A stretch of DNA of 64,000 nt from Paracoccus amoyensis. GTDB lineage: Bacteria; Pseudomonadota; Alphaproteobacteria; Rhodobacterales; Rhodobacteraceae. Location: assembly GCF_014490725.1 (NCBI RefSeq), contig NZ_JACOQL010000005.1, forward strand, positions 1 through 64,000, in the 5' to 3' direction. The notes below the pieces were generated by a model. That model saw only the letters and a program-made list of their open reading frames with translations, was not told the origin of the DNA and searched no databases. Position 1 is the stretch's first letter. The number at the start of each line of letters is the position of its first letter. Positions 1 through 64,000 of this stretch are shown here, in pieces. The translations under genes were made by a program, and so were the position numbers.

Positions 1-2
1 AG

Positions 3-377
<375 letters not shown>

Positions 378-408
378 TCTGACGGCCCCCGGGCCAGGAG
401 ATCATGAT

Positions 409-440
409 GGAAAGCCCGTCCCGAAAGGGGCGGGCTTTTG
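409..440 (+). terminator. Intrinsic terminator after tuf
   Basis: The inverted repeat AAAGCCCG...CGGGCTTTT (about 411-438) has the GC core CCCGTCCC/GGGGCGGG and ends in a T run. It begins about 30 bases after the tuf stop codon. Confidence 0.8.
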
Positions 441-649
441 CGTTGCAACAGAGGCTGGCTTTGTCCGCATGAACCCAGCAAAACTGCACGGGGCAGGGCC
501 GCGCAGAGATTGCCCAAAATCTCTGATTGGATTGCCGTCCCCAAAATTGTCGTTTGCTTGCCCTGTGGACGCGCGGCAGGCCGCGAAAGCGAGGGCAACG
601 AATACAACGCCAGCTAGACCTTTGCGGCGAAGGAACCGCAGGATAGGCG

Positions 650-679
650 TTGACAGTAAGCACTTACTGACGTTATACG
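650..679 (+). promoter_or_regulatory. Candidate promoter of the S10 operon
   Basis: A perfect -35 box TTGACA (650-655) is followed after 18 bases by TATACG (674-679). Transcription would start near 686, leaving a leader of roughly 157 bases before rpsJ. The same -10 sequence, TATACG, occurs in the candidate rplO promoter at 13550. Confidence 0.65.
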
Positions 680-692
680 CGCGCATCGCAGC

Positions 693-834
693 CGAATCCG
701 CATTTGTGAACAAGGATTCGCTTGCCTATGCCGGGGCCGCCCAGTATCGGGCGGCTTCGCAGTTTTTATTGCGGTTCGACGCTGGCAGCGCGTGGTGCGT
801 GGTCAGCCTCTCAACTGAAACTCCCCGTGAGAGG
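693..834 (+). promoter_or_regulatory. Structured rpsJ leader with three hairpins; the last covers the ribosome-binding site
   Basis: Three separate 7-bp stems are visible. Stem 1 is 693-699 with 714-720 (CGAATCC/GGATTCG). Stem 2 is 736-742 with 749-755 (GCCGCCC/GGGCGGC). Stem 3 is 807-813 with 828-834 (CCTCTCA/TGAGAGG). The 3' arm of stem 3 contains most of the GAGGG (831-835) that serves as Shine-Dalgarno for the ATG at 843. This arrangement fits translational control of the S10 operon by one of its products. In gammaproteobacteria L4 does this with a different leader; which protein would act here is unknown. Confidence 0.5.
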
Positions 835-842
835 GATTGACT

Positions 843-1151
843 ATGCAAAGTCAGACCATTCGTATCCGGCTCAAGGCGTTCGATTACCGCGTGCTGGATG
901 CCAGCACCCAGGAAATCCTGAACACTGCCAAGCGCACCGGTGCGACCGTTCGTGGCCCGATTCCGCTGCCGAACAAGATCGAAAAATTCACCGTTCTCCG
1001 TGGTCCGCACATCGACAAGAAGTCGCGCGATCAGTGGGAAATCCGCACGCACAAGCGTTTGCTGGACATTGTTGATCCGACCCCCCAGACCGTTGACGCG
1101 CTGATGAAGCTCGACCTCGCCGCTGGCGTGGATGTCGAGATCAAAGTGTAA
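843..1151 (+). CDS. rpsJ: 30S ribosomal protein S10
   Basis: S10 (102 residues) sits in the head of the 30S subunit and, as NusE, also takes part in transcription antitermination. Family sequences such as IRIRLKAFD at the start and [16 protein letters not shown] in the middle are clear. The ATG at 843 was preferred over an in-frame TTG at 837 because it has GAGGG seven bases upstream and gives the usual length. First gene of the S10 operon; its stop codon overlaps the AGGAGG of rplC. Confidence 0.97.
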
Positions 1152-1161
1152 GGAGGCGAAG

Positions 1162-2046
1162 ATGCTGCGTACTGGTATTATCGCCAAGAAACTGGGCATG
1201 ACCCGGCTGTTCCTTGAGGATGGTCGTCAGGTTCCGGTGACCGTCCTGCAACTGGACAACCTGCAGGTTGTCGATCAGCGCACCAATGACCGCGATGGCT
1301 ACACCGCAGTTCAGCTGGGTGCTGGTGAAGCCAAGGCAAAGCGCACGACCGCCGCGATGCGTGGTCACTTTGCCAAAGCCTCGGTCGCGCCCAAGCGCAA
1401 GATCGCGGAATTCCGCGTTGCCGAGGAAAACCTGATCAAGGTTGGTGAAGAAATCACGGCCGACCACTACTTCGCTGGTCAGTTCGTCGACATCGCCGGA
1501 ACCTCGATCGGTAAAGGTTTCGCTGGTGCGATGAAGCGCCACAACTTTGGTGGTCTGCGCGCCTCGCACGGTGTGTCGATCAGCCACCGTTCGCATGGTT
1601 CGACTGGTCAGTGTCAGGATCCGGGCAAGGTGTTCAAGGGCAAGAAGATGGCTGGCCATCTTGGTGCCGTTCGCGTCACCACCCAGAACCTGCAAGTCGT
1701 TCGCACCGATGCCGATCGTGGCCTGATCATGGTCAAAGGCTCGGTTCCGGGTTCGAAAGGTGGCTGGGTCACCGTCAAGGATGCCGTGAAAAAAGCGACG
1801 CCTGAAAACGTGATCTATCCCGCCGCATTGCGTTCGGCCGCTGCCGAAGCCAAGCGTCTGGCCGAGGAAGCTGCTGCCGCCGCTGCTGCCGAAGAAGAAG
1901 CAGCACGCGAGGAAGCCGCGCGTCTGGCCGCCGAGCAGGAAGCTGCTGCGCTGGCCGAAGCCGAAGCTTCGATCGCTGCCGACAAGTCGGCTGACGGTGA
2001 TGCTGCTGAAGGCGACAACGCTGCGCCCGAAGGAGATAAAGAATGA
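1162..2046 (+). CDS. rplC: 50S ribosomal protein L3 with a long Ala/Glu-rich C-terminal tail
   Basis: L3 binds 23S rRNA near the peptidyl-transferase centre and is an early assembly protein. Residues 1 to about 215 are a normal L3, starting [14 protein letters not shown] and including the conserved GHFAKA and GSIG-like loop regions. The protein is 294 residues, against about 210 in E. coli. The excess is a tail of about 75 residues made almost only of Ala, Glu, Lys and Asp, predicted to be a charged helix and then disordered. The ATG at 1162 follows a perfect AGGAGG at 1151-1156. The stop overlaps the rplD start as ATGA. Confidence 0.96.
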
Positions 2047-2663
2047 AACTCGATGTGATCAAGCTGGACTCCGGTAAAGCCGGTTCGATCGAGCTGAACG
2101 ACGAGATCTTCGGGCTGGAGCCGCGCGGCGACATCCTGCAGCGCGTTGTTCGCTGGCAGCGCGCCAAGGCTCAGCAAGGGACCCACTCGGTTCTGGGCAA
2201 GTCGGACGTCAGCTACTCGACGAAAAAGATCTATCGCCAGAAAGGCACCGGCGGCGCTCGTCACGGTTCCAAGAAAGCGCCGATCTTCCGTCATGGTGGT
2301 GTCTACAAAGGCCCGACCCCGCGTTCGCACGCCTTCGATCTGCCGAAGAAAGTGCGCGCACTGGGCCTGAAGCATGCCCTGTCGGCCAAAGCTACCGCTG
2401 GTGAGTTGGTGGTGATCGAGGATCTGAACCTGTCCGACGCCAAAACCTCGGCTGTTGCAAAAGCAGTCAAGGAAAATGGTTGGAAGCGCGTTCTGGTCAT
2501 CGATGGCGCCGCAGTCAACGAGGGCTTTGCCCGCGCAGCGCGCAACCTCGAAGGCGTGGATATCCTGCCGTCGATGGGTGCCAACGTTTATGACATTCTG
2601 AAGCGCGATACGCTTGTCATCACGCGTTCGGGTGTCGAAGCTCTGGAGGCTCGCCTGAAATGA
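2043..2663 (+). CDS. rplD: 50S ribosomal protein L4
   Basis: L4 (206 residues) lines the polypeptide exit tunnel. The L4 loop signature is visible as [15 protein letters not shown] (about residues 60-74) followed by the APIFRHGG segment. It is translationally coupled to rplC by an ATGA overlap and to rplW in the same way. In E. coli L4 represses the S10 operon; whether it acts on the leader at 693-834 here is an inference. Confidence 0.97.
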
Positions 2664-2956
2664 GCGCGAAAGCTGAACATTACGACGTGATCGTCAAGCC
2701 GATCATCACCGAAAAAGCGACCATGACTTCGGAGAACAACGGCGTTGTTTTCCAGGTGACCAAGGACGCAACCAAGCCGCAGATCAAAGAAGCGGTCGAG
2801 GCTTTGTTCGGTGTAAAGGTAATGGCCGTCAATACGACCATCACCAAAGGCAAGGTCAAACGCTTCCGTGGCCAGCTTGGCCGCCGCAGCGATGTGAAAA
2901 AAGCCTATGTTACCCTTGCTGAGGGTAACACTATCGACGTCGCTACCGGACTTTGA
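2660..2956 (+). CDS. rplW: 50S ribosomal protein L23
   Basis: L23 (98 residues) lies at the tunnel exit and is a docking site for trigger factor and SRP. Seen are the N-terminal [13 protein letters not shown] and the loop ending [15 protein letters not shown]. The ATG overlaps the rplD stop. It is the last gene before a strong hairpin terminator at 2972-3006, so it ends the first transcription unit of the S10 cluster unless read-through occurs. Confidence 0.97.
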
Positions 2957-2971
2957 TAGTAGGGCACGAAT

Positions 2972-3006
2972 CTGCGGCCCCGGACCTCCGGGGCCGCAGC
3001 TCTTTT
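2972..3006 (+). terminator. Strong hairpin terminator inside the S10 cluster, between rplW and rplB
   Basis: A 13-bp stem pairs 2972-2984 with 2987-2999 (CTGCGGCCCC / GGGGCCGCAG at the ends of the arms) and is followed by CTCTTTT. It lies 15 bases after the rplW stop codon. The stem is longer than any other terminator stem in the window, although the T run is short. Confidence 0.65.
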
Positions 3007-3036
3007 GACGGAAACGGACCCTTGCTTCGATATCGT
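3005..3036 (+). promoter_or_regulatory. Candidate rplB promoter overlapping the terminator
   Basis: TTGACG (3005-3010) begins in the T run of the preceding terminator. GATATC (3029-3034) lies 18 bases further. This would start a transcript near 3042, about 27 bases before rplB. The -10 match is weak, so confidence is limited. Confidence 0.4.
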
Positions 3037-3068
3037 GGGGCAGGTCCAAAGCAACGGAAGACAGAAAG

Positions 3069-3908
3069 ATGGCATTAAAGTCGTATAAACCGACGACGCC
3101 TGGCCAGCGCGGGCTGGTTCTGATCGACCGTTCGGAGCTTTGGAAAGGGCGTCCGGTCAAATCCCTCACCGAGGGTTTGACCAAAAAGGGCGGTCGGAAC
3201 AACACCGGACGGATCACCATGCGCCGCCAGGGCGGCGGGGCAAAGCGCCTGTATCGCATCGTCGATTTCAAGCGCAACAAATTCGATGTGGCCGCGACGG
3301 TCGAGCGGATCGAATACGATCCCAACCGGACCGCGTTCATCGCACTGATCAAATACGAAGACGGCGAGCAGGCTTATATCCTGGCTCCGCAGCGCCTGGC
3401 CGTTGGTGATGCAGTCGTCGCCGGCGCCAAGGTTGACGTGAAGCCCGGTAACGCCATGCCCTTCAGCGGCATGCCGATCGGTACCATCGTTCACAACGTC
3501 GAACTGAAGCCCGGCAAGGGCGGCCAGATCGCTCGTTCGGCAGGCACCTATGCCCAGTTCGTCGGTCGTGACGGTGGCTACGCGCAGATCCGCCTGTCCT
3601 CGGGCGAACTGCGTCTGGTGCGTCAGGAGTGCATGGCGACGATCGGTGCGGTGTCGAACGCCGACCACTCGAACCAGAACCTGGGTAAAGCTGGCCGTAA
3701 CCGCCACAAGGGCATCCGCCCAAGCGTCCGCGGTGTCGCAATGAACCCGATCGACCACCCGCATGGTGGTGGTGAAGGTCGTACTTCGGGTGGCCGGACG
3801 CCGGTTACGCCTTGGGGTAAGGACACCAAGGGTAAGAAGACCCGCAGCAACAAGGCGACCGACAAGTATATCTTGCGTTCGCGTCATGCGAAGAAGAAGG
3901 GACGCTAA
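3069..3908 (+). CDS. rplB: 50S ribosomal protein L2
   Basis: L2 (279 residues) is needed for subunit joining and peptidyl-transferase activity. The N-terminal OB-fold begins [15 protein letters not shown]. The highly conserved [14 protein letters not shown] (about residues 225-238), with the functionally important histidines, is intact. The C-terminal tail is basic. The ATG follows a short candidate promoter region rather than coupling to rplW. rpsS starts three bases after its stop. Confidence 0.97.
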
Positions 3909-3911
3909 CCC

Positions 3912-4190
3912 ATGGCACGTTCTATTTGGAAGGGCCCCTTTGTTGACGCTTATGTGCTCAAGAAAGCGGAAAAGGCCCGTGACTCGGGTAAGTCCGATGT
4001 CATCAAGATCTGGTCGCGCCGTTCGACCATTCTGCCGCAATTCGTTGGTCTGACTTTTGGCGTTTACAACGGCCAGAAGCACATCCCGGTCAATGTGACC
4101 GAGGAAATGATTGGCCAGAAATTCGGTGAATATTCGCCCACCCGGACCTATTACGGTCACGCGGCGGACAAGAAAGCCAAGAGGAAGTAA
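3912..4190 (+). CDS. rpsS: 30S ribosomal protein S19
   Basis: S19 (92 residues) is in the 30S head, next to S13. It shows the family pattern starting [11 protein letters not shown] and the C-terminal [21 protein letters not shown]. It sits between rplB and rplV in the standard S10 order, with very short spacers, so it is co-transcribed with them. Confidence 0.97.
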
Positions 4191-4195
4191 TCGTC

Positions 4196-4576
4196 ATGGG
4201 TAAGGAACAGAATCCGCGCCGCGTGGCGGAAAACGAAGCGTTCGCAAAGACGAAAATGCTGCGCACCTCGCCGCAAAAGCTGAACCTGGTGGCTCAGCTG
4301 ATCCGTGGCAAGAAAGTGGACAAGGCTTTGGCCGATCTGACTTTCTCGCACAAGCGGATCGCAGGCGACGTGAAAAAATGTCTGCAGTCGGCAATCGCCA
4401 ACGCTGAAAACAACCACGGTTTGGACGTCGATAACCTGATCGTCGCCGAAGCCTGGGTCGGTAAGAATCTGGTGATGAAACGTGGCCGTCCGCGGGCACG
4501 TGGTCGTTACGGCAAAATCATGAAGCCGTTCTCGGAAATCACCATCAAGGTTCGTCAAGTCGAGGAGCAAGCGTAA
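4196..4576 (+). CDS. rplV: 50S ribosomal protein L22
   Basis: L22 (126 residues) has a globular surface domain and a beta-hairpin in the exit tunnel, the site of macrolide-resistance changes in other species. Seen are [18 protein letters not shown] near the N-terminus and the hairpin sequence [15 protein letters not shown] near the C-terminus. Its stop codon shares a base with the rpsC start (TAATG). Confidence 0.97.
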
Positions 4577-5286
4577 TGGGTCAGAAGGTCAATCCGATTG
4601 GCATGCGCCTGCAGGTAAACCGCACCTGGGACAGCCGCTGGTATGCTGACGACAAGGACTATGGCAATCTGCTGCTTGAAGACCTGAAAATTCGGGACTT
4701 CATTAAGAAAGAAGCCAAACAGGCCGGTATCAGCCGCGTCATCATCGAGCGTCCGCACAAAAAGTGCCGTGTGACCATTCACGCTGCACGTCCGGGTGTC
4801 ATCATCGGCAAAAAAGGCGCCGATATCGAGGTGCTGCGCAAGAAGTTGTCGAACTTCACCAGCAGCGACGTGAATCTGAACATCGTCGAAGTCCGCAAGC
4901 CGGAAGTCGATGCTGCTCTGGTCGCTGAATCGATTGCGCAGCAGCTTGAGCGTCGTGTTTCGTTCCGTCGCGCCATGAAGCGCTCGGTTCAGAACGCAAT
5001 GCGTATGGGCGCCCTGGGCATTCGTGTGAACGTTTCGGGTCGTCTTGGCGGCGCTGAAATCGCCCGCACCGAATGGTATCGCGAAGGCCGTGTGCCGCTG
5101 CACACCCTGCGTGCCGACATCGATTATGCGCTGGCCGAAGCCACGACCCCCTATGGGATCATCGGCGTGAAGGTGTGGATTTTCAAAGGCGAGATCATGG
5201 AACATGATCCTCAGGCCCGCGATCGCCGCGCTGCCGAAGCCCAAGAAGGTCCGGCTCCTCGTGGCCCGCGCCGCGACGCTCGGTAA
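4576..5286 (+). CDS. rpsC: 30S ribosomal protein S3
   Basis: S3 (236 residues) forms part of the mRNA entry channel. It begins [11 protein letters not shown]. The KH domain has its GxxG loop in [18 protein letters not shown] (about residues 74-91), and the C-terminal domain holds [15 protein letters not shown]. The last 25 residues are a charged tail rich in Ala, Arg and Glu. It is coupled to rplV by a one-base overlap, and rplP follows 13 bases later. Confidence 0.97.
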
Positions 5287-5299
5287 GGAGTAAGGAATT

Positions 5300-5713
5300 A
5301 TGCTGCAACCGAAACGGACGAAGTTCCGCAAACAGTTCAAGGGCCGCATTCACGGTGAAGCCAAAGGCGGCTTCGATCTGAATTTTGGTTCCTACGCGCT
5401 GAAGTCGATCGAGCCCGAGCGTGTGACCGCCCGTCAGATCGAAGCGGCGCGTCGTGCGATCACCCGTCACATGAAACGTCAGGGCCGGGTCTGGATCCGG
5501 ATTTTCCCGGATGTTCCAGTTTCGTCGAAACCTACCGAAGTTCGTATGGGTAAAGGTAAGGGTTCGATCGACTTCTGGGCAGCCCGTGTTCACCCTGGCC
5601 GCATCATGTTCGAAATCGACGGCGTCTCGGATGAGATCGCGCGTGAGGCCCTGCGCCTTGGCGCACAGAAACTGCCAGTTCTGACCCGCATCGTTGCGCG
5701 CGAAGACTGGTAA
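5300..5713 (+). CDS. rplP: 50S ribosomal protein L16
   Basis: L16 (137 residues) helps form the A-site tRNA pocket of the 50S subunit. It starts [16 protein letters not shown] and contains [20 protein letters not shown] followed by [12 protein letters not shown], all typical. In most bacteria rpmC follows within a few bases. Here a terminator and an unrelated Hint-domain gene come first, so rplP ends this transcription unit. Confidence 0.97.
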
Positions 5714-5742
5714 TTCCGCGCCGCAAGGCAGACTGCATCTGA

Positions 5743-5774
5743 AAAGGCCCCGCCCGATATGGCGGGGCCTTTTT
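5743..5774 (+). terminator. Intrinsic terminator after rplP
   Basis: A perfect 12-bp stem, AAAGGCCCCGCC (5743-5754) with GGCGGGGCCTTT (5761-5772), closes a 6-base loop and runs into TTTTT. It lies 30 bases after the rplP stop. It is one of the clearest terminators in the window and separates rplP from the rest of the usual S10 operon. Confidence 0.9.
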
Positions 5775-5957
5775 GCGTTTGAGCCTGGCGACCCCTTGCC
5801 GAGAGATTTGCCACGGTTGGGGATTGCCTGCGAACAGAAGCCAAACGTAAAAGAAAATAGATGACCAAATCGTTACTTCGGCGTAATTTAGCCGATATAG
5901 AAATCATGGTATGGGTAAATCACGACCGCCTCGACAGCATTTTTGGGATCGGGACCG

Positions 5958-7259
5958 ATGGCTAGAAACTTTACATATTCGAACAATTTTGACGGTAATC
6001 AACAAGGCGGCACGGCCACTGTTCAGACGCAGAACGCTCCGGGGATCGCCAATTCCGGCACCGATGGGAACGCGGACCGCGAATTCGTCTTCATGACCGG
6101 GGCGAATGAATATTCTGGCGGCCGGATCACCGCGAATGCGCTGAACGACGAGGAAGCGAAGGGGCTGAGCAGTTTTCAGGCATCCATGACGCTTGATTTC
6201 ACGGCCGGCAGTTCCACTGCGGGCTCTGGCGATGTCGGCAACGGCAAGGTCGATGGGTTTTCCTTCAGTTTCGGCAATCCCACCTCGCTGCGCAGCGACA
6301 GCCGGGGTCTTGGGTATGCCCAGTTGGAATATGGCGTCCAGACCGGGCTGACGGTGTCGGTTCGTCCGATCAATGACACCATCGAAATCCGCTGGAACAA
6401 CGTCGTCATCGGAAGCGTGACCGGCGTGACCACGCTGGAATCGGGCGCGGCCTCGCAACTGACGCTGGCTGTCAACGCAAGCGGGGGCGTGACCGCGACG
6501 TTCATGGGACGGACGGTGAATGCCACCATTCCGTCGAACCAGTGGAACACCGCCAACAGGACCGGCTGGGATTTCGTCGGGGCCGGTCGGACCGGGGTCA
6601 ATAACGGCACCGGTTACATCGACGACCTGAACATTACCGGCGTCGTCTGCTTTGCGCGCGGCACCATGATCGAGACCGCGGACGGTCCGCGCGCCATCGA
6701 GGATATTACCCCCGGCGATCTCGTGCTGACCCGCGATCACGGCTATCAACCGGTCCGCTGGATCGGCCGACGCAAGCTGGCGCCCGATGTTCTGGCGGCA
6801 CATCCGAAGCTCCGCCCGATCCGTATTGTGGCCGGGGCGATCGGCGCGGGGGCGCCGGCGACCGATCTGGTCGTCAGCCCGCAGCACCGCATCCTGGTGC
6901 GCTCAAAGATCGCGCAGCGGATGTTCGACGCGCAGGAGGTGCTGGTCGCCGCGAGACAGCTATGCGGCATCGACGGTGTCGCCGTCGCGGATGATATCGA
7001 GGAGGTCGAGTATTTTCACCTGCTGTTCGTTCAGCACGAGATCGTCACCGCCAATGGTGTCGAGGCCGAAAGCATGTTGCCGGGGCCGCAGGCGCTGAAG
7101 GCCGTCGGCAGCGCGGCGCTGGAAGAAATTCTGGAAATCTTTCCCGAACTGGCCGAGGAGGACTATCTGCCCGTGCCGGCGCGCATGGTGCCCGGGGGAA
7201 AACAGGCGCGCCAGATGGCATCGCGCCACGTCAAGGCCGCCCGACCGCTTTACAGCTAG
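5958..7259 (+). CDS. Hint-domain protein with an N-terminal lectin-like domain, inserted in the ribosomal-protein cluster
   Basis: This 433-residue protein has two parts. Residues 1 to about 225 are Gly/Thr/Asn-rich beta sequence (for example VDGFSFSFGNP and GWDFVGAGRTG), resembling concanavalin-like lectin or glucanase folds. From Cys231 (CFARGTMIETADGPR) runs a Hint module of the Hint_2 type common in Rhodobacteraceae, with the VSPQHRILVRS block and the final FVQHEIVTANG block. There is no signal peptide; such proteins are often thought to be exported, but nothing here proves it. Hint domains can autoprocess, cleaving before the Cys. The ATG at 5958 has only a weak purine-rich site; a TTG lies five codons upstream. 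The substrate and role are unknown. Confidence 0.85.
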   Translation: MARNFTYSNNFDGNQQGGTATVQTQNAPGIANSGTDGNADREFVFMTGANEYSGGRITANALNDEEAKGLSSFQASMTLDFTAGSSTAGSGDVGNGKVDGFSFSFGNPTSLRSDSRGLGYAQLEYGVQTGLTVSVRPINDTIEIRWNNVVIGSVTGVTTLESGAASQLTLAVNASGGVTATFMGRTVNATIPSNQWNTANRTGWDFVGAGRTGVNNGTGYIDDLNITGVVCFARGTMIETADGPRAIEDITPGDLVLTRDHGYQPVRWIGRRKLAPDVLAAHPKLRPIRIVAGAIGAGAPATDLVVSPQHRILVRSKIAQRMFDAQEVLVAARQLCGIDGVAVADDIEEVEYFHLLFVQHEIVTANGVEAESMLPGPQALKAVGSAALEEILEIFPELAEEDYLPVPARMVPGGKQARQMASRHVKAARPLYS

Positions 7260-7340
7260 GACAAGGCCGCGCACGACTGCCCGATCGGGGGCGGGGCTAA
7301 ACATGCATCGGTTTTTTGGGCCGGATGCTGCGTGAAACGC

Positions 7341-7369
7341 TTGCCAAACCGCGCGGACCGCTGTATGGG
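7341..7369 (+). promoter_or_regulatory. Candidate rpmC promoter
   Basis: TTGCCA (7341-7346) and TATGGG (7364-7369) are separated by 17 bases, 85 bases before the rpmC start. A new start is expected here because rpmC is cut off from rplP by a terminator and the Hint gene. The T run at 7311-7316 just upstream may end the Hint transcript, but I see no convincing stem for it. Confidence 0.35.
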
Positions 7370-7454
7370 CAAGCCTTCATCACGAAACTCCACCGGAATC
7401 AGGGTGGCCCGGACTATCCGGGGCTCTCCGGTGATGTTGAAAGGAAGAAGCGCC

Positions 7455-7661
7455 ATGGATGCGCAAGATCTGCGTTCGAAGACGCCTGACCAGCTGAAAG
7501 ATCAGCTTGTCTCGCTGAAAAAAGAAGCTTTCAACCTGCGTTTCCAGCAGGCCACCGGCCAGTTGGAAAACACTGCACGCATGCGTTCGGTTCGCCGTGA
7601 CGTTGCCCGTGTGCAGACCATTCTGAATCAGAAAGCGGCGGAAGCCGCAGCGTCGAAGTAA
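7455..7661 (+). CDS. rpmC: 50S ribosomal protein L29
   Basis: L29 (68 residues) is a two-helix protein next to L23 at the tunnel exit. Typical sequence: [26 protein letters not shown]-type helix 1 and [11 protein letters not shown] in helix 2. The frame is open for 41 codons upstream, but the ATG at 7455 is chosen because AAAGGAAG precedes it and it gives the family length. It begins a new unit with rpsQ, 12 bases downstream. Confidence 0.95.
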
Positions 7662-7673
7662 GGAGACCGGCCC

Positions 7674-7919
7674 ATGCCTAAACGCATCCTGCAAGGCCGC
7701 GTGACCAGCGATAAGAACGAACAAACCGTTACTGTTCTGGTCGAACGCCGCTTCAAGCACCCGCTGCTGCACAAGACCGTTCGCTCGTCGAAGAAATATC
7801 GCGCACATGACGCGAATAACCAGTTCAAGATCGGTGACGTTGTTCGCATCGTCGAATGTGCTCCGATCTCGAAAACGAAACGCTGGACTGTCCTGACGGA
7901 CGAAGCCGCTTCGGCATAA
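7674..7919 (+). CDS. rpsQ: 30S ribosomal protein S17
   Basis: S17 (81 residues) is a primary 16S rRNA-binding protein with an OB fold. Seen are [19 protein letters not shown] at the start and [18 protein letters not shown], including the conserved K(Y/F)xAHD segment. An AGGAG site precedes the ATG. A 78-base spacer with a hairpin separates it from rplN. Confidence 0.96.
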
Positions 7920-7953
7920 GTCCATCATCACAGATCAGAAATGATCGAAACCC

Positions 7954-7979
7954 TGGGGCCGAAATAAGGTCGGTCCCCA
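7954..7979 (+). promoter_or_regulatory. Hairpin in the rpsQ-rplN spacer
   Basis: TGGGGCCGA (7954-7962) pairs with TCGGTCCCCA (7970-7979): nine base pairs with one bulged T and a 7-base loop. There is no T run after it, so it is more likely a processing or translational element than a terminator. It ends 18 bases before the rplN ATG. Confidence 0.4.
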
Positions 7980-7997
7980 AAGGTCGGGAGAAACCAA

Positions 7998-8366
7998 ATG
8001 ATCCAGATGCAGACCAATCTGGATGTTGCTGATAACTCTGGCGCTCGCCGGGTTCAGTGCATCAAGGTCCTGGGTGGTTCGCACCGTCGCTATGCGTCGG
8101 TGGGCGACATCATTGTCGTTTCCGTCAAGGAAGCCATCCCACGTGGCCGGGTGAAGAAAGGTGACGTCCGCAAGGCCGTCGTCGTTCGCACCGCCAAAGA
8201 AGTTAAGCGCGAAGACGGAACCTCGATCCGTTTCGACCGCAACGCCGCCGTCATCCTGAACAACCAGGGCGAGCCGGTCGGTACCCGTATTTTCGGGCCG
8301 GTCGTTCGCGAGCTGCGCGCCAAGAACTTCATGAAGATCATCTCGCTTGCTCCGGAGGTGCTGTAA
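7998..8366 (+). CDS. rplN: 50S ribosomal protein L14
   Basis: L14 (122 residues) forms inter-subunit bridges and contacts L19. It starts [20 protein letters not shown], the classic L14 signature, and ends [10 protein letters not shown]. This is the start of the spc block. The stop codon overlaps the start of rplX by one base (TAATG). Confidence 0.97.
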
Positions 8367-8671
8367 TGGCTGCCAAGCTGAAAAAAGGCGACAAGGTCGT
8401 CGTCCTTGCCGGCAAGGACAAGGGCAAGCAGGGCGAAATCACCGCTGTGTTCCCGAAAGAGAACAAGGCGATCGTTGATGGTGTAAATATCGCGATCCGT
8501 CACCAGCGTCAGACGCAAACCTCGCAGGGTGGCCGCATGCCAAAGGCAATGCCGATCGACCTGTCGAACCTTGCTCTGATGGACAAGAACGGCAAAGCGA
8601 CCCGCGTTGGCTTCCGCACGGAAGGCGACCAGAAGGTTCGTTTCGCCAAGACCACAGGAGATGTGATCTGA
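8366..8671 (+). CDS. rplX: 50S ribosomal protein L24
   Basis: L24 (101 residues) is an early 50S assembly initiator. The KOW motif is seen as [20 protein letters not shown] (residues 4-23), and the C-terminus has [20 protein letters not shown]. It is coupled at both ends by one-base overlaps to rplN and rplE. Confidence 0.97.
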
Positions 8672-9231
8672 TGCTGGACGAAACGAAATATGCGCCGCGC
8701 CTGAAAGCGCAGTATCGCGAAACGATCCGCGCTGCTCTGAAAGAAGAGTTCGGCTATAAGAACGACATGCAAATTCCGAAACTGGAAAAGATCGTTCTGA
8801 ACATGGGGATCGGCGAAGCCGTGAAAGACACCAAGAAGGTGAAACAGGGCGCTGAAGAGCTGTCGCTGATCGCCGGCCAAAAGGCTGTCATCACCAAGGC
8901 GAAAAACTCGATCGCAGGCTTCCGTGTTCGCGAAGAAATGCCGCTGGGCGCGAAAGTGACCCTGCGTGGCGACCGGATGTATGAATTCCTGGATCGTCTG
9001 ATCAACATCGCGCTGCCCCGCGTCCGCGACTTCCGCGGCGTCAAAGGCAGCTCTTTCGACGGTCGCGGCAACTATGCCATGGGCTTGAAAGAGCAAATCG
9101 TGTTCCCGGAAATCAACTTCGACAAGGTCGACGAAGTTCTGGGGATGGACATCATCATCTGCACCAACGCGAAGACCGACGCGGAAGCGAAAGCACTGTT
9201 GAAGGCATTCAACATGCCGTTCAACAGCTGA
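8671..9231 (+). CDS. rplE: 50S ribosomal protein L5
   Basis: L5 (186 residues) is part of the 5S rRNA particle in the central protuberance. Typical sequence: [19 protein letters not shown] and, in the second half, [20 protein letters not shown] and [18 protein letters not shown]. It starts on the last base of the rplX stop and is followed 18 bases later by rpsN. Confidence 0.97.
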
Positions 9232-9249
9232 TCGCGGAGGGAAGAAGAT

Positions 9250-9555
9250 ATGGCTAAAAAATCCATGATCGAGCGCGAGAAAAAGCGCGAACGTCTTGTG
9301 GCACAATATGCTGAAAAGCGTGCGGCTTTGAAAGAAGTTGTCAACGATCAGTCCCGTCCGATGGAAGAGCGCTTCAAGGCTTCGCTGAAGCTGGCTGAAC
9401 TGCCGCGCAACTCTTCGGCAACGCGTTTGCACAACCGGTGCCAACTGACCGGTCGTCCGCATGCGTATTACCGCAAACTGAAACTGTCGCGGATCATGCT
9501 GCGCGAGCTCGGCTCGAACGGTCAGATCCCCGGCATGGTCAAATCCAGCTGGTAA
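9250..9555 (+). CDS. rpsN: 30S ribosomal protein S14, zinc-free type
   Basis: S14 (101 residues) binds in the 30S head. This is the long form without zinc-binding CxxC pairs; the only cysteine is in [20 protein letters not shown]. The N-terminal [17 protein letters not shown] is typical. GGAGG lies upstream of the ATG. Standard position between rplE and rpsH. Confidence 0.97.
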
Positions 9556-9565
9556 GGGGGCGAAA

Positions 9566-9964
9566 ATGAACATGAACGATCCTCTCGGCGATATGCTGAC
9601 CCGTATCCGCAATGCGCAGATGCGTGGCAAATCGACCGTTCGCACCCCGGCCTCCAAGCTGCGCGCTTGGGTTCTGGACGTGCTGAAAGACGAAGGTTAC
9701 ATCCGCGGCTACGAGGAAGTGACCACCGATGCCGGCCATAATGAGCTGGAAATCGGCCTGAAGTATCACGATGGCGCCCCGGTTATCCGGGAACTGTCGC
9801 GCGTTTCGAAGCCGGGTCGCCGCGTTTACGCCGGTGCCACGGAAATCCCGCAGGTCCGTCAGGGTCTGGGTGTCTCGATCGTGTCGACCCCCAAGGGCGT
9901 CATGTCGGATGCAGCGGCTCGCAGTGCCAATGTCGGCGGCGAAGTCCTCTGCACCGTATTCTAA
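9566..9964 (+). CDS. rpsH: 30S ribosomal protein S8
   Basis: S8 (132 residues) is a central-domain 16S rRNA-binding protein and, in E. coli, the repressor of the spc operon. It starts [18 protein letters not shown] and ends with [13 protein letters not shown] and GGEVLCTVF, which carry the RNA-binding surface. The first ATG was kept; a second lies two codons later. Confidence 0.97.
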
Positions 9965-9976
9965 GGAGGGCAGCAG

Positions 9977-10510
9977 ATGTCTCGGATTGGTAAAAAACCG
10001 GTCGCTCTGCCCAAGGGCGTGACGGCCGAAATCAAAGGCCAGACGATTGAAGTGAAGGGGCCGAAAGGCACCCGCAGCTTCACCGCGACCGATGATGTTG
10101 ATCTGGTGCTGGAAGAAGGCACTGTCAGCGTCAAACCGCGCGGTCAGTCGAAGCGTGCTCGTCAGCAGTGGGGTATGACCCGCTCGATGGTCGAGAACCT
10201 GACGACGGGCGTCTCGGAAGGCTTCAAGAAAGAGCTGGAAATCCAGGGCGTGGGTTACCGCGCCGCGATGCAGGGCAAAACCCTGAAACTGTCGCTGGGC
10301 TACAGCCACGAGGTGAACTTCGAAACGCCGGACGGCGTGACGATCACCGCACCGAAGCAGACTGAAATCGTTGTGGAAGGCATCGACCAACAGCTTGTTG
10401 GTCAGGTTGCTGCAAACATCCGCGAGTGGCGTCGTCCCGAGCCCTACAAGGGCAAAGGGATTCGCTACAAGGGCGAGTATGTTTTCCGCAAGGAAGGCAA
10501 GAAGAAGTAA
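9977..10510 (+). CDS. rplF: 50S ribosomal protein L6
   Basis: L6 (177 residues) lies near the factor-binding site of the 50S subunit. It starts [14 protein letters not shown]. The C-terminal signature [18 protein letters not shown] is intact. A good AGGAGGG site lies about 10 bases before the ATG, and rplR follows 12 bases after the stop. Confidence 0.97.
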
Positions 10511-10522
10511 GGGGCGCGAGAA

Positions 10523-10882
10523 ATGGCACTGAAAAAGCAAAAGCTGTTCCAGAAGCGCCGTCTGCGCGTTCGGAACAAACTGCGTGCGATGGCCAATGGT
10601 CGTCCGCGTCTGTCGGTCCACCGTTCGTCCAAGAACATCTCGGTTCAGGTCATCGACGATCTGAACGGCGTGACGTTGGCTTCGGCCAGCACGCTGGAGA
10701 AGGATTTTGGCGTCGTGGGCAAGAACAATGTCGAAGCCGCTGCCAAAATCGGCACGGCGATTGCCGAGAGGGCAAAAAAAGCTGGTGTGGAAGAAGTCGT
10801 CTTCGACCGCGGTGGCTTCTTGTTCCACGGCAAGGTCAAAGCATTGGCCGACGCAGCCCGCGAAGGCGGTCTGAAGTTCTGA
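10523..10882 (+). CDS. rplR: 50S ribosomal protein L18
   Basis: L18 (119 residues) binds 5S rRNA together with L5. Seen are [20 protein letters not shown] near the start and [20 protein letters not shown] at the end, both family-typical. The next gene, rpsE, is 133 bases away, longer than the usual spacer, and the spacer contains a hairpin. Confidence 0.97.
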
Positions 10883-10893
10883 TGAATGCGGGT

Positions 10894-10920
10894 GGCGCGT
10901 CCTGAGCGATCAGGCGCGCC
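10894..10920 (+). promoter_or_regulatory. Hairpin in the rplR-rpsE spacer
   Basis: GGCGCG (10894-10899) and CCTG (10901-10904) pair with CAGG (10911-10914) and CGCGCC (10915-10920): ten base pairs with one bulge and a 6-base loop. No T run follows, so it is not a standard terminator. No promoter is evident between it and rpsE. Confidence 0.35.
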
Positions 10921-11015
10921 ATCCCGATGATCCGGGGGCCGCTCGATTTATCGGCGGCCCACTTGGATTGGATTAACCGGCGTGCCTGGTGCGCCATCGA
11001 ATAAAGGAATGCCTT

Positions 11016-11582
11016 ATGGCAGAACGTGAAAACCGTCGGGGCCGTCGCGAAGAGCGCGAAGAAACCCCGGAATTCGCCGATCGTTTGGTCGCGATCAACC
11101 GTGTGTCGAAAACCGTTAAAGGTGGTAAGCGCTTTGGCTTTGCCGCTTTGGTGGTTGTCGGTGACCAGCGTGGCCGTGTCGGCTTCGGCAAAGGCAAAGC
11201 GAAAGAAGTGCCCGAGGCGATCCGCAAGGCGACCGAGCAAGCCAAGCGCAACATGATCCGCGTTGCATTGCGCGATGGTCGCACCCTGCATCATGACATG
11301 GAAGGCCGTCATGGCGCCGGCCGCGTCGTCATGCGCACCGCCGTTCCCGGGACCGGGATCATCGCCGGTGGTCCGATGCGCGCCGTGTTTGAAATGCTGG
11401 GCGTGCAGGACGTTGTGTCGAAGTCGTTGGGTTCGCAGAACCCATACAACATGATCCGCGCAACGCTGGACGGTCTGAAGAAGGAATCGAGCCCGCGCTC
11501 GGTCGCTCAGCGTCGTGGCAAAAAGGTTGCGGACATCCTGCCTCAGCAAGACAAGCCGGCTCAGGCCGCTGTCGAAGCGTAA
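11016..11582 (+). CDS. rpsE: 30S ribosomal protein S5
   Basis: S5 (188 residues) borders the mRNA entry tunnel and affects fidelity. Seen are [18 protein letters not shown] (residues 25-42) and the C-terminal domain with [20 protein letters not shown]. The frame is open nine codons upstream, but the ATG at 11016 has AAAGGAAT before it and matches the family start. rpmD follows 12 bases after the stop. Confidence 0.96.
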
Positions 11583-11594
11583 GGAGACACGGAT

Positions 11595-11780
11595 ATGGCA
11601 ACTATCGTTGTAAAGCAGATCGGCAGCCCGATCCGCCGCCCCGCCATCCAGCGTGAGACGCTGAAAGGTCTGGGCCTGAACAAGATGAACCGGACGCGAG
11701 AGCTGGAAGATACGCCGGCTGTTCGCGGCATGGTCAACAAGATCCCGCATCTTGTGCAGATCATCGAAGAAAAGAAATAA
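11595..11780 (+). CDS. rpmD: 50S ribosomal protein L30
   Basis: L30 (61 residues) is a small 50S protein. Typical features are [21 protein letters not shown]-type N-terminus and the ending [24 protein letters not shown] precedes the ATG. In most species rplO follows at once; here a terminator and two unrelated genes intervene. Confidence 0.96.
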
Positions 11781-11786
11781 GAGGAG

Positions 11787-11809
11787 GGCCGGGGAAACCC
11801 GGCCTTTTT
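11787..11809 (+). terminator. Intrinsic terminator after rpmD
   Basis: GGCCGGG (11787-11793) and CCCGGCC (11798-11804) form a 7-bp stem with a GAAA loop, followed directly by TTTTT. It lies 7 bases after the rpmD stop codon and ends the first half of the spc operon. Confidence 0.88.
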
Positions 11810-12065
11810 CGTTTGCGTTTCACCCTCACCAAGCTGTGTCGTTCTTTGACATGTCGGCTGTCGGGCTTTTCCCAGCTGCGCGGGCATGATCGGAACAGGC
11901 GCTGATCCCCGTCAAATGGAAATCTCCGCTGCCATGGTCCAGCCTGAAGGCTGCCATGCCGGTTGGCGGCGCGCATCCCGTTCAGCGCGTCCTTTGCTAA
12001 GTTAACCTTTCGCTAACCAGGTTCCAATTAAGGTGAGGCGTGGCCGCCCGCGAAAAGGAAATGGG

Positions 12066-12791
12066 GTGCACTCGAAAAGAATATCATGCTTTTGGGTCTT
12101 CGTGCTGCTGTCGGCCATGTTTGCAGGGACCGCCAGTGCCGGGCCGTGGCCGCGCGACAAGGGAAAGGTCTTTATGTCTCTGTCGCTGGAAAGTGACCGC
12201 GAGGGAAATAGTTATACCGGGCTTTATAGCGAATATGGACTGACTGCCCGGAACACGCTTGGCTTCGAACTTGGCTACACCAATGTCGGCGAAACCAGTG
12301 TGATGATCTGGTTGCAACGTCGTCTGGATAGTGGTGAGGGGGCAAACCGTCTGACCTATTCGACCGGTTTCGGTGCCTTTCTGAGGAATGGGGAAGCTTT
12401 TCCGACAGGGCAGGCGGGCATCGCTTGGGGGCGCGGGTTTGAAAAATTTCCGGGCGGTGGCTGGGTGACTGTCGAAGCCAAGATCAAGGTCGCGGGTAAA
12501 CAGCAAACTGTAGTTTACGTTGAGAACCTGACCCGGACGGAAGCGGTTTTCTTGACGCCCGAGGTTACCACCAAGATTGAGGCGACCTTGGGCTTGCGTC
12601 CCACCGATTCGATGATGTTCATCAACCAACTGCGACTGGAAGACAGGCGCGATGCCGCGTTTTCGGCGAAACTGGCAACATCGCTGGTCTATGACTGGCA
12701 GGGGCTGACCAAGCTGGAGCTTGGCGTCATCACACCCGTTTCTGGTCCCGGTGAGACGGCGTTGAAGGCCGGAACCTGGGTCGAATTCTGA
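12066..12791 (+). CDS. Exported protein of unknown function, probably a small outer-membrane beta-barrel
   Basis: I do not recognise a named family. The protein (241 residues) has a signal peptide: a basic start, a hydrophobic run FWVFVLLSAMFAG and a TASA-G cleavage-like site near residue 25. The rest alternates short hydrophobic beta strands and turns (for example KVFMSLSLES, NTLGFELGYTN, LTYSTGFGAF) and ends in Phe (GTWVEF). That is the pattern of an outer-membrane barrel. The GTG at 12066 is chosen because AAAGGAA lies 5-6 bases upstream; an in-frame GTG also exists at 12033. It is inserted between rpmD and rplO and meets the next gene tail to tail. Confidence 0.75.
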   Translation: MHSKRISCFWVFVLLSAMFAGTASAGPWPRDKGKVFMSLSLESDREGNSYTGLYSEYGLTARNTLGFELGYTNVGETSVMIWLQRRLDSGEGANRLTYSTGFGAFLRNGEAFPTGQAGIAWGRGFEKFPGGGWVTVEAKIKVAGKQQTVVYVENLTRTEAVFLTPEVTTKIEATLGLRPTDSMMFINQLRLEDRRDAAFSAKLATSLVYDWQGLTKLELGVITPVSGPGETALKAGTWVEF

Positions 12792-13406
12792 CTAACCTTC
12801 GCGGCAGGCATATACCGTGCCACCAACAGCCACCACGCTGACCGCCGCACCTGTCAACAAGACCGGAGAGGCTGCGACTGCGCTCGCACCGCCGCCAATG
12901 GCGGTCAGCGCACTGGAAATATAGCTGCTGGACCCGCTGATGATGACCGCGCCAGAGCCATCGGGCAGGGCGCGCAGGCCGCGCACTGTTCCACGCGCGG
13001 CCGCACCGGTCATCGCAACTGCCGCATTCTTGGTTTGGTTCACGCGCTGACACACCGATTTCGACGGCTGTTCGCAACGGCCATAAGAATCACGTTTCCC
13101 AAGATCATGTCCGATCGTCGAGTCGCTTTCCTTGTCATAGCGCAGGCAGAATGGGGCACGTTCCTCATCTGTCAGACCCGGCGTCAGACTGCGTAGGACG
13201 ACATAGCTGGGGCAGGTGTCACGTCCCCATCGGGTGAACAGGATCTCCCGCATGCTGTAGTTGTCCTGCAGGCTCGCCTCATCTTTGTCATAGGCCATTG
13301 GCACATCCTGACCGCTGATGCGCGTGGTGCAAAAGGTTGGCTCTGCGGAATTTGCAGCGGTCGCGATGCCAAGGGTCGCAAGCAGGGACAGAATGAAAGT
13401 GCGCAT
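12792..13406 (-). CDS. Secreted cysteine-containing protein of unknown function
   Basis: The product (204 residues) starts with a signal peptide, MRTFILSLLATLGIATAANSA, cleaved before EPTF. The mature N-terminal half has several cysteines (FCTTR, DTCPSYV, PFCLRYD, GRCEQ, SVCQR), suggesting disulphides in the periplasm. A Gly/Ala/Ser-rich hydrophobic stretch follows (about residues 150-200) that could be one or two membrane helices. It ends YACREG. A start seven codons upstream is possible. No function is recognised. Its stop codon directly abuts that of the convergent plus-strand gene at 12791. Confidence 0.7.
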   Translation of the reverse strand: MRTFILSLLATLGIATAANSAEPTFCTTRISGQDVPMAYDKDEASLQDNYSMREILFTRWGRDTCPSYVVLRSLTPGLTDEERAPFCLRYDKESDSTIGHDLGKRDSYGRCEQPSKSVCQRVNQTKNAAVAMTGAAARGTVRGLRALPDGSGAVIISGSSSYISSALTAIGGGASAVAASPVLLTGAAVSVVAVGGTVYACREG

Positions 13407-13526
13407 GGTAAGGATCCGGGATTGCATTGCGGCTGTGATACCTGCGGCCAGCCGGCAGACAATTCACATCCGCTTGTGAAGACCATCCGGATTTCGACTG
13501 CGACCAAAAGGTGACGCTTGCAACAC

Positions 13527-13555
13527 TTGAACCGCAACACACTTCCGTTTATACG
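13527..13555 (+). promoter_or_regulatory. Candidate promoter for rplO-secY-adk
   Basis: TTGAAC (13527-13532) and TATACG (13550-13555) are 17 bases apart. The -10 is the same as that of the candidate rpsJ promoter. It lies in the only place where the second half of the spc operon could restart after the two inserted genes. Confidence 0.6.
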
Positions 13556-13561
13556 CCGCGG

Positions 13562-13650
13562 GTGCTTCACGAAAGCACGACTCAACAAGCAAGAAGTGCC
13601 GTGTCCGCCCTGTATCGCTTCGAGGGCGCGTCCGGCTAAGGAGAAGCGAT
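13562..13650 (+). promoter_or_regulatory. Structured rplO leader, second hairpin embracing the ribosome-binding site
   Basis: Hairpin 1: GTGCTT (13562-13567) with AAGCAC (13573-13578). Hairpin 2: ATCGCTTC (13614-13621) with GAAGCGAT (13643-13650), a perfect 8-bp stem that ends at the base before the rplO ATG. Its loop and 3' arm contain the AAGGAG site (13638-13643). Pairing would limit access to the start, so translational control is plausible. Confidence 0.4.
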
Positions 13651-14127
13651 ATGAAACTGCATGAAATCCGCGACAACGAAGGCGCGAATCGCAAGAAAAA
13701 GCGCGTTGCACGTGGTCCCGGCTCGGGCAAAGGCAAGACTGCCGGCCGTGGTATCAAAGGTCAAAAATCCCGTTCGGGCGTCGCGCTGAACGGTTACGAA
13801 GGCGGCCAAATGCCGCTGTATCGCCGCCTGCCCAAGCGCGGCTTTACTGCGCCCAACGCAAAAACCTTTGCTGTCGTTAACCTGGGCCAGGTTCAGGGCT
13901 TCATCGATGCGGGCAAGCTGGATGGCAAGGTCGAGATCACCGAGGACGCATTGGTCGCTTCGGGTCTGGTCCGCCGCAAGCTGGACGGTATCCGTCTGCT
14001 GGGCAAAGGCGAGCTGAAAGCGAAAGCAAGCTTTGCTGTGACCGGCGCGTCGAAATCGGCCATCGAAGCTGTCGAAAAGCTGGGCGGCAAGGTTTCCCTG
14101 CCTGCGGAAGCAGCGGCGGCGGAATAA
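13651..14127 (+). CDS. rplO: 50S ribosomal protein L15
   Basis: L15 (158 residues) is a late 50S assembly protein. It starts [22 protein letters not shown]-type sequence with the Gly/Arg/Lys-rich [18 protein letters not shown] that threads into 23S rRNA, then [23 protein letters not shown] precedes the ATG. First gene after the interruption, followed by secY 107 bases later. Confidence 0.97.
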
Positions 14128-14177
14128 GCTGTTGAACGGGGCGATGGCGCCCCATAGATAGCGAACAGGTTTTCCTG

Positions 14178-14210
14178 GCGCCGCCGTTCCCGGAAACGGG
14201 CCGGCGGCGC
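14178..14210 (+). promoter_or_regulatory. Long hairpin with GAAA tetraloop upstream of secY
   Basis: GCGCCGCCG (14178-14186) pairs with CGGCGGCGC (14202-14210); after a small internal loop CCCG (14189-14192) pairs with CGGG (14197-14200) around GAAA. That is 13 base pairs with a GNRA cap, 24 bases before the secY ATG. No T run follows. A smaller stem-loop, GGGGCG/CGCCCC (14138-14153), lies just after rplO. An RNA-processing or stability role is possible. Confidence 0.4.
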
Positions 14211-14234
14211 TGTCATGACACAGGACGAAAACAT

Positions 14235-15602
14235 ATGGCGTCAGCCGCAGAACAGATGGCCGCGAATTTCTCTTGGCAGGGATTCAGCAAGGCCACCGAG
14301 CTTAAACAGCGTATCTTGTTCACGATCGGGCTGCTGATCATCTATCGTCTGGGGACCTATATCCCGGTTCCCGGCATCGACGGTGCAGCACTGCGCAACT
14401 TCATGGATCAGGCCCAGTCGGGCATCGGGGGCATCCTGTCGATGTTTACCGGTGGTGCGCTTGGCCGGATGGGTGTCTTTGCGCTTGGCATCATGCCGTA
14501 TATCTCGGCCTCGATCATCGTGCAGCTTCTGGCTTCCATGGTTCCCTCGCTTGAGCAGCTCAAGAAAGAGGGAGAGGCAGGGCGCAAGAAGATCAACCAA
14601 TACACGCGTTACGGCACGGTCGCGCTGGCGTTGTTTCAGGCTTACGGTCTGGCACGCAGCCTTGAAGCCGGGGGTTTGGCCCATGATCCGGGCGTGTTCT
14701 TCCAGGCGTCCGTGGTGATCACGCTGGTCGGCGGCACCATGTTCCTGATGTGGCTGGGTGAACAGATCACGGCGCGCGGCATTGGCAACGGCATTTCGCT
14801 GATCATCTTTGTCGGTATCGTCGCTGAAATTCCTACGCATATCGCGCAGTTTCTGGCACAGGGCGCCAACCGTGGCTCGACCTTGCTGACGCTGGGCGTG
14901 ATCCTGATGGTCGTCGTCGTGATCACCTTTGTCGTGTTCATGGAGCGTGCGCTGCGCAAGATCCGCATTCAATACCCGCGCCGTCAGGTCGGCATGAAGG
15001 TCTATGACGGCCAGTCGTCGCATCTGCCGATCAAGGTGAACCCGGCGGGCGTCATTCCGGCGATCTTCGCCAGCTCGCTGTTGTTGTTGCCGACGACGAT
15101 CGCGACGTTCTCGGGCGGCGATGCAGGGCCGGTGATGTCGGTGCTGCTGGCTTACTTCGGGCCGGGGCAGCCGCTGTATTTGGTATTCTTCGCGGCAATG
15201 ATCGTGTTCTTTGCCTATTTCTATACCCATAACGTCGCCTTCAAATCCGACGATGTGGCCGATAACCTGAAAAATCAGGGTGGCTTCATTCCAGGCATTC
15301 GTCCGGGCAAACGGACCGAAGAGTATCTGGACTACGTCGTGAACCGTGTTCTGGTCATTGGTTCGGCCTATCTGACGGCGGTCTGTCTGTTACCCGAGAT
15401 CCTGCGCCATCAATGGTCGATCCCGTTCTATTTCGGGGGAACCTCGGTCCTGATCGTGGTGTCGGTGACGATGGATACAATCAATCAGATCCAAAGCCAT
15501 ATGCTGGCCCATCAATATGAAGGTCTTATTGAGAAATCCCAACTGCGTGGTAAACGCAAACCTGGGAGTGCGAAGCCGCGCCGGGCACCGTCGCGTCGCT
15601 GA
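14235..15602 (+). CDS. secY: Preprotein translocase subunit SecY
   Basis: SecY (455 residues) forms the protein-conducting channel of the inner membrane with SecE and SecG. Ten membrane helices can be followed, with the plug and lateral-gate regions in the first half (YRLGTYIPVPGIDGAAL, ASIIVQLLASMVPSLEQLKKEG) and the cytosolic loop FKSDDVADNLKNQGGFIPGI in the second. The C-terminus is basic (RGKRKPGSAKPRRAPSRR). Standard position between rplO and adk. Confidence 0.97.
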   Translation: MASAAEQMAANFSWQGFSKATELKQRILFTIGLLIIYRLGTYIPVPGIDGAALRNFMDQAQSGIGGILSMFTGGALGRMGVFALGIMPYISASIIVQLLASMVPSLEQLKKEGEAGRKKINQYTRYGTVALALFQAYGLARSLEAGGLAHDPGVFFQASVVITLVGGTMFLMWLGEQITARGIGNGISLIIFVGIVAEIPTHIAQFLAQGANRGSTLLTLGVILMVVVVITFVVFMERALRKIRIQYPRRQVGMKVYDGQSSHLPIKVNPAGVIPAIFASSLLLLPTTIATFSGGDAGPVMSVLLAYFGPGQPLYLVFFAAMIVFFAYFYTHNVAFKSDDVADNLKNQGGFIPGIRPGKRTEEYLDYVVNRVLVIGSAYLTAVCLLPEILRHQWSIPFYFGGTSVLIVVSVTMDTINQIQSHMLAHQYEGLIEKSQLRGKRKPGSAKPRRAPSRR

Positions 15603-15640
15603 GCAGACCGGATTTAAAGGCTAGCTGAGGGGACAGGGCC

Positions 15641-16288
15641 ATGACCATCAATATTATTCTGCTTGGGCCGCCGGGTGCCGGTAAGGGAACGCAGGCGCGC
15701 ATTCTGGTAGAAGAACGGGGGCTGGTCCAGCTTTCGACTGGCGACATGCTTCGCGCGGCCCGGACGTCGGGCACCGAGATGGGCAATCGTGTCGCCGAAG
15801 TGATGGATCGTGGTCAGTTGGTCACGGATGAGATTGTGATCGGTCTGATCCGTGAAAAATTGTCCGAGGGTGGCAACGGCTTTATCTTCGACGGCTTTCC
15901 CCGCACGCTGGCCCAATCCGATGCGCTTGGGCATCTGCTGGAAGAAACCGGGATGACGCTGGATGCCGTCGTCGAAATGCGGGTCGAGGATGAGGCGCTG
16001 GTCCGTCGCATCACCGGCCGCTTTACCTGCGGCAATTGCGGCGAAGTCTATCACGATGAAACCAGGCCGACCAAGGAACCGGGCGTTTGCGATGTTTGCG
16101 GGTCTACTGATCTGAGACGCCGGGCCGATGACAACGAGGAAAGCCTCAAGACCCGCCTGCTGGAATATTACAAGAAAACTTCGCCGCTGATTGGCTATTA
16201 CTATGCCAAGAACAAGTTGAAATCGGTTGATGGCCTGGCAGAGGTCGATACTGTCGCCGCCGAAATCAACAGCGTGCTGAAAAGCTGA
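15641..16288 (+). CDS. adk: Adenylate kinase, zinc-type lid
   Basis: It catalyses AMP + ATP to 2 ADP. The 215-residue length is that of the long form. The P-loop is [11 protein letters not shown] (residues 8-18), AMP-binding sequence [11 protein letters not shown] follows, and [10 protein letters not shown] is intact. The lid carries four cysteines (CGNCG and CDVCGS), the tetracysteine set that binds zinc in many adenylate kinases. Last gene of the rplO-secY-adk group; a 214-base spacer with a new candidate promoter follows. Confidence 0.97.
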
Positions 16289-16343
16289 TTGTCGGATCGG
16301 GGCGGGAATTTTCGGTTTGTCAAGAACTTCCTGCTCCCAGACC

Positions 16344-16371
16344 TTGACGATTGGGCGAGCTGCCCTTAAAT
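16344..16371 (+). promoter_or_regulatory. Candidate promoter of the alpha operon (rpsM-rpsK-rpoA-rplQ)
   Basis: TTGACG (16344-16349) and TTAAAT (16366-16371) are 16 bases apart. A start near 16378 leaves a leader of about 125 bases before rpsM. Confidence 0.5.
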
Positions 16372-16392
16372 CACGGCATCTCGCAAGAGAAT

Positions 16393-16482
16393 CACTTGCA
16401 TGGACAAGTGAAGATTAGACCGGCCCGAAGGGACGCCTTTCGGGCCTTATGTTGTGAAAAAAGGTTCCGGTGCTACGGAACC
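16393..16482 (+). promoter_or_regulatory. rpsM leader with three consecutive hairpins
   Basis: Stem 1: CACTTG (16393-16398) with CAAGTG (16405-16410). Stem 2: GGCCCGAAGG (16422-16431) with CCTTTCGGGCC (16437-16446), with one G-T pair. Stem 3: GGTTCCG (16463-16469) with CGGAACC (16476-16482). All have loops of 3-6 bases and together fill 90 bases just before the Shine-Dalgarno AAAAGGAAAA and the GTG start. The E. coli alpha-operon leader binds S4, but no rpsD is in this operon, so the ligand, if any, would be another protein such as S13 or S11. Confidence 0.5.
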
Positions 16483-16502
16483 GCAACCGAAAAGGAAAAC
16501 GC

Positions 16503-16871
16503 GTGGCTCGTATTGCTGGCGTAAACATTCCGACCGGGAAACGCGTCCCGATCGCACTGACCTATATCCACGGCATTGGCCCGATGTATGCGCAACAGAT
16601 CGTTGAAGCTGTTGGCATTGATCCAGCCCGCCGTGTCAACGATCTGTCGGATGCCGAAGTTCTGCAGATCCGTGAATATATTGATGCCAATCTGACCGTT
16701 GAAGGCGATTTGCGCCGTGAAACGCAGATGAACATCAAGCGTATGATGGACCTGGGTTCGTATCGCGGCCTGCGTCACCGTCGTGGCCTGCCGGTCCGCG
16801 GTCAGCGCACCCACACCAATGCCCGCACCCGCAAGGGCCCGGCGAAGCCGATCGCCGGCAAGAAGAAGTAA
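16503..16871 (+). CDS. rpsM: 30S ribosomal protein S13
   Basis: S13 (122 residues) contacts the P-site tRNA and 23S rRNA at the head. It begins (GTG)[18 protein letters not shown] and ends with the basic [20 protein letters not shown] tail. The GTG at 16503 gives the family start and has AAAAGGAAAAC upstream; the frame is open for 11 more codons that are not S13-like. rpsK follows 13 bases later. Confidence 0.96.
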
Positions 16872-16884
16872 GGGGTAACGGACA

Positions 16885-17274
16885 ATGGCACGCGATAAAA
16901 CCCGTATGAAGCGTAAAGAGCGCAAGAACATCGCCACCGGCGTTGCTCACGTGAACTCCAGCTTCAACAACACCAAAATCCTGATCTCTGACGTGCAGGG
17001 CAATGCGATCTCGTGGTCGTCGGCTGGCACCATGGGCTTCAAGGGTTCGCGCAAATCGACCCCTTACGCCGCTCAGATGGCCGCGGAAGATGCTGGCAAG
17101 AAAGCACAGGAACACGGCGTGAAAACGCTGGAAGTTGAAGTTCAAGGCCCGGGTTCGGGCCGCGAATCGGCGCTGCGCGCGCTGGCCGCTGTTGGCTTCA
17201 ACATCACCGCGATCCGTGACGTGACCCCGATTGCGCACAACGGCTGCCGCCCTCCAAAGCGTCGCCGCGTCTGA
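16885..17274 (+). CDS. rpsK: 30S ribosomal protein S11
   Basis: S11 (129 residues) lies on the 30S platform near the E site. Family sequences are [20 protein letters not shown]-type N-terminus, [20 protein letters not shown] and the ending [18 protein letters not shown]. It is followed by a 115-base spacer with a hairpin and then rpoA. Confidence 0.97.
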
Positions 17275-17291
17275 TCTCGGATAAAGAACAA

Positions 17292-17319
17292 CCAGACCGC
17301 GCCGTGTTGCGCGGTTTGG
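17292..17319 (+). promoter_or_regulatory. Hairpin between rpsK and rpoA
   Basis: CCAGACCGCGC (17292-17302) pairs with GCGCGGTTTGG (17309-17319): 11 base pairs, one of them G-T, with a 6-base loop. The following bases CTATTACGTTTT are only mildly T-rich, so it may be a partial attenuator that sets the ratio of S11 to RNA polymerase alpha. Confidence 0.4.
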
Positions 17320-17389
17320 CTATTACGTTTTCAACCTCGGGCGTTTCCGGCCTTGGACATGGGGCGGAGACAAGTATGGAGGCAAACGC

Positions 17390-18406
17390 ATGATCCACAA
17401 GAATTGGGCCGAACTGATCAAGCCAACGCAGCTTGATGTGAAGCCGGGCGCCGATGCGACCCGCACCGCGACCCTGGTCGCCGAACCGCTGGAGCGCGGC
17501 TTTGGTCTGACGCTGGGCAACGCGCTGCGCCGCGTGCTGCTGTCATCGCTGCAAGGTGGCGCGATCACTTCGGTTCAGATCGACAATGTCCTGCATGAGT
17601 TCAGCAGCGTTGCCGGTGTGCGTGAAGACGTCACCGATATCGTTCTGAACCTGAAGGGCGTCACGCTGAAGATGGACGTCGAAGGCCCCAAGCGCCTGAC
17701 CCTGTCGGCCAAAGGCCCGGGCGAGGTGAAGGCCAGCGACATTCAGGAAACCGCTGGCATCACGGTTCTGAACCGCGATCATGTCATCTGCCACTTGGAT
17801 GATGGCGCTGACCTGAACATGGAGCTGACCGTCGCGACCGGCAAAGGCTATGTCGCAGCCGACAAGAACCGTCCGGAAGATGCGCCCATTGGCCTGATCC
17901 CGATTGACGCGATCTTTTCGCCCGTCAAGCGCGTCAGCTATGAAGTCACCCCGACCCGTGAAGGTCAGGTTCTGGACTATGACAAGCTGACGATGAAGAT
18001 CGAGACCGATGGTTCGCTGACGCCTGAAGATGCCGTGGCCTATGCTGCGCGTATCGTTCAGGATCAGTTGTCGGTCTTCGTGAACTTCGAAGAGCCGGAA
18101 TCGGCCAACCGTCAGGATAGCGATGACGGTCTGGAATTCGATCCGCGCCTGCTGAAGAAGGTCGATGAGCTGGAATTGTCGGTTCGTTCGGCCAACTGCC
18201 TGAAGAACGACAATATCGTCTATATCGGTGATCTGATCCAGAAAACCGAAGCAGAAATGCTGCGCACGCCGAACTTTGGCCGCAAGTCGCTGAACGAGAT
18301 CAAGGAAGTGCTTTCGGGCATGGGTCTGCATCTGGGGATGGATGTGGTCGATTGGCCGCCGGAAAACATCGAAGATCTGGCCAAGCGCTTCGACGATCAG
18401 TTTTAA
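17390..18406 (+). CDS. rpoA: DNA-directed RNA polymerase subunit alpha
   Basis: RpoA (338 residues) nucleates assembly of RNA polymerase. The N-terminal domain includes [19 protein letters not shown] (about residues 38-56), the dimerisation helix. The C-terminal domain, which touches UP elements and activators, includes [19 protein letters not shown] and [21 protein letters not shown] lies just before the ATG. rplQ follows after a spacer with a 9-bp hairpin. Confidence 0.98.
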
Positions 18407-18414
18407 GAATTGGT

Positions 18415-18438
18415 AAGGTGCGTGTTTATACGCACCTT
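18415..18438 (+). promoter_or_regulatory. Hairpin between rpoA and rplQ
   Basis: AAGGTGCGT (18415-18423) and ACGCACCTT (18430-18438) form a perfect 9-bp stem with a GTTTAT loop, nine bases after the rpoA stop codon. No T run follows. Possible mRNA processing or partial termination signal. Confidence 0.4.
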
Positions 18439-18522
18439 CCGACCCCGGGCTTCCGCCCCAAGGAGAGTGGTCCGCACGCATGGACCGCCAGACAAAGCAA
18501 AAGACGTTAAAGGAGAAACATC

Positions 18523-18942
18523 ATGCGTCACGCACGTGGCTATCGCCGCCTTAACCGTACCCACGAACATCGCAAGGCGCTGTTCGCCAACATGGCCGGC
18601 TCGCTGATCGAGCACGAGCAGATCAAGACGACTCTGCCGAAAGCCAAGGAACTGCGCCCGATCGTTGAAAAACTGATTACCCTGGCAAAGCGTGGCGATC
18701 TGCACGCCCGCCGTCAGGCCGATGCGCAGCTGAAGCAGGACATGCACGTTGCCAAACTGTTCGAGGTTCTGGGCGCACGCTACAAGGATCGTCAGGGTGG
18801 CTATGTCCGTATCCTGAAAGCCGGTTTCCGCTATGGCGACATGGCTCCGATGGCGATCATCGAACTGGTCGATCGTGACCCGGCTGCAAAAGGTGCCGCT
18901 GATCACGCCCGCACCGAGGCAGAGGCCAACGGCGCCGAATAA
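18523..18942 (+). CDS. rplQ: 50S ribosomal protein L17
   Basis: L17 (139 residues) sits at the tunnel exit. It starts [20 protein letters not shown] and contains [20 protein letters not shown], both diagnostic. A short Ala/Glu-rich tail follows. AAAGGAG precedes the ATG. Last gene of the ribosomal cluster. Confidence 0.97.
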
Positions 18943-19261
18943 TTCGTCAATTCTGCAACCGCAGAAAACGAATCAGTTACCCCGCCGCTGAGAAAGTGGC
19001 GGGGTATTATCATATATTGTCCCGCTAATTTGGCTGTAATTTCTTAATAGACCTCTGGTAACAGAAGGCTTGTGAATTGTTCTGGTAAAACATGACGCTA
19101 GGATAAGTAGGGTAAAATTGCTTGAAATACGGGGAAATCAGCAACGTCGCGCAACCGCAGGTTGTGGCGTCAGAAAATTCTTCATTAACGCTATAGCAAT
19201 GAAAATCGCTCACGATTACTTTGACCGGTGAAGCCAATGAACACAATTTGTCTAAAAAGCC
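18943..19261 (+). other. AT-rich gene-free interval between rplQ and the luxR-type gene
   Basis: These 319 bases are clearly more AT-rich than their surroundings. Besides the rplQ terminator I see a short dyad, CAACC-GCA-GGTTG (19152-19164), of operator-like size about 100 bases before the luxR-type start. No promoter boxes with good spacing and no gene were found. Confidence 0.5.
18979..19012 (+). terminator. Probable terminator after rplQ
   Basis: ACCCCGCC (18979-18986) pairs with GGCGGGGT (18998-19005), extended inward by three pairs, followed by ATTATCATAT. It lies 36 bases after the rplQ stop. The T content after the stem is modest. Confidence 0.6.
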
Positions 19262-19873
19262 ATGTCCTCACGCGCTGACATCAACGCGGCTCTGCGAAGC
19301 CTTGGAAAGGTGTCCCCCTCGGGATACTTCGTGGGGCTGCATATCCGCTTTGCCGCGCCACTTATGCAGTTTCAGACCTATCCGGAAGAATGGGCGGAAT
19401 TTTATTCACAGAATGGTTACGCCTTGCGGGATCCTACGATCGCCTGGGGGTTTTCAACGACCGGCGCCTGTCGCTGGTCCAATCTACCAATTCCTGACCC
19501 ATTCAGCATCTTGAAGGACGCCGCGGACCATGGCTTGACCTTTGGTCTGACCGTTTCATGTGGACCAATCAATTCCCGCACCATCGCCAGTTTCGCGCGC
19601 GATGATCGGGAATTCATGGATGACGAGATCGTGGATATCTCGGCAACGGTACGGCGGCTCCATGATATCATGGAACCGCCTGCAAGCCTGACAAAGGCAC
19701 AGAAAGAAGCCCTTCGTTGCATCGCGGAGGGCGATCGCCATGCGGCAGCGGCAGCCAAACTTGGCATTACCGAAAGCGCGTTCAAGGCACGACTGATTTC
19801 AGTCCGGGAAAGACTGAAAGCCCGCACGACTGCCGAAGCGTTGCAGAGGGCCAAGGAGTACCGTTTGTTGTAG
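19262..19873 (+). CDS. LuxR-family quorum-sensing transcriptional regulator
   Basis: The product (203 residues) has an N-terminal autoinducer-binding domain (about 1-130) and a C-terminal LuxR-type helix-turn-helix (about 140-200: LTKAQKEALRCIAEGDRHAAAAAKLGI split over two helices). In the ligand pocket the typical W and Y/D residues are recognisable in YPEEWAEFY, RDPTIAWGF and CRWSNL. It would bind an acyl-homoserine lactone and control target promoters, probably including the adjacent luxI-type gene 63 bases downstream. Paracoccus denitrificans has such a pair (PdnR/PdnI, long-chain AHL); equivalence here is inferred. The ATG has only a weak ribosome-binding site. Confidence 0.9.
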   Translation: MSSRADINAALRSLGKVSPSGYFVGLHIRFAAPLMQFQTYPEEWAEFYSQNGYALRDPTIAWGFSTTGACRWSNLPIPDPFSILKDAADHGLTFGLTVSCGPINSRTIASFARDDREFMDDEIVDISATVRRLHDIMEPPASLTKAQKEALRCIAEGDRHAAAAAKLGITESAFKARLISVRERLKARTTAEALQRAKEYRLL

Positions 19874-19894
19874 CGGCGTTCGCCCAAGGGGACC

Positions 19895-19924
19895 GTGAGG
19901 CAGTGGGGGGTACCTCACACCCCA
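19895..19924 (+). promoter_or_regulatory. Overlapping dyads at the luxI-type ribosome-binding site
   Basis: GTGAGG (19895-19900) is complementary to CCTCAC (19913-19918), and TGGGG (19904-19908) to CCCCA (19920-19924). The two cannot easily form together. The second reaches the AGGAG (19924-19928) of the luxI-type gene. It could be an RNA switch or, at DNA level, a binding site for the LuxR protein. Confidence 0.35.
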
Positions 19925-19936
19925 GGAGTACTTGAT

Positions 19937-20527
19937 ATGCAGACGACCACCCTCTCATTCTCCAACCTTCACAACCACGGGGAATTGTTCGCCAACCTGT
20001 TCCGGGCACGCAAACAAAGCTTCATCGTTCAGAAGAAGTGGGAACTGCCCGAGGCAGAAGATATGGAGTTCGATCAATACGACACTCCGCAAAGCCGCTG
20101 GATTGCCATCCATGACAACGGGTTGGTGCTGGCCGGGATTCGCTTGACGCCGACAACTGCCCGCTGCGGTGTCTACAGCTACATGATCCGCGACGCGCAG
20201 CGTGGTATTCTGGGCGGCACAATCCCGCAGAACCTGCTGGATGAGGACGCGCCCGTTGATGAGCAGGCGTGGGAATGTTCGCGCGTGTTTGTCAGCCACG
20301 ACATCCCGCAGATGTATCGCCGCAAGGTGCACTTCAAGATGGTCGAGGCGATGACCAGCAGCAGCCGTGAACTGGGTGCCAGCCGTCTGATCGCACTGAC
20401 CGGGGCGAACTGGCAGAGGTGGTATGGGCGTTGCGGTCTTGAGGCGCAGGCAATTGGTCCGGTCATGCGGATTGATGACGGTGATTTCCAATGCGTCTCG
20501 ATCGACCTGACGGCGAAAATGCACTAA
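19937..20527 (+). CDS. Acyl-homoserine-lactone synthase, LuxI family
   Basis: This enzyme (196 residues) makes an acyl-homoserine lactone from S-adenosylmethionine and an acyl carrier. The invariant LuxI residues can be traced: Arg and Phe in FRARKQSF, Trp in KKWELP, the two Asp in EFDQYDTP, Arg in AGIRLTPT, and Glu and Arg in WECSRVF. The ATG at 19937 has CCAGGAG upstream; the frame is open 14 codons before it but those are not LuxI-like. The acyl chain length cannot be read from sequence. It pairs with the LuxR-type gene just upstream. Confidence 0.93.
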   Translation: MQTTTLSFSNLHNHGELFANLFRARKQSFIVQKKWELPEAEDMEFDQYDTPQSRWIAIHDNGLVLAGIRLTPTTARCGVYSYMIRDAQRGILGGTIPQNLLDEDAPVDEQAWECSRVFVSHDIPQMYRRKVHFKMVEAMTSSSRELGASRLIALTGANWQRWYGRCGLEAQAIGPVMRIDDGDFQCVSIDLTAKMH

Positions 20528-20589
20528 GCGACCAGATCCGCTGATGGGGGCTGTTCCCCGTCACAGACGCCGCCTAGAATGGCGCCATC

Positions 20590-21906
20590 ATGGCCGATTT
20601 GTTTGATAGCGCACCTTCGCCCGCTTCACCGCCGAACCCGGCGGTGCGTCCTTTGGCCGATCGTATCCGCCCGACGAAAATGTCGGAGGTCATCGGCCAA
20701 AGCAAAGTTCTGGGATCTGACGGGCCGCTGGGCTCGATGCTGGCCTCGGGTAGTCTGTCTTCCCTGATCCTGTGGGGGCCACCCGGCGTGGGCAAGACCA
20801 CCATCGCCCGGCTGCTGGCTGATGAAACCGACCTGGCCTTCATTCAGATCAGCGCGATTTTTTCCGGCGTGCCCGAACTGCGCAAGGTGTTCGAGGCGGC
20901 CAAGTTGCGCCGCCAGCAGGGGCGCGGCACATTGCTGTTCGTCGACGAAATCCACCGCTTCAACAAAGCCCAACAGGACAGTTTCCTGCCGCATATGGAG
21001 GATGGTACGATCCTTCTGGTCGGGGCGACCACGGAAAACCCGTCGTTCGAGCTGAACGCCGCCGTGATGTCGCGCGCGCAGGTGATCGTGTTGGAACGGC
21101 TGAACCTGAAGGATCTGGAACTGCTGGCCCAACGCGCCGAGAAAGAGCTGGGACGCAAGCTGTCCCTGACAGCCGAGGCACGCGATGCCCTGCTGGAAAT
21201 GGCCGATGGCGATGGCCGCGCCGCGCTGAACCTGATCGAACAGGTGGCGGCATGGAAGGTCGACAAACCGCTGGATGCGCAAGCGATGTCGCAGCGGTTG
21301 ATGCGCCGGGCGATGAAATACGACAAATCGGGTGACGAACATTACAACCTGATTTCGGCATTGCATAAATCGGTGCGGGGCAGCGACCCGGATGCGGCAC
21401 TGTATTGGCTGGGCCGGATGCTGGAAGGGGGCGAGGATCCGCGCTATCTGGCGCGCCGCATCACCCGCATGGCGGTTGAAGATATCGGTCTGGCGGATCC
21501 CGCGGCGCAGCGGCACTGTCTGGATGCCTGGGCGCTGTATGAACGTCTGGGCAGTCCCGAGGGTGAACTGGCGCTGGCTCAGGCGGTGATCTATCTGGCG
21601 CTGGCGCCCAAATCCAACGCAGGTTACGCCGCCTACAAGGCTGCGCGGGCGGAAGCGAAGCGGACAGGCAGCCTGATGCCCCCCGCCCATATCCTGAACG
21701 CGCCCACGCAGATGATGAAGGATCAGGGCTATGGTGCGGGATACGCCTATGACCACGATGCCGAGGACGGTTTCAGCGGTCAGAACTATTTCCCTGATGG
21801 GATGAAGCGCCCGGTTTTATATACGCCTGTCGAACGCGGCTTTGAACGCGAACTGAAAAAGCGCAATGACTGGTTCGTATCACAGCGTTTGAAGCGCGGC
21901 AGTTGA
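20590..21906 (+). CDS. rarA: Replication-associated recombination protein A (RarA/MgsA AAA ATPase)
   Basis: RarA (438 residues) is a clamp-loader-like AAA+ ATPase that acts at stalled replication forks with SSB and RecA. Walker A is GPPGVGKTT (about residues 62-70), Walker B is LLFVDEIHRFNKAQQD, sensor 1 is GATTENPSFELN, and the C-terminal tetramerisation region contains YKAARAEAKRTGSLMPPAHI. First gene of an operon with crcB, rluC, a HAD phosphatase and ATP12, which follow with short or negative spacing. Confidence 0.96.
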   Translation: MADLFDSAPSPASPPNPAVRPLADRIRPTKMSEVIGQSKVLGSDGPLGSMLASGSLSSLILWGPPGVGKTTIARLLADETDLAFIQISAIFSGVPELRKVFEAAKLRRQQGRGTLLFVDEIHRFNKAQQDSFLPHMEDGTILLVGATTENPSFELNAAVMSRAQVIVLERLNLKDLELLAQRAEKELGRKLSLTAEARDALLEMADGDGRAALNLIEQVAAWKVDKPLDAQAMSQRLMRRAMKYDKSGDEHYNLISALHKSVRGSDPDAALYWLGRMLEGGEDPRYLARRITRMAVEDIGLADPAAQRHCLDAWALYERLGSPEGELALAQAVIYLALAPKSNAGYAAYKAARAEAKRTGSLMPPAHILNAPTQMMKDQGYGAGYAYDHDAEDGFSGQNYFPDGMKRPVLYTPVERGFERELKKRNDWFVSQRLKRGS

Positions 21907-21937
21907 CTTTGCGTGCTCTCGGACACAGTTACGCGCC

Positions 21938-22312
21938 ATGATGAATTCCTATCTTCAGGTTGCGATTGGCGGCGCAATTGGTGCCACCGCGCGGTTTGCC
22001 ATCGGCCGCGTCGGCATGGCGTTGGTGCCGGGTTTTCCTGTCGCGACGATCTTCGTCAATATCGTAGGCAGCTTTGTCATGGGGTTGCTGACCGCGCTAA
22101 TGGTGCTGCGGATTGGCCCTGCATATGCGCCGCTGTTGCTGGCTGGCGTTCTGGGCGGGTTCACCACGTTTTCGGCATTCTCTCTGGACGCGCTGAATCT
22201 GTGGGCGCGCGGGCAGGGCGGGGCCGCAGTGGGTTACGTTGTTTTCTCGGTGATCGCTTCGCTGATCGCCGTTTGGGCCGGCATGGCCATCGGCAAAGGG
22301 TTATGGGCATGA
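21938..22312 (+). CDS. crcB: Fluoride efflux channel CrcB/Fluc
   Basis: CrcB (124 residues) is a dual-topology membrane protein that exports fluoride as a dimer. Four hydrophobic helices are seen, with the family sequences GGAIGATARFAIGR, ATIFVNIVGSFVMGL and GGFTTFSAFSLD, which include the pore and Na+-binding elements. No fluoride riboswitch precedes it; it is an internal gene, 31 bases after rarA, and overlaps rluC as ATGA. Confidence 0.95.
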   Translation: MMNSYLQVAIGGAIGATARFAIGRVGMALVPGFPVATIFVNIVGSFVMGLLTALMVLRIGPAYAPLLLAGVLGGFTTFSAFSLDALNLWARGQGGAAVGYVVFSVIASLIAVWAGMAIGKGLWA

Positions 22313-23364
22313 GCGGCGTTCAAACAATTCGCATCAGCAAGGATGAGGGCGATCAGCGTCTTGATCGCTGGTTGAAGAAAAAGTTTCCACAACTGACGCA
22401 GGGCGCAGTGGAAAAGATGTGCCGCAAGGGCGAGTTGCGCGTCAATGGCGGACGGGTCAAGGCGAATACCCGGATCGAAGAAGGGCAGGAAGTGCGCCTT
22501 CCGCCCATACCCGATGCGACAACCGTTCCGGCCCGCGCCAAATCTGACGGCCCGCGCATTCCTGACAGCGATCAGAAGATGATCCAGCAGGCAGTGTTGT
22601 GGAAGGACGAACACATCATCGCGCTGAACAAGCCTCCGGGCCTGCCCAGCCAAGGCGGCAGCGGGCAGGGCGATCGTCATGTGGACGGCCTTAGCAGCGC
22701 ATTGATGTTCGGCTACAAGGACAAGCCGAAATTGGTGCACCGTCTGGATAAGGATACGTCCGGCGTGCTTCTGCTGGCACGCACCGACCGTGTGGCCCGC
22801 GCCCTGTCCGAAGCTTTCCGGTCGCGCACCACGCGCAAGATATACTGGGCCGCCGTTGCCGGTGTTCCGCAGCCACGCATGGGCACCGTGCGCATTGGTC
22901 TGGTCAAGGCTCCGGGGCATGGCCGTGGGGGCGAGGGTGAAAAGATGATGGCCGTCCACCCGCGCGATATTCCGAATGTCGAAGGGGCCAAACGCGCCAC
23001 CACCGATTATGCCGTGCTGGAGGCCCTTGGCACGCGGGCAAGCTGGTGCGCACTGGTCCCGATCACAGGGCGCACGCATCAGTTGCGCGCGCATATGGCC
23101 GAATTGGGGCATCCAATTGTGGGTGACGGAAAATATGGCGGCTCGGGTCAGGAAAACCTTGGTGATGGCTGGGGGTCGCAATTGGGCGGAGAGATCAGCC
23201 GAAAACTGCACCTGCATGCCCGCAGCCTGACCTTTGACCACCCGATCACCAAAAAGCGTATCACGTTGACGGCCCCGTTGCCTGACCACATGCAGCGGAC
23301 CTGGAAAACGCTGGGCTGGCACGAAAACGATGTTCCCGACGATCCCTTTGCCGAGGCTGAATGA
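22309..23364 (+). CDS. rluC: RluC/RluD-family 23S rRNA pseudouridine synthase
   Basis: The product (351 residues) isomerises uridines in 23S rRNA. An S4-like RNA-binding domain (residues 1 to about 75, RLDRWLKKKFPQL) precedes the catalytic domain, whose motif HRLDKDTSGVLLLA contains the catalytic Asp. The ending RKLHLHARSLTFDHPI is typical. The ATG at 22309 overlaps the crcB stop; the frame is open far upstream through crcB but only by chance. The RluC rather than RluD assignment follows from the S4 domain and overall length and is not certain. Confidence 0.92.
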   Translation: MSGVQTIRISKDEGDQRLDRWLKKKFPQLTQGAVEKMCRKGELRVNGGRVKANTRIEEGQEVRLPPIPDATTVPARAKSDGPRIPDSDQKMIQQAVLWKDEHIIALNKPPGLPSQGGSGQGDRHVDGLSSALMFGYKDKPKLVHRLDKDTSGVLLLARTDRVARALSEAFRSRTTRKIYWAAVAGVPQPRMGTVRIGLVKAPGHGRGGEGEKMMAVHPRDIPNVEGAKRATTDYAVLEALGTRASWCALVPITGRTHQLRAHMAELGHPIVGDGKYGGSGQENLGDGWGSQLGGEISRKLHLHARSLTFDHPITKKRITLTAPLPDHMQRTWKTLGWHENDVPDDPFAEAE

Positions 23365-24020
23365 AACTGGTCGTCTTTGATGTCGATGGCACGCTGGTCG
23401 ATAGCCAGCACCACATCTTCGATGCGATGACCGCCGCCTTTTCCGGTGCCGGTCTTCAGCCGTTGCCGAAACAGCAGGTCTTGCAGATCGTCGGCCTGTC
23501 GCTGCCGGTGGCTGTCGAAGTGCTTGCACCTGATCAGATGCCGGAAACGCACAGGCGCATTCTGGACGGATACCGTCAGGCGTATCTCGCGGCGCGCATG
23601 GCGGATGCCGCGCCCCTTTATCCCGGTGCGCGAGAATGTCTGGACCGTCTGGCGAGCCACGATGATCTGCTGCTTGCCGTGGCGACCGGAAAGGCGCGTC
23701 GTGGGCTGGACGCCATGATCGAGATCCACGGCCTGCAAGGGCGGTTTGTCAGTCTGCAAACGGCGGACAACAATCCCTCGAAACCGCATCCCGCGATGCT
23801 TGAGGCGGCGCTTTCCGATGCTGGCGTGGACGCCCGCGATGCCGTTATGGTTGGCGATACCAGTTTTGACATGCAGATGGCGCAGTCTGCCCGCGTTGCC
23901 GGATTTGGTGTAAGCTGGGGCTATCATGCGCCGGAACTTCTGGAACAGGCGGGTGCAACACTGATAGCGCCCGATTTTCCGGCACTGACAAAAGAAATCG
24001 AGGAATGGGCCACGACATGA
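23361..24020 (+). CDS. HAD-superfamily hydrolase, phosphoglycolate-phosphatase-like
   Basis: A 219-residue haloacid-dehalogenase-type phosphatase. Motif I is VFDVDGTLVDS with the nucleophilic Asp, motif II the Thr in AVATGKARRG, motif III the Lys in NPSKPHP, motif IV MVGDTSFDMQMA. A helical cap (about residues 15-80) puts it in subclass IA. The substrate is unknown. It overlaps rluC and the ATP12 gene (both as ATGA), a pairing often seen in Rhodobacteraceae. Confidence 0.9.
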   Translation: MKLVVFDVDGTLVDSQHHIFDAMTAAFSGAGLQPLPKQQVLQIVGLSLPVAVEVLAPDQMPETHRRILDGYRQAYLAARMADAAPLYPGARECLDRLASHDDLLLAVATGKARRGLDAMIEIHGLQGRFVSLQTADNNPSKPHPAMLEAALSDAGVDARDAVMVGDTSFDMQMAQSARVAGFGVSWGYHAPELLEQAGATLIAPDFPALTKEIEEWATT

Positions 24021-24730
24021 CCGAATGGAAAGCCCGGCGTTTCTGGGAAAAAGCCGATATCCGACCTGCCGATGGCGGCTGGGAAGTCGTTCTGGATGAC
24101 AAGCCGGTTCGCACGCCGGGAAAGCATCCCCTGATCCTGCCGACCGAGGCTTTGGCCCGCGCCATTGCCGAGGAATGGGATTCGCAAAGCGATGTGATTG
24201 ACCCCAATACCATGCCGCTGACGCGCGCGGCGAACTCGGCCATCGAAAAAGTGGCTCCGCAATTTGATGATGTCGCGGGCATGCTTGCCGAATATGGTGG
24301 CACCGATCTGCTGTCATATCGCGCCGAACAGCCCGACGACCTTGTGCAAGCGCAAGCCGAAGGGTGGGATCCGTTGATCGACTGGACGGCAACCGATCTG
24401 CAGGCACCGTTGCGGATCACGCATGGGGTGGTGCCGGTCAAACAGGATCAGGCTTCGCTGAACCGTCTGCATGATCATGTTCGCGCGCTGGATAATTTCG
24501 GGCTGACGGCCCTGCATGACCTTGTAACATTGCCCGGTTCCCTGATTCTGGGGCTGGCGGTGATCCGTGGCAAGCTGACCGCTGACGAAGCTTTCGCGCT
24601 GTCCAGAATCGATGAAGAGCATCAGGCAAAACTGTGGGGCGAAGACGACGAAGCCCGCATGGCAGCCGAAAACCGGCGTGTGGCAATGGCGCAGGCGGCG
24701 CGGTTCTGGGACTTGTGCCGGCCTGTCTAA
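24017..24730 (+). CDS. ATP12-family chaperone for F1-ATPase assembly
   Basis: This 237-residue protein belongs to the ATP12 family, which in mitochondria and alphaproteobacteria binds the F1 alpha subunit during assembly. Family sequence is seen in KARRFWEKADI, VLDDKPVRTPGK, LARAIAEEWDSQ, MPLTRAANSAI, LLSYRAEQP and GSLILGLAVIRG. The ATG at 24017 overlaps the HAD stop and is preferred over a start four codons earlier. Last gene of the rarA operon. Confidence 0.93.
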   Translation: MTEWKARRFWEKADIRPADGGWEVVLDDKPVRTPGKHPLILPTEALARAIAEEWDSQSDVIDPNTMPLTRAANSAIEKVAPQFDDVAGMLAEYGGTDLLSYRAEQPDDLVQAQAEGWDPLIDWTATDLQAPLRITHGVVPVKQDQASLNRLHDHVRALDNFGLTALHDLVTLPGSLILGLAVIRGKLTADEAFALSRIDEEHQAKLWGEDDEARMAAENRRVAMAQAARFWDLCRPV

Positions 24731-24754
24731 AAGACAGTGCCAATCGCGTCAGGC

Positions 24755-24782
24755 TTGACCTATAACAGACTATAAGCACAAT
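24755..24782 (+). promoter_or_regulatory. Candidate aap promoter
   Basis: TTGACC (24755-24760) and CACAAT (24777-24782) are 16 bases apart, 115 bases before aapJ. An AT-rich TATAAC/TATAAG pair lies between them. Tentative. Confidence 0.3.
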
Positions 24783-24896
24783 ACCGCTCACCGGGTGAGG
24801 CTGATTGGCCGACTCCGTATAACGTCTGGCCCAAGGAATGGTCAGGCGCTGCCGGTCAGCAACAATTGACCGGTGGCAACCAACAACGAGGTAGAA

Positions 24897-25913
24897 ATGA
24901 AAAAATCAATCTTTCTTGGCACTGTCGCCGCCGCGACCCTGACGGCCGGCATGGGCATGGCCGACACGCTGGCCGATGTGAAGGCGCGCGGTGAGTTGAA
25001 CTGCGGCGTTAATACCGGCCTCGTCGGTTTTGCTGCCCCGGATGCCAACGGAAACTGGACTGGCTTCGACGTGGACGTTTGTAAAGCCGTCGCGGCAGCC
25101 GTTCTGGGCGATCCGGCCAAGGTGAAATATGTCCCGACCACTGGCCAAACCCGCTTTACCGCACTGGCATCGGGTGAGGTTGACGTTCTGGCACGGAACT
25201 CGACCTGGACCTTCTCGCGCGACACAGACCTGAAACTGGATTTCGCGGGCGTCAACTATTACGATGGTCAGGGCTTCATGGTCAGCAAGGACCTGGGCGT
25301 GACCTCGGCCAAGGAATTGGACGGCGCGACCGTCTGTATCCAGACCGGCACCACGACCGAGCTGAACTTGGCTGACTACTTTAAAGCCAACAACATGACC
25401 TATACCCCGGTCAATATTGACAGCAATGCCGAGGGCGAGCAGCAGTATATGGCGGGCGCCTGTGACGCCTATACGACCGATGCTTCGGGTCTGGCTGCGA
25501 CCCGCGCTGCGTTCGCGGACCCGGAAAACCACATCATTCTGCCCGAGATCATCTCGAAAGAACCGCTCGGACCGGCAGTTCGTCATGGCGACAGCAACTG
25601 GGGCGATATCGTCCGCTGGACGCTGTATGCACTGATCGCGGCCGAAGAATACGGCATCACCTCGAAAAACATCGAGGAACTGGCCAAGTCGTCGCAAAAC
25701 CCCGAGGTTCAGCGCCTTCTGGGCACGACGGATGATCTGGGCGCGATGATCGGTCTGGACAAGGAATGGGCGCGTCGCGCGATTGCTGCCAGCGGTAACT
25801 ATGGCGAAATCTTCGCGGCCAATATCGGCGAGCAGACGCCAATCGGTCTGGCCCGCGGACTGAACGCCCAATGGACGCAGGGCGGTCTGATGTACGCGAT
25901 GCCGTTCCGTTAA
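24897..25913 (+). CDS. aapJ: General L-amino-acid ABC transporter, periplasmic binding protein
   Basis: AapJ (BztA in Rhodobacter) captures amino acids in the periplasm for the AapQMP permease. The 338-residue product has a signal peptide (MKKSIFLGTVAAATLTAGMG, cleaved after MA). The SBP family 3 fold shows GELNCGVNTGLVGFAAPD, NGNWTGFDVDVCKAVAAA and GGLMYAMPFR at the end. The ATG at 24897 follows ACGAGG; an in-frame start eight codons upstream would spoil the signal peptide. A hairpin downstream separates it from aapQ. Confidence 0.95.
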   Translation: MKKSIFLGTVAAATLTAGMGMADTLADVKARGELNCGVNTGLVGFAAPDANGNWTGFDVDVCKAVAAAVLGDPAKVKYVPTTGQTRFTALASGEVDVLARNSTWTFSRDTDLKLDFAGVNYYDGQGFMVSKDLGVTSAKELDGATVCIQTGTTTELNLADYFKANNMTYTPVNIDSNAEGEQQYMAGACDAYTTDASGLAATRAAFADPENHIILPEIISKEPLGPAVRHGDSNWGDIVRWTLYALIAAEEYGITSKNIEELAKSSQNPEVQRLLGTTDDLGAMIGLDKEWARRAIAASGNYGEIFAANIGEQTPIGLARGLNAQWTQGGLMYAMPFR

Positions 25914-25927
25914 TCAAAACTATCGGC

Positions 25928-25954
25928 AAAGGGGGGCGCAATGCCCCCCTTTTG
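25928..25954 (+). terminator. Hairpin between aapJ and aapQ, probable partial terminator
   Basis: AAAGGGGGGC (25928-25937) pairs perfectly with GCCCCCCTTT (25943-25952), 5-base loop, followed by T. Such a structure after a binding-protein gene commonly lets the binding protein be made in excess of the permease. Confidence 0.8.
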
Positions 25955-26027
25955 TCTTTCAAACGACCAAAACCGGCCACTCACATAAGCGGCGAAAAAG
26001 TCGCAGACCGGTAACAGGGGAACATAA

Positions 26028-27284
26028 ATGTCAGATACCGCGATACCGGCCCAGACGCCGTTCCGGTTGAGTATGCTGATCTATGATCGGCGCTATCGCT
26101 CGCTGACCTTTCAGGTCATCGTTTTCATCCTTGTCATGGCTTTCGGATGGTGGCTGATCAGCAATACCATCGAAAACCTGCGCGTATTGGGCAAGGATTT
26201 CAATTTCGGTTTCCTGTTCCAACGCGCAGGATACGATATTCCGCAACCGCCGATCCCCTATACATCCGACGACACGCATCTGCGTGCGGCGGTGGTCGGC
26301 GTGCTGAACACGCTGATCGTTACGGTGCTGGGCTGTATCGCCGCGACCGTGCTTGGCGTGATCGTGGGTGTTGCGCGCCTGTCAAACAACTGGCTGTTCG
26401 CACGGCTGATGACCATCTATGTCGAGGCGTTTCGGAACGTCCCGCTGCTTCTGTGGATATTGGTGGTTTTCTCGGTCTTCCGAGAGGTTTTGCCGCCCCC
26501 GAACGCCTTTCGGGGTGAAAACGCCACTGCGTCGATGATCTTTTTCGACAATGTCGCACTGACCAACCGCTATACCGCGATCCCGACATTGGGCATGACC
26601 AATGATCCGGGCAGCCTCGATCTGGGTTGGCGCATCACCATCAGCTGGGCGACGATCGCATTTGCTGTCGCACTGATCGGCGGCTGGCTGGTTCACCGGG
26701 CCATCGCGAACTGGGCGCAAAAGACGCAGGACCAGACCGGCAGCCGCCCGACGACATGGTGGATGAGCCTTGCGGTCATGACGGTCCCGTCGCTGCTGCT
26801 GATCTGGTATTTCGGCCTGCACCTGATACCGCCGGAAATGAAGGGCTTCAACTTTGTGGGTGGCCTGAACATCAGCAACGGTCTGGTCGCCCTTTGGCTG
26901 GCGCTGACACTGTATACTGCCGCCTTCATCGCCGAGATCGTCCGCGCCGGGATCCTTGCCATCAGCAAGGGCCAGTCCGAGGCCTCCTTCGCCCTGGGCA
27001 TCAGCCCCCGTCGCACCATGAGCCTTGTGGTTCTGCCGCAGGCGCTTCGGGTCATCATTCCGCCGCTGATCTCGCAATATCTGAATCTGATGAAGAACAG
27101 TTCACTGGCGATTGCGGTCGGGTTCATGGACCTGAAAGGCACACTGGGGGGCACCACGCTGAACCAGACGGGCCGAGAGTTGGAATCGATCCTGCTGATG
27201 ATGGGGATTTATCTGATCCTCAGCCTGATCATTTCGGCGGGCATGAACTATTTCAATTCACGCGTCAAACTGAAGGAGCGGTAA
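26028..27284 (+). CDS. aapQ: General L-amino-acid ABC transporter, permease AapQ
   Basis: AapQ (BztB) is one of two inner-membrane permeases of the transporter, 418 residues. Several hydrophobic helices are visible. The ABC-contact loop (EAA motif) reads AEIVRAGILAISKGQSEAS, and the following ISPRRTMSLVVLPQALRVI segment is typical of polar amino-acid permeases. The extended N-terminal half before the core is characteristic of the Aap/Bzt type. Starts 114 bases after aapJ; aapM begins one base after its stop. Confidence 0.95.
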   Translation: MSDTAIPAQTPFRLSMLIYDRRYRSLTFQVIVFILVMAFGWWLISNTIENLRVLGKDFNFGFLFQRAGYDIPQPPIPYTSDDTHLRAAVVGVLNTLIVTVLGCIAATVLGVIVGVARLSNNWLFARLMTIYVEAFRNVPLLLWILVVFSVFREVLPPPNAFRGENATASMIFFDNVALTNRYTAIPTLGMTNDPGSLDLGWRITISWATIAFAVALIGGWLVHRAIANWAQKTQDQTGSRPTTWWMSLAVMTVPSLLLIWYFGLHLIPPEMKGFNFVGGLNISNGLVALWLALTLYTAAFIAEIVRAGILAISKGQSEASFALGISPRRTMSLVVLPQALRVIIPPLISQYLNLMKNSSLAIAVGFMDLKGTLGGTTLNQTGRELESILLMMGIYLILSLIISAGMNYFNSRVKLKER

Positions 27285-27285
27285 G

Positions 27286-28740
27286 ATGAGCGAACTTCAC
27301 GCGGAAACCGTCCCCTTCGTTCGCGAAACCATGCTGCCACCCGCACCGCCGCCCACGCAGGAAGCTGGCGCCGTCAGATGGTTGCGCACGAACCTGTTTT
27401 CGGGGCCGGTCAATTCGGCCCTGACCATTCTGGGCCTGCTGATCGTCTGGTTCCTGGTCAACCATTTCTGGAACTGGTTCGCACATTCCGTCTGGAACGC
27501 AGGAAGCCTGTCCGAATGCCGCCAGATCATCATCGACCGGTGGGGCGAAGGTTCCACAGGGGCATGTTGGGCGGTTGTCCGTGAACGGTGGATGCAGTTC
27601 ACGTTCGGTTTCTACCCGTCCGGGCTTTACTGGCGTCCGACCATGGCGTTCGGGCTGTTGTTCGTCGCGCTTGCGCCGGTCCTGTTTTCGGAATCGCGCA
27701 AGATTCGCCGGATTGTCCTGCTGACGGCTGCGGTTCTGACGCTGTCGGCCATGGCCGTGCTGGGCGCACCGACCCATTGGTTCATCTTTGCCGCCGTCAT
27801 CTTTATCGGTGCAACGGTCATCGCTGAACAAAATCCGGGGCGCTTGCTGATTTTTTCACTGCTCTTCCCGTTTCTTGGCGTCTGGTGGTTATGGGGCGGA
27901 TCGTTGTGGGGGCCGATCATGGCCTTGGTGGGGCCAGTTCTGGGGTGGGTCGCTTATCGGCTTCTGGGCCGTTTCTCACCGATTCTGGCAGGGATTGGTA
28001 TGATCCTTGTCCCGCTGCTGTGGTGGATATTCCTTGCCGGTGATGCCGCGCGTGATGCGGAAAACCTGGCCTCACTGGCCATTCCTGCAGTCGCATCGGA
28101 CCGTTTCGGTGGCTTCCTGCTGTCGATCACCATTGGCCTGTCAGGCATCGCCCTGTCGCTGCCCTTGGGTATCGTTCTGGCCCTTGCCCGACGTTCGGAT
28201 ATGTTTCTGGTCAAGACGCTGGCGGTCATGTTCATCGAATTCATTCGGGGCGTTCCGCTGATTGCACTGCTGTTCGTGGCATCGCTGCTATTGAACTACT
28301 TTATGCCGCCCGGAACGAATTTCGACATCATCCTGCGCGTGATCATCATGGTCACGGTCTTTGCCGCGGCCTACATGGCCGAGGTGATCCGGGGCGGCCT
28401 GGCAGCCTTGCCGAAAGGGCAATACGAGGCGGCTGACGCACTTGGGCTGGACTACTGGAAGGCACAGCGACTGATCATTCTGCCGCAAGCGTTGAAGATC
28501 AGTATTCCGGGGATCGTGTCGACCTTTATCGGCATGTTCAAAGATACGACGCTGGTGACTTTCGTGGGCCTCTACGACCCATTGAAATCCATGTCCGATG
28601 CTGTTCGCGCCTCGACCGACTGGAAGGGCATCTACTGGGAGCCGTATATCTTTGTCGGCCTCATTTTCTTCATCATTTGCTTCGGCATGTCGCGCTATTC
28701 GATGTATCTTGAACGCCGACTGCAGCGCGAACACAGGTAA
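27286..28740 (+). CDS. aapM: General L-amino-acid ABC transporter, permease AapM
   Basis: AapM (BztC), 484 residues, is the second permease. It has a long N-terminal part with about four to six extra helices, then the core permease domain. The EAA loop is [20 protein letters not shown] followed by [25 protein letters not shown] lies inside the end of aapQ, so the two are translated together. Confidence 0.95.
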
Positions 28741-28750
28741 GGAGGCAGCC

Positions 28751-29539
28751 ATGAGCGAAGCCATCACCCGCAAGATCGACCGCAGCCAGATGCAGGTCAG
28801 CGACGAGGTCGCTATTTCCATCACCAATATGAACAAATGGTATGGGACATTTCATGTTCTGCGTGACATCAACCTGACGGTGCATCAGGGGGAACGTATT
28901 GTCATCGCCGGCCCGTCTGGTTCGGGGAAGTCGACCCTGATCCGCTGCATCAACCGACTGGAGGAACATCAGGCCGGGCAGATCATCGTTGACGGGGTCG
29001 AACTGACCAGCGACATCAAGAATATCGACAAGGTCCGGTCAGAAGTCGGCATGGTGTTTCAGCACTTCAACTTGTTTCCGCATCTGACGGTGCTGGAAAA
29101 CTGCACGTTGGCGCCGATCTGGGTGCGGAAAGTGCCCAAGAAGCAGGCCGAAGCCACGGCTATGCATTTTCTGGAAAAGGTGAAGATCCCTGAACAGGCG
29201 AATAAATATCCCGGCCAGTTGTCGGGGGGGCAGCAGCAGCGTGTGGCGATTGCACGTTCGCTGTGCATGCAGCCGCGGATCATGCTGTTTGATGAACCGA
29301 CATCGGCCCTTGACCCGGAAATGATCAAGGAAGTGCTGGATACGATGATCGAACTGGCCGAGGAAGGCATGACCATGCTGTGCGTCACCCACGAAATGGG
29401 CTTTGCGCAGGCTGTGGCGAACCGGGTGATCTTTATGGATCAGGGCCAGATTGTCGAACAGAACAATCCGCATGATTTCTTCAACAATCCCAAATCTGAA
29501 CGGACGAAACTGTTCCTTAGCCAGATTTTGGGCCATTGA
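28751..29539 (+). CDS. aapP: General L-amino-acid ABC transporter, ATP-binding protein
   Basis: AapP (BztD), 262 residues, powers the importer. Walker A is GPSGSGKST, the signature [13 protein letters not shown], Walker [13 protein letters not shown], and the switch His lies in [16 protein letters not shown]. The ATG at 28751 follows AAGGAGGCAGCC. Last gene of the aap operon; a terminator palindrome follows. Confidence 0.97.
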
Positions 29540-29557
29540 GCCAATCTTAGAACCGAA

Positions 29558-29597
29558 AGGGCCGCTGCCAGATCTGGCAGCGGCCCTGTTAAAATCG
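29558..29597. terminator. Bidirectional terminator between aapP and the sixA-like gene
   Basis: Bases 29558-29587 are a perfect 30-base palindrome (15-bp arms, AGGGCCGCTGCCAGA and its complement). It is followed by GTTAAAATC on the plus strand and by TTTCGG on the minus strand. It lies between two convergent genes and can serve both. Confidence 0.75.
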
Positions 29598-29610
29598 GCG
29601 GGATCGTGTT

Positions 29611-30129
29611 TCAGGCGCGTCCGTCGAAGCGCACGAAATCCATCACACTGCCCATGCCCGGTCCGACCTCGGACCAGTCTTCGATCTGAAAGTCGATGAC
29701 CAAAGTCGCACAGGTCGGGTAGCGGCGGAATTCCGGGTCCAGTGGCGGGCGGGCGGGCAGCAGGGCGGCCAGTTCGGAAATGCCCGGATTATGACCGATC
29801 AGCATGACAGTCGGCTGCGACGCTGTTTTCAGGATCGTCAGCATTTTGTCCGGGCCAGCGTGATACAGACCGGGTTCGATTCGAACCAGCGGGCGCACCT
29901 CTAGCGGAGTGTTCTGGATGGTTTCCCAAGTTTCCTGCGTCCGCTTTGCAGAGGAACACAAAACCTCCTCGGGTTCGAAGCCGCGCGATGCCATGAAGTC
30001 GCCCAATTCGCGGGCGGATCGGTGGCCACGATCATTCAGCGGTCGGTCATGATCTGCAAGGGCAGGGTCATCCCAAGCCGATTTGGCGTGACGCGTCAAA
30101 ATCAGCCGGCGATATCCAAACGGAGTCAT
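29611..30129 (-). CDS. SixA-like histidine phosphatase
   Basis: This 172-residue protein belongs to the histidine phosphatase superfamily. The phosphoacceptor His is in LILTRHAKSAW (residues 9-19) and the second catalytic His in LIGHNPGISELA. The short form without an insert resembles SixA, which removes phosphate from phosphohistidine proteins such as Hpt domains or the PTS protein NPr. The substrate here is unknown. It lies 86 bases downstream of argB on the same strand. Confidence 0.88.
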   Translation of the reverse strand: MTPFGYRRLILTRHAKSAWDDPALADHDRPLNDRGHRSARELGDFMASRGFEPEEVLCSSAKRTQETWETIQNTPLEVRPLVRIEPGLYHAGPDKMLTILKTASQPTVMLIGHNPGISELAALLPARPPLDPEFRRYPTCATLVIDFQIEDWSEVGPGMGSVMDFVRFDGRA

Positions 30130-30215
30130 GGGAATGCCTTATCCTGTATCAGTCAAATCACAGCCTGCCACAGCATTTCGGGCTTCGGCAAGGGGCGTAT
30201 CAACAAACCATTATC

Positions 30216-31130
30216 CTATTGTTCCGTTCCGCCTTGACGCAGCCCATGAGGTCTGGTGCTGGACTTGGTTGAGCGGATGATCGAGCCCGCACCATGTTCG
30301 GTAAACAGCTCTAACAGCGATGCGTTTGGAACCCGGCCGTCCAGAATAACGACAGCGCGAACGCCGTCTTGCAGAGCCTTCAGCGCGGTTTCGGTTTTGG
30401 GGATCATCCCGCCCGCGATCTGGCCGTCAGCGATCATTGCACGCACGTCGTCGGGGTGCAGCTGGGTCACAACCTCACCCTCTGCATTCTTGACGCCAGC
30501 CACGTCTGTCAGCAGCAAAAGCCGGTCGGCCCGCAATGCGCCGGCGATGGCACCGGCGGCGGTGTCGCCATTGACGTTGAAGGTTTCGTTATCCGCCATC
30601 CCGGTCGCCACGGGGGCGATGACGGGGATCATCCCGGCTGTATAAAGATCGCGGATAATCTGGACGTTCATTTCGACGGGGCGGCCCACGAAGCCAAGTT
30701 CCGGGTCGTCCGCCTCGCAGACCATCATATCGTCATCCTTGCCACTGATGCCGACGGCGCGGCCGCCGGCGTCGTTGATGGCCTGAACGATGCGCTTGTT
30801 GACCAAACCGGACAGGACCATTTCAACGACCTGCACGGTTTCCTTGGTGGTCACACGCTTGCCGCGCACGAACCGACTTTCGATGCCCAGCTTCGCCAAC
30901 AGTTCGTTAATCATCGGCCCGCCGCCATGCACGACGACCGGGTTGACGCCAACCTGCTTCATCAGAACGATGTCGCTGGCAAATTCTGCCATGGCTTCAT
31001 CGTCGCCCATGGCATTGCCACCAAATTTGACAACAACAACCGACCCCGAATAGCGCTGCAGATAGGGCAGCGCTTCCGACAAGGTGCGAGCGGTGGCGAT
31101 CCAGTCACGGTTCATGTTCTGCGTTCTCAT
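30216..31130 (-). CDS. argB: Acetylglutamate kinase
   Basis: ArgB (304 residues) phosphorylates N-acetylglutamate, the second step of arginine synthesis and often its feedback point. Seen are [17 protein letters not shown] (nucleotide-binding Lys), [15 protein letters not shown] (substrate), and [14 protein letters not shown] with the C-terminal catalytic Lys. The first ATG is used; another at codon 6 (MNRDW) is possible. It follows engB after 46 bases. Confidence 0.96.
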
Positions 31131-31176
31131 TCAGTGGCCCCTGTGCAACGACTGGACCCTAGGACGCTTGCGCGGA

Positions 31177-31827
31177 TCAGTCCAGACCGGCGATGATGGT
31201 GCGCAATGTGGCGATGCCCTGACCTTTTTCGGATGAGGTCAGCACAAGCTGAGGGAATGCGGCAGGATGCTTTTGCAGCTCGGCCTCGACCTGTTCGATC
31301 ACCGGCTTGATCGCATTCGGACCCAACTTGTCGACTTTGGTCAGCACCACCTGAAACGGGACCGCTGATTTATCCAGCAGCGTCATGATTTCATGGTCGA
31401 CGGGTTTGACCCCGTGACGAGAATCGATCAGGCAGAAAGCCCGGCGCAGCGTTGGGCGACCTGCCAGATAGTTTTTCAACAGCGCCTGCCATTTCGCCAC
31501 GATGGCGACGGGGGCCTTGGCAAAACCGTATCCGGGAAGATCCACCAGATAGCTGTGATCGCCCAGCGAGAAATAGTTGATCTCTTGCGTGCGGCCCGGC
31601 GTGTTTGATGCGCGGGCAATACCTTTGCGCCCGGTCAGCGCGTTAATCAGGCTGGATTTGCCGACATTACTGCGTCCGGCAAAGCAAACTTCCGCCCGGT
31701 CAGCCGGCGGGAGGCCGTCCATCGCAACGACGCCCTTCACGAAATCGACGGGGCCCGCGAATAGCTGGCGTGCTGCCTCGGCCTGGGCGGCTTCCGGTTC
31801 GTCGGCTACGGGGAATGCTACTTTCAC
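31177..31827 (-). CDS. engB: Ribosome biogenesis GTP-binding protein EngB/YihA
   Basis: EngB (216 residues) is an essential GTPase in late 50S assembly. G1 is GRSNVGKSSLIN, G2 NTPGRTQEINYF, G3 DLPGYGFAK and G4 LTKVDKLG. The start is GTG at 31827, overlapping the stop of the MOSC gene. It is in the yidC-MOSC-engB-argB order usual for this family of bacteria. Confidence 0.95.
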   Translation of the reverse strand: MKVAFPVADEPEAAQAEAARQLFAGPVDFVKGVVAMDGLPPADRAEVCFAGRSNVGKSSLINALTGRKGIARASNTPGRTQEINYFSLGDHSYLVDLPGYGFAKAPVAIVAKWQALLKNYLAGRPTLRRAFCLIDSRHGVKPVDHEIMTLLDKSAVPFQVVLTKVDKLGPNAIKPVIEQVEAELQKHPAAFPQLVLTSSEKGQGIATLRTIIAGLD

Positions 31828-32585
31828 ACTGTCACCTCATCGCCAATCGCGATTGCGCCGCCAGTCACGACCTCGGCAAAGATGCCAAAGTCGGTATGGC
31901 CATAAAGTTGGGCCAACCGGGCCAGCATATCGACATCGCGCCGCCCGGTTTCGGTATTTGCGCTGGTGGCCTCACAGCGCCCTATATGATCGGTTACGCG
32001 CAGTTCGATACTGCCGATACGGATGACCTGACCAATCAGATCGCGTTCGGCACCCGGTGCCAGCCCATCGACCCACAGATTGCCACGCCAACGGTCGATT
32101 CCGATGGGCTGGCCCAGACGTGCCTCCAGATCGGCAAGGCTGGTCAGGGACAGGATCGAAATCCACGGCCATTTGCTGTCGGTCCAGATCGCAGCCCCGC
32201 GAACCAGACGGGAGATGGGCGAAGCGTCTGCTGGCCATAGCGGGCGCAGCCAGTGAATCAGCTGGTCGCCATCGGCTTCCGGCTCAAAGCTAATCGTTGG
32301 TTGGTCGGGATGGGTCAGGGTAATTCTGTCACCGTCCCAACCACCTTTGACAGCCTGCAGCCTGTGTCCGGTCACACCGCGCAGAAATTGGGATTTGGGT
32401 AACCAGCGGTCGGGTTCGCCAGCAGTCTGGCTGGCTTGGGCGTTCCGCTCTCCTGCTTGGGTCAGAACCGCCCATTCGCGATCGCCGGGCAGCCGTTTGG
32501 CCGCCGAAAGGGTCACCTGGCCCAGACCTTCCCCCCCGATCGACTTGATCGGATGGCGACGGATATGGGCCAGGCGCGGTGTCAT
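31824..32585 (-). CDS. MOSC-domain protein
   Basis: A 253-residue protein with an N-terminal MOSC beta-barrel domain (HIRRHPIKSIGGEGLGQV) and a MOSC core containing RWRGNLWVDGL and the conserved Cys in DHIGRCEAT. MOSC proteins carry sulphur or bind the molybdenum cofactor; some are amidoxime- or N-hydroxyl-reducing components. The exact reaction is unknown. It overlaps yidC upstream (ATGA) and engB downstream (GTGA). Confidence 0.9.
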   Translation of the reverse strand: MTPRLAHIRRHPIKSIGGEGLGQVTLSAAKRLPGDREWAVLTQAGERNAQASQTAGEPDRWLPKSQFLRGVTGHRLQAVKGGWDGDRITLTHPDQPTISFEPEADGDQLIHWLRPLWPADASPISRLVRGAAIWTDSKWPWISILSLTSLADLEARLGQPIGIDRWRGNLWVDGLAPGAERDLIGQVIRIGSIELRVTDHIGRCEATSANTETGRRDVDMLARLAQLYGHTDFGIFAEVVTGGAIAIGDEVTV

Positions 32586-34428
32586 TTATTGTCCGGCTTC
32601 TTCCGGCCGACTGGGACCGAGGATTTGATATTGCCAAACAGGTCCGGGCGATGCCCGTGCATCGTCATGATCGTGTATTGCTGAATGACCGTGATCAGGT
32701 TGTTGGTGATCCAGTACAGCACCAGACCCGAGGCAAAGCCGCCCAGCATGAACATGAAGTCCAGGGCATCCATGCAAAGATCATCTTTTGCGCCGGATCA
32801 GCCGGAGCCGGGTTCAGACGCTGCTGCACCCACATGCTGATGCCCAGAACGATGGCCAGCACCGGAAGTGACAGCGAATGCAGCAGGGTGCCTTGCGCGG
32901 GCGGGGCATAGGGCAGCAGCCCGAACAGGTTCAGCAGGCTGGACGGGTCCGGCGCAGACAGGTCGCGCAGCCACCCGATCCACGGGGCGTGCCGCAGTTC
33001 GATGGTGACGAAGATCACCTTATAGAGCGAGAAGAAGATCGGGATCTGAAGCAGAACGGGCAGGCAGCCAGCGGCAGGGTTGACCTTTTCCCGCTTGTAA
33101 AGCTCCATCACCTCTTTCTGCATCTTCATGCGGTCGTCGCCGGTGCGTGCCCGGATGGCCTCCATCTCGGGCTGCAATTCCTTCATTTTCGCCATCGAGA
33201 CATAGGATTTGCGCGCCAGCGGGAAGACCAGCAGTTTCAGGATGAAGGTCAGCGCGATGATCGACCAGCCCATGTTGCCGATATGGCCGTTCAGCCAGTG
33301 CAGCAGTTGGAAGATCGGCTTCGTCAGGAAGTAGAACCAGCCCCAGTCGATCGAGTCGACGAAGCGCTGAATGCCGGGGGTTTCTTCATAACCCTTGATG
33401 ACTTCCCAGACCTTGGCGCCAGCAAACAAATAGGATTGCGCCGAAAGCTGCTGGCCGGGTTCAACCGTTTGCATCGGATAGCGGGCTTCGGCCTGATAGA
33501 TGTCGGCGCCGTCGGCATATTTGACAACGGCTTCGAACGCCTGACCCGGTGCGGGGGCCAGCGTGGTCATCCAGTATTTGTCGGTAAAGCCGATCCAGCC
33601 GTTTTCATTGACGTTGACGACATTGGCGCGACCCTCGCGTTCGACAGGCTCCAATTCGGCGATATCGTCATAGTCCATCTCGACCAGTTCGCCGTCATGC
33701 ATGCCGACCGCGCCCTCGTGCAGCACGAAGTAGTTTTGCGTATCGGGTTTGCCGTGGCGCGCAATGATGCCATAAGGCGCGGCTGAAAATGCCGTGTCGC
33801 CGTTGTTCTGGACGCTTTGATCGACGGTGAACAGATAGTTGTCGTCCAGCGTATAGGTGCGGCGGAAGATCTGGCCTGCGCCGTTGTCCCATACCAGCGT
33901 GACGGGCTGACCGGGGGCAAGAACATCGCCCGATTCAACGGACCATACCGTCGTGGGGTTTGGCACCAGCGACGGATCAACGCCGGGACCGGGGGTCCAG
34001 CCATAGACGGTGTAATAGGGCTTCGACGCGCCGGTCTGAATATTCGCATCTGCGGTGGCCGAAGACGGCGACAACAGGCGCACGTCGGGCGAGTTGTCGT
34101 CCAGCGTTTCTTTGTATTTCACCAACAGCAGGTCATCGACGCGCCCACCCGCCAAAGAGATCGAACCCTTGACCGAGGGGGAGTCGATCTGAACGCGGCC
34201 AGCCTGCGTCGTTGCAGGTGTGGCGGTATCGGCAGCAAGATCGGCCGAACCCGCGGTCGCATTTGGCGCGGCCGGAGTCGCAAGACCTGGCGTGGCGGTC
34301 TGTTCCGCGACGGGTTGTTCCTGCGGCTGTTCGGCCGGAGGCTCTGGTGCGAAGAGGGTGTACCAGATCAGGATCACCACAAACGACAGGACTGTCGCCA
34401 GGATGAGATTGCGATTGTTATCTTCCAT
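32582..34428 (-). CDS. yidC: Membrane protein insertase YidC, with an apparent frameshift near the C-terminus
   Basis: YidC inserts proteins into the inner membrane alone or with SecYEG. Residues 1-556 read normally: N-terminal helix NLILATVLSFVVILIWYTLF, a large periplasmic domain, then the conserved core with the Arg in PLARKSYVSMAKMKELQPE. After Trp556 (codon at 32763-32761, AWMPW) the frame goes wrong and ends about 20 codons later at 32695. The other frame supplies the missing end from FMFMLGGFASGLVLYWITNN to the stop at 32582. Adding one base at about 32759-32761 restores a normal protein of about 615 residues. As YidC is essential, a sequencing or assembly error is the likeliest cause; a real mutation cannot be excluded. 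Confidence 0.85.
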
Positions 34429-34585
34429 TCCGTCACCAATGTCTTCGCGTCAGTCGCGCCGGTTCAACAGAAGGGGGCGTCAAAGGTCAAGCGGAATTGG
34501 CGTTTCGCCGGGATTCTACAGGGCGTTCACGTGGTCTTGCGGTGATGCGGGCGCGATTTGGCCGACTTGGGCATGCGCTGCCCGG

Positions 34586-35461
34586 TCAATCTTCGGCCCG
34601 CTGCAGGTTGGGAATATCCGAAACACCCGTTTCACCCGGAAACAGCGCCGCGAAATCGAATAGTTTTGGGTCCAGAAGGTGCGATGGACGCACATTCATC
34701 AGCGCGCGGAACATCACCTGACGGCGACCCGGTGTGCGTGATTCCCATTCGTCCAGCATCCGTTTGACCTGAACCCGCTGCAATCCTTCCTGACTGCCGC
34801 ACAGATCGCAGGGAATGATCGGATAGTTCATGGAACGGGCAAAGCGTTCGCAATCCCCCTCGGCCACATAGGCCAGTGGGCGCAAAACGGTCAAATCACC
34901 CTCTTCATTCAACAGCTTGGGCGGCATTGTTGCCAGGCGCCCGCCGTGGAACAGGTTCATGAAAAATGTTTCCAGAATGTCGTCGCGATGATGGCCCAGA
35001 ACGACCGCCGAACAGCCTTCTTCGCGTGCAATGCGATACAGGTTGCCACGACGCAAACGCGAACACAGGGCGCAATAGGTCCGGCCCTGCGGCACCTTTT
35101 CCTTCACGATGGAATAGGTGTCCTGATATTCGATACGATGCTCTACGCCCCGCTGCGACAGAAACTCTGGCAAAACGGTTGCGGGAAAGCCCGGTTGACC
35201 CTGATCCAGATTGCAGGCCAGCAGATCGACGGGCAGCAAGCCGCGCCATTTCAGCTCATACAGCACCGCAAGCAGGGTATAGCTGTCCTTGCCGCCAGAC
35301 AGACAGACCAGCCATCGGTCGCCCGGACGGACCATGCCATAGTCGTCGAGGGCCGCGCGCGTTTCGCGCACCAGCCGCTTGCGCAGTTTGCGATACTCGG
35401 TCGAGGACGGCGCGCCCGCGAATAGTGAGTGAATCTCGGTATCGTCGGAATCATCTAGCAT
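34586..35461 (-). CDS. ttcA: tRNA 2-thiocytidine synthetase TtcA
   Basis: TtcA (291 residues) thiolates cytidine 32 of certain tRNAs using ATP and an iron-sulphur cluster. The PP-loop [10 protein letters not shown] (about 55-64) is intact, as are the cysteine pairs in [11 protein letters not shown] and [11 protein letters not shown] that hold the cluster. In this window its likely tRNA substrate class includes tRNA-Arg with C32, as in the tRNA-Arg at 39035. It sits upstream of yidC on the same strand, 157 bases away. Confidence 0.95.
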
Positions 35462-35567
35462 GTCATTCGCATTAGGCTAACGGCCCTGTTGCGGCAAGAG
35501 GAACGAACTTTGTTTTGGTGAAACCGGCTAGTGATGGTAATCTGAACCAAATAGTTTGGATGATTCC

Positions 35568-36458
35568 ATGTTTTATCTTTTTACACGACGGGCATATTTT
35601 GCCGCAAAAAGTAATTTCACCAATCGCCCGGCCGGCCTGACACGATATCTTCGGCTGTCCGCATCTGGCGACGGTATCCATAGTGGCCATGCCATTAACC
35701 GCGACAACTGGCTGTCAGAAGCGCTGGCCAGTGCCCGAACGCCGGACATCCTGATTTTTGTTCACGGATATAACACGTCGCAAAGCTCGCTGTTGCTGCG
35801 GCATGCCATGCTGCAACAAAAACTGGCCCAGAATGGGTTCAAAGGGACAATCGTGTCCTTTGACTGGCCAAGCGATGGCAGCAATCTAAGCTATCTGGCA
35901 GACAGGAATGAGGCGAAAGCCGTGGCGAATGCGCTGCTGACAGATGGTATTCTGATGTTTCTGGCGCAGGCACCGAAACACCGCGTTCACATTCTGGCCC
36001 ATTCAATGGGAACATATCTGACGCTGCGGGCGCTTTCGGCCGGTGGGCGTTGGGCGGTGGAACAGGTGATTTTTACTGCGGCGGATGTCGATTCCGATTG
36101 GATGAAATCCGGGGCTTGGGGATCGTTGGTGATGCAGCATCGCTGCAAACAATTCACCAATTTCCATAACACACGGGATGAAGTGCTTATCCTGTCCAAG
36201 AACATGTTCAATCGCGGTGCCGCGCGGGCCGGATTGGATGGTCTGCCCGGCCAAATCCCGAAAAGCTACCGCGATGTCTACTGCACAGAGCAATACAAGA
36301 CCCGGGTGGCTGCGCCGACGATGATCCGGTCGCATAACTGGTATTTCGAGGATGTCGGATTTTACCGCGATCTTGCGCTGACGCTGGCAGGAACGGCCGC
36401 CGACCAGATGCCGACGCGGGTGGCTACAAATACCGGTGGGCAGGCGCTTTATGCCTGA
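35568..36458 (+). CDS. Alpha/beta hydrolase of the DUF900 type
   Basis: A 296-residue serine-hydrolase-like protein. Strand and oxyanion region: DILIFVHGYNTSQSS; nucleophile elbow: HILAHSMGTYLTLRAL with Ser in HSMG. The catalytic His is probably in MIRSHNWYFED near the C-terminus. This matches the DUF900 group (lipase-like enzymes of unknown substrate). The ATG at 35568 is preferred to a TTG four codons upstream. It is divergent from ttcA and convergent with yidD, interrupting the usual yidD-yidC neighbourhood. Confidence 0.85.
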   Translation: MFYLFTRRAYFAAKSNFTNRPAGLTRYLRLSASGDGIHSGHAINRDNWLSEALASARTPDILIFVHGYNTSQSSLLLRHAMLQQKLAQNGFKGTIVSFDWPSDGSNLSYLADRNEAKAVANALLTDGILMFLAQAPKHRVHILAHSMGTYLTLRALSAGGRWAVEQVIFTAADVDSDWMKSGAWGSLVMQHRCKQFTNFHNTRDEVLILSKNMFNRGAARAGLDGLPGQIPKSYRDVYCTEQYKTRVAAPTMIRSHNWYFEDVGFYRDLALTLAGTAADQMPTRVATNTGGQALYA

Positions 36459-36463
36459 CGCGC

Positions 36464-36685
36464 TTAGTCAGGAACGTTGTCGATACCGCTGCCGCCCCAG
36501 GGATGACAACGCCCGATCCGCCGCGCGGCCAGCCAGCCGCCCTTGATTGCGCCGTGTTTTTCCAGGGCCTCCAGTGCATAGGCCGAACATGTGGGCTGAA
36601 AGCGGCATCCATGCCCGACCCAGGGTGACGCGACCAGACGGTAGGCGCGGACGGGCAGGGCGACGATCCGGGCCAGCGGTGTCAC
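36464..36685 (-). CDS. yidD: Membrane protein insertion efficiency factor YidD
   Basis: YidD (73 residues) is a small protein that helps YidC-dependent insertion. The family core is plain: YRLVASPWVGHGCRFQPTCS, YALEALEKHGAIKG and RIGRCHPWGGSGID. It overlaps the rnpA stop by four bases, so both are translated together. It usually lies next to yidC; here ttcA and a hydrolase gene separate them. Confidence 0.95.
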   Translation of the reverse strand: MTPLARIVALPVRAYRLVASPWVGHGCRFQPTCSAYALEALEKHGAIKGGWLAARRIGRCHPWGGSGIDNVPD

Positions 36686-37098
36686 GTGTGCACCTTGCGC
36701 AAGGCGGCGGCCAGATCCTTTTGCAGTTCTGCAAAGTCACGGTTGATGGTTTCACTTGGTCGCCCGACCAGAACATAGTCCCAACCGGGCTTGGCGCCAG
36801 CCATCAATCCAAGCCGTGCGATTTCACGCAAACGCCGCTTGGCGCGGTTGCGCATCACCGCGTTTCCGATTTTCTTGGAGCAGGTAAAGCCCACACGGAC
36901 CGCCCCATCATCGCCACGATTGCGGGCTTGTAGCAGAAAGCCTGCAGTGCCCTGTCGTCTTGCCTTGGCTGCGGCCAGAAAATCGGCGCGTTTGGCCAGA
37001 ATGATGGGTTTGTTGGCCTGATCTGCAGACATGCGAAATGCCGCCTCGCCTTCATCCGATCGCTGAGGGTCAGCCGTGGGATGGGGCAGGGGCGGCAT
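36682..37098 (-). CDS. rnpA: Ribonuclease P protein component
   Basis: RnpA (138 residues) binds the RNase P RNA and helps mature tRNA 5' ends. The core starts ILAKRADFLAAAKARRQGTAGF and includes the RNR-type motif NAVMRNRAKRRLREIAR. The ATG at 37098 has AAGG nine bases upstream; a TTG two codons earlier and an ATG 22 codons later are alternatives, and the N-terminal ~30 residues are poorly conserved. It follows rpmH by 42 bases, the usual rpmH-rnpA unit. Confidence 0.93.
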   Translation of the reverse strand: MPPLPHPTADPQRSDEGEAAFRMSADQANKPIILAKRADFLAAAKARRQGTAGFLLQARNRGDDGAVRVGFTCSKKIGNAVMRNRAKRRLREIARLGLMAGAKPGWDYVLVGRPSETINRDFAELQKDLAAALRKVHT

Positions 37099-37140
37099 TT
37101 TCAAAGCCTTATCTGGTGGGGCAGACCCACCGGCAACGTA

Positions 37141-37275
37141 TCAAGCCGACAGGCTTTTACGGCCTTTGGCGCGACGGGCGTTCAGCACGCGACGACCACC
37201 TTTGGTCGCCATGCGAGCACGAAAGCCGTGACGGCGCGCACGAACAAGGTTCGATGGTTGGAAAGTGCGCTTCAT
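37141..37275 (-). CDS. rpmH: 50S ribosomal protein L34
   Basis: L34 is a 44-residue basic protein of the 50S subunit. The translation starts [19 protein letters not shown] and ends [19 protein letters not shown], an excellent family match. The gene is too short for ordinary ORF filters. It is the first gene of the rpmH-rnpA-yidD unit and has its own candidate promoter. Confidence 0.97.
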
Positions 37276-37376
37276 GGTTCAGATCTCCGGATCGTAGCTT
37301 GCGGGTGGCGTTTCAGCGACGGGAACGGCAAAACGCCGCACGCCCCGCACAGATGCGCCGGTTGTTCGAAGCCCGG

Positions 37377-37405
37377 TGGATAGTGCAGGCTGTCGGCTAC
37401 GTCAA
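37377..37405 (-). promoter_or_regulatory. Candidate rpmH promoter
   Basis: On the minus strand TTGACG (37405-37400) and TATCCA (37382-37377) are 17 bases apart. Transcription would start near 37370, giving a leader of about 95 bases before rpmH. Confidence 0.45.
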
Positions 37406-37531
37406 CACTCATAAAGATTTTCATGCGGCTATTGAACGGAACCAAGCAGTAATCACATTCGTTTGATGTGCAAAACGACTATCTTACAGTCGAAAAGGCG
37501 CAGGCGCGACAGAAAGACTGACCCTATACGT

Positions 37532-38953
37532 ATGCGACTGAACACGATCTCTGGCCGATTCGCTGCACTGACGATCATTTTCGTCGTGTTGGCCGAGATA
37601 TGCATTCTGCTTCCCTCACTGGCCAGCTTTCGACTGGATTATCTGGAATCGCGGCTGGAGCGTGCGCAGATCGCCAGCCTTGCATTGCTGGCGACGGACG
37701 AATCACTGGCAAGCGACTTGGAATCAGAGCTGTTGCAGAATGCTGGCGTCTTTAACGTGGTTCTGCGCCGCAATGACATCCGGCAGCTTGTCCTGTCCTC
37801 GCCCATTCCCGGTCCGGTTGCCGCGACCTATGATTTGCGGGAAGAAGGCGTCCTTCAGACCATGGACGACGCAGTGCGGGCGTTGCTGGATAACCGCAAT
37901 CAGGTGATCCGGGTCATCGGTTCGCCGGTGAATCAGGCCGGGCAGCTGATTGAAATTACGATGAATACCGCCCCGCTGCGCGACGGGATGATTGAATTCG
38001 GTATGCGGTTGTTGCTGTTATCGGCGGCCTTTTCGATCATGACGGCGCTGCTGTTGAATATCGCGGTGCAACGATTGGTCCTTGTGCCGATCCGTCGCGT
38101 GATCAGTCATATGGTCGCCTATGCGAATGAACCCGAGGATCCACGGCATATTATTACGCCCAATGCGCGGATCGACGAGGTGCGAGAAGCGGAAACGGCG
38201 CTGGAATCGATGCAGAAAACCGTGACATCCTCGTTGAAACAGAAAGAACGGATGGCGCTTTTGGGGCAGGCGGTCGCCAAGATCAGTCACGATCTGCGCA
38301 ATATTCTGACGACGGCGCAGATCTTCGCAGATCGTCTGGAGGACAGTGCCGATCCGAAAGTGCGCCGCGCGGCACCCAAGCTGGTCAATTCGATCAGCCG
38401 GGCGGTGACATTGTGTGAAACGACGCTGGCCTTCGGTAAGGCCGAAGAGCCGCCGCCCACCATGTCACGGTTCAACCTTGCCGAGCTTGGCAGCGATGTG
38501 GTCGAAGCTGAAACGCTGGCTGGCGAGGCGATCGGCAAGGTCGATTTCCTGACCGACATTCCGCCAAGCATGATGATTCGCGCCGACCGCGATCAGCTTT
38601 ACCGGGTGCTGACGAATTTGATCCGCAATGCGCGGCAGGCAATTGAAGGCACGGGCGACACCGGAACCGTCGAAATCGGTGCGGGTGAAAGCGACAGCGA
38701 ATGGTGGATTCGCGTCGGTGACACTGGGCCGGGTCTGCCGGAAAAGGCCAAAGAGCATCTGTTCAAGCCGTTTTCGGGCAGCGCGCGCAAAGGGGGGACC
38801 GGGCTTGGCCTGACCATCGCCGCTGATTTGGTCCGCGGGCATGGCGGGCTGGTCGAACTGATCCGCAGCGATGCTGACGGCAGCGAGTTTATGATCCATA
38901 TTCCGCGCGATGTCAGCACGGTGGCACAGCGCCAGACGACCGCCGCGCGATAA
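37532..38953 (+). CDS. Membrane sensor histidine kinase
   Basis: A 473-residue kinase with two membrane helices (about 12-32 and 160-185) around a periplasmic sensor of about 125 residues, then a HAMP-like linker, a HisKA dimerisation domain with the phosphoacceptor His253 in ISHDLRNILTT, and a HATPase domain with N-box LIRNARQAI, G1 DTGPGLP and G2 GGTGLGLTIA. The signal is unknown. No response regulator gene is adjacent, so it is an orphan in this window. The ATG at 37532 is chosen because the 23 codons upstream are basic and unlike a kinase start. Divergent from rpmH. Confidence 0.92.
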   Translation: MRLNTISGRFAALTIIFVVLAEICILLPSLASFRLDYLESRLERAQIASLALLATDESLASDLESELLQNAGVFNVVLRRNDIRQLVLSSPIPGPVAATYDLREEGVLQTMDDAVRALLDNRNQVIRVIGSPVNQAGQLIEITMNTAPLRDGMIEFGMRLLLLSAAFSIMTALLLNIAVQRLVLVPIRRVISHMVAYANEPEDPRHIITPNARIDEVREAETALESMQKTVTSSLKQKERMALLGQAVAKISHDLRNILTTAQIFADRLEDSADPKVRRAAPKLVNSISRAVTLCETTLAFGKAEEPPPTMSRFNLAELGSDVVEAETLAGEAIGKVDFLTDIPPSMMIRADRDQLYRVLTNLIRNARQAIEGTGDTGTVEIGAGESDSEWWIRVGDTGPGLPEKAKEHLFKPFSGSARKGGTGLGLTIAADLVRGHGGLVELIRSDADGSEFMIHIPRDVSTVAQRQTTAAR

Positions 38954-39034
38954 GTTTTCGTTCCACCTTCGACGATTTTTTCGATTTGCCTCTTGCAACC
39001 CCTGGAACAGGTCGGTAGATCACCGCCCTACAGC

Positions 39035-39111
39035 GGACCCGTAGCTCAGCTGGATAGAGCACTAGACTACGAATCTAGGGGTCGGGCGTTCGAATCGCTC
39101 CGGGTCCGCCA
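39035..39111 (+). tRNA. tRNA-Arg (anticodon ACG)
   Basis: A full cloverleaf is present. The acceptor stem is GGACCCG (39035-39041) with CGGGTCC, discriminator G and an encoded CCA at the end. The anticodon arm is CTAGA-CTACGAA-TCTAG, giving anticodon ACG (read as ICG), so it serves CGU/CGC/CGA. The T-arm GGGCG-TTCGAAT-CGCTC has one G-T pair. No integrase lies beside it. Confidence 0.97.
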
Positions 39112-39393
39112 TTTTTCCTAATTGTCGTCTGTCAGATATTTCTGGCCTTCCGTCAGATTCCTGACCCGATCGGTGTTTCAGCCGGGGTCACGTCATTGAC
39201 GCCTTGAACCCATTACCGGACGGATAGCGCGTTTGCTGGAATTCGCCCATAGCAGCAGCTATCCTCAGTGCCAGTAGGCCCGGCAAGTGTTCAGAGCATA
39301 CTACCGCAACGGCATGTTCGCGAATACGTTATGGCTATGCACCTGATTTTCCCCATCAAACCTGACGTGGCCGCGCAAGCGGAAGGAGTTTCT

Positions 39394-39789
39394 ATGTCCC
39401 GTGCCCAATGTGCCTGCGGCGCTATTAAGTTAAACTTCAGCGAGCCTCCGCAACTGACGGCCCTGTGCCACTGCTTTGCTTGTCAAAGAAGGACCGGTTC
39501 ACCGTTTAGCGCCAATGCCTTCTACGACAATGCCGCAGTTAGCATTGAAGGTGAAACGAAGGTGTTCGTCCGTACGGCGGATGGTGGCCGCAAGGTTAGC
39601 ATGCATTTTTGCCCCACCTGCGGATCGACCGTTTTCTGGAAAGCGGAAGCCTCGCCGAATTGGCTTGGAGTTGGAGTGGGATCATTTGCGGATCCGACCT
39701 TCCCAGCTCCCACCATTTCAGTATTTGAGAGATCGAAGCATGATTGGGTCAGGCTTGAAGAGGGAATAGGCCACGACAGCCTGCCGTGA
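39394..39789 (+). CDS. GFA/CENP-V-domain protein (zinc-binding, glutathione-dependent formaldehyde-activating-like)
   Basis: A 131-residue single-domain protein. The zinc ligands are CACGAIKL, LCHCFACQRRTGSPF and HFCPTCGSTVFW, the complete cysteine set of the GFA family. The family is named after an enzyme that joins formaldehyde and glutathione, but most members have no tested function. The ATG at 39394 follows GGAAGGAG; 42 upstream codons in frame are not conserved-looking. It stands alone between tRNA-Arg and the helicase. Confidence 0.9.
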   Translation: MSRAQCACGAIKLNFSEPPQLTALCHCFACQRRTGSPFSANAFYDNAAVSIEGETKVFVRTADGGRKVSMHFCPTCGSTVFWKAEASPNWLGVGVGSFADPTFPAPTISVFERSKHDWVRLEEGIGHDSLP

Positions 39790-40108
39790 ACGTCCGCTCC
39801 GTCCCGCAAAGCAGACGCCGTGCTCCGGCACAGTGGGTCAGCTTTGCTTGACGGTTGGGGGGAGTGCCTGACGGCGCTGCCCGGCGGGCACGGCAATGCC
39901 TCGCACCGTGTGTCACGTATCTCTGACAGCTGACACATCGAATAAAATTCGCCCTCGGGCGATGTGTTTTCTTTGACTTTCATGGCTGGGCCCTATAGGT
40001 CGCGGCCTTTGGCGCTTGTATATTCCGTATGTGGGTAGGTGGAGACCCGCTGTCAGGAATGATGGTGCCGCTCATCCGGTGTTTGGCACCCCTTATTCTG
40101 GCGAAGAC
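39790..40108 (+). other. Gene-free interval before the DEAD-box helicase
   Basis: Nothing codes here convincingly. A short perfect dyad, TCGCCC-TC-GGGCGA (about 39951-39964), is followed 5 bases later by TTTTCTTT and may be a weak terminator. TTGACT (39973-39978) with TATAGG (39994-39999) is spaced too tightly (15 bases) for confidence, and TATATT at 40019-40024 has no partner. A leader of about 100 bases before the helicase is likely. Confidence 0.4.
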
Positions 40109-42133
40109 ATGAATCATGAAAAAATTGCCGCGCCTTTGGCTGCGGCGCTGGCGGACAAAGGCTATGAAAGCCTGACCGCCGTGCAGGAAGCCGTTCTGGC
40201 CGACGACCTCGCCGGTCGTGACCTGCTGGTTTCCGCGCAAACCGGCTCGGGCAAGACCGTGGCCTTTGGTCTGGCGATTGCGCCCGATCTGCTGGGCGAG
40301 GGTGACGTCCTTTCTCTGGCACAGGAACCCGTCGGGCTGGCCATTGCGCCAACGCGCGAGCTGGCCCTGCAAGTGGCCCGAGAGCTTGAGTGGCTTTACG
40401 GCAAGGCGGGTGCGCAGGTCGTGACCTGTGTTGGCGGGATGGATTTCCGCGCCGAAAAACGCGCATTGGACCGCGGGGCGCATATCGTCGTGGGCACGCC
40501 CGGACGTCTGCGCGACCATATCGAACGCGGTTCGCTGGATCTGTCATGGCTGAAGGTCGCCGTGCTGGATGAAGCCGATGAAATGCTGGATCTGGGTTTC
40601 CGCGAAGATCTGGAATTCATCCTGGAATCCGCGCCGAAAGACCGTCGGACCCTGATGTTTTCAGCCACGGTTCCGCCGGCGATTGAATCGCTGGCCAAGG
40701 ATTTTCAGCGCGATGCCCAGCGGATCGTCGCACAGGGCGAATCGAAGCAGCATGGTGATATCGAATATCGCGCCATGACGGTTGCCGCGCGTGATCGCGA
40801 ACCGGCGATCTTCAATATCCTGCGTTTCTATGAAGCCCGCACCGCAATCATCTTCTGCAAGACGCGTGCCAATGTGACCCATCTGCTGGCGCGCATGTCG
40901 AACCGTGGGTTCCGCGCCGTCGCCCTGTCGGGAGAGCTGAGCCAGCAAGAGCGCAGCCACGCGCTGCAATCGTTGCGTGACGGTCGGTCGCAGATTTGCG
41001 TCGCGACGGACGTCGCCGCACGCGGGATCGATCTGCCGGGTCTGGATCTGGTGATCCATGCCGATCTGCCGACGAACTCTGAAACGCTGTTGCATCGTTC
41101 GGGCCGGACCGGTCGTGCCGGATCCAAGGGCGTTTCGGCGATGATCGTCATGCCGTCCGAACGGAAAAAAGCCCATTCGCTGTTGTACCGCGCCAAGCTG
41201 GAGGCAGAATGGGGTCCGCCCCCGTCGGCCGATGAAGTGCGCGAGCGCGACAACCAGCGGATGATGGAAAACCCGGTTTTCGAGGCTGATGTCACCGATG
41301 ACGCGGAACTGGCGGCTGATCTGCTGCAGCGTTTTGGCCCCGAACGTCTGGCAGGAGCGTTGATCCAGCTTTGGCGCGAAGGGCGTCCTGCCCCGGAAGA
41401 ACTGACCGTTCTGCAAGACCGCACCACCCCGTCAGAACCACGCCAACGCCCTGAATTTGGGGCCTCGGTCTGGTTCCAGCTGTCGGTCGGTTACAGTGGC
41501 CGGGCCGAGCCGCGCTGGCTGTTGCCCAAAATCTGTGATGCAGGCGGCATCAACCGCGATGCGATTGGCGCCATTCGGGTCAAGACTGACGAAAGCTATG
41601 TCCAGATCGACGCGAAAGTCGCGGATCGCTTTGGTGCCATGACCGAGCTTGAGCCGGGCTTGGAAATGACGCGCCTTGCCGGTGTGCCCGATCTGGATGC
41701 CCCGGCACGCGGTCGGCCCGCTGGAAAACCCGAGCGTGCCGGCCATCGTGGCAAAGGCGATCGCCCTGCGGCACCACGCCGCGAACGGGCCGAGCGTTCT
41801 GACAAAGCCGATGACAGGTCCGCAAAATCGTGGGACAAGCCCGCAAAAAGCTGGGATAAACCCGCCAAGTCGGGCAAGCCTGTAAAGACCGCGCAGCTTG
41901 TCGAAATCTCCCATTCGGAATCCTCGTTCGATCCCGACGGTCAAAAGCCACGCAAAAAGCCACGCTGGTCGACCGAAGACAAGGCCGCCAAGCGCAAGCC
42001 GCGCGGCCCGGCCGCTTCTGCCGATGATAAGCCGTTCCGGAAGTCCGTCGACAAAAGTGGCAAACCCAGATTTGGCGCCGGCAAGCCCTCTGGCGGCCCG
42101 AAAGCGGGCAAGCTGCCACGCAAGGGTAAGTGA
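40109..42133 (+). CDS. DEAD-box ATP-dependent RNA helicase with a DbpA-type RNA-binding domain
   Basis: A 674-residue helicase. Motifs in order: Q-motif region near GYESLTAVQEAVL, I AQTGSGKTVAF, Ia PTRELALQ, Ib GTPGRLRDHI, II VLDEADEMLDLG, III SATVP, V ATDVAARGIDLPG, VI HRSGRTGRAG. Residues about 450-530 (GASVWFQLSVGYSGRAEPRW) form a DbpA/CsdA-like RNA-binding domain. The last 130 residues are a basic, disordered tail with repeats such as KSWDKPAKSWDKPAKSG. This suggests a role in ribosome assembly or cold-shock RNA remodelling (DeaD-like). The start at the ATG 40109 fits the conserved beginning; the site upstream is weak. Confidence 0.93.
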   Translation: MNHEKIAAPLAAALADKGYESLTAVQEAVLADDLAGRDLLVSAQTGSGKTVAFGLAIAPDLLGEGDVLSLAQEPVGLAIAPTRELALQVARELEWLYGKAGAQVVTCVGGMDFRAEKRALDRGAHIVVGTPGRLRDHIERGSLDLSWLKVAVLDEADEMLDLGFREDLEFILESAPKDRRTLMFSATVPPAIESLAKDFQRDAQRIVAQGESKQHGDIEYRAMTVAARDREPAIFNILRFYEARTAIIFCKTRANVTHLLARMSNRGFRAVALSGELSQQERSHALQSLRDGRSQICVATDVAARGIDLPGLDLVIHADLPTNSETLLHRSGRTGRAGSKGVSAMIVMPSERKKAHSLLYRAKLEAEWGPPPSADEVRERDNQRMMENPVFEADVTDDAELAADLLQRFGPERLAGALIQLWREGRPAPEELTVLQDRTTPSEPRQRPEFGASVWFQLSVGYSGRAEPRWLLPKICDAGGINRDAIGAIRVKTDESYVQIDAKVADRFGAMTELEPGLEMTRLAGVPDLDAPARGRPAGKPERAGHRGKGDRPAAPRRERAERSDKADDRSAKSWDKPAKSWDKPAKSGKPVKTAQLVEISHSESSFDPDGQKPRKKPRWSTEDKAAKRKPRGPAASADDKPFRKSVDKSGKPRFGAGKPSGGPKAGKLPRKGK

Positions 42134-42168
42134 CGACATGGCCGCCTGAGGGGCGGCCAAGTCGTTTC
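42133..42168. terminator. Bidirectional terminator between the helicase and the FAD oxidoreductase
   Basis: TGGCCGCC (42139-42146) pairs with GGCGGCCA (42152-42159) around a 5-base loop; after one A-A mismatch five more pairs follow (ACGAC/GTCGT). It fills the space between two convergent genes and begins at the last base of the helicase stop codon. Confidence 0.65.
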
Positions 42169-43411
42169 AGATGACCGCCTTTTCCACAAAGGGGCGGTTT
42201 TCGACGATTCTCTGAACGCCGACTTCGGTGAAATCCAGCGTCCTGTAGCCGCCATAGATGATCAGTTCGGAAACGGCCCGTCCCGTTGCCGGTCCTTGCT
42301 GAAGACCGTGGCCGGAAAAGCCGTTCGCAAAGATGAAGTTCGGCAGATCGGGGTGGGCGCCGACGATCAGATTGTGATCCAGCGTGTTATAGGCGTAATG
42401 ACCGGCCCAGAAATTGATCGGGCGGATCGCCTCGAACGCGGGGGACCGTTCGGCCAGGGCGGGCCAGATGATCTCCTCGAACTCGGCATAGCGCGGCTCG
42501 AAATCGTCCCAATCGACGGCCGGATCATCGGCGGGCGGGCAGCCAGCCAGAAAGCAGGTGCCTTCGGGGCGGCAATAAACGCCGGTTGGGTCGATCATCA
42601 GAGGCAGGCGACCCTGATTGATGGTGGCGCTGCCCTCGGGGCTTTGCGCACAGGAAAAGACGAAGACGCTGCGTTTGCGGGGTTCAACCGGGATATGCAG
42701 CCCGGCCATTCCTGCCGTCAGCGATGCGCGTGCCCCGGATGCATTGACCACATGGCCGGTCGCGATCTGCTGCCCGGATTTCAGCGTCACGCCCGTGACA
42801 CGGCTGCCGTTGCGCTGAATCGCCACAACCTCATCGGTGATGTAATGGGCACCTTGGGCACGGGCCTTGTTGCGAAATCCGTTCATCAGCCCGGAATTGT
42901 TGAACCAGCCCTCGCAGGAACGCCCATAAGAGGCCAGCACCAGATCATCGGCCCGTAAATGCGGAAAGGCACGGATCAGATCATCGGGCGACAGCAGTTC
43001 CACATCGGCCCCGCAATCGCGCTGCACCTCATGGTTTTCGCGCAGCGTTTGTTCCTGCTCGGCCGTGCGGGCCAGAAATAGATAGCCGCCTGGATGGAAA
43101 TTCAGATCGGGCCTGTCATCGCCCACCTGCATCAGATCCGCGAAATTGCGGATCACCTCTGACCCGTATTGGCTGATCTTCACGTTGATCGCATTGGAAA
43201 ATTGCGTGCGGATGCCCGATGCGGACAATGATGTCGAGGCGTGGGTAAAGGTCGGATCACGTTCGACAATCAGCACCTTGCCGGTAAAATCCGGGTTGGC
43301 CGTCAGGTAATAGGCCACAGCCGCGCCGATAACGGCGCCACCGACAATCACGACATCATAGCTGTTGTCGATGTCGCGGCCGTCCTGTCTGGGATTGGAT
43401 AACCGCTGCAT
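42167..43411 (-). CDS. FAD-dependent oxidoreductase (DAO/sarcosine-dehydrogenase-like)
   Basis: A 414-residue flavoprotein of the DAO fold. The FAD-binding Rossmann motif is VVIVGGAVIGAAVAYYL (about residues 20-36), followed by an acidic end of strand 2 (LIVERDPTF). The C-terminal NFIFANGFSGHGLQQGPATG is typical of amine and amino-acid oxidases such as DadA, sarcosine or dimethylglycine dehydrogenase-like and FOXRED1-like proteins. The substrate is not clear. It starts 3 bases after the stop of the ThDP enzyme, so the two form one unit. Confidence 0.88.
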   Translation of the reverse strand: MQRLSNPRQDGRDIDNSYDVVIVGGAVIGAAVAYYLTANPDFTGKVLIVERDPTFTHASTSLSASGIRTQFSNAINVKISQYGSEVIRNFADLMQVGDDRPDLNFHPGGYLFLARTAEQEQTLRENHEVQRDCGADVELLSPDDLIRAFPHLRADDLVLASYGRSCEGWFNNSGLMNGFRNKARAQGAHYITDEVVAIQRNGSRVTGVTLKSGQQIATGHVVNASGARASLTAGMAGLHIPVEPRKRSVFVFSCAQSPEGSATINQGRLPLMIDPTGVYCRPEGTCFLAGCPPADDPAVDWDDFEPRYAEFEEIIWPALAERSPAFEAIRPINFWAGHYAYNTLDHNLIVGAHPDLPNFIFANGFSGHGLQQGPATGRAVSELIIYGGYRTLDFTEVGVQRIVENRPFVEKAVI

Positions 43412-43414
43412 CTG

Positions 43415-45079
43415 TCAGCCTCGTTTTGACAGCGCGGCATCGCGCATCTGGCTAAGCGTCTGTCGCGGTGTCAGCGCCTCGGGCGAGATGGTCAGGTCCA
43501 GCAGCGCCCCGGTGCCAGAGGCCATGGCGCGTTCAAAGGCGGCTTCGAAATCTTCTGTCCGGTCAACCCGTTCGGCGTGAAAGCCGTAGGCACGGGCAAG
43601 GGCGCAGAAATCCGGGTTGATCATCGTCGTGCCCGAGACGCGGGCAGGATAGTTGCGTTCCTGATGTGCGCGGATCGTTCCGTAGATGCCGTTATTCAGA
43701 ACCAGAACGATGGGCTGTGCGCCATGCTGCATCGCGGTGGCAAGTTCAGTGCAGTTCATCTGGAAATCGCCATCGCCCGCAAAGCAGATGACGACCCGGT
43801 TGGGGTTTTCGACCTTGGCCGCGATGGCAGCGGGCAGGCCATAGCCCATCGCGCCCGATTGCGGTGCCAAAAGCCGCGCCGCCGGTCCGAATTTGAAGAA
43901 CTTGTTCGGCCAGACGGTGAAATTGCCCGCCCCATTGGTCAGCACGACATCGTCGGGCAGCCGGTCGCGCAGGTAATCCATCACCCTGACCATATCGACC
44001 GGCGAGGGCTGTTCGGGCGCAGTAAACGATTGCTCATAGGCCTCGCGGCCCGTTTTGCGCCATGCGGCCCAATCGCCTTTCACCGGGCGCAGGGCAGCGG
44101 CAAATTCGTTCGGGCCGGATTGGATGCCCAGATCGGGTTGGTAAATCTTTCCGATTTCCAGATCAGAGCCATGCACATGGATCAGCTTTTGCTTGGGCAC
44201 CGGCACCGACAGCAGGGTATAGGCGTCAGTCGTCATTTCGCCAAAGCGGATGTTGATGGCAAGGATCAGGTCGGCATCTGTCACCAGTTTGCGGACATGG
44301 GGCGGCATGCCGACGCCCGCCTCGCCGCAAAACACGGACGAGTCATTGTCGAATTGGTCCTGAAAGCGGAAGACGGCGACTGTCGGGATATCAGACGCTT
44401 CGGCAAATGCCTGTAATGCGGCGCGACCGGCGTCGGACCAGTTGCAGCCGCCCAACAGGATCAGGGGGCGTTTGGCCCTGGCCACCATGTCCAGCGCCTT
44501 GGCCATGGCGGTTGGTGATGGTGCGGGTTCGGCATATTCGGCGGGACCTGTCAGGGGTGCAACCTCGGTCAGGTCGGTCAGCATGTCTTCGGGCAGGGCG
44601 ACGACAACCGGACCGGGGCGGCCCGTGGTTGCGGTTTTCCACGCGCGCGCGGTGATTTCGGGAATGCGGTCGATATCGTCGATCTCGACCGCCCATTTCG
44701 CCATGGTGCCGAACACCGCGCGATAGTCGATTTCCTGAAACGCCTCGCGGCCCTTCATGTCGGTGCCGACCTGACCGACAAAGATCAGCATCGGCGCGCT
44801 GTCCTGAAACGCGGTGTGAATCCCGATCGAGGCGTTGGTGACGCCCGGCCCGCGCGTCACCAGACAGATGCCCGGCGATCCGGTCAGCTTGCCCCATGCG
44901 GCGGCCATGAATGCCGCACCGCCTTCGTTGCGGCACAGGATGAAATCCAGCTTTCCTTCCGTATCGTGCAGCGCGTCCAGCACGGCCAGATAGCTTTCAC
45001 CGGGGATGCCGAAGCTTTTCGTCGCCCCCAATGCGATCAGACTTTCCACCAAAAGCTGTCCGCCATTCCGCTGTGTCAT
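43415..45079 (-). CDS. Thiamine-diphosphate-dependent enzyme, acetolactate-synthase-like
   Basis: A 554-residue ThDP enzyme of the acetolactate synthase/pyruvate oxidase/benzoylformate decarboxylase superfamily. The cofactor-activating Glu is in FGIPGESYLAVLDAL, and the ThDP/Mg motif is AGDGDFQMN...LVLNN. Residue choices around the active site do not let me name the substrate; it is not the ilvB of branched-chain synthesis, since no ilvN follows. The ATG at 45079 has GGGAGGCAG upstream. Same unit as the FAD oxidoreductase, suggesting a joint catabolic path. Confidence 0.88.
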   Translation of the reverse strand: MTQRNGGQLLVESLIALGATKSFGIPGESYLAVLDALHDTEGKLDFILCRNEGGAAFMAAAWGKLTGSPGICLVTRGPGVTNASIGIHTAFQDSAPMLIFVGQVGTDMKGREAFQEIDYRAVFGTMAKWAVEIDDIDRIPEITARAWKTATTGRPGPVVVALPEDMLTDLTEVAPLTGPAEYAEPAPSPTAMAKALDMVARAKRPLILLGGCNWSDAGRAALQAFAEASDIPTVAVFRFQDQFDNDSSVFCGEAGVGMPPHVRKLVTDADLILAINIRFGEMTTDAYTLLSVPVPKQKLIHVHGSDLEIGKIYQPDLGIQSGPNEFAAALRPVKGDWAAWRKTGREAYEQSFTAPEQPSPVDMVRVMDYLRDRLPDDVVLTNGAGNFTVWPNKFFKFGPAARLLAPQSGAMGYGLPAAIAAKVENPNRVVICFAGDGDFQMNCTELATAMQHGAQPIVLVLNNGIYGTIRAHQERNYPARVSGTTMINPDFCALARAYGFHAERVDRTEDFEAAFERAMASGTGALLDLTISPEALTPRQTLSQMRDAALSKRG

Positions 45080-45151
45080 GCTGCCTCCCAACTGCGTTGA
45101 CCTGCGGGCATGCTGACCGCAGCGCGGCGGGAAAGGCAATCCCGGTTCGGA

Positions 45152-45616
45152 TCACGAGGGGCTGAAATCCTGTTCGATCACCGCCTCCATCGCAACAAAG
45201 CTGGAGGTGGAGCCGATATGGGGCAGGGCGGAAATTTTTTCGGCCATGATGCGGCGAAATTCGCTCATATCGCGGGAACGGATCTTGACCAGATAGTCGA
45301 AACCGCCCGCGATCATGTAACACTCTTCGACCTCGGGGATCTTGCGGATTTCGGCATTGAATTTTTCCAATGCCTTCTGTCGCGTGTCGTCCAGCCGGAT
45401 CTGCATATAGGTGATATGGGTCAGGCCCAGCTTCAGCGGTGACAGGTTGGCACGGTAGCCTGTGATCAGGCCCATATCCTCCATCTGCTTGATTCGCAGC
45501 GCGACGGGGGTTTTGGACAGGCCCACCTTGCGGGCAAGCTCGCTGACCGGAATACGGGCATTCGCGACCAATTCGTTCAGGATTTTGCGGTTTATGGTAT
45601 CCAGATCAGTATTCAC
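45152..45616 (-). CDS. putR: Lrp/AsnC-family regulator, probable PutR
   Basis: A 154-residue regulator with an N-terminal helix-turn-helix (LDTINRKILNELVANARIPV, then VSELARKVGLSKTPVALRIK) and a C-terminal RAM ligand-binding domain (HITYMQIRLDD, VEECYMIAGGFDYLVKI). It is divergent from putA, the arrangement in which PutR activates putA in response to proline in Agrobacterium and Rhodobacter. The role is inferred from that context. A GTG start at 45616 is chosen; a TTG six codons upstream is less likely. Confidence 0.85.
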   Translation of the reverse strand: MNTDLDTINRKILNELVANARIPVSELARKVGLSKTPVALRIKQMEDMGLITGYRANLSPLKLGLTHITYMQIRLDDTRQKALEKFNAEIRKIPEVEECYMIAGGFDYLVKIRSRDMSEFRRIMAEKISALPHIGSTSSFVAMEAVIEQDFSPS

Positions 45617-45698
45617 GGCTGAAAATCCAATCAATATTGTCCTGATCGTCTATCAAAATGCCACTCTTTAGGCGCATGGTCTAGGTTGAATGCGATAG

Positions 45699-45704
45699 TA
45701 TACG
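45699..45704 (+). promoter_or_regulatory. Candidate -10 of putA, without a -35 box
   Basis: TATACG lies 24 bases before the putA ATG, overlapping TAGTAT (45696-45701). At the -35 distance there is nothing like TTGACA, as expected of a promoter that needs an activator. The whole putR-putA gap is 112 bases and should hold the PutR site, which I could not pin down. Confidence 0.3.
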
Positions 45705-45728
45705 GCTATTCTTTTACTGGAGTCCGCC

Positions 45729-48700
45729 ATGTCCTCGACATCGCTTTCTGCCTTTACCCTTGATGCCAAGTTCCGCCCCGAAGCCGACCTGTTGCAAGAA
45801 CTGGTTGCGCAGACCGATCTGTCCGAGGCTGATCGCATCGCCATCACTGCCCGCGCGGCCGAATTGGTCCGCCGTATCCGCAAAGAGGCCAAGCCCACGC
45901 TGATGGAGCATTTCCTGTCGGAATACGGTCTTTCGACACGTGAAGGCGTTGCCCTGATGTGTCTGGCCGAGGCGATGCTGCGCGTTCCCGACAAGATGAC
46001 CATCGATGCGCTGATCGAGGACAAGATTGCGCCATCCGATTGGGGCAAGCATCTGGGTGAGGCATCGTCGTCGCTGGTCAATGCCTCGACCTGGGCGCTG
46101 ATGCTGACGGGCAAGGTTCTGGACGACGATCAACCGGGCATTGCCGGCACGCTGCGCGGCGCCATCCGCCGTCTGGGCGAGCCGGTGATCCGCACGGCCG
46201 TCGGGCGTGCGATGCGCGAAATGGGTCGGCAATTCGTGTTGGGCCAGACCATCGACGCCGCGCTGGATCGCGCCCGCACCCGCGAAGATCAGGGCTATAC
46301 CTACAGCTATGACATGCTGGGCGAAGCCGCGATGACCGCCGAGGATGCGGCGCGCTATGCCCGCGACTATGCCAACGCCATCACCGCCATCGCCAAGGCC
46401 TGCACCAAAGGCTCGGTCGAGGCTAATCCCGGCATCTCGATCAAGCTGTCTGCGCTGCATCCGCGCTATGAAGTGGCCAACGAAGAACGCGTTCTGGCCG
46501 AGCTGGTGCCCGTCGTGCTGGACCTTGCCCGCAAGGCCAAGGCAGGCGGCATGGGCATGAACATCGATGCCGAAGAACAGGACCGGCTGGTCATTTCGCT
46601 GAAGGTGATCGAAGCGGTGCTGGCTGATCCGTCGCTGGCTGGCTGGGACGGGTTCGGCGTGGTCGTGCAGGCCTATGGCAAACGCGCTGGCCAGACGATT
46701 GACTGGCTGTATCAGACCGCACAGCGGCTGGATCGCAAGATCATGGTGCGTCTGGTCAAGGGCGCGTATTGGGATACCGAGATCAAACGCGCGCAGGTCG
46801 AAGGTTTCCAGGGCTTCCCGCTGTTTACCAGCAAGACCGCAACCGATGTCAGCTATATCGCCAATGCGCGGAAATTGATCCGCTATGCTGATCGCATCTA
46901 TCCACAATTCGCCACGCATAACGCCCAAAGCGTTGCTGCGATTCTGGAAATGGTTGGCGATATCAACTTTGAATTTCAGCGTCTCCATGGCATGGGCGAA
47001 CGCCTGCATGACATCGTGATCCGCGAAACCAATGGCCGCTGCCGGATTTATGCGCCGGTCGGCGCGCATCGCGATCTGCTGGCCTATCTGGTTCGTCGCC
47101 TGCTGGAAAACGGTGCAAATTCGTCCTTCGTCCACCAGATCGTTGATGAAAGCGTCAGCCCGGAAGCTGTGGCCCGCGACCCCTTTGAGGCGCTGGTAAC
47201 GGCACGTCCACCTGCAACGCTGGTTCAGCCCCATGCCCTGTTCGGGGCGGAGCGTGACAATTCGCTTGGTTTCGATCTGGCGGATGAAGAAACGCTGGCC
47301 CGGATCGAGGCTGCGCGTTCCGTTGATCTGCCTGACGCTGGCCCGCTGACGGTTTCAGCGCCGGTTGGCACCGTGCGCCCTGTCATCAACCCGGCGACGG
47401 GTGAAAAGATTGCTCAGGTAACCGAGGCATCTGCCGAAACCGTGACACAAGCCATCGCTGATGCACGGGTTTGGGATGCTCCGGCCGCAGAACGCGCGGC
47501 TGTTATGCGCCGTGCTGCCGATCTTTACGAAGAAAACTACGGGCTTATCTTTGCCGCCTTGGGTCGCGAGGCTGGCAAATCGCTGGGCGACGCAGTTGGC
47601 GAATTGCGCGAAGCCGTGGACTTCCTGCGCTACTACGCTCAGCAGGGGGAAAACAGTGCCGAAGCGCCGCGTGGCATCTTTACTGCGATCAGCCCCTGGA
47701 ACTTCCCTTTGGCGATTTTTAGCGGTCAGATTGCCGCTGCACTGATGGCCGGCAATGCCGTGCTGGCAAAACCTGCCGAACAGACGCCGGTGATCGCGGC
47801 CATCGCGGTGCGGTTGCTGCATCAGGCCGGGGTTCCGGCCCATGCGCTGCAACTATTGCCGGGTGACGGTGCGACGGTTGGCGCGGCGCTGACCGGTGAT
47901 GCGCGGATCAATGGCGTGGTCTTTACCGGCGGAACCGATACGGCCAAGATCATTGCGCGCAGCATGGCCCAGCACATGGCCCCCGGCACACCGCTGATTG
48001 CGGAAACCGGTGGCCTGAATGCGATGATCGTGGATTCCACCGCACTGCCCGAACAGGCGGTGCGTGATATCGTGATGTCATCCTTCCGGTCGGCTGGTCA
48101 GCGTTGTTCGGCCCTGCGCTGTTTGTATGTGCAGGAAGACGTGGCCCCGCATCTGACCCAGATGCTGAAAGGCGCGATGGATGAATTGTCGGTCGGGGAT
48201 CCGTGGCTGCTGTCGACCGATGTCGGCCCGGTCATTGATGCGGAGGCGCAGGAGGGCATTGTCGATTACCTGCGCGACAACACCAACCGCGTGTTGCACC
48301 GCCTGAATGTGCCGTCACAGGGGCATTTCATCGCACCGACCATGTTGCGGGTAAACGGGATCGAGGATCTTGAGCGTGAGATTTTTGGCCCGGTCCTCCA
48401 CGTCGCCACCTATCGCGCCCGCGATCTGGACAAGGTCGTCGCGGCGATCAATTCGCGTGGCTTCGGGCTGACCTTTGGCCTGCACACCCGGATCGATTCC
48501 CGCGTGCAAGAGGTCACTGACGCTATCCATGCGGGCAACATCTATGTGAACCGCAACCAGATCGGGGCCATCGTGGGCAGCCAGCCCTTCGGCGGCGAAG
48601 GGTTGTCGGGAACTGGTCCAAAAGCGGGTGGCCCGCTGTATCTGACCCGCTTCTTTGCGCCAAAAGCTGCAGATGCCGATGCGACGGATTGGGCGCAAGC

Positions 48701-49136
48701 CGATGATCCCGCAAGGATCGCGAAAGCCCTTCGCGATGCGCAGCCCCGCGACATCACGGAAACCATCATGCCCGGCCCGACCGGCGAATTGAACCGCCTG
48801 ACAATGCTGACCCGCGCACCTGTTCTGTGCCTTGGTCCGGGGCCAGCGGCCGTGGCGGCGCAAGTGGCCGCGGTCGAGGCGTTGGGCGGACAGGCCGTTG
48901 CCGCGCAAGGTTCACTGACCGCAGAGGCGTTGGCTGGCATCGCCGGGCTGTCGGTCGTGCTGTGGTGGGGGGATGCGGAAACGGGCCGCGCCTATGCCCA
49001 GGCCCTTGCCCAGCGGCAGGGAGAGATCGTGCCGCTGGTCAGTGCTGTGCCCGATCTGGCCTATATCGCGCATGAACGGCATCTATGCGTTGATACGACC
49101 GCAGCGGGCGGCAACGCGGCGCTGCTGGCCGGATAA
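45729..49136 (+). CDS. putA: Bifunctional proline dehydrogenase / pyrroline-5-carboxylate dehydrogenase
   Basis: PutA (1135 residues) oxidises proline to glutamate in two steps, with FAD in the first and NAD+ in the second. The proline dehydrogenase barrel (about 160-460) shows ISIKLSALHPRYE, RLVKGAYWDTEIK and RIYAPVGAHRDLLAYLVRR. The aldehyde dehydrogenase part (about 530-990) has Glu759 in IAETGGLNAM and the catalytic Cys793 in AGQRCSALR. There is no N-terminal ribbon-helix-helix domain as in E. coli, which fits separate control by PutR. The ATG follows GGAGTCCGCC. Confidence 0.97.
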   Translation: MSSTSLSAFTLDAKFRPEADLLQELVAQTDLSEADRIAITARAAELVRRIRKEAKPTLMEHFLSEYGLSTREGVALMCLAEAMLRVPDKMTIDALIEDKIAPSDWGKHLGEASSSLVNASTWALMLTGKVLDDDQPGIAGTLRGAIRRLGEPVIRTAVGRAMREMGRQFVLGQTIDAALDRARTREDQGYTYSYDMLGEAAMTAEDAARYARDYANAITAIAKACTKGSVEANPGISIKLSALHPRYEVANEERVLAELVPVVLDLARKAKAGGMGMNIDAEEQDRLVISLKVIEAVLADPSLAGWDGFGVVVQAYGKRAGQTIDWLYQTAQRLDRKIMVRLVKGAYWDTEIKRAQVEGFQGFPLFTSKTATDVSYIANARKLIRYADRIYPQFATHNAQSVAAILEMVGDINFEFQRLHGMGERLHDIVIRETNGRCRIYAPVGAHRDLLAYLVRRLLENGANSSFVHQIVDESVSPEAVARDPFEALVTARPPATLVQPHALFGAERDNSLGFDLADEETLARIEAARSVDLPDAGPLTVSAPVGTVRPVINPATGEKIAQVTEASAETVTQAIADARVWDAPAAERAAVMRRAADLYEENYGLIFAALGREAGKSLGDAVGELREAVDFLRYYAQQGENSAEAPRGIFTAISPWNFPLAIFSGQIAAALMAGNAVLAKPAEQTPVIAAIAVRLLHQAGVPAHALQLLPGDGATVGAALTGDARINGVVFTGGTDTAKIIARSMAQHMAPGTPLIAETGGLNAMIVDSTALPEQAVRDIVMSSFRSAGQRCSALRCLYVQEDVAPHLTQMLKGAMDELSVGDPWLLSTDVGPVIDAEAQEGIVDYLRDNTNRVLHRLNVPSQGHFIAPTMLRVNGIEDLEREIFGPVLHVATYRARDLDKVVAAINSRGFGLTFGLHTRIDSRVQEVTDAIHAGNIYVNRNQIGAIVGSQPFGGEGLSGTGPKAGGPLYLTRFFAPKAADADATDWAQADDPARIAKALRDAQPRDITETIMPGPTGELNRLTMLTRAPVLCLGPGPAAVAAQVAAVEALGGQAVAAQGSLTAEALAGIAGLSVVLWWGDAETGRAYAQALAQRQGEIVPLVSAVPDLAYIAHERHLCVDTTAAGGNAALLAG

Positions 49137-49144
49137 AGCCAAAA

Positions 49145-49170
49145 GCGGCTGGGCGGATCAGCCCAGCCGC
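49145..49170 (-). terminator. Terminator hairpin at the putA/LysR junction, containing the LysR stop codon
   Basis: GCGGCTGGGC (49145-49154) pairs perfectly with GCCCAGCCGC (49161-49170). The 6-base loop GGATCA contains the reverse complement of the TGA stop of the minus-strand LysR gene. On the minus strand the stem is followed by TTTTGGCTTT, so it mainly ends the LysR transcript; on the plus strand no T run follows. Confidence 0.7.
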
Positions 49171-50039
49171 AAATTCCCCATGAAGTCCAGAAAAGCACGC
49201 ATCGCGGCGGTCATCAGCCTGCCCGTCGGATAGACGATATTTATCGGCACCCTTGGCACCGTGTAATCGGTCAAAAGCGAAATCAGCCTGCCCTCTGCGA
49301 CATCTTTTGCCGCAATGATTTCAGGGACCAGTGCCACCCCGACGCCGTCGCGCGCCATCATATACAGCAGGTCGGTATTATTTGACGCGAATATCGCGTG
49401 GACTTTTTGCTGAATCGTTTCACCATCACGCTGAAACGGCCATGAATCCCCTGTCCGCAGGTTCGTATAATGCAGGCAGTCATGTTTCAGCAGATCGGCG
49501 GGTTGGGTCGGGGTGCCGTGCTTTTCAAGATATTCCGGCGCCGCGACCAGAATGATCTTGCCCTGATGCAGTCGCTTGGCGTGAAGCGAAGAATCGTTCA
49601 GATATCCCACGCGGATGACGGCGTCGAAGCCATCGCCAATCACGTCGCTGGTCCCGTCATCCAGCAACATCTCTAGTTGAATTTCAGGATAGGTTTCCAT
49701 GAAGCGTCGCAGATGTGGTTGCAATATCCGCAGCGTATAGGCGACCGGCGACCCGATCTTCAGCACGCCGGCGGCGTTTCCGACTGCTTTGCGGACAGCC
49801 TCGTTCGCGGCATCGAGGCGGTTCAGAATGTTACGGATCTCGGCACCATAAGCCTCGCCTATCGGGGTAGGGCGGACCGCGCGGGTGGTCCGTGTCAGCA
49901 ACCTGGCACCAAGGGACCGTTCAAGATCCGAGATGTATTTGCTGGCAAGACTGCGCGACACGCCCATGCGGCGGGCGGCGGCGGCAAAGCTGCCTTCGTC
50001 CAGAATGCTGACGAATGTACGAAGGACGATAATATCCAT
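49158..50039 (-). CDS. LysR-family transcriptional regulator
   Basis: A 293-residue regulator. The winged helix-turn-helix (residues 1-60) reads FVSILDEGSFAAAARRMGVS and LASKYISDLERSLGARLL. The effector domain (about 90-290) resembles the CrgA/DmlR-like group (GIGSP-like GVLKIGSPVAY, FDAVIRVGYLNDSSL). Targets are unknown; it is convergent with putA and not clearly linked to its regulation. The ATG at 50039 matches family starts; the frame is open 15 codons further. Confidence 0.92.
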   Translation of the reverse strand: MDIIVLRTFVSILDEGSFAAAARRMGVSRSLASKYISDLERSLGARLLTRTTRAVRPTPIGEAYGAEIRNILNRLDAANEAVRKAVGNAAGVLKIGSPVAYTLRILQPHLRRFMETYPEIQLEMLLDDGTSDVIGDGFDAVIRVGYLNDSSLHAKRLHQGKIILVAAPEYLEKHGTPTQPADLLKHDCLHYTNLRTGDSWPFQRDGETIQQKVHAIFASNNTDLLYMMARDGVGVALVPEIIAAKDVAEGRLISLLTDYTVPRVPINIVYPTGRLMTAAMRAFLDFMGNLRLG

Positions 50040-50114
50040 GCCGGGGCCGATCTGCTGACTCTGAAAGCCAACTTGGCAAATCAAACCTCGTTTCGCCAGA
50101 GTTGGATATATAGA

Positions 50115-50137
50115 AACCGCCCTGATCGGGCGGTTTG
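50115..50137 (-). terminator. Terminator after the small secreted-protein genes
   Basis: AAACCGCCC (50115-50123) and GGGCGGTTT (50129-50137) form a perfect 9-bp stem with a 5-base loop. On the minus strand it is followed by TATAT-rich sequence. It lies 60 bases after the stop of the gene at 50196. Confidence 0.65.
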
Positions 50138-50195
50138 TGGGGCATCGTGTGAGATACCAGCAAGCATTCGATACAGGTAAGACACCGCCGACGGT

Positions 50196-50447
50196 TCAGC
50201 GGGTATAGGTGTCGACCGGCTTACCGTTTGAAAAATCGCTGACCGTCACTTGCGTCGAGGCATCAATGCCAGCGCGGCTCAGTTCACGGGCGCTGAGAAC
50301 CCGGTTCGCGTCGACGGTGACAGGTTTGGCAGCAGACACAGTGACCTGGGTTGCGTCAGGGTTTTCGTTTTGCTGACCCGAAGGGGCTGCAGCGACCGAA
50401 CCGGCGGCCAAGGTCAAAGCGGTAAGAACAATAGCAAAGCGTTTCAT
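50196..50447 (-). CDS. Small secreted protein of unknown function, tandem paralogue 1
   Basis: 83 residues with a clear signal peptide (MKRFAIVLTALTLAAGSVAA, cleavage near AAA-PSG). The mature part has no cysteine and is polar. Its second half, SARELSRAGIDASTQVTV followed by DFSNGKPVDTYTR, is nearly the same as in the neighbouring gene at 50513. AGGAG lies 9-10 bases before the ATG. I recognise no named family; similar short exported proteins occur in Paracoccus-like bacteria as hypothetical proteins, as far as I know. Confidence 0.8.
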   Translation of the reverse strand: MKRFAIVLTALTLAAGSVAAAPSGQQNENPDATQVTVSAAKPVTVDANRVLSARELSRAGIDASTQVTVSDFSNGKPVDTYTR

Positions 50448-50512
50448 CTTATATTCTCCTGACTTCGTTCAAAACCTTGATTGGTTTGAAATTAAGTAGT
50501 CTTGTCCCCGAC

Positions 50513-50755
50513 TTAGCGGGTATAGGTGTCAACAGGTTTGCCGTTCGAGAAGTCGGTGACGGTGACTTGGGCAGCAGCATCGACACCGGCGCGGCTCAGT
50601 TCACGGGCGCTCATTACGCGGGCAGCGTCGACGGTGACAGTCTGCTCGGCGGTCACCTGATGCGGCATGCGGTCAGCAGTGTCACTGGCTTGCGCAACAG
50701 CAACGGAACCGGCGGTCAGGGCCAAAGCGGTCATGGCGATAGCAATGCGTTTCAT
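50513..50755 (-). CDS. Small secreted protein of unknown function, tandem paralogue 2
   Basis: 80 residues, signal peptide MKRIAIAMTALALTAGSVAV with cleavage near AQA. The mature part shares SARELSRAGVDA and the 13-residue ending DFSNGKPVDTYTR with paralogue 1. The middle segments differ, which shows diverging duplicates rather than a recent copy. GAAGGAAG precedes the ATG. It is upstream of paralogue 1, 65 bases apart, so they are probably co-transcribed. Confidence 0.8.
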   Translation of the reverse strand: MKRIAIAMTALALTAGSVAVAQASDTADRMPHQVTAEQTVTVDAARVMSARELSRAGVDAAAQVTVTDFSNGKPVDTYTR

Positions 50756-50867
50756 AACTTTCTTCCTTCTGTCGTGGTTGCCTTGGATCAGGCTTCCTTG
50801 GTGATGACAGGGAAATAAGTTTGGTCACTGAAACCGGGTAGACACGATTTTTTCACAAGACTGTTCG

Positions 50868-50893
50868 ATATCGTTCAACAATATCGTTCAACA
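50868..50893 (+). repeat. Two perfect 13-base tandem repeats
   Basis: ATATCGTTCAACA occurs at 50868-50880 and again, directly adjacent, at 50881-50893. The first copy is preceded by TGTTCG, which makes a loose dyad with its end. The site lies upstream of the paralogue-2 gene (minus strand) and past the 3' end of the transglutaminase gene, in an AT-rich spacer. Iterated boxes of this kind suggest a regulator-binding site. Confidence 0.6.
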
Positions 50894-50931
50894 ATCTGAT
50901 TGACATGATCGGGCAAGACGTAGCGGTCGGA

Positions 50932-51810
50932 TCACTCCAATGCGATGATGTCGACGCTGTGATCGCCGGTCTGCTTGCCATACATACGCAAGGCGCCAGT
51001 CAGCGGTGCTGCATCGGAATAGTCGCGGCCATAACCGATGGTCACGTGATCGGACGATACGAAGCAGGCATTCGTCGGATCATATTCGCACCAGCCTGCC
51101 TCGTTCCCGGTCCACGCCCGAACCCAGGCGTGCATGGCATCTGCACCTTCCAGGCGGGGACGACCGCGCGGAGGAAGCGTGCGTAAAAAGCCCGAGACAT
51201 AGGCGGCAGGAATACCAAGGCTTCGCAAGCCAGAGATCATGATCTGCGAGAAATCCTGACAGACGCCGCGCCTGCCGATGAACGCCTCGGCAATCGGGGT
51301 GTCGACCTCGGTCGCTTGGGCATCAAAACTCATATGCGTGTTCAATGCCCGCCCAAGTGCCTCTACCGCCGCGCACGCTGTGTCCGAACCCGCGCAGACA
51401 TGACGCGCGAAATCCGCGATCCGGGGATCGTTCGGAATCCGGGGCGATGCGTGGATGAAATGTTGCGGCGACGACAGGCCAAGATCGGTCACAGTCTGCA
51501 ATTCACGGTGTATTTGATCCAGCGGAGCGGACAGGTCCAGCACGGATTCCATCCTGTGCCGCAAGACCTGACCCTGCATATCAAAACGCAACTCCGTCAG
51601 TCCGGCGGGCAGGGCAAGCTGGATCACCTCTGTCCCAAAGAAATCCGTGAATGTGCTGCGTTCGGTTGCGGCGGGGGTCACGCTGACATTGCATTGCTGC
51701 ACTTCCTGCACCCCCGGAAGATCGGCGGGACAAATCCGCAAAAGCTGTCGCCCGGCCCCGATGGGACGATCAAATTCGTAATGGACCGACAGGCGCAGCG
51801 AATACAGCAT
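50932..51810 (-). CDS. Transglutaminase-like cysteine protease
   Basis: A 292-residue transglutaminase-superfamily protein. An N-terminal beta domain (LSVHYEFDRPIGAGRQLLRI) precedes the catalytic core with the triad Cys in GRRGVCQDFSQIM, His in DAMHAWVRAW and Asp in CEYDPTNACF. In bacteria such proteins usually act as peptidases or amidases rather than crosslinkers. It shares one base with the end of the ATP-grasp gene, so it is the last gene of a three-gene unit. Confidence 0.9.
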   Translation of the reverse strand: MLYSLRLSVHYEFDRPIGAGRQLLRICPADLPGVQEVQQCNVSVTPAATERSTFTDFFGTEVIQLALPAGLTELRFDMQGQVLRHRMESVLDLSAPLDQIHRELQTVTDLGLSSPQHFIHASPRIPNDPRIADFARHVCAGSDTACAAVEALGRALNTHMSFDAQATEVDTPIAEAFIGRRGVCQDFSQIMISGLRSLGIPAAYVSGFLRTLPPRGRPRLEGADAMHAWVRAWTGNEAGWCEYDPTNACFVSSDHVTIGYGRDYSDAAPLTGALRMYGKQTGDHSVDIIALE

Positions 51811-54197
51811 CAGTGGAAATATGTGGTCGTGATTTCATCAGACAATATCGCGATCCGCCCCCGCAGATTCCACAATAGCTCGGACGTCAGAGAGGCGGCA
51901 TCGGCTGTGGCAATCTCGGCATGCAGGCGTAGCACGGACCGGGCCAGCGGCGACAGCGCGCCGTTCTTGTTCGCTCCGGGCAGATTGTCGATCTGTTCGC
52001 GCAGACGGTCAATCTGGTGGCGCAGCGCACGCGGGTTCAGCGGGTCCAGCGCCAGCAATTCGACAACCGTATCACGCGTGGTCGAGACGTTGAACCGGCG
52101 CCGATGCGTCAGCACGCTGTCGCCGATCTCGATGGAAATGTCCAAGCCGCCTTCGGGCGCGTCGGGATCTGCCAGCACCGCCAGCACCCCGGAGATGTTC
52201 ATCGCACGCTCATGAAGACGGCCGATCGACAGAAAGCGCCAGCCGGTAAAGCGATACATGTTTTCATGCACCAGACCCGAAATTCCCGCCAGTTTGCGCA
52301 GCAATGCGCTAAGCGCACTGGCGGCGTCATCGCCGGGCGAAACACGCTGTGCCATTCTGCGGGCGCTGCGGTCGATATCTTGCAGCGCCGACCAGGCGTC
52401 GGGTGAAAAGCGATCGCGCACCGCCCCGGCCGAGTTCAGGGCCGAGCCAAGGCAGTTCAGCAATTGTTGTGGTATCGGCTGATCCAGTTTGATGCCGAAT
52501 TGCTGCATCAGGGGCTTCAGACTCGCCAGCAACTGCCCGCCTTCATTGCCGGTTTCCGCAAGGCGGCTATGATAGGCCCGGATCAACCGGATGATGCTTT
52601 CGCTTCGCTCGATATAGCGGCCCAGCCAGAACAGGTTATCGGCGGCGCGGGCGGGCAGTCCTCCGGTCAGGCTGCGTTGATCGGTGATATGGGGGGCGCG
52701 GATGATGCTGAAATCTGTAACCTCGTGGTCGCCCACGACCCAGACATCCGCCGCCGTGCCGCCTTTTTGCATGGCAATGGCGGACGGATCGTCTGTTGCG
52801 CCGATCCGCGCAAAGCCGCCCGGCATGATCTGCCAACCCGTCGCCGTCCGGGCTAGAAACACCCGCAGGGCCATGGGGCGCGGGATCAGTCTTCCATTCT
52901 CCAGCGCAGGTGCGGTGGAAAGCGTGACGGTTTCCTGCGCCACCAATGTGCTGCCCTTTCGCGCGATCAGGTGGGCCAGTTCTTCATGCGGCATATCGGT
53001 GGTCAGCGTCGGGTCCACTTCCGGACCAAATGACAGGCCGGTCGACAAGGCATCGCCAAGAATCAGTTTGTTGGGGTTGGCAAGCACCGCAGCCTGTGTC
53101 GCAACATCGCCGCACCACCATGTTGCGATATTCGGCATTGCCAGCGGTTGACCTGTCAGTTCCAGCGACAATTGCGGCAAAAAGGCCATCAGCGCGCGCG
53201 TTTCCAGAATGCCCGTGCCCAAGGCGTTGACCATGCTGACATTGCCCGAGCGCAAGGCCGACACCAGCCCAGGTGTTCCGATGCGTGAAACCGGGTTCAG
53301 TTCCAGCGGATCGGCATAGTTGGAATCCAGTCGCCGCCAGATCACCTCGGCCGGTAACAATCCCTGCACCGTGCGCATCATCAGCCGCCCGTTCGAGACA
53401 ACCAGATCGCCACCCTCCAGCAGGGTAAAGCCCAGATAGCGGGCGATATAGGCGTGTTCAAAATAGGTTTCGTTCAAGGTGCCCGGCGTCAGGATCGCCA
53501 CCCGGCTGTCCTTGTCCGTGCGCATATTCATCAGCGTGTCGCGGAAGTCGCGGAAGAATTCGGCAAGGCGGTAGACGTTGGCCTTGGCATAGAAATCGGA
53601 AAATGCGCGTGTGGTGGCAACGCGATTTTCCAGCGCATAGCCCGCGCCCGATGGGGCCTGTGTGCGATCTGCCAGCACCCACCATTTGCCGTCCGGTCCA
53701 CGGCCCAGTTCAAATGCAAGAAAGTGCAGAAAGTGACCAGAGCGCGGTTTGATGCCCACCAACGGCCGCTGCCAGTCCGGGTTGCCCGCCACGATTTCGG
53801 GTGGCAGACGACCAGAAGCGACCAGCGTGTTCGCGCCGTAAAGATCGGCCATCAGCGCCTCTAGCAGATCGGCACGCTGCATCAAGGCCTTGCCGATATC
53901 GATCCAGTCCGCTTCGGACAGAAGCATGGGAATATGGCTGAGCGGCCATGCCCGTTCCCTCGATTCACCGGTGCCGTATTGACGATAGAAGACCCCGCTA
54001 TCCAGAAGATAGCGGTCGGCGCGGGCCAGATTTTCCGACAGCTTTTCCTGAGAAAGCGAAGTCAAATGCTGCGCCAGCCCGGCCCAAAGCGGACGGATGT
54101 TGCCCTCGGCATCGACCATTTCGTCACGCACGCCGGGCAGGGGGCGATAACCCTGCATGATGTCGTCCAGCTTAGCTGCAGCTATTTCATCACTCAT
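51810..54197 (-). CDS. Fused circularly permuted ATP-grasp and alpha-E domain protein
   Basis: A 795-residue fusion. Residues about 1-475 are a circularly permuted ATP-grasp (COG2308-type), seen in SGVFYRQYGTGESRERAWPL, VAILTPGTLNETYFEHAYIA and GPEVDPTLTTDMPHEELAHL-like segments. Residues about 500-795 are an alpha-helical alpha-E domain (COG2307-type), starting ARAADNLFWLGRYIERSESI. Comparative genomics has predicted that this pair, with transglutaminases, makes and breaks amide bonds in a peptide; no reaction has been shown as far as I know. In many genomes the two domains are separate genes. It follows the DUF2126 gene by 6 bases. Confidence 0.9.
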   Translation of the reverse strand: MSDEIAAAKLDDIMQGYRPLPGVRDEMVDAEGNIRPLWAGLAQHLTSLSQEKLSENLARADRYLLDSGVFYRQYGTGESRERAWPLSHIPMLLSEADWIDIGKALMQRADLLEALMADLYGANTLVASGRLPPEIVAGNPDWQRPLVGIKPRSGHFLHFLAFELGRGPDGKWWVLADRTQAPSGAGYALENRVATTRAFSDFYAKANVYRLAEFFRDFRDTLMNMRTDKDSRVAILTPGTLNETYFEHAYIARYLGFTLLEGGDLVVSNGRLMMRTVQGLLPAEVIWRRLDSNYADPLELNPVSRIGTPGLVSALRSGNVSMVNALGTGILETRALMAFLPQLSLELTGQPLAMPNIATWWCGDVATQAAVLANPNKLILGDALSTGLSFGPEVDPTLTTDMPHEELAHLIARKGSTLVAQETVTLSTAPALENGRLIPRPMALRVFLARTATGWQIMPGGFARIGATDDPSAIAMQKGGTAADVWVVGDHEVTDFSIIRAPHITDQRSLTGGLPARAADNLFWLGRYIERSESIIRLIRAYHSRLAETGNEGGQLLASLKPLMQQFGIKLDQPIPQQLLNCLGSALNSAGAVRDRFSPDAWSALQDIDRSARRMAQRVSPGDDAASALSALLRKLAGISGLVHENMYRFTGWRFLSIGRLHERAMNISGVLAVLADPDAPEGGLDISIEIGDSVLTHRRRFNVSTTRDTVVELLALDPLNPRALRHQIDRLREQIDNLPGANKNGALSPLARSVLRLHAEIATADAASLTSELLWNLRGRIAILSDEITTTYFH

Positions 54198-54203
54198 CCC
54201 ACA

Positions 54204-57200
54204 TCACATACCTGCAGGTCGCCGCAAGTCCAGTGTCAGGGGAAATTCGCGATGTGCGCGTTCGGCGGCGATAACGCGATCCTGACCGGGGCGATGTCCG
54301 TGCGGGGTAAAGCGCGCCAGTCTGCGGGCCTCTGCCTCGTTGCCGTTGATCGGGAAGGTGTCATAGTTGCGCCCGCCGGGATGGGCGACGTGATAGACAC
54401 ATCCCCCAAGGGCGCGGCCCGACCACGTATCAAAGATGTCAAAGGTCAGCGGCGCATCAACCGGCGTCACAGGGTGCATCGCCGACGCGGCTTGCCAGGC
54501 TTTGAAGCGCACCCCCGCCACGGCCTCACCCGCGCCGATATCGGTCAGGGGGACTGCGCGACCGTTGCACAGAACCTGATAGCGGCCCGGATCGGCGGCG
54601 GAGAGTTTGATCTGCAGCCGCTCGGTCGAGCTGTCTGTATAACGCACCGTGCCACCAAGCGCACCGGTTTCGCCCAGAACGTGCCAAGGCTCCAATGCCT
54701 GGCGCAGTTCCAGATTGACGCCGTTGAATTCCGCCTCGCCACAAAAGGGGAAACGGAACTCGGCCTGCGCCTTGAACCATTCCTGCTGCATCGGAAAGCC
54801 ATGGGCGGTAAGGTCGTCCAGCACGTCGCAGAAATCTTGCCACACGAAATGCGGCAGCATGAAGCGGTCATGCAGCGCCGTGCCCCAACGGGTCAGCCCC
54901 CCCGTAAGTGGCGTCTTCCAGAACCGCGCGATCAAGGCCCGAAGCAGCAATTGCTGGGCCAGGCTCATCCGCGCATCCGGGGGCATCTCGAACCCGCGAA
55001 ACTCGACCAGTCCAAGGCGACCTGTCGGGCCGTCAGGTGAATACAGCTTGTCGATGCAGATTTCCGCGCGATGCGTATTGCCCGTCACGTCGGTCAGGAT
55101 GTTGCGCAGCAGCCGGTCGGTCAGCCACGGGAACGGCGGCTGACCCTTGTCGGGCGAGGGGATCTGGGCCAGCGCGATTTCCAATTCGTAAAGCGCGTCG
55201 TGACGGGCTTCGTCGATGCGCGGTGCCTGACTGGTCGGGCCGATGAACAGACCCGAGAACAGATAGGACAGCGACGGGTGCCGGTTCCAATACAGGATCA
55301 GACTGGCCAGCAGATCGGGACGACGCAGAAACGGACTGTCAGTGACCGTGGCACCCCCGACAACGACATGGTTGCCGCCGCCAGTGCCGGTATGCTTGCC
55401 GTCGATCATGAATTTTTCGGCGCCAAGCCGTGACTGGCGGGCATCTTCGTAAACACCCTGAGTGATCGATACGCAATCGTCCCAGTCTTTTGCCGGGTGG
55501 ATATTCACCTCGATCACGCCCGGATCGGGGGCGACGCGGATCACGTTCAGGCGTGGATCATGCGGCGGGGCATAACCTTCCACGTGGACTTTCAGGTTCA
55601 GGCGCAGGGCCGCGACCTCGACCGCGCGCAGGAGGTCCAGATATTCTTCCAGCGTGGCGACGGGCGGCATGAAGACGCATAGTCGGCCATGTTTTGGTTC
55701 GACCGACAGCGCGGTGCGCACCAGCCCGTCAAGGTCGCCCTCGCCGGGCATCACCTGTTCAACCAGCTCCTGCACGGGGCCGCTGGTGACAAAGCTGGCC
55801 ATCGGCTGAGACCGGCGATCCGCAGCGATTGGCGCCGGTTCCGCCAGCGGTTGGCGCGGGACCGTGGGGTCCGTCGGATTGATATAGGGATAAACCGACG
55901 CGGGCAAATGCGGCAGAGAGTTCAGCGGCAGGCGATAACCAACCGGACTGTCGCCGGGCACAAGGAATACCTTGCCACGCCGCAGACGCCATTTTTCGGA
56001 ATGCCAGCCAAGCCCGGATTTGCTTTGCCAGCTTTGGATTGGCAGCACAAAGCCTGTCGGCGTCGTCAAACCGCGATCAAAGACGGCGGCAATGCGGTGG
56101 CGGGCCTCGGGATCCTCCAGTTCCGAATTATCGGGGGTGACGTTTGGCGGCAGGTTCGCCTCTTTCATCAGCCATTCGGCAGGGTCTTCAAAGGCGGGCA
56201 TGACGTTTTCATCGCTGACGCCCAATTCCGCCGCCATTTCGCGCAGCAGTTCCTGTGCCTCGATGGGGGTCGCGTCACCTTCGTCGCTTTCCTGTGCGAT
56301 CAGGTCGGGGTTCTGCCAGATCGGCTGCCCGTCCGTCCGCCAATATAGCGAAAAGGTCCAGCGGGGCAAAGTCTCGCCCGGATACCACTTGCCTTGGCCG
56401 TAATGCAAAAAGCCATTCGGCGCGAAGCGATTGCGCAGCTTGCGCACCAGCTTGTCGGCCAGCACGCGTTTCGACGGGCCAACCGCGTCGGTGTTCCATT
56501 CGGGGCTTTCGAAATCGTCGATCGAAACGAATGTCGGCTCTCCTCCCATGGTCAGGCGGACATCGCCTTCGCGCAATGCGGCATCAACCTGCTGGCCCAG
56601 CCTGTTCAGATCGGCCCATGCCTCATCGCTGAACGGTTTGGTGATGCGGGGGTGTTCGGCGACGCGGCGCACCTGCATGTCAAAGCCGAAGTCGACCTCG
56701 GCATAGCTGGCAAGCCCGGAAATCGAGGCACAGCTGCGATAATGCGGCGCGGCGGCCAGCGGGATGTGGCTTTCCCCCGTCAGCAGGCCCGAGGTCGGGT
56801 CAAGCCCGATCCAGCCCGCACCGGGGATATAAACCTCGGCCCATGCGTGCAGATCGGTAAAATCAACCTCGGTGCCAGAGGGGCCGTCCAGCGCCTTCAG
56901 ATCAGGTTTCAACTGGATCAGATAGCCCGACACAAAGCGCGCGGCAAAGCCAAGATGGCGTAGCGCATTGACCAGCAGCCACGTGGAATCGCGGCAAGAT
57001 CCGCTTTGCAGTTGCAGGGTTTCTTCGGGTGTCTGCACCCCCGGCTCCATGCGGATGGTATAGTTGGTCTGGCCTGAAATTCGCGCATTCAGGTTTACAA
57101 CGAAATCGACCGTGCGTGTCTGGTCGCGCGGGATGCTGTTCAGCAATTGTTGCAGCAACGGCCCCGCCGGTTCGGCCTGACGGTAAGGGATCAGCTCCTC

Positions 57201-57533
57201 GGCCAGTTCCGGGGTATAGGAGAACGGCCAGTGTTCGGCGCTTTCCTCGACGAAAAAATCAAAGGGGTTATAGACGGTCATATCGGCGACCAGATCGACC
57301 TCGATCTTGAATTCGCGCACGGGTTCGGGAAACACGAAGCGGGCCAGCCAGTTGCCGAACGGGTCTTGCTGATGGTTCACGAAATGCTTTTCGGGCGTGA
57401 CCTTCAGCGAATGTGAAATGACCTTGGTCCGGCTGTGCGGCGCAGGTCGCAGCCGGATGATCTGCGGGCCCAACGTCACCGGGCGATCATATTTGTAATG
57501 CGTCAGATGATAAATGCTGGCCTTGATCGACAT
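54204..57533 (-). CDS. Transglutaminase-DUF2126 fusion protein
   Basis: An 1109-residue protein. The N-terminal 290 residues are a transglutaminase with N-terminal beta domain ([20 protein letters not shown]) and the triad Cys in [15 protein letters not shown], His in [12 protein letters not shown] and Asp in GLDPTSGL. From about residue 300 to the end runs the DUF2126 region (for example [48 protein letters not shown]), often likened to glutamine-synthetase-like or amidoligase folds. First gene of the unit with the ATP-grasp/alpha-E and transglutaminase genes. The Anbu proteasome-like gene that often joins this set is not in the window. Confidence 0.9.
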
Positions 57534-57670
57534 GCAAATGTTCCAACTGTTAGACTTCCGTCAGGTTTGCATGTTGCGCAGGGCAGGGCGAGAGGGAAAG
57601 ATAATACCGACAGTCTGCAGGTGATGATCCTTTTGATGACTGTTGAACGGGCAGGAAATCTGCCCTGCCA

Positions 57671-58645
57671 TCAGGGCCTGCCCAAGGCGTTGAAGGCTGC
57701 AGTCACCCGGTCCCATTCATGGCGGTTGCCCGGAACGCCCATCCGCAACCAGGTGTCAGAATAGGGGAATTGGCGTGTCCAGATATGGTTGCGCGCCAGT
57801 GCGGCTTGGACGGCCTTGGCCGCGGGGGTGCTGTAAAGGCGGAACAGATGCGTGCCGCCAGCCTGCTGCCACCCCGCCCGCAATGCAAGATGGTCCAGAC
57901 GCAGTCCGGCTTCGGAATGGTAACCGATGGTTTCATCTGCCCAATCGGTGTCCGCCATTGCTGCGGCTGCGATTTCCAGTGCGGGGCCGTTGACCATCCA
58001 CGGACCAGCAATCTCGGCCAGCTTTGCCAGCAGATCGGTATGGGCGATGACAAAGCCCAGCCGCAGCCCGGCCAGCCCCCAGAATTTTCCGAAACTACGC
58101 AATATGATGGCGTTGTCCGGAAAACCCGAGGCGATGGACAGATCGGGGCGTGGATCGGCGAAACTTTCATCGACGATCAGATGGCCGACCTTCTGCGCCA
58201 GTTCTGTCAGTGTGCCAGGCGACCATTCGCGGCCATCGGGATTGTTGGGATTGACCACAACCGCCAGCTTGGCGCCGGCCATGTGATGAGGGTCAGCCAC
58301 CTTCGTCACGGACCAGTTTGCGCTGCGCAGGCTTGCGGCATGTTCATTATATGTCGGCGTCAAAACCGCCGCATTGCCCGGCGCAAACAGGCGTGGGATC
58401 ATCTGAATCGCGGCAGAGGCCCCGTTGACCGGCAGGATGTTCGCGGGATCGCAACCGAACCAGCTTGCAGCGATCTGCGTCAGATGACGGGACGCTCGCG
58501 CCGTCGGCAGGGCATGCCATGCTTGGGCGCTGACTTTTTCAATGGGCCAGGGGCGTCGGTTGATACCAGTGGACAGATCGATCCAGTCACCCGCACCATA
58601 TTGCGCAATCGCCCAATCAATATTGCCCCCGTGATCGCGCGCCAT
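57671..58645 (-). CDS. cobC: Threonine-phosphate decarboxylase-like PLP enzyme (CobC/CobD)
   Basis: A 324-residue class I/II aminotransferase-fold protein. The start DHGGNIDWAIAQYG and LSTGINRRPWP are typical of the cobalamin enzyme that makes the aminopropanol (or its phosphate) arm of vitamin B12. The PLP lysine is in LRSFGKFWGLAGLRLGF, with NPNNPDGR and the C-terminal Arg in WLRMGVPG also conserved. No other cob genes are in view, and no cobalamin riboswitch was found upstream. A related histidinol-phosphate aminotransferase is a less likely reading. Confidence 0.85.
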   Translation of the reverse strand: MARDHGGNIDWAIAQYGAGDWIDLSTGINRRPWPIEKVSAQAWHALPTARASRHLTQIAASWFGCDPANILPVNGASAAIQMIPRLFAPGNAAVLTPTYNEHAASLRSANWSVTKVADPHHMAGAKLAVVVNPNNPDGREWSPGTLTELAQKVGHLIVDESFADPRPDLSIASGFPDNAIILRSFGKFWGLAGLRLGFVIAHTDLLAKLAEIAGPWMVNGPALEIAAAAMADTDWADETIGYHSEAGLRLDHLALRAGWQQAGGTHLFRLYSTPAAKAVQAALARNHIWTRQFPYSDTWLRMGVPGNRHEWDRVTAAFNALGRP

Positions 58646-58852
58646 TCTGCCTCCGCCGCCGTCCTGTTTTTGCTACCACTTGCTAGGGCCAAGCCTGTTG
58701 TCCTGCAATGTGTTAGCGAATTTTTACTTTACACCAAGCGGATTAACCTACACGATATGTAGTGAGAACATTCGGGCACCCACGCTCGGTGTTGTGGAAC
58801 GACCAAGGGTTAGCGGCACCAGAATCGCACCCATCAGAGGCAGGACAGAGTC

Positions 58853-59356
58853 ATGGCACAGACCGAACGATTCGTCGTGAGTGACGAGATTCATCCCATT
58901 GATATTGTTGAAGCCGTCGCCACCCATCATGCTTGGGAATTTGACCGGCTGGCCGACGACCAGATTGCCATGGTCGTTGCGGGGCAGTGGCGAAACTACT
59001 CGGTCACGCTGGCATGGTCGACGCGAGAGGAAGTCCTGCGCCTGATCTGCACCTTTGATATGGACCCGCCCGCAGATCGGTTGCCATTGATCTATGAAAC
59101 GATCAATCTGGCCAACGATCAGGTCTGGGATGGTGGCTTCACCTTCTGGTCGCAGCAGCGGTTGATGGTCTGGCGCTATGGTCTTGTGTTGGCGGGCGAC
59201 GCCTTTGCCTCGCCCGAGCAAATCGACCAGATGATCAGCAATGCGCTGATTGCCTGCGAACGCTTTTATCCCTCGTTTCAATTGGTAGGATGGGGCGATA
59301 CCACCCCGTCCGCCGCGCTGGACATCGCCATGGGCGAGGCCTACGGACGGGCGTAA
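58853..59356 (+). CDS. YbjN-domain protein
   Basis: A 167-residue protein of the YbjN family, which adopts a fold like type III secretion chaperones. Family sequence is seen in HAWEFDRLADDQIAMVVAG, LRLICTFDMDPPADRL and YETINLANDQVWDGGF. In E. coli YbjN is linked to motility and stress, without a defined reaction. It precedes proC by 41 bases and may share its transcript. The 207-base gap to the divergent cobC contains no clear promoter. Confidence 0.85.
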   Translation: MAQTERFVVSDEIHPIDIVEAVATHHAWEFDRLADDQIAMVVAGQWRNYSVTLAWSTREEVLRLICTFDMDPPADRLPLIYETINLANDQVWDGGFTFWSQQRLMVWRYGLVLAGDAFASPEQIDQMISNALIACERFYPSFQLVGWGDTTPSAALDIAMGEAYGRA

Positions 59357-59397
59357 AGAGGGCCGATCTGCCCTCGCGATGTAGCCTGGGGAAGCAG

Positions 59398-60225
59398 ATG
59401 AGCGAATTTGACGATATCAATAAGCGTGGCCTTGTGCTGGTCGGGTGTGGCCGCATGGGTGGTGCCATGTTGAAGGGCTGGCTTGCCCGTGGGTTGAACC
59501 CCGGTGCTGTGACCGTCATTGATCCCAAGCTGGCACCCGAATGGCAAAGCGCGGGGCTGCGTGTGAATGCGCCGCTGCCCGACAACCCTGCGGTTCTGGT
59601 GTTGGCGGTCAAGCCGCAGATGATGGCCGATGCCTTGGGTGAAGTGCCGGTGCTGACCGACACGCTGGTTCTTTCCGTGGCGGCGGGAACCACGATTGCC
59701 ACCTATGAAGCCGCCTTTCCCGGTGCGACGATTGTGCGCGTCATGCCAAATACACCCGCGGCCATCGGTCAAGGGATTTCCGCGCTGATCGGGAATGCCC
59801 GCGCGACAGATGCGGATCTGGATATGGCCGAGGCGCTGATGGGTGCCGTTGGCCGCGTCGTCCGGTTGGAATCCGAGGATCAGATGGATGCCGTTACCGG
59901 GCTTTCCGGCAGCGGTCCGGCCTATGTGTTCCACATGATCGAGGCCATGGCGCAGGCCGGGCAGGCGGTTGGCCTGTCGCCGGAACTGTCGTTGGAACTG
60001 GCGCGGATGACCGTTGCAGGGGCCGGGGCCTTGGCCGTTGATGCCGATGAAGACCCGGCAATACTGCGCGAAAACGTCACCTCGCCCGGTGGCACGACTG
60101 CGGCCGGTCTGATGGTGTTGATGAACGAGGAACACGGCCTTCGCCCACTGATGAAGCGCACGGTTGCCGCCGCGACCGCGCGTGGACGCGAACTGGGGCG
60201 GGACCTGGAACGGGGCGGCAAATGA
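59398..60225 (+). CDS. proC: Pyrroline-5-carboxylate reductase
   Basis: ProC (275 residues) makes proline from pyrroline-5-carboxylate with NAD(P)H. The Rossmann motif is [17 protein letters not shown], then [32 protein letters not shown] and the C-terminal [17 protein letters not shown]. The ATG at 59398 follows GGGGAAG; the frame is open upstream but overlaps the YbjN gene. It is coupled to csaA by an ATGA overlap. It opposes PutA in proline metabolism. Confidence 0.96.
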
Positions 60226-60554
60226 CGATCTCTTTCGATGATTTCCTGAAAGTCGATATCCGCGTGGCGACGATCACCCGCGCCGAACCCTTCCCCGAGG
60301 CGCGAAAGCCCGCGATCAAGCTGTGGCTGGATCTGGGGGAGCTGGGCGAACGCAAATCCTCGGCCCAGATCACGCGGCATTACACGCCCGAACAGTTGAC
60401 CGGAAAACAGGTGCTCTGCGTGGTGAACTTCCCGCCACGCCAGATCGGCCCCGTCAAGTCGGAAGTGCTGGTGCTGGGCGTGCCCGATCCCGACAATGAG
60501 GTGGTGTTGATCCGCCCTGATCTGGACGTCCCGAATGGTGGAAGGCTCTACTGA
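60222..60554 (+). CDS. csaA: CsaA-like tRNA-binding-domain protein
   Basis: A 110-residue single tRNA-binding (OB) domain, like the ends of methionyl- and phenylalanyl-tRNA synthetases. Seen are [38 protein letters not shown] and [17 protein letters not shown]. CsaA from Bacillus has chaperone-like activity and binds tRNA; the role here is unproven. Overlaps proC and touches the dehydrogenase gene (TGATG). Confidence 0.93.
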
Positions 60555-61498
60555 TGAAACTGCTGGTCACCCGGCCCATGACGGCACGCGCCACCAAAGC
60601 CATTGCCGATAAATTCGACGCCGAATTTCACGAGAACCGCCCTTTGACGGTTGAAGAAGCAGCACAGGCGATGCGCGATTACGATGCCATCATTCCGACC
60701 CTGGGCGACGGTTTTTCTGCCGCTGCTTTCGCGGGCGATCTGCGTTGCAGGTTTCTGGCGAATTTCGGCGCGGGCTATAACCACATCGACATCGCCGCCG
60801 CAACAAAGGCCGGGATCAAGGTGACGAACACCCCCGACGTGGTGACGGATGCCACAGCTGATATCGCTGTGACGCTGATCCTGATGACGATGCGCCGCGC
60901 AACCGAGGGCGAGGCGATGTTGCGTGCAGGCGAATGGACCGGCTGGCATCCGACGCAGTTGCTGGGCGGGCACGTGACCGGCGCGACGGTTGGCATCATC
61001 GGCATGGGCCGCATCGGCAAGGCCATCGCGCGGCGCTGTCATTTCGGCTTCGGGATGAAGGTGATTTTCTTCAATCGCTCGCCTGTGACAGGGTTGGATT
61101 TCCCCGCAGAACAGATTGCCGATTTGCACGACATGTTGCGTGCTGCTGATGTGGCTGTCGTTGCGGTTCCGGGTGGCTCGACCAGGCACCTGATCGGAGC
61201 CGCCGAACTGCGGGCACTTGGACCCGACGGCTATCTGGTCAATATCGCGCGTGGTGATGTGGTTGCCGAAGACGCGCTGATCGCGGCGCTGAACGGCGGC
61301 ATGATCGCCGGGGCGGGGCTGGACGTTTATGAACGCGAGCCGATTGTCCCACAGGCGTTGATGGATGCGCCAAACGCGTCCCTTTTGCCGCATCTGGGAA
61401 CTGCGACGGATGATGTGCGCACGGATATGGGTATGTGCGCGCTGGACAACCTGATCGCAATGTCCGAAGGCCGCGCCCCTCACGATCCTGTGAACTGA
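60554..61498 (+). CDS. D-2-hydroxyacid dehydrogenase, probable glyoxylate/hydroxypyruvate reductase
   Basis: A 314-residue NAD(P)-dependent dehydrogenase. The nucleotide site is GIIGMGRIGKAIARR; the catalytic Arg, Glu and His are in LVNIARGDVV, DVYEREP and LLPHLGTATDD. After the Rossmann motif FFNRSPV suggests NADPH preference. Family relatives reduce glyoxylate or hydroxypyruvate. Glycerate 2-kinase lies two genes on, which supports hydroxypyruvate reduction to D-glycerate, but the substrate is inferred. Confidence 0.9.
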   Translation: MKLLVTRPMTARATKAIADKFDAEFHENRPLTVEEAAQAMRDYDAIIPTLGDGFSAAAFAGDLRCRFLANFGAGYNHIDIAAATKAGIKVTNTPDVVTDATADIAVTLILMTMRRATEGEAMLRAGEWTGWHPTQLLGGHVTGATVGIIGMGRIGKAIARRCHFGFGMKVIFFNRSPVTGLDFPAEQIADLHDMLRAADVAVVAVPGGSTRHLIGAAELRALGPDGYLVNIARGDVVAEDALIAALNGGMIAGAGLDVYEREPIVPQALMDAPNASLLPHLGTATDDVRTDMGMCALDNLIAMSEGRAPHDPVN

Positions 61499-61513
61499 CT
61501 TTTGCTAACTCGT

Positions 61514-61538
61514 GGAACGCTTCCTGCCACGACACGTT
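61514..61538 (+). promoter_or_regulatory. EcfG-type (general stress) promoter motif before the CsbD-like gene
   Basis: GGAAC (61514-61518) is followed after exactly 16 bases by CGTT (61535-61538). This matches the GGAAC-N16/17-CGTT consensus of the alphaproteobacterial stress sigma factor EcfG. It lies 37 bases before the ATG of a stress-type gene. No EcfG/PhyR genes are in the window, so use of the site is unproven. Confidence 0.5.
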
Positions 61539-61575
61539 GATCCGGCATAAGGCAATAACGTCTAAGGAGGACGCT

Positions 61576-61776
61576 ATGAACTGGGATGTTATCCAAGGCA
61601 AATGGAAGCAGGTCAAAGGTTCGGTCAAAGAAAAATGGGGCGAACTGACCGACGACGAGTTGGATCAGATCGACGGCAACAGAGACAGATTGGCTGGCAA
61701 GCTGCAGGAAAAATACGGCTGGGCCAAGAATGATGCCGAGCGTGAGATTGACGATTATTTCCGCGACAAAACCTGA
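61576..61776 (+). CDS. CsbD-family stress protein
   Basis: A 66-residue acidic, lysine-rich helical protein with the CsbD core: MNWDVIQGKWKQVKGSVKE, KWGELTDDELDQIDGNRDRL and GKLQEKYGWAKNDAEREIDD. Members are strongly induced by general stress in many bacteria; their molecular role is unknown. A perfect TAAGGAGG precedes the ATG at 61576, which is chosen over longer in-frame starts inside the dehydrogenase gene. A terminator follows, so it is a single-gene unit. Confidence 0.93.
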   Translation: MNWDVIQGKWKQVKGSVKEKWGELTDDELDQIDGNRDRLAGKLQEKYGWAKNDAEREIDDYFRDKT

Positions 61777-61802
61777 TTTCGGCTTTGCGTGATGGATGCA
61801 GG

Positions 61803-61828
61803 AAAGGGTGCCTTGGGCACCCTTTTTT
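61803..61828 (+). terminator. Intrinsic terminator after the CsbD-like gene
   Basis: AAAGGGTGCC (61803-61812) pairs with GGCACCCTTT (61816-61825) around a TTG loop and runs into TTTTTT. It lies 27 bases after the stop. Confidence 0.9.
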
Positions 61829-61865
61829 GCTTTCGCTTGGCCCGAAGGCGACCTAGCATCGCGGC

Positions 61866-63110
61866 ATGTCACAGATAACCGATCCTCTTGCCAAGCGCGC
61901 GCTGGACCTGGTTCAGGTCGGGATACGCGCCGCCGATCCAGACCGCGCCACAACCGCAGCCATGCCGGCTGTGCTGCGGGATCCGCCAATGCCGGGCGGC
62001 GTTTGGCATGTGATTGCCTTGGGCAAGGCCGCGCGATCAATGGCAAAAGCTGCGCTGGACGCAATGCCTGACGCCAAGGCGCTGGTCGTCACCAATGCGG
62101 GCAATGACGCCGCGTTGGCACGCGCTGAAATTCTGGTGTCCGGCCATCCGATCCCCGATGCCGCCGGAGAGGCCGCCGCACGCCGGGTTGAGCAGATATT
62201 GACAGCGGCGCGACCACAGGATCGGATACTGGCCCTGATTTCGGGCGGAGGGTCTGCGATGCTGCCAGCCCCTGTCGACGGGGTAACGCTGCCGGAAAAG
62301 CAGCAGGTGAACCGCATCCTGTTGAGGGCGGGGGCCGATATCGCGCAGATGAACCTGATCCGTCAGGCCCTGTCGCGTCTGAAGGGCGGCGGCTGGCTGC
62401 GGGCATGTGATGCGCCCGTCGTTGCGCTGATCCTGTCAGACGTTCCGGGTGATGATCTGCGTGTCATCGCCTCGGGACCAACGGTGCAGCCCATTGGCTC
62501 GATCGCACAGGCGGCCGATATGGCGAGGGGTCTGGGGATTTGGGACGATCTGCCTGATGCGGTTCAGCACGCCTTGCAGCGTCCAGAGGATCGTCGTGCC
62601 CTGCCATCCGCAAGGAATATCCTTGTCGGGTCGAACGGGCACAGCCTTAAGGCCATGATCGCCGCAGGTGGGCGCGATGGTCGGGTCGAGTTGTCGGGTG
62701 ATGTCGAAGATTGCGCCCAGACGCTGGCGCAGGCGGCCAAATCGGCAAAACCGGGTGAGGCTTTGGTGTTCGGCGGTGAAACGACCGTCAAACTGACGGG
62801 CGACGGTCTGGGCGGGCGTAATCAGGAATTGGCCTTGCGGTTTGCCCGCGCGGCGGCGCGGGCCGGGCTGACTGGTAACTGGGCGTTCGCCTCGATCGGC
62901 AGCGACGGGCGCGATGGGCCGGGTGACGCCGCTGGCGGCGTTGTCGGCCCCGACACTCTGGACCGCATCCATGCCGCAGGGATTGACCTGGACGACGCCC
63001 TTGCCCGCAACGATTCAGGTCCGACGCTTGACGCGGCGGGCGGGTTGGTCATCACCGGCGCGACAGGGACAAATGTTGCCGATCTTGCCGTGTTCATCCG
63101 CGACAGCTAA
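61866..63110 (+). CDS. gckA: Glycerate 2-kinase (GckA/TtuD, MOFRL family)
   Basis: A 414-residue enzyme that phosphorylates D-glycerate to 2-phosphoglycerate. The N-terminal DUF4147 domain has IALGKAARSMAKAAL, SGHPIPDAAGEAAARR and LALISGGGSAMLPAPV. The C-terminal MOFRL domain has GGETTVKLTGDGLGGRNQE and IGSDGRDGPGDAAGGVV. Older annotations call this family hydroxypyruvate reductase, which is misleading. It probably works with the reductase gene at 60554 in the serine/glyoxylate route. Confidence 0.92.
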   Translation: MSQITDPLAKRALDLVQVGIRAADPDRATTAAMPAVLRDPPMPGGVWHVIALGKAARSMAKAALDAMPDAKALVVTNAGNDAALARAEILVSGHPIPDAAGEAAARRVEQILTAARPQDRILALISGGGSAMLPAPVDGVTLPEKQQVNRILLRAGADIAQMNLIRQALSRLKGGGWLRACDAPVVALILSDVPGDDLRVIASGPTVQPIGSIAQAADMARGLGIWDDLPDAVQHALQRPEDRRALPSARNILVGSNGHSLKAMIAAGGRDGRVELSGDVEDCAQTLAQAAKSAKPGEALVFGGETTVKLTGDGLGGRNQELALRFARAAARAGLTGNWAFASIGSDGRDGPGDAAGGVVGPDTLDRIHAAGIDLDDALARNDSGPTLDAAGGLVITGATGTNVADLAVFIRDS

Positions 63111-63143
63111 GCGCGACCAAGGCGGACCAAAGGGAAACGCGCG

Positions 63144-64000
63144 ATGATGTATGCTTATGCCAGCCAGAACGGGCGGCTTCACCGATTGGGGCGAGAGGCC
63201 GATCTGTCGCAGGCCCTTTGGATCGACCTGATGGTTCCGACCAAAGAGGAAATTGCCCTGACCAGCGCCCTTGCGGTCGAGATCCCCACGCTTGCGGATA
63301 TGGAAGAGATCGAAATCTCGAACCGGCTGTATCGCGAGGACGGGGCCGATTACATGACCGCCGTCCTACCGGGTGAACGGGCTGATGGGCAACGAAAGGC
63401 CATGCCGGTCACATTCATTCTGTCGGGTCAGCGGCTGATCACCGTGCGCCACCATTCGCCGCGCCCTTTTCTGACTTTCCCGACACGGGCCGATCGCGCC
63501 ACTTTGGGGTGCAATACTGTTGACCGGGTTTTTGCCGGCCTGGTCGAAGAAATCGTCGCCCGACAGGCCGATATTCTGGAAAGCTCGGGGCGTGTTCTGG
63601 ATCAGGTGATGACCGAAACCATCGACCTGAAATCCGGTCGCGGCACCAGCGACAAACTGAATGCCGCGCTGCGTGTGGTCGTGCGAGAGGCAGAGTTGAT
63701 CAGTCAGGTCCGGGCGGGCCTGCTGACGATTGAACGGATGCTGGCTTTCTTTGTCGCGACCATTGATGAAACTGCCGAGGCAAAGAAGCTGCGTCCGATG
63801 ATGCGCAGCCAGGGCCGCGACGTTCAGGCGTTGGAGGTCCATGCGGATTTCCTGTCCTCCCGCGTCAGCCTGCTGGTCGATACCACGCTGGGCATGATCA
63901 ATCTGGAACAGAACAGCACCGTGCGCATCCTGTCCGTGATCGCCGCGCTGTTCCTGCCGCCCACGCTGATCGCCAGCATTTACGGGATGAACTTTGACAT
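63144..64000 (+). CDS. corA: CorA-family magnesium/divalent-cation transporter (cut by window end)
   Basis: The frame is open from the ATG at 63144 to the end of the window (285 codons), so the last helix and stop lie outside. The cytoplasmic funnel domain is followed by the long helix (DKLNAALRVVVREAEL, then QALEVHADFLSSRVSLLVDT) and the first membrane helix (SVIAALFLPPTLIASIYGMN). The GMN signature of the CorA selectivity filter is the last thing visible. AAGGGAAA precedes the start. It follows gckA by 33 bases. Confidence 0.93.
   Translation, partial: MMYAYASQNGRLHRLGREADLSQALWIDLMVPTKEEIALTSALAVEIPTLADMEEIEISNRLYREDGADYMTAVLPGERADGQRKAMPVTFILSGQRLITVRHHSPRPFLTFPTRADRATLGCNTVDRVFAGLVEEIVARQADILESSGRVLDQVMTETIDLKSGRGTSDKLNAALRVVVREAELISQVRAGLLTIERMLAFFVATIDETAEAKKLRPMMRSQGRDVQALEVHADFLSSRVSLLVDTTLGMINLEQNSTVRILSVIAALFLPPTLIASIYGMNFD

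Follow-up and report, generated by a model that had tools for sequence, protein, structure and literature searches.

Three genes lie close together on the minus strand of the window, i.e., the entire 64,000-nt stretch of DNA that was analysed. Gene 1 (54204..57533) is an ORF of 1109 aa with Pfam domains Bact_transglu_N, Transglut_core and DUF2126, and its product is termed TG-DUF2126 here. Gene 2 (51810..54197; 795-aa ORF) encodes an ATP-grasp/Alpha-E fusion (CP_ATPgrasp_2 and Alpha-E), and gene 3 (50932..51810; 292-aa ORF) encodes a stand-alone transglutaminase-like protein (Bact_transglu_N and Transglut_core). Genes 1 and 2 are separated by a gap of 6 bases, and genes 2 and 3 overlap by 1 base. 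All three ORFs are real and intact at these coordinates, in agreement with the preliminary description of a three-gene minus-strand unit having this gap and overlap. NCBIfam contained no family for gene 1, gene 2 or gene 3.

The order and strand of the trio were retained in 39 of 40 family loci (taken from 50 DUF2126-positive genomes), and the remaining locus is cut off by the end of its contig; the final trio gene of L055, one of the 39, is 3.3 kb further on. The arrangement was also kept in 70/80 named genome loci (the best 80 of 592) and in 14/20 phylum loci (20 of 112, chosen for spread before Alpha-E positions were seen). Thus, it is not due to chance. In 1/40 family, 7/80 named and 4/20 phylum loci, some of which are contig ends, the fetched stretch contained DUF2126 but no fusion gene. 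DUF2126 was present in 112 of the 348 phylum genomes and 50 of the 149 family genomes sampled.

In gene 1, the transglutaminase-like domain occupies approximately residues 1-260 and DUF2126 residues 278-1104. The latter scored 1314 bits against the PF09899 profile (cut-off 27). Gene 1 is a nearly full-length match to this putative amidoligase family, with an N-terminal transglutaminase; no difference from an ordinary member was found. The catalytic triad is intact in both gene 1 (C180/H229/D245, invariant in 17 aligned sequences) and gene 3 (C184/H227/D244, invariant in 18). These findings support the proposal, made in the preliminary description, of a gene set that makes and breaks amide bonds with both transglutaminase triads intact.

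No sequence relative of gene 1 was found in the PDB at E ≤ 0.01, and the literature searched yielded nothing on DUF2126. A Foldseek search with the predicted structure of DUF2126 (residues 268-1109; model pLDDT 74.8) gave GmaS, YbdK, glutamine synthetase (GS) and Dop as leading matches, with a best E value of only 2.9e-3 (prob 0.93). In VIA, all 50 rows shown belonged to the GS family, with Z of 7.1-9.0, a range that VIA calls middling. At these modest scores, the predicted fold resembles GS-fold amide ligases (GmaS, YbdK, Dop and the Dop relative PafA), of which Dop is a member of a proteasome-linked tagging system; however, DUF2126 is larger and carries a transglutaminase domain, and no Pup-like protein was found beside the genes. 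PafA does not itself figure among the rows shown, from which nothing is concluded. Residues E332, E652, E675, H722, R772, E844 and R846 were present in 58/58 relatives (drawn from the 80 best named loci), and some motifs held in only 13-17 of 20 distant loci. We take these Glu, His and Arg residues to be candidate metal/ATP residues, their roles being assigned by motif from GS. The GGEPTF strand has Thr (T334) in 58/58 relatives at what is presumably the position of the second Glu of E-x-E in glutamine synthetases, and DUF2126 may consequently lack one metal ligand. The predicted structure suggests that DUF2126 is a GS/GCS-like amidoligase, and a likelier ligase of the unit than the fused ATP-grasp.

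The gene 2 product consists of a circularly permuted ATP-grasp fold (~25-490; CP_ATPgrasp_2, 424 bits) and Alpha-E (514-794; PF04168, 196 bits). The ATP-grasp fold is retained (3n6x: Z 39.8, rmsd 3.4, 440 aligned), and relatives of glutathione synthetase and glutathionylspermidine synthetase (GspS) gave Z of 19-24. In Alpha-E, the ER motif residues R527, E530 and R531 were fully or almost fully conserved among 17 and 49 sequences; a structure search matched assorted helical proteins at Z about 8-10.5 and was treated as uninformative.

The Glu-x-Asn pair, a Lys and the Gly-rich loop of ATP-grasp proteins are, we assume, the Mg/ATP ligands. In the window fusion, Glu-x-Asn is replaced by Ala176-Asp177-Arg178 and Lys by Gly381. 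An intact Glu-x-Asn pair was found in 32/32 stand-alone relatives vs 0/128 fusions (Glu, 32/32 vs 1/128; Asn, 32/32 vs 0/128), the ATP-site Lys in 32/32 vs 10/128, NSSQGG in 32/32 vs 0/128, and the K-to-Gly-loop pattern in 25/32 vs 0/128. Arg stood in place of the Asn ligand in 119/128 fusions, and the two loop glycines were kept in 20/128 and 8/128. These counts exclude L176, which duplicates the canonical set of the window's own genome, and matches of ≤ 300 bits, such as the contig-edge ATP-grasp fragment of L222. Glu-x-Asn and NSSQGG were likewise gone from fusions of other phyla (Granulicella and Tsukamurella) and retained in stand-alone ATP-grasp copies of Hymenobacter, Tsukamurella and Deinococcus. 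The decay is graded, because 10/128 fusions and the Granulicella fusion retain Lys.

GspS and glutathione synthetase ATP-grasp ligases resemble gene 2 in fold, and their combination of ligase and amidase resembles the logic of gene 1. All 24 GspS-family members fetched had Glu-x-Asn and Lys; the window fusion lacks both, and no CHAP amidase domain was detected by Pfam. When these 24 sequences were used in hhalign, the residues lost from the fusion fell in the expected register with the Mg ligands of E. coli GspS, in an alignment that was weak (E 0.42, prob 0.14%). A single GspS gave no sensible alignment to the stand-alone ATP-grasp profile, and nothing on GspS ligand roles was found in the literature searched.

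Despite the lost ligands, the ATP-grasp half of the fusion is under purifying selection (dN/dS about 0.24), and it therefore resembles an ancient conserved pseudoenzyme. Stand-alone and fused ATP-grasps split cleanly in a tree calculated with the diagnostic sites masked (support 1.0, branch 0.80). The tree contained 35 stand-alone forms and 49 fusions: the window fusion, 16 fusions of L210-L229, two plasmid-borne ones, and a random 30 of the other 111. As judged from these sequences, loss of the active site from the fused ATP-grasp appears to be ancient. Some pseudokinases have a rearranged active site, and the fused ATP-grasp could similarly be alive, using other metal ligands or acting on another nucleotide or in another chemistry. 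Such activity would fit the purifying selection and the near-invariance of R219 (128/128), D326 (128/128), R473 (127/128) and D511 (127/128) in fusions. We nevertheless consider it unlikely, in view of the Arg that usually replaces the Asn Mg ligand and the rarity with which Lys and the loop glycines are kept.

With one supposed ATP enzyme of the unit apparently lacking its active site, the chemistry of the unit probably rests on DUF2126. The preliminary description had held that loss of conserved ATP-grasp ligands would count against the system as a whole. The ligands are indeed lost from the ATP-grasp half of the fusion; the system is not thereby refuted, because the GS-like DUF2126 keeps candidate residues. 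DUF2126 thus becomes the protein to assay, and the fusion the protein to treat as its partner. No inactive or pseudo ATP-grasp was described in the literature searched. The new point is an ATP-grasp/Alpha-E fusion without ATP-grasp ligands, though an earlier description, in Iyer 2009, is possible.

Anbu had no match among the ORFs of the window. The preliminary description regarded the trio as lacking its usual proteasome-like partner. This was correct for the unit and the window and wrong for the genome: a whole-genome search for Anbu and for other Alpha-E/ATP-grasp copies, as that description had suggested, revealed a canonical ATP-grasp/Alpha-E/transglutaminase/Anbu set on another contig (C10), with Anbu at C10:91496-92323. 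The trio is thus not an orphan. This Anbu has Thr, Asp and Lys at positions 1, 17 and 32, which by our reading are the candidates named in PMC6376114. Anbu was found in only 1/40 family, 1/80 named and 3/20 phylum DUF2126 loci fetched, and its absence beside the trio is therefore normal.

The canonical Anbu operon (Iyer et al. 2009, as cited in PMC5666114 and PMC6376114) has the same three domain types as the trio, with ATP-grasp before Alpha-E before transglutaminase, and the two often share one genome and sometimes one locus. In the trio, by contrast, ATP-grasp and Alpha-E are fused and the ATP-grasp site is degenerate, TG-DUF2126 leads the unit, and Anbu lies outside it.

Among the 149 family genomes, canonical-type Alpha-E was found among the matches listed in 49/50 DUF2126-positive genomes (Fisher 4.6e-9); the lone exception, G118, is a fragmented genome that is 84% complete. 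Anbu was present in 47/50 (Fisher 1.9e-6). The canonical type without DUF2126 occurred in 55 of the 149, again among the matches listed. In the 348 phylum genomes, Alpha-E was present in 112/112 DUF2126-positive vs 89/236 DUF2126-negative genomes, an association that is partly inherent, since the fusion brings an Alpha-E of its own; 106/112 had two or more Alpha-E copies. Anbu was not found in 39/112 by a single-protein search (E ≤ 1e-10). Canonical ATP-grasp lay in the same fetched stretch as DUF2126 in 2/40 family, 1/80 named and 10/20 phylum loci. Canonical-type Alpha-E lay ≤10 kb from DUF2126 in 18 of the 86 phylum genomes with a listed Alpha-E row (26/112 had none). At L172-L174, DUF2126 adjoins ATP-grasp/Alpha-E/Anbu with no separate transglutaminase, and L217-L218 are further hybrid loci; the canonical loci, including L172-L174, were picked with Alpha-E positions already known.

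The trio and the canonical set might be independent of each other, with nothing in common but their domain types, their co-occurrence reflecting large genomes and shared ancestry. The co-occurrence statistics do ignore shared ancestry, and the sets are mostly unlinked in the window's family. However, the presence of Alpha-E in every DUF2126-positive phylum genome, the linkage in half of the 20 phylum loci, the distances of ≤10 kb in 18/86 genomes, and the hybrid loci make independence distinctly unlikely. In these comparisons, genomes with the DUF2126 trio nearly always carry the canonical set as well, and in some lineages the two lie side by side. The neighbourhood survey proposed in the preliminary description thus yielded the Alpha-E set as a conserved partner.

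On balance, we favour the view that the trio serves the Alpha-E/circularly permuted ATP-grasp/Anbu pathway as an accessory module for amide ligation and hydrolysis. DUF2126 would use ATP to link an amine to a carboxylate, probably a glutamate-like one, and the transglutaminase domain of gene 1 together with gene 3 would cut or exchange the resulting amide. This pairing is modelled on the amidase and synthetase halves of GspS. The fusion, itself non-catalytic, would assist by binding substrate, by serving as a scaffold, or by regulating either DUF2126 or the sister set's active ATP-grasp/Alpha-E pair. In Y. bercovieri, the ATP-grasp of the sister set liberates phosphate from ATP, and no complex was found among the Anbu-operon proteins (PMC6376114). 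Anbu has been argued to act as a protease, not in peptide synthesis (PMC5666114). No product of these genes was found in the literature searched. The accessory-module reading replaces a vague "peptide ligase operon" with specific predictions for genes that are common in the phylum (112/348 genomes). Because of the tie to an Anbu-type set, the sister set may mask or account for the outcome of knocking out a single set.

Dop works in reverse or as a hydrolase in the Pup system. DUF2126 might do likewise, and genes 1 and 3 would then be a purely catabolic, amide-degrading pair of transglutaminase-like peptidases. Dop does figure in the top fold matches for DUF2126; however, it ranks 8 and 11, below the ligases GmaS, YbdK and GS, and we judge a catabolic role very unlikely. 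A gene for PutA, an amino-acid catabolic protein, neighbours the trio in the window and would suit such a role, although it is not conserved beside the trio across the 40 family loci.

In a highly speculative reading, to which we attach the least credence, the trio would combine with the Anbu set in a second bacterial protein/peptide-tagging pathway parallel to Pup. The transglutaminase domain would deamidate or cut a Gln/Glu isopeptide (the role of Dop), the GS-fold DUF2126 would ligate (the role of PafA), the fusion with its dead ATP-grasp would partner the active ATP-grasp/Alpha-E pair in the manner of a prozyme, and Anbu, a proteasome relative, would act downstream. Tagging by the Anbu operon has already been proposed (PMC6376114); the new elements would be a GS-fold ligase as counterpart of the Pup ligase and a regulatory role for the dead ATP-grasp. 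A search for a Pup-like substrate beside the genes at 141 loci, covering the locus only, revealed no small ORF (28-110 aa) conserved across clades. Clade-limited small-ORF clusters near the genes were judged to be probable antisense shadows of a flanking gene.

Two small secreted-looking proteins (50513..50755, minus strand, 80 aa; 50196..50447, minus strand, 83 aa) are encoded next to the trio, outside the conserved unit. They are tandem paralogues with 68% identity. At E ≤ 0.001, matches were found in 2/149 family genomes: their own and one at 32% identity. One homologue lies 2 kb downstream in Paracoccus shandongensis, and L129 gave a sub-threshold match (45% over 40 residues, E 0.058). The linkage suggested in the preliminary description was therefore not borne out, as the small genes do not travel with the trio, and as substrates they were rejected for want of a general link. 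The view that the unit is an orphan peptide-ligase system, with the gene 2 ATP-grasp as ligase, DUF2126 as a second ligase and secreted peptides as substrates, agrees with the Pfam domain names, the closeness of the small genes and the Lys kept in some fusions, but is highly improbable given the near-total loss of the Mg-pair Glu and Asn from fusions, the canonical set in the same genome, and small genes essentially confined to that genome and one named relative. Clustering of neighbouring genes, based on crude gene calling and covering the window plus the 40 family loci, recovered the trio together with scattered families present in 11, 4 and 3 loci; an opposite-strand cluster is taken to represent antisense shadows.

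The setting in which the accessory module acts is probably nitrogen limitation, by analogy with the sister set of Pseudomonas: in P. putida, its genes were up about 16-22-fold on nitrate vs ammonium (PMC8050072 Table 2). Against this setting, the regions upstream of the trio had no conserved nitrogen-control motif (n=101): no dyad stood out (best in 6/101), and the sigma-54 consensus was found in 0/101. An NtrC-like GCAC-N5..7-GTGC was present in 7/101 of these regions, vs 3.2 in random stretches.

The three-gene unit proposed in the preliminary description was borne out. The ORFs are in place on the minus strand, and Pfam domain matches identified gene 1 (54204-57533) as TG-DUF2126 (transglutaminase plus DUF2126), gene 2 (51810-54197) as a CP-ATP-grasp/Alpha-E fusion, and gene 3 (50932-51810) as a transglutaminase. 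Genes 1 and 2 are separated by a 6-base gap and genes 2 and 3 overlap by 1 base; the Cys-His-Asp triads of both transglutaminase-like proteins are intact, and were invariant in alignments of relatives. Gene 1 was closest, among the named loci listed, to that of Paracoccus shandongensis (86% identity), which points to a probable Paracoccus host and to Rhodobacteraceae as the family sampled. Neither the domains nor the notion of a peptide-ligase system is new (Iyer 2009, as cited in PMC5666114, PMC6376114, and PMC3597751), and the locus itself is an ordinary representative of a set found widely. Trio order and strand were conserved in 39 of the 40 loci from the family, in 70 of the 80 best-matching named genome loci, and in 14 of 20 loci from the phylum; several of the exceptions are incomplete contigs. 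The flanks (45729-49136 and 57671-63110) hold ordinary metabolic genes (PutA, aminotransferase, YbjN, ProC, 2-hydroxyacid dehydrogenase, and a DUF4147/MOFRL protein), none of which recurred as a neighbour when the 40 family loci were compared with crude gene calling.

The unit had also been described as lacking its usual partner, the proteasome-like protein Anbu. A search of the same genome showed that contig C10 carries another Alpha-E copy; it also gave two proteasome-family hits, one of them near that copy. The C10 proteasome-family protein matches Anbu structures (5loy, E 1.6e-71; 5nyj, E 1.2e-70) and has Met-Thr at the predicted mature start, Asp at position 17, and Lys at 32; the residues compared are those named for Anbu in the abstract of PMC6376114. 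Because a second Alpha-E set and Anbu lie on C10, the absence of the partner is true of the locus only, not of the genome. Gene order at the C10 locus is ATP-grasp, Alpha-E, transglutaminase, two reverse-strand genes (methyltransferase and 5'-nucleotidase; L003 10671-13434, contig C10 88670-91433), and Anbu. Unlike in this locus, Anbu directly follows the transglutaminase in 13 of 19 other canonical loci compared.

Among 149 family genomes, DUF2126 was found in 50, Alpha-E in 110, and Anbu in 105. Canonical-type Alpha-E occurred, among the matches listed, in 49 of the 50 DUF2126 genomes and in 55 genomes without DUF2126; Anbu was present in 47 of the 50. The corresponding counts for 348 phylum genomes were 112, 201, and 140. 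All 112 DUF2126-positive phylum genomes had Alpha-E, 106 had at least two copies, and 73 had Anbu; 11 genomes had at least two Alpha-E copies and no DUF2126. Fisher tests, which ignore ancestry, gave small values: in the family, 4.6e-9 for canonical Alpha-E; in the phylum, 1.2e-35 for any Alpha-E and 7e-11 for Anbu. Since one Alpha-E comes with the trio, part of the Alpha-E association is trivial; the two-copy and canonical-type counts are the ones that carry information. Two further genomes placed in the same genus (G023 and G430) have Alpha-E and Anbu without DUF2126; the trio is patchy within the genus.

Anbu was found in 1 of 40 family, 1 of 80 named, and 3 of 20 phylum DUF2126 loci, and canonical ATP-grasp in 2, 1, and 10, respectively. 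Of 86 DUF2126-positive phylum genomes (of 112) with canonical-type Alpha-E among the matches listed, 18 had it within 10 kb of DUF2126. The trio and canonical set adjoin, for example, in L074, L086, L211, L212, and L219. In L172-L174, a divergent TG-DUF2126 adjoins ATP-grasp/Alpha-E/Anbu, and the fetched stretch contains no fusion gene and no separate transglutaminase; these loci may be a natural hybrid in which the gene 1 transglutaminase substitutes for the stand-alone enzyme. DUF2126 also occurs without the fusion gene within the fetched stretch in L088, L094, L122, L136, L150, L226, and L228.

When the fusion was aligned with the stand-alone ATP-grasp of the same genome, it proved to lack the residues expected for Mg/ATP. 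We counted ligands (C10 protein numbering) in two groups, 32 stand-alone proteins and 128 fusions; proteins were assigned to a group by how closely they resembled the genome's own copies, not by motif. Glu203, Asn205, Lys411, and the NSSQGG motif were each present in 32/32 stand-alone proteins; Lys411 was retained in 10/128 fusions and NSSQGG in none. Glu (kept in 1/128) and Asn (0/128; Arg in 119) are all but gone, a loss that the preliminary description had named beforehand as evidence against its proposal; it bears on the ATP-grasp half of the fusion and does not refute the system, since DUF2126 keeps its candidate residues. The window fusion has Ala176, Arg178, Gly381, and Ala475-Met476 at these sites. 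R219 and D326 were retained in 128/128 fusions, and R473 and D511 in 127/128. Beyond the Pseudomonadota, Glu-x-Asn and NSSQGG are likewise gone from Granulicella (Acidobacteriota) and Tsukamurella (Actinomycetota) fusions, whereas both are present in the stand-alone proteins of Hymenobacter, Tsukamurella, and Deinococcus; in that alignment the Lys is kept by the Granulicella fusion but lost by the Tsukamurella fusion. When the diagnostic sites were masked, the tree still split stand-alone from fused proteins exactly (support 1.0, branch 0.80). Compared with P. shandongensis, the ATP-grasp half has a dN/dS of ~0.24 (0.216/0.915), indicating that this half is not freely decaying. The fusion model (pLDDT 88.7) matched 3n6x (Z 39.8) and glutathione/glutathionylspermidine-synthetase relatives (Z 19-24), in which Glu-x-Asn presumably provides the Mg ligands (GspS E330/N332). 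These two residues were invariant in 24/24 GspS-family sequences, and hhalign set them, weakly, opposite Glu203/Asn205. By sequence, the fused domain looks like a conserved dead ATP-grasp. In the literature searched, which covered papers citing the founding work (Iyer 2009) rather than that paper itself, no prior description of this conserved ligand loss or of the trio's dependence on the canonical set was found.

DUF2126 is a candidate ligase. Its model (residues 268-1109, pLDDT 74.8) gave GmaS, YbdK, glutamine synthetases, and depupylase Dop as leading PDB fold matches (best E 2.9e-3, prob 0.93), and 50/50 VIA rows shown were GS-family enzymes (Z 7.1-9.0, the tool's middling range). E332, E652, E675, H722, R772, E844, and R846 were invariant in 58/58 relatives. 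Motifs were kept in 20 distant loci as follows: GGEPTF and HR.E...DK in 20, P..G..EVN in 19, PR.DEAR and VEFR.FE in 17, and HTG.GGGNH in 13. T334, also in 58/58 relatives, occupies what we take to be the site of the second Glu of the glutamine synthetase E-x-E pair, which counts against the ligase reading; the roles we assume for single residues are assigned through motif analogy. Most likely, DUF2126 would activate a carboxylate and join it to an amine, and amides would be opened or exchanged by the transglutaminase-like enzymes, both the one attached to DUF2126 and the separate one. The ATP-grasp/Alpha-E fusion is probably a structural or regulatory partner.

As reported in PMC6376114, the sister-set ATP-grasp of Y. 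bercovieri turns over ATP with phosphate release, its Anbu had no peptidase activity toward the substrates tested, and the operon proteins formed no stable complex among themselves. Induction of the P. putida sister set on nitrate versus ammonium (Anbu up log2 4.4, ATP-grasp up log2 4.0; PMC8050072) and association of the set's domains with urea metabolism domains in marine metagenomes (PMC3597751) point to nitrogen stress as the likely setting. No conserved motif backing this setting was found upstream of the genes.

The small secreted-looking proteins P0004 and P0005 (window 50196-50755), downstream of the trio, are tandem paralogues, 68% identical, with a C-terminal stretch strongly common to both. 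The preliminary guess that they are linked to the trio was not supported. Only 2 of 149 family genomes had matches (this genome and one at 32%), and P. shandongensis alone among the fetched loci had a clear homologue; the pair is nearly lineage-specific, and was rejected as a conserved partner. One of the two has a weak sub-threshold YbgS match, and a terminator-like hairpin, identified by eye, follows the pair near 50110-50140.

DUF2126 matches in plasmid records totalled 26. Plasmid pACIX901 of Granulicella tundricola (L254, Acidobacteriota) carries the same three-gene set, annotated merely as transglutaminase family and ATP-grasp.
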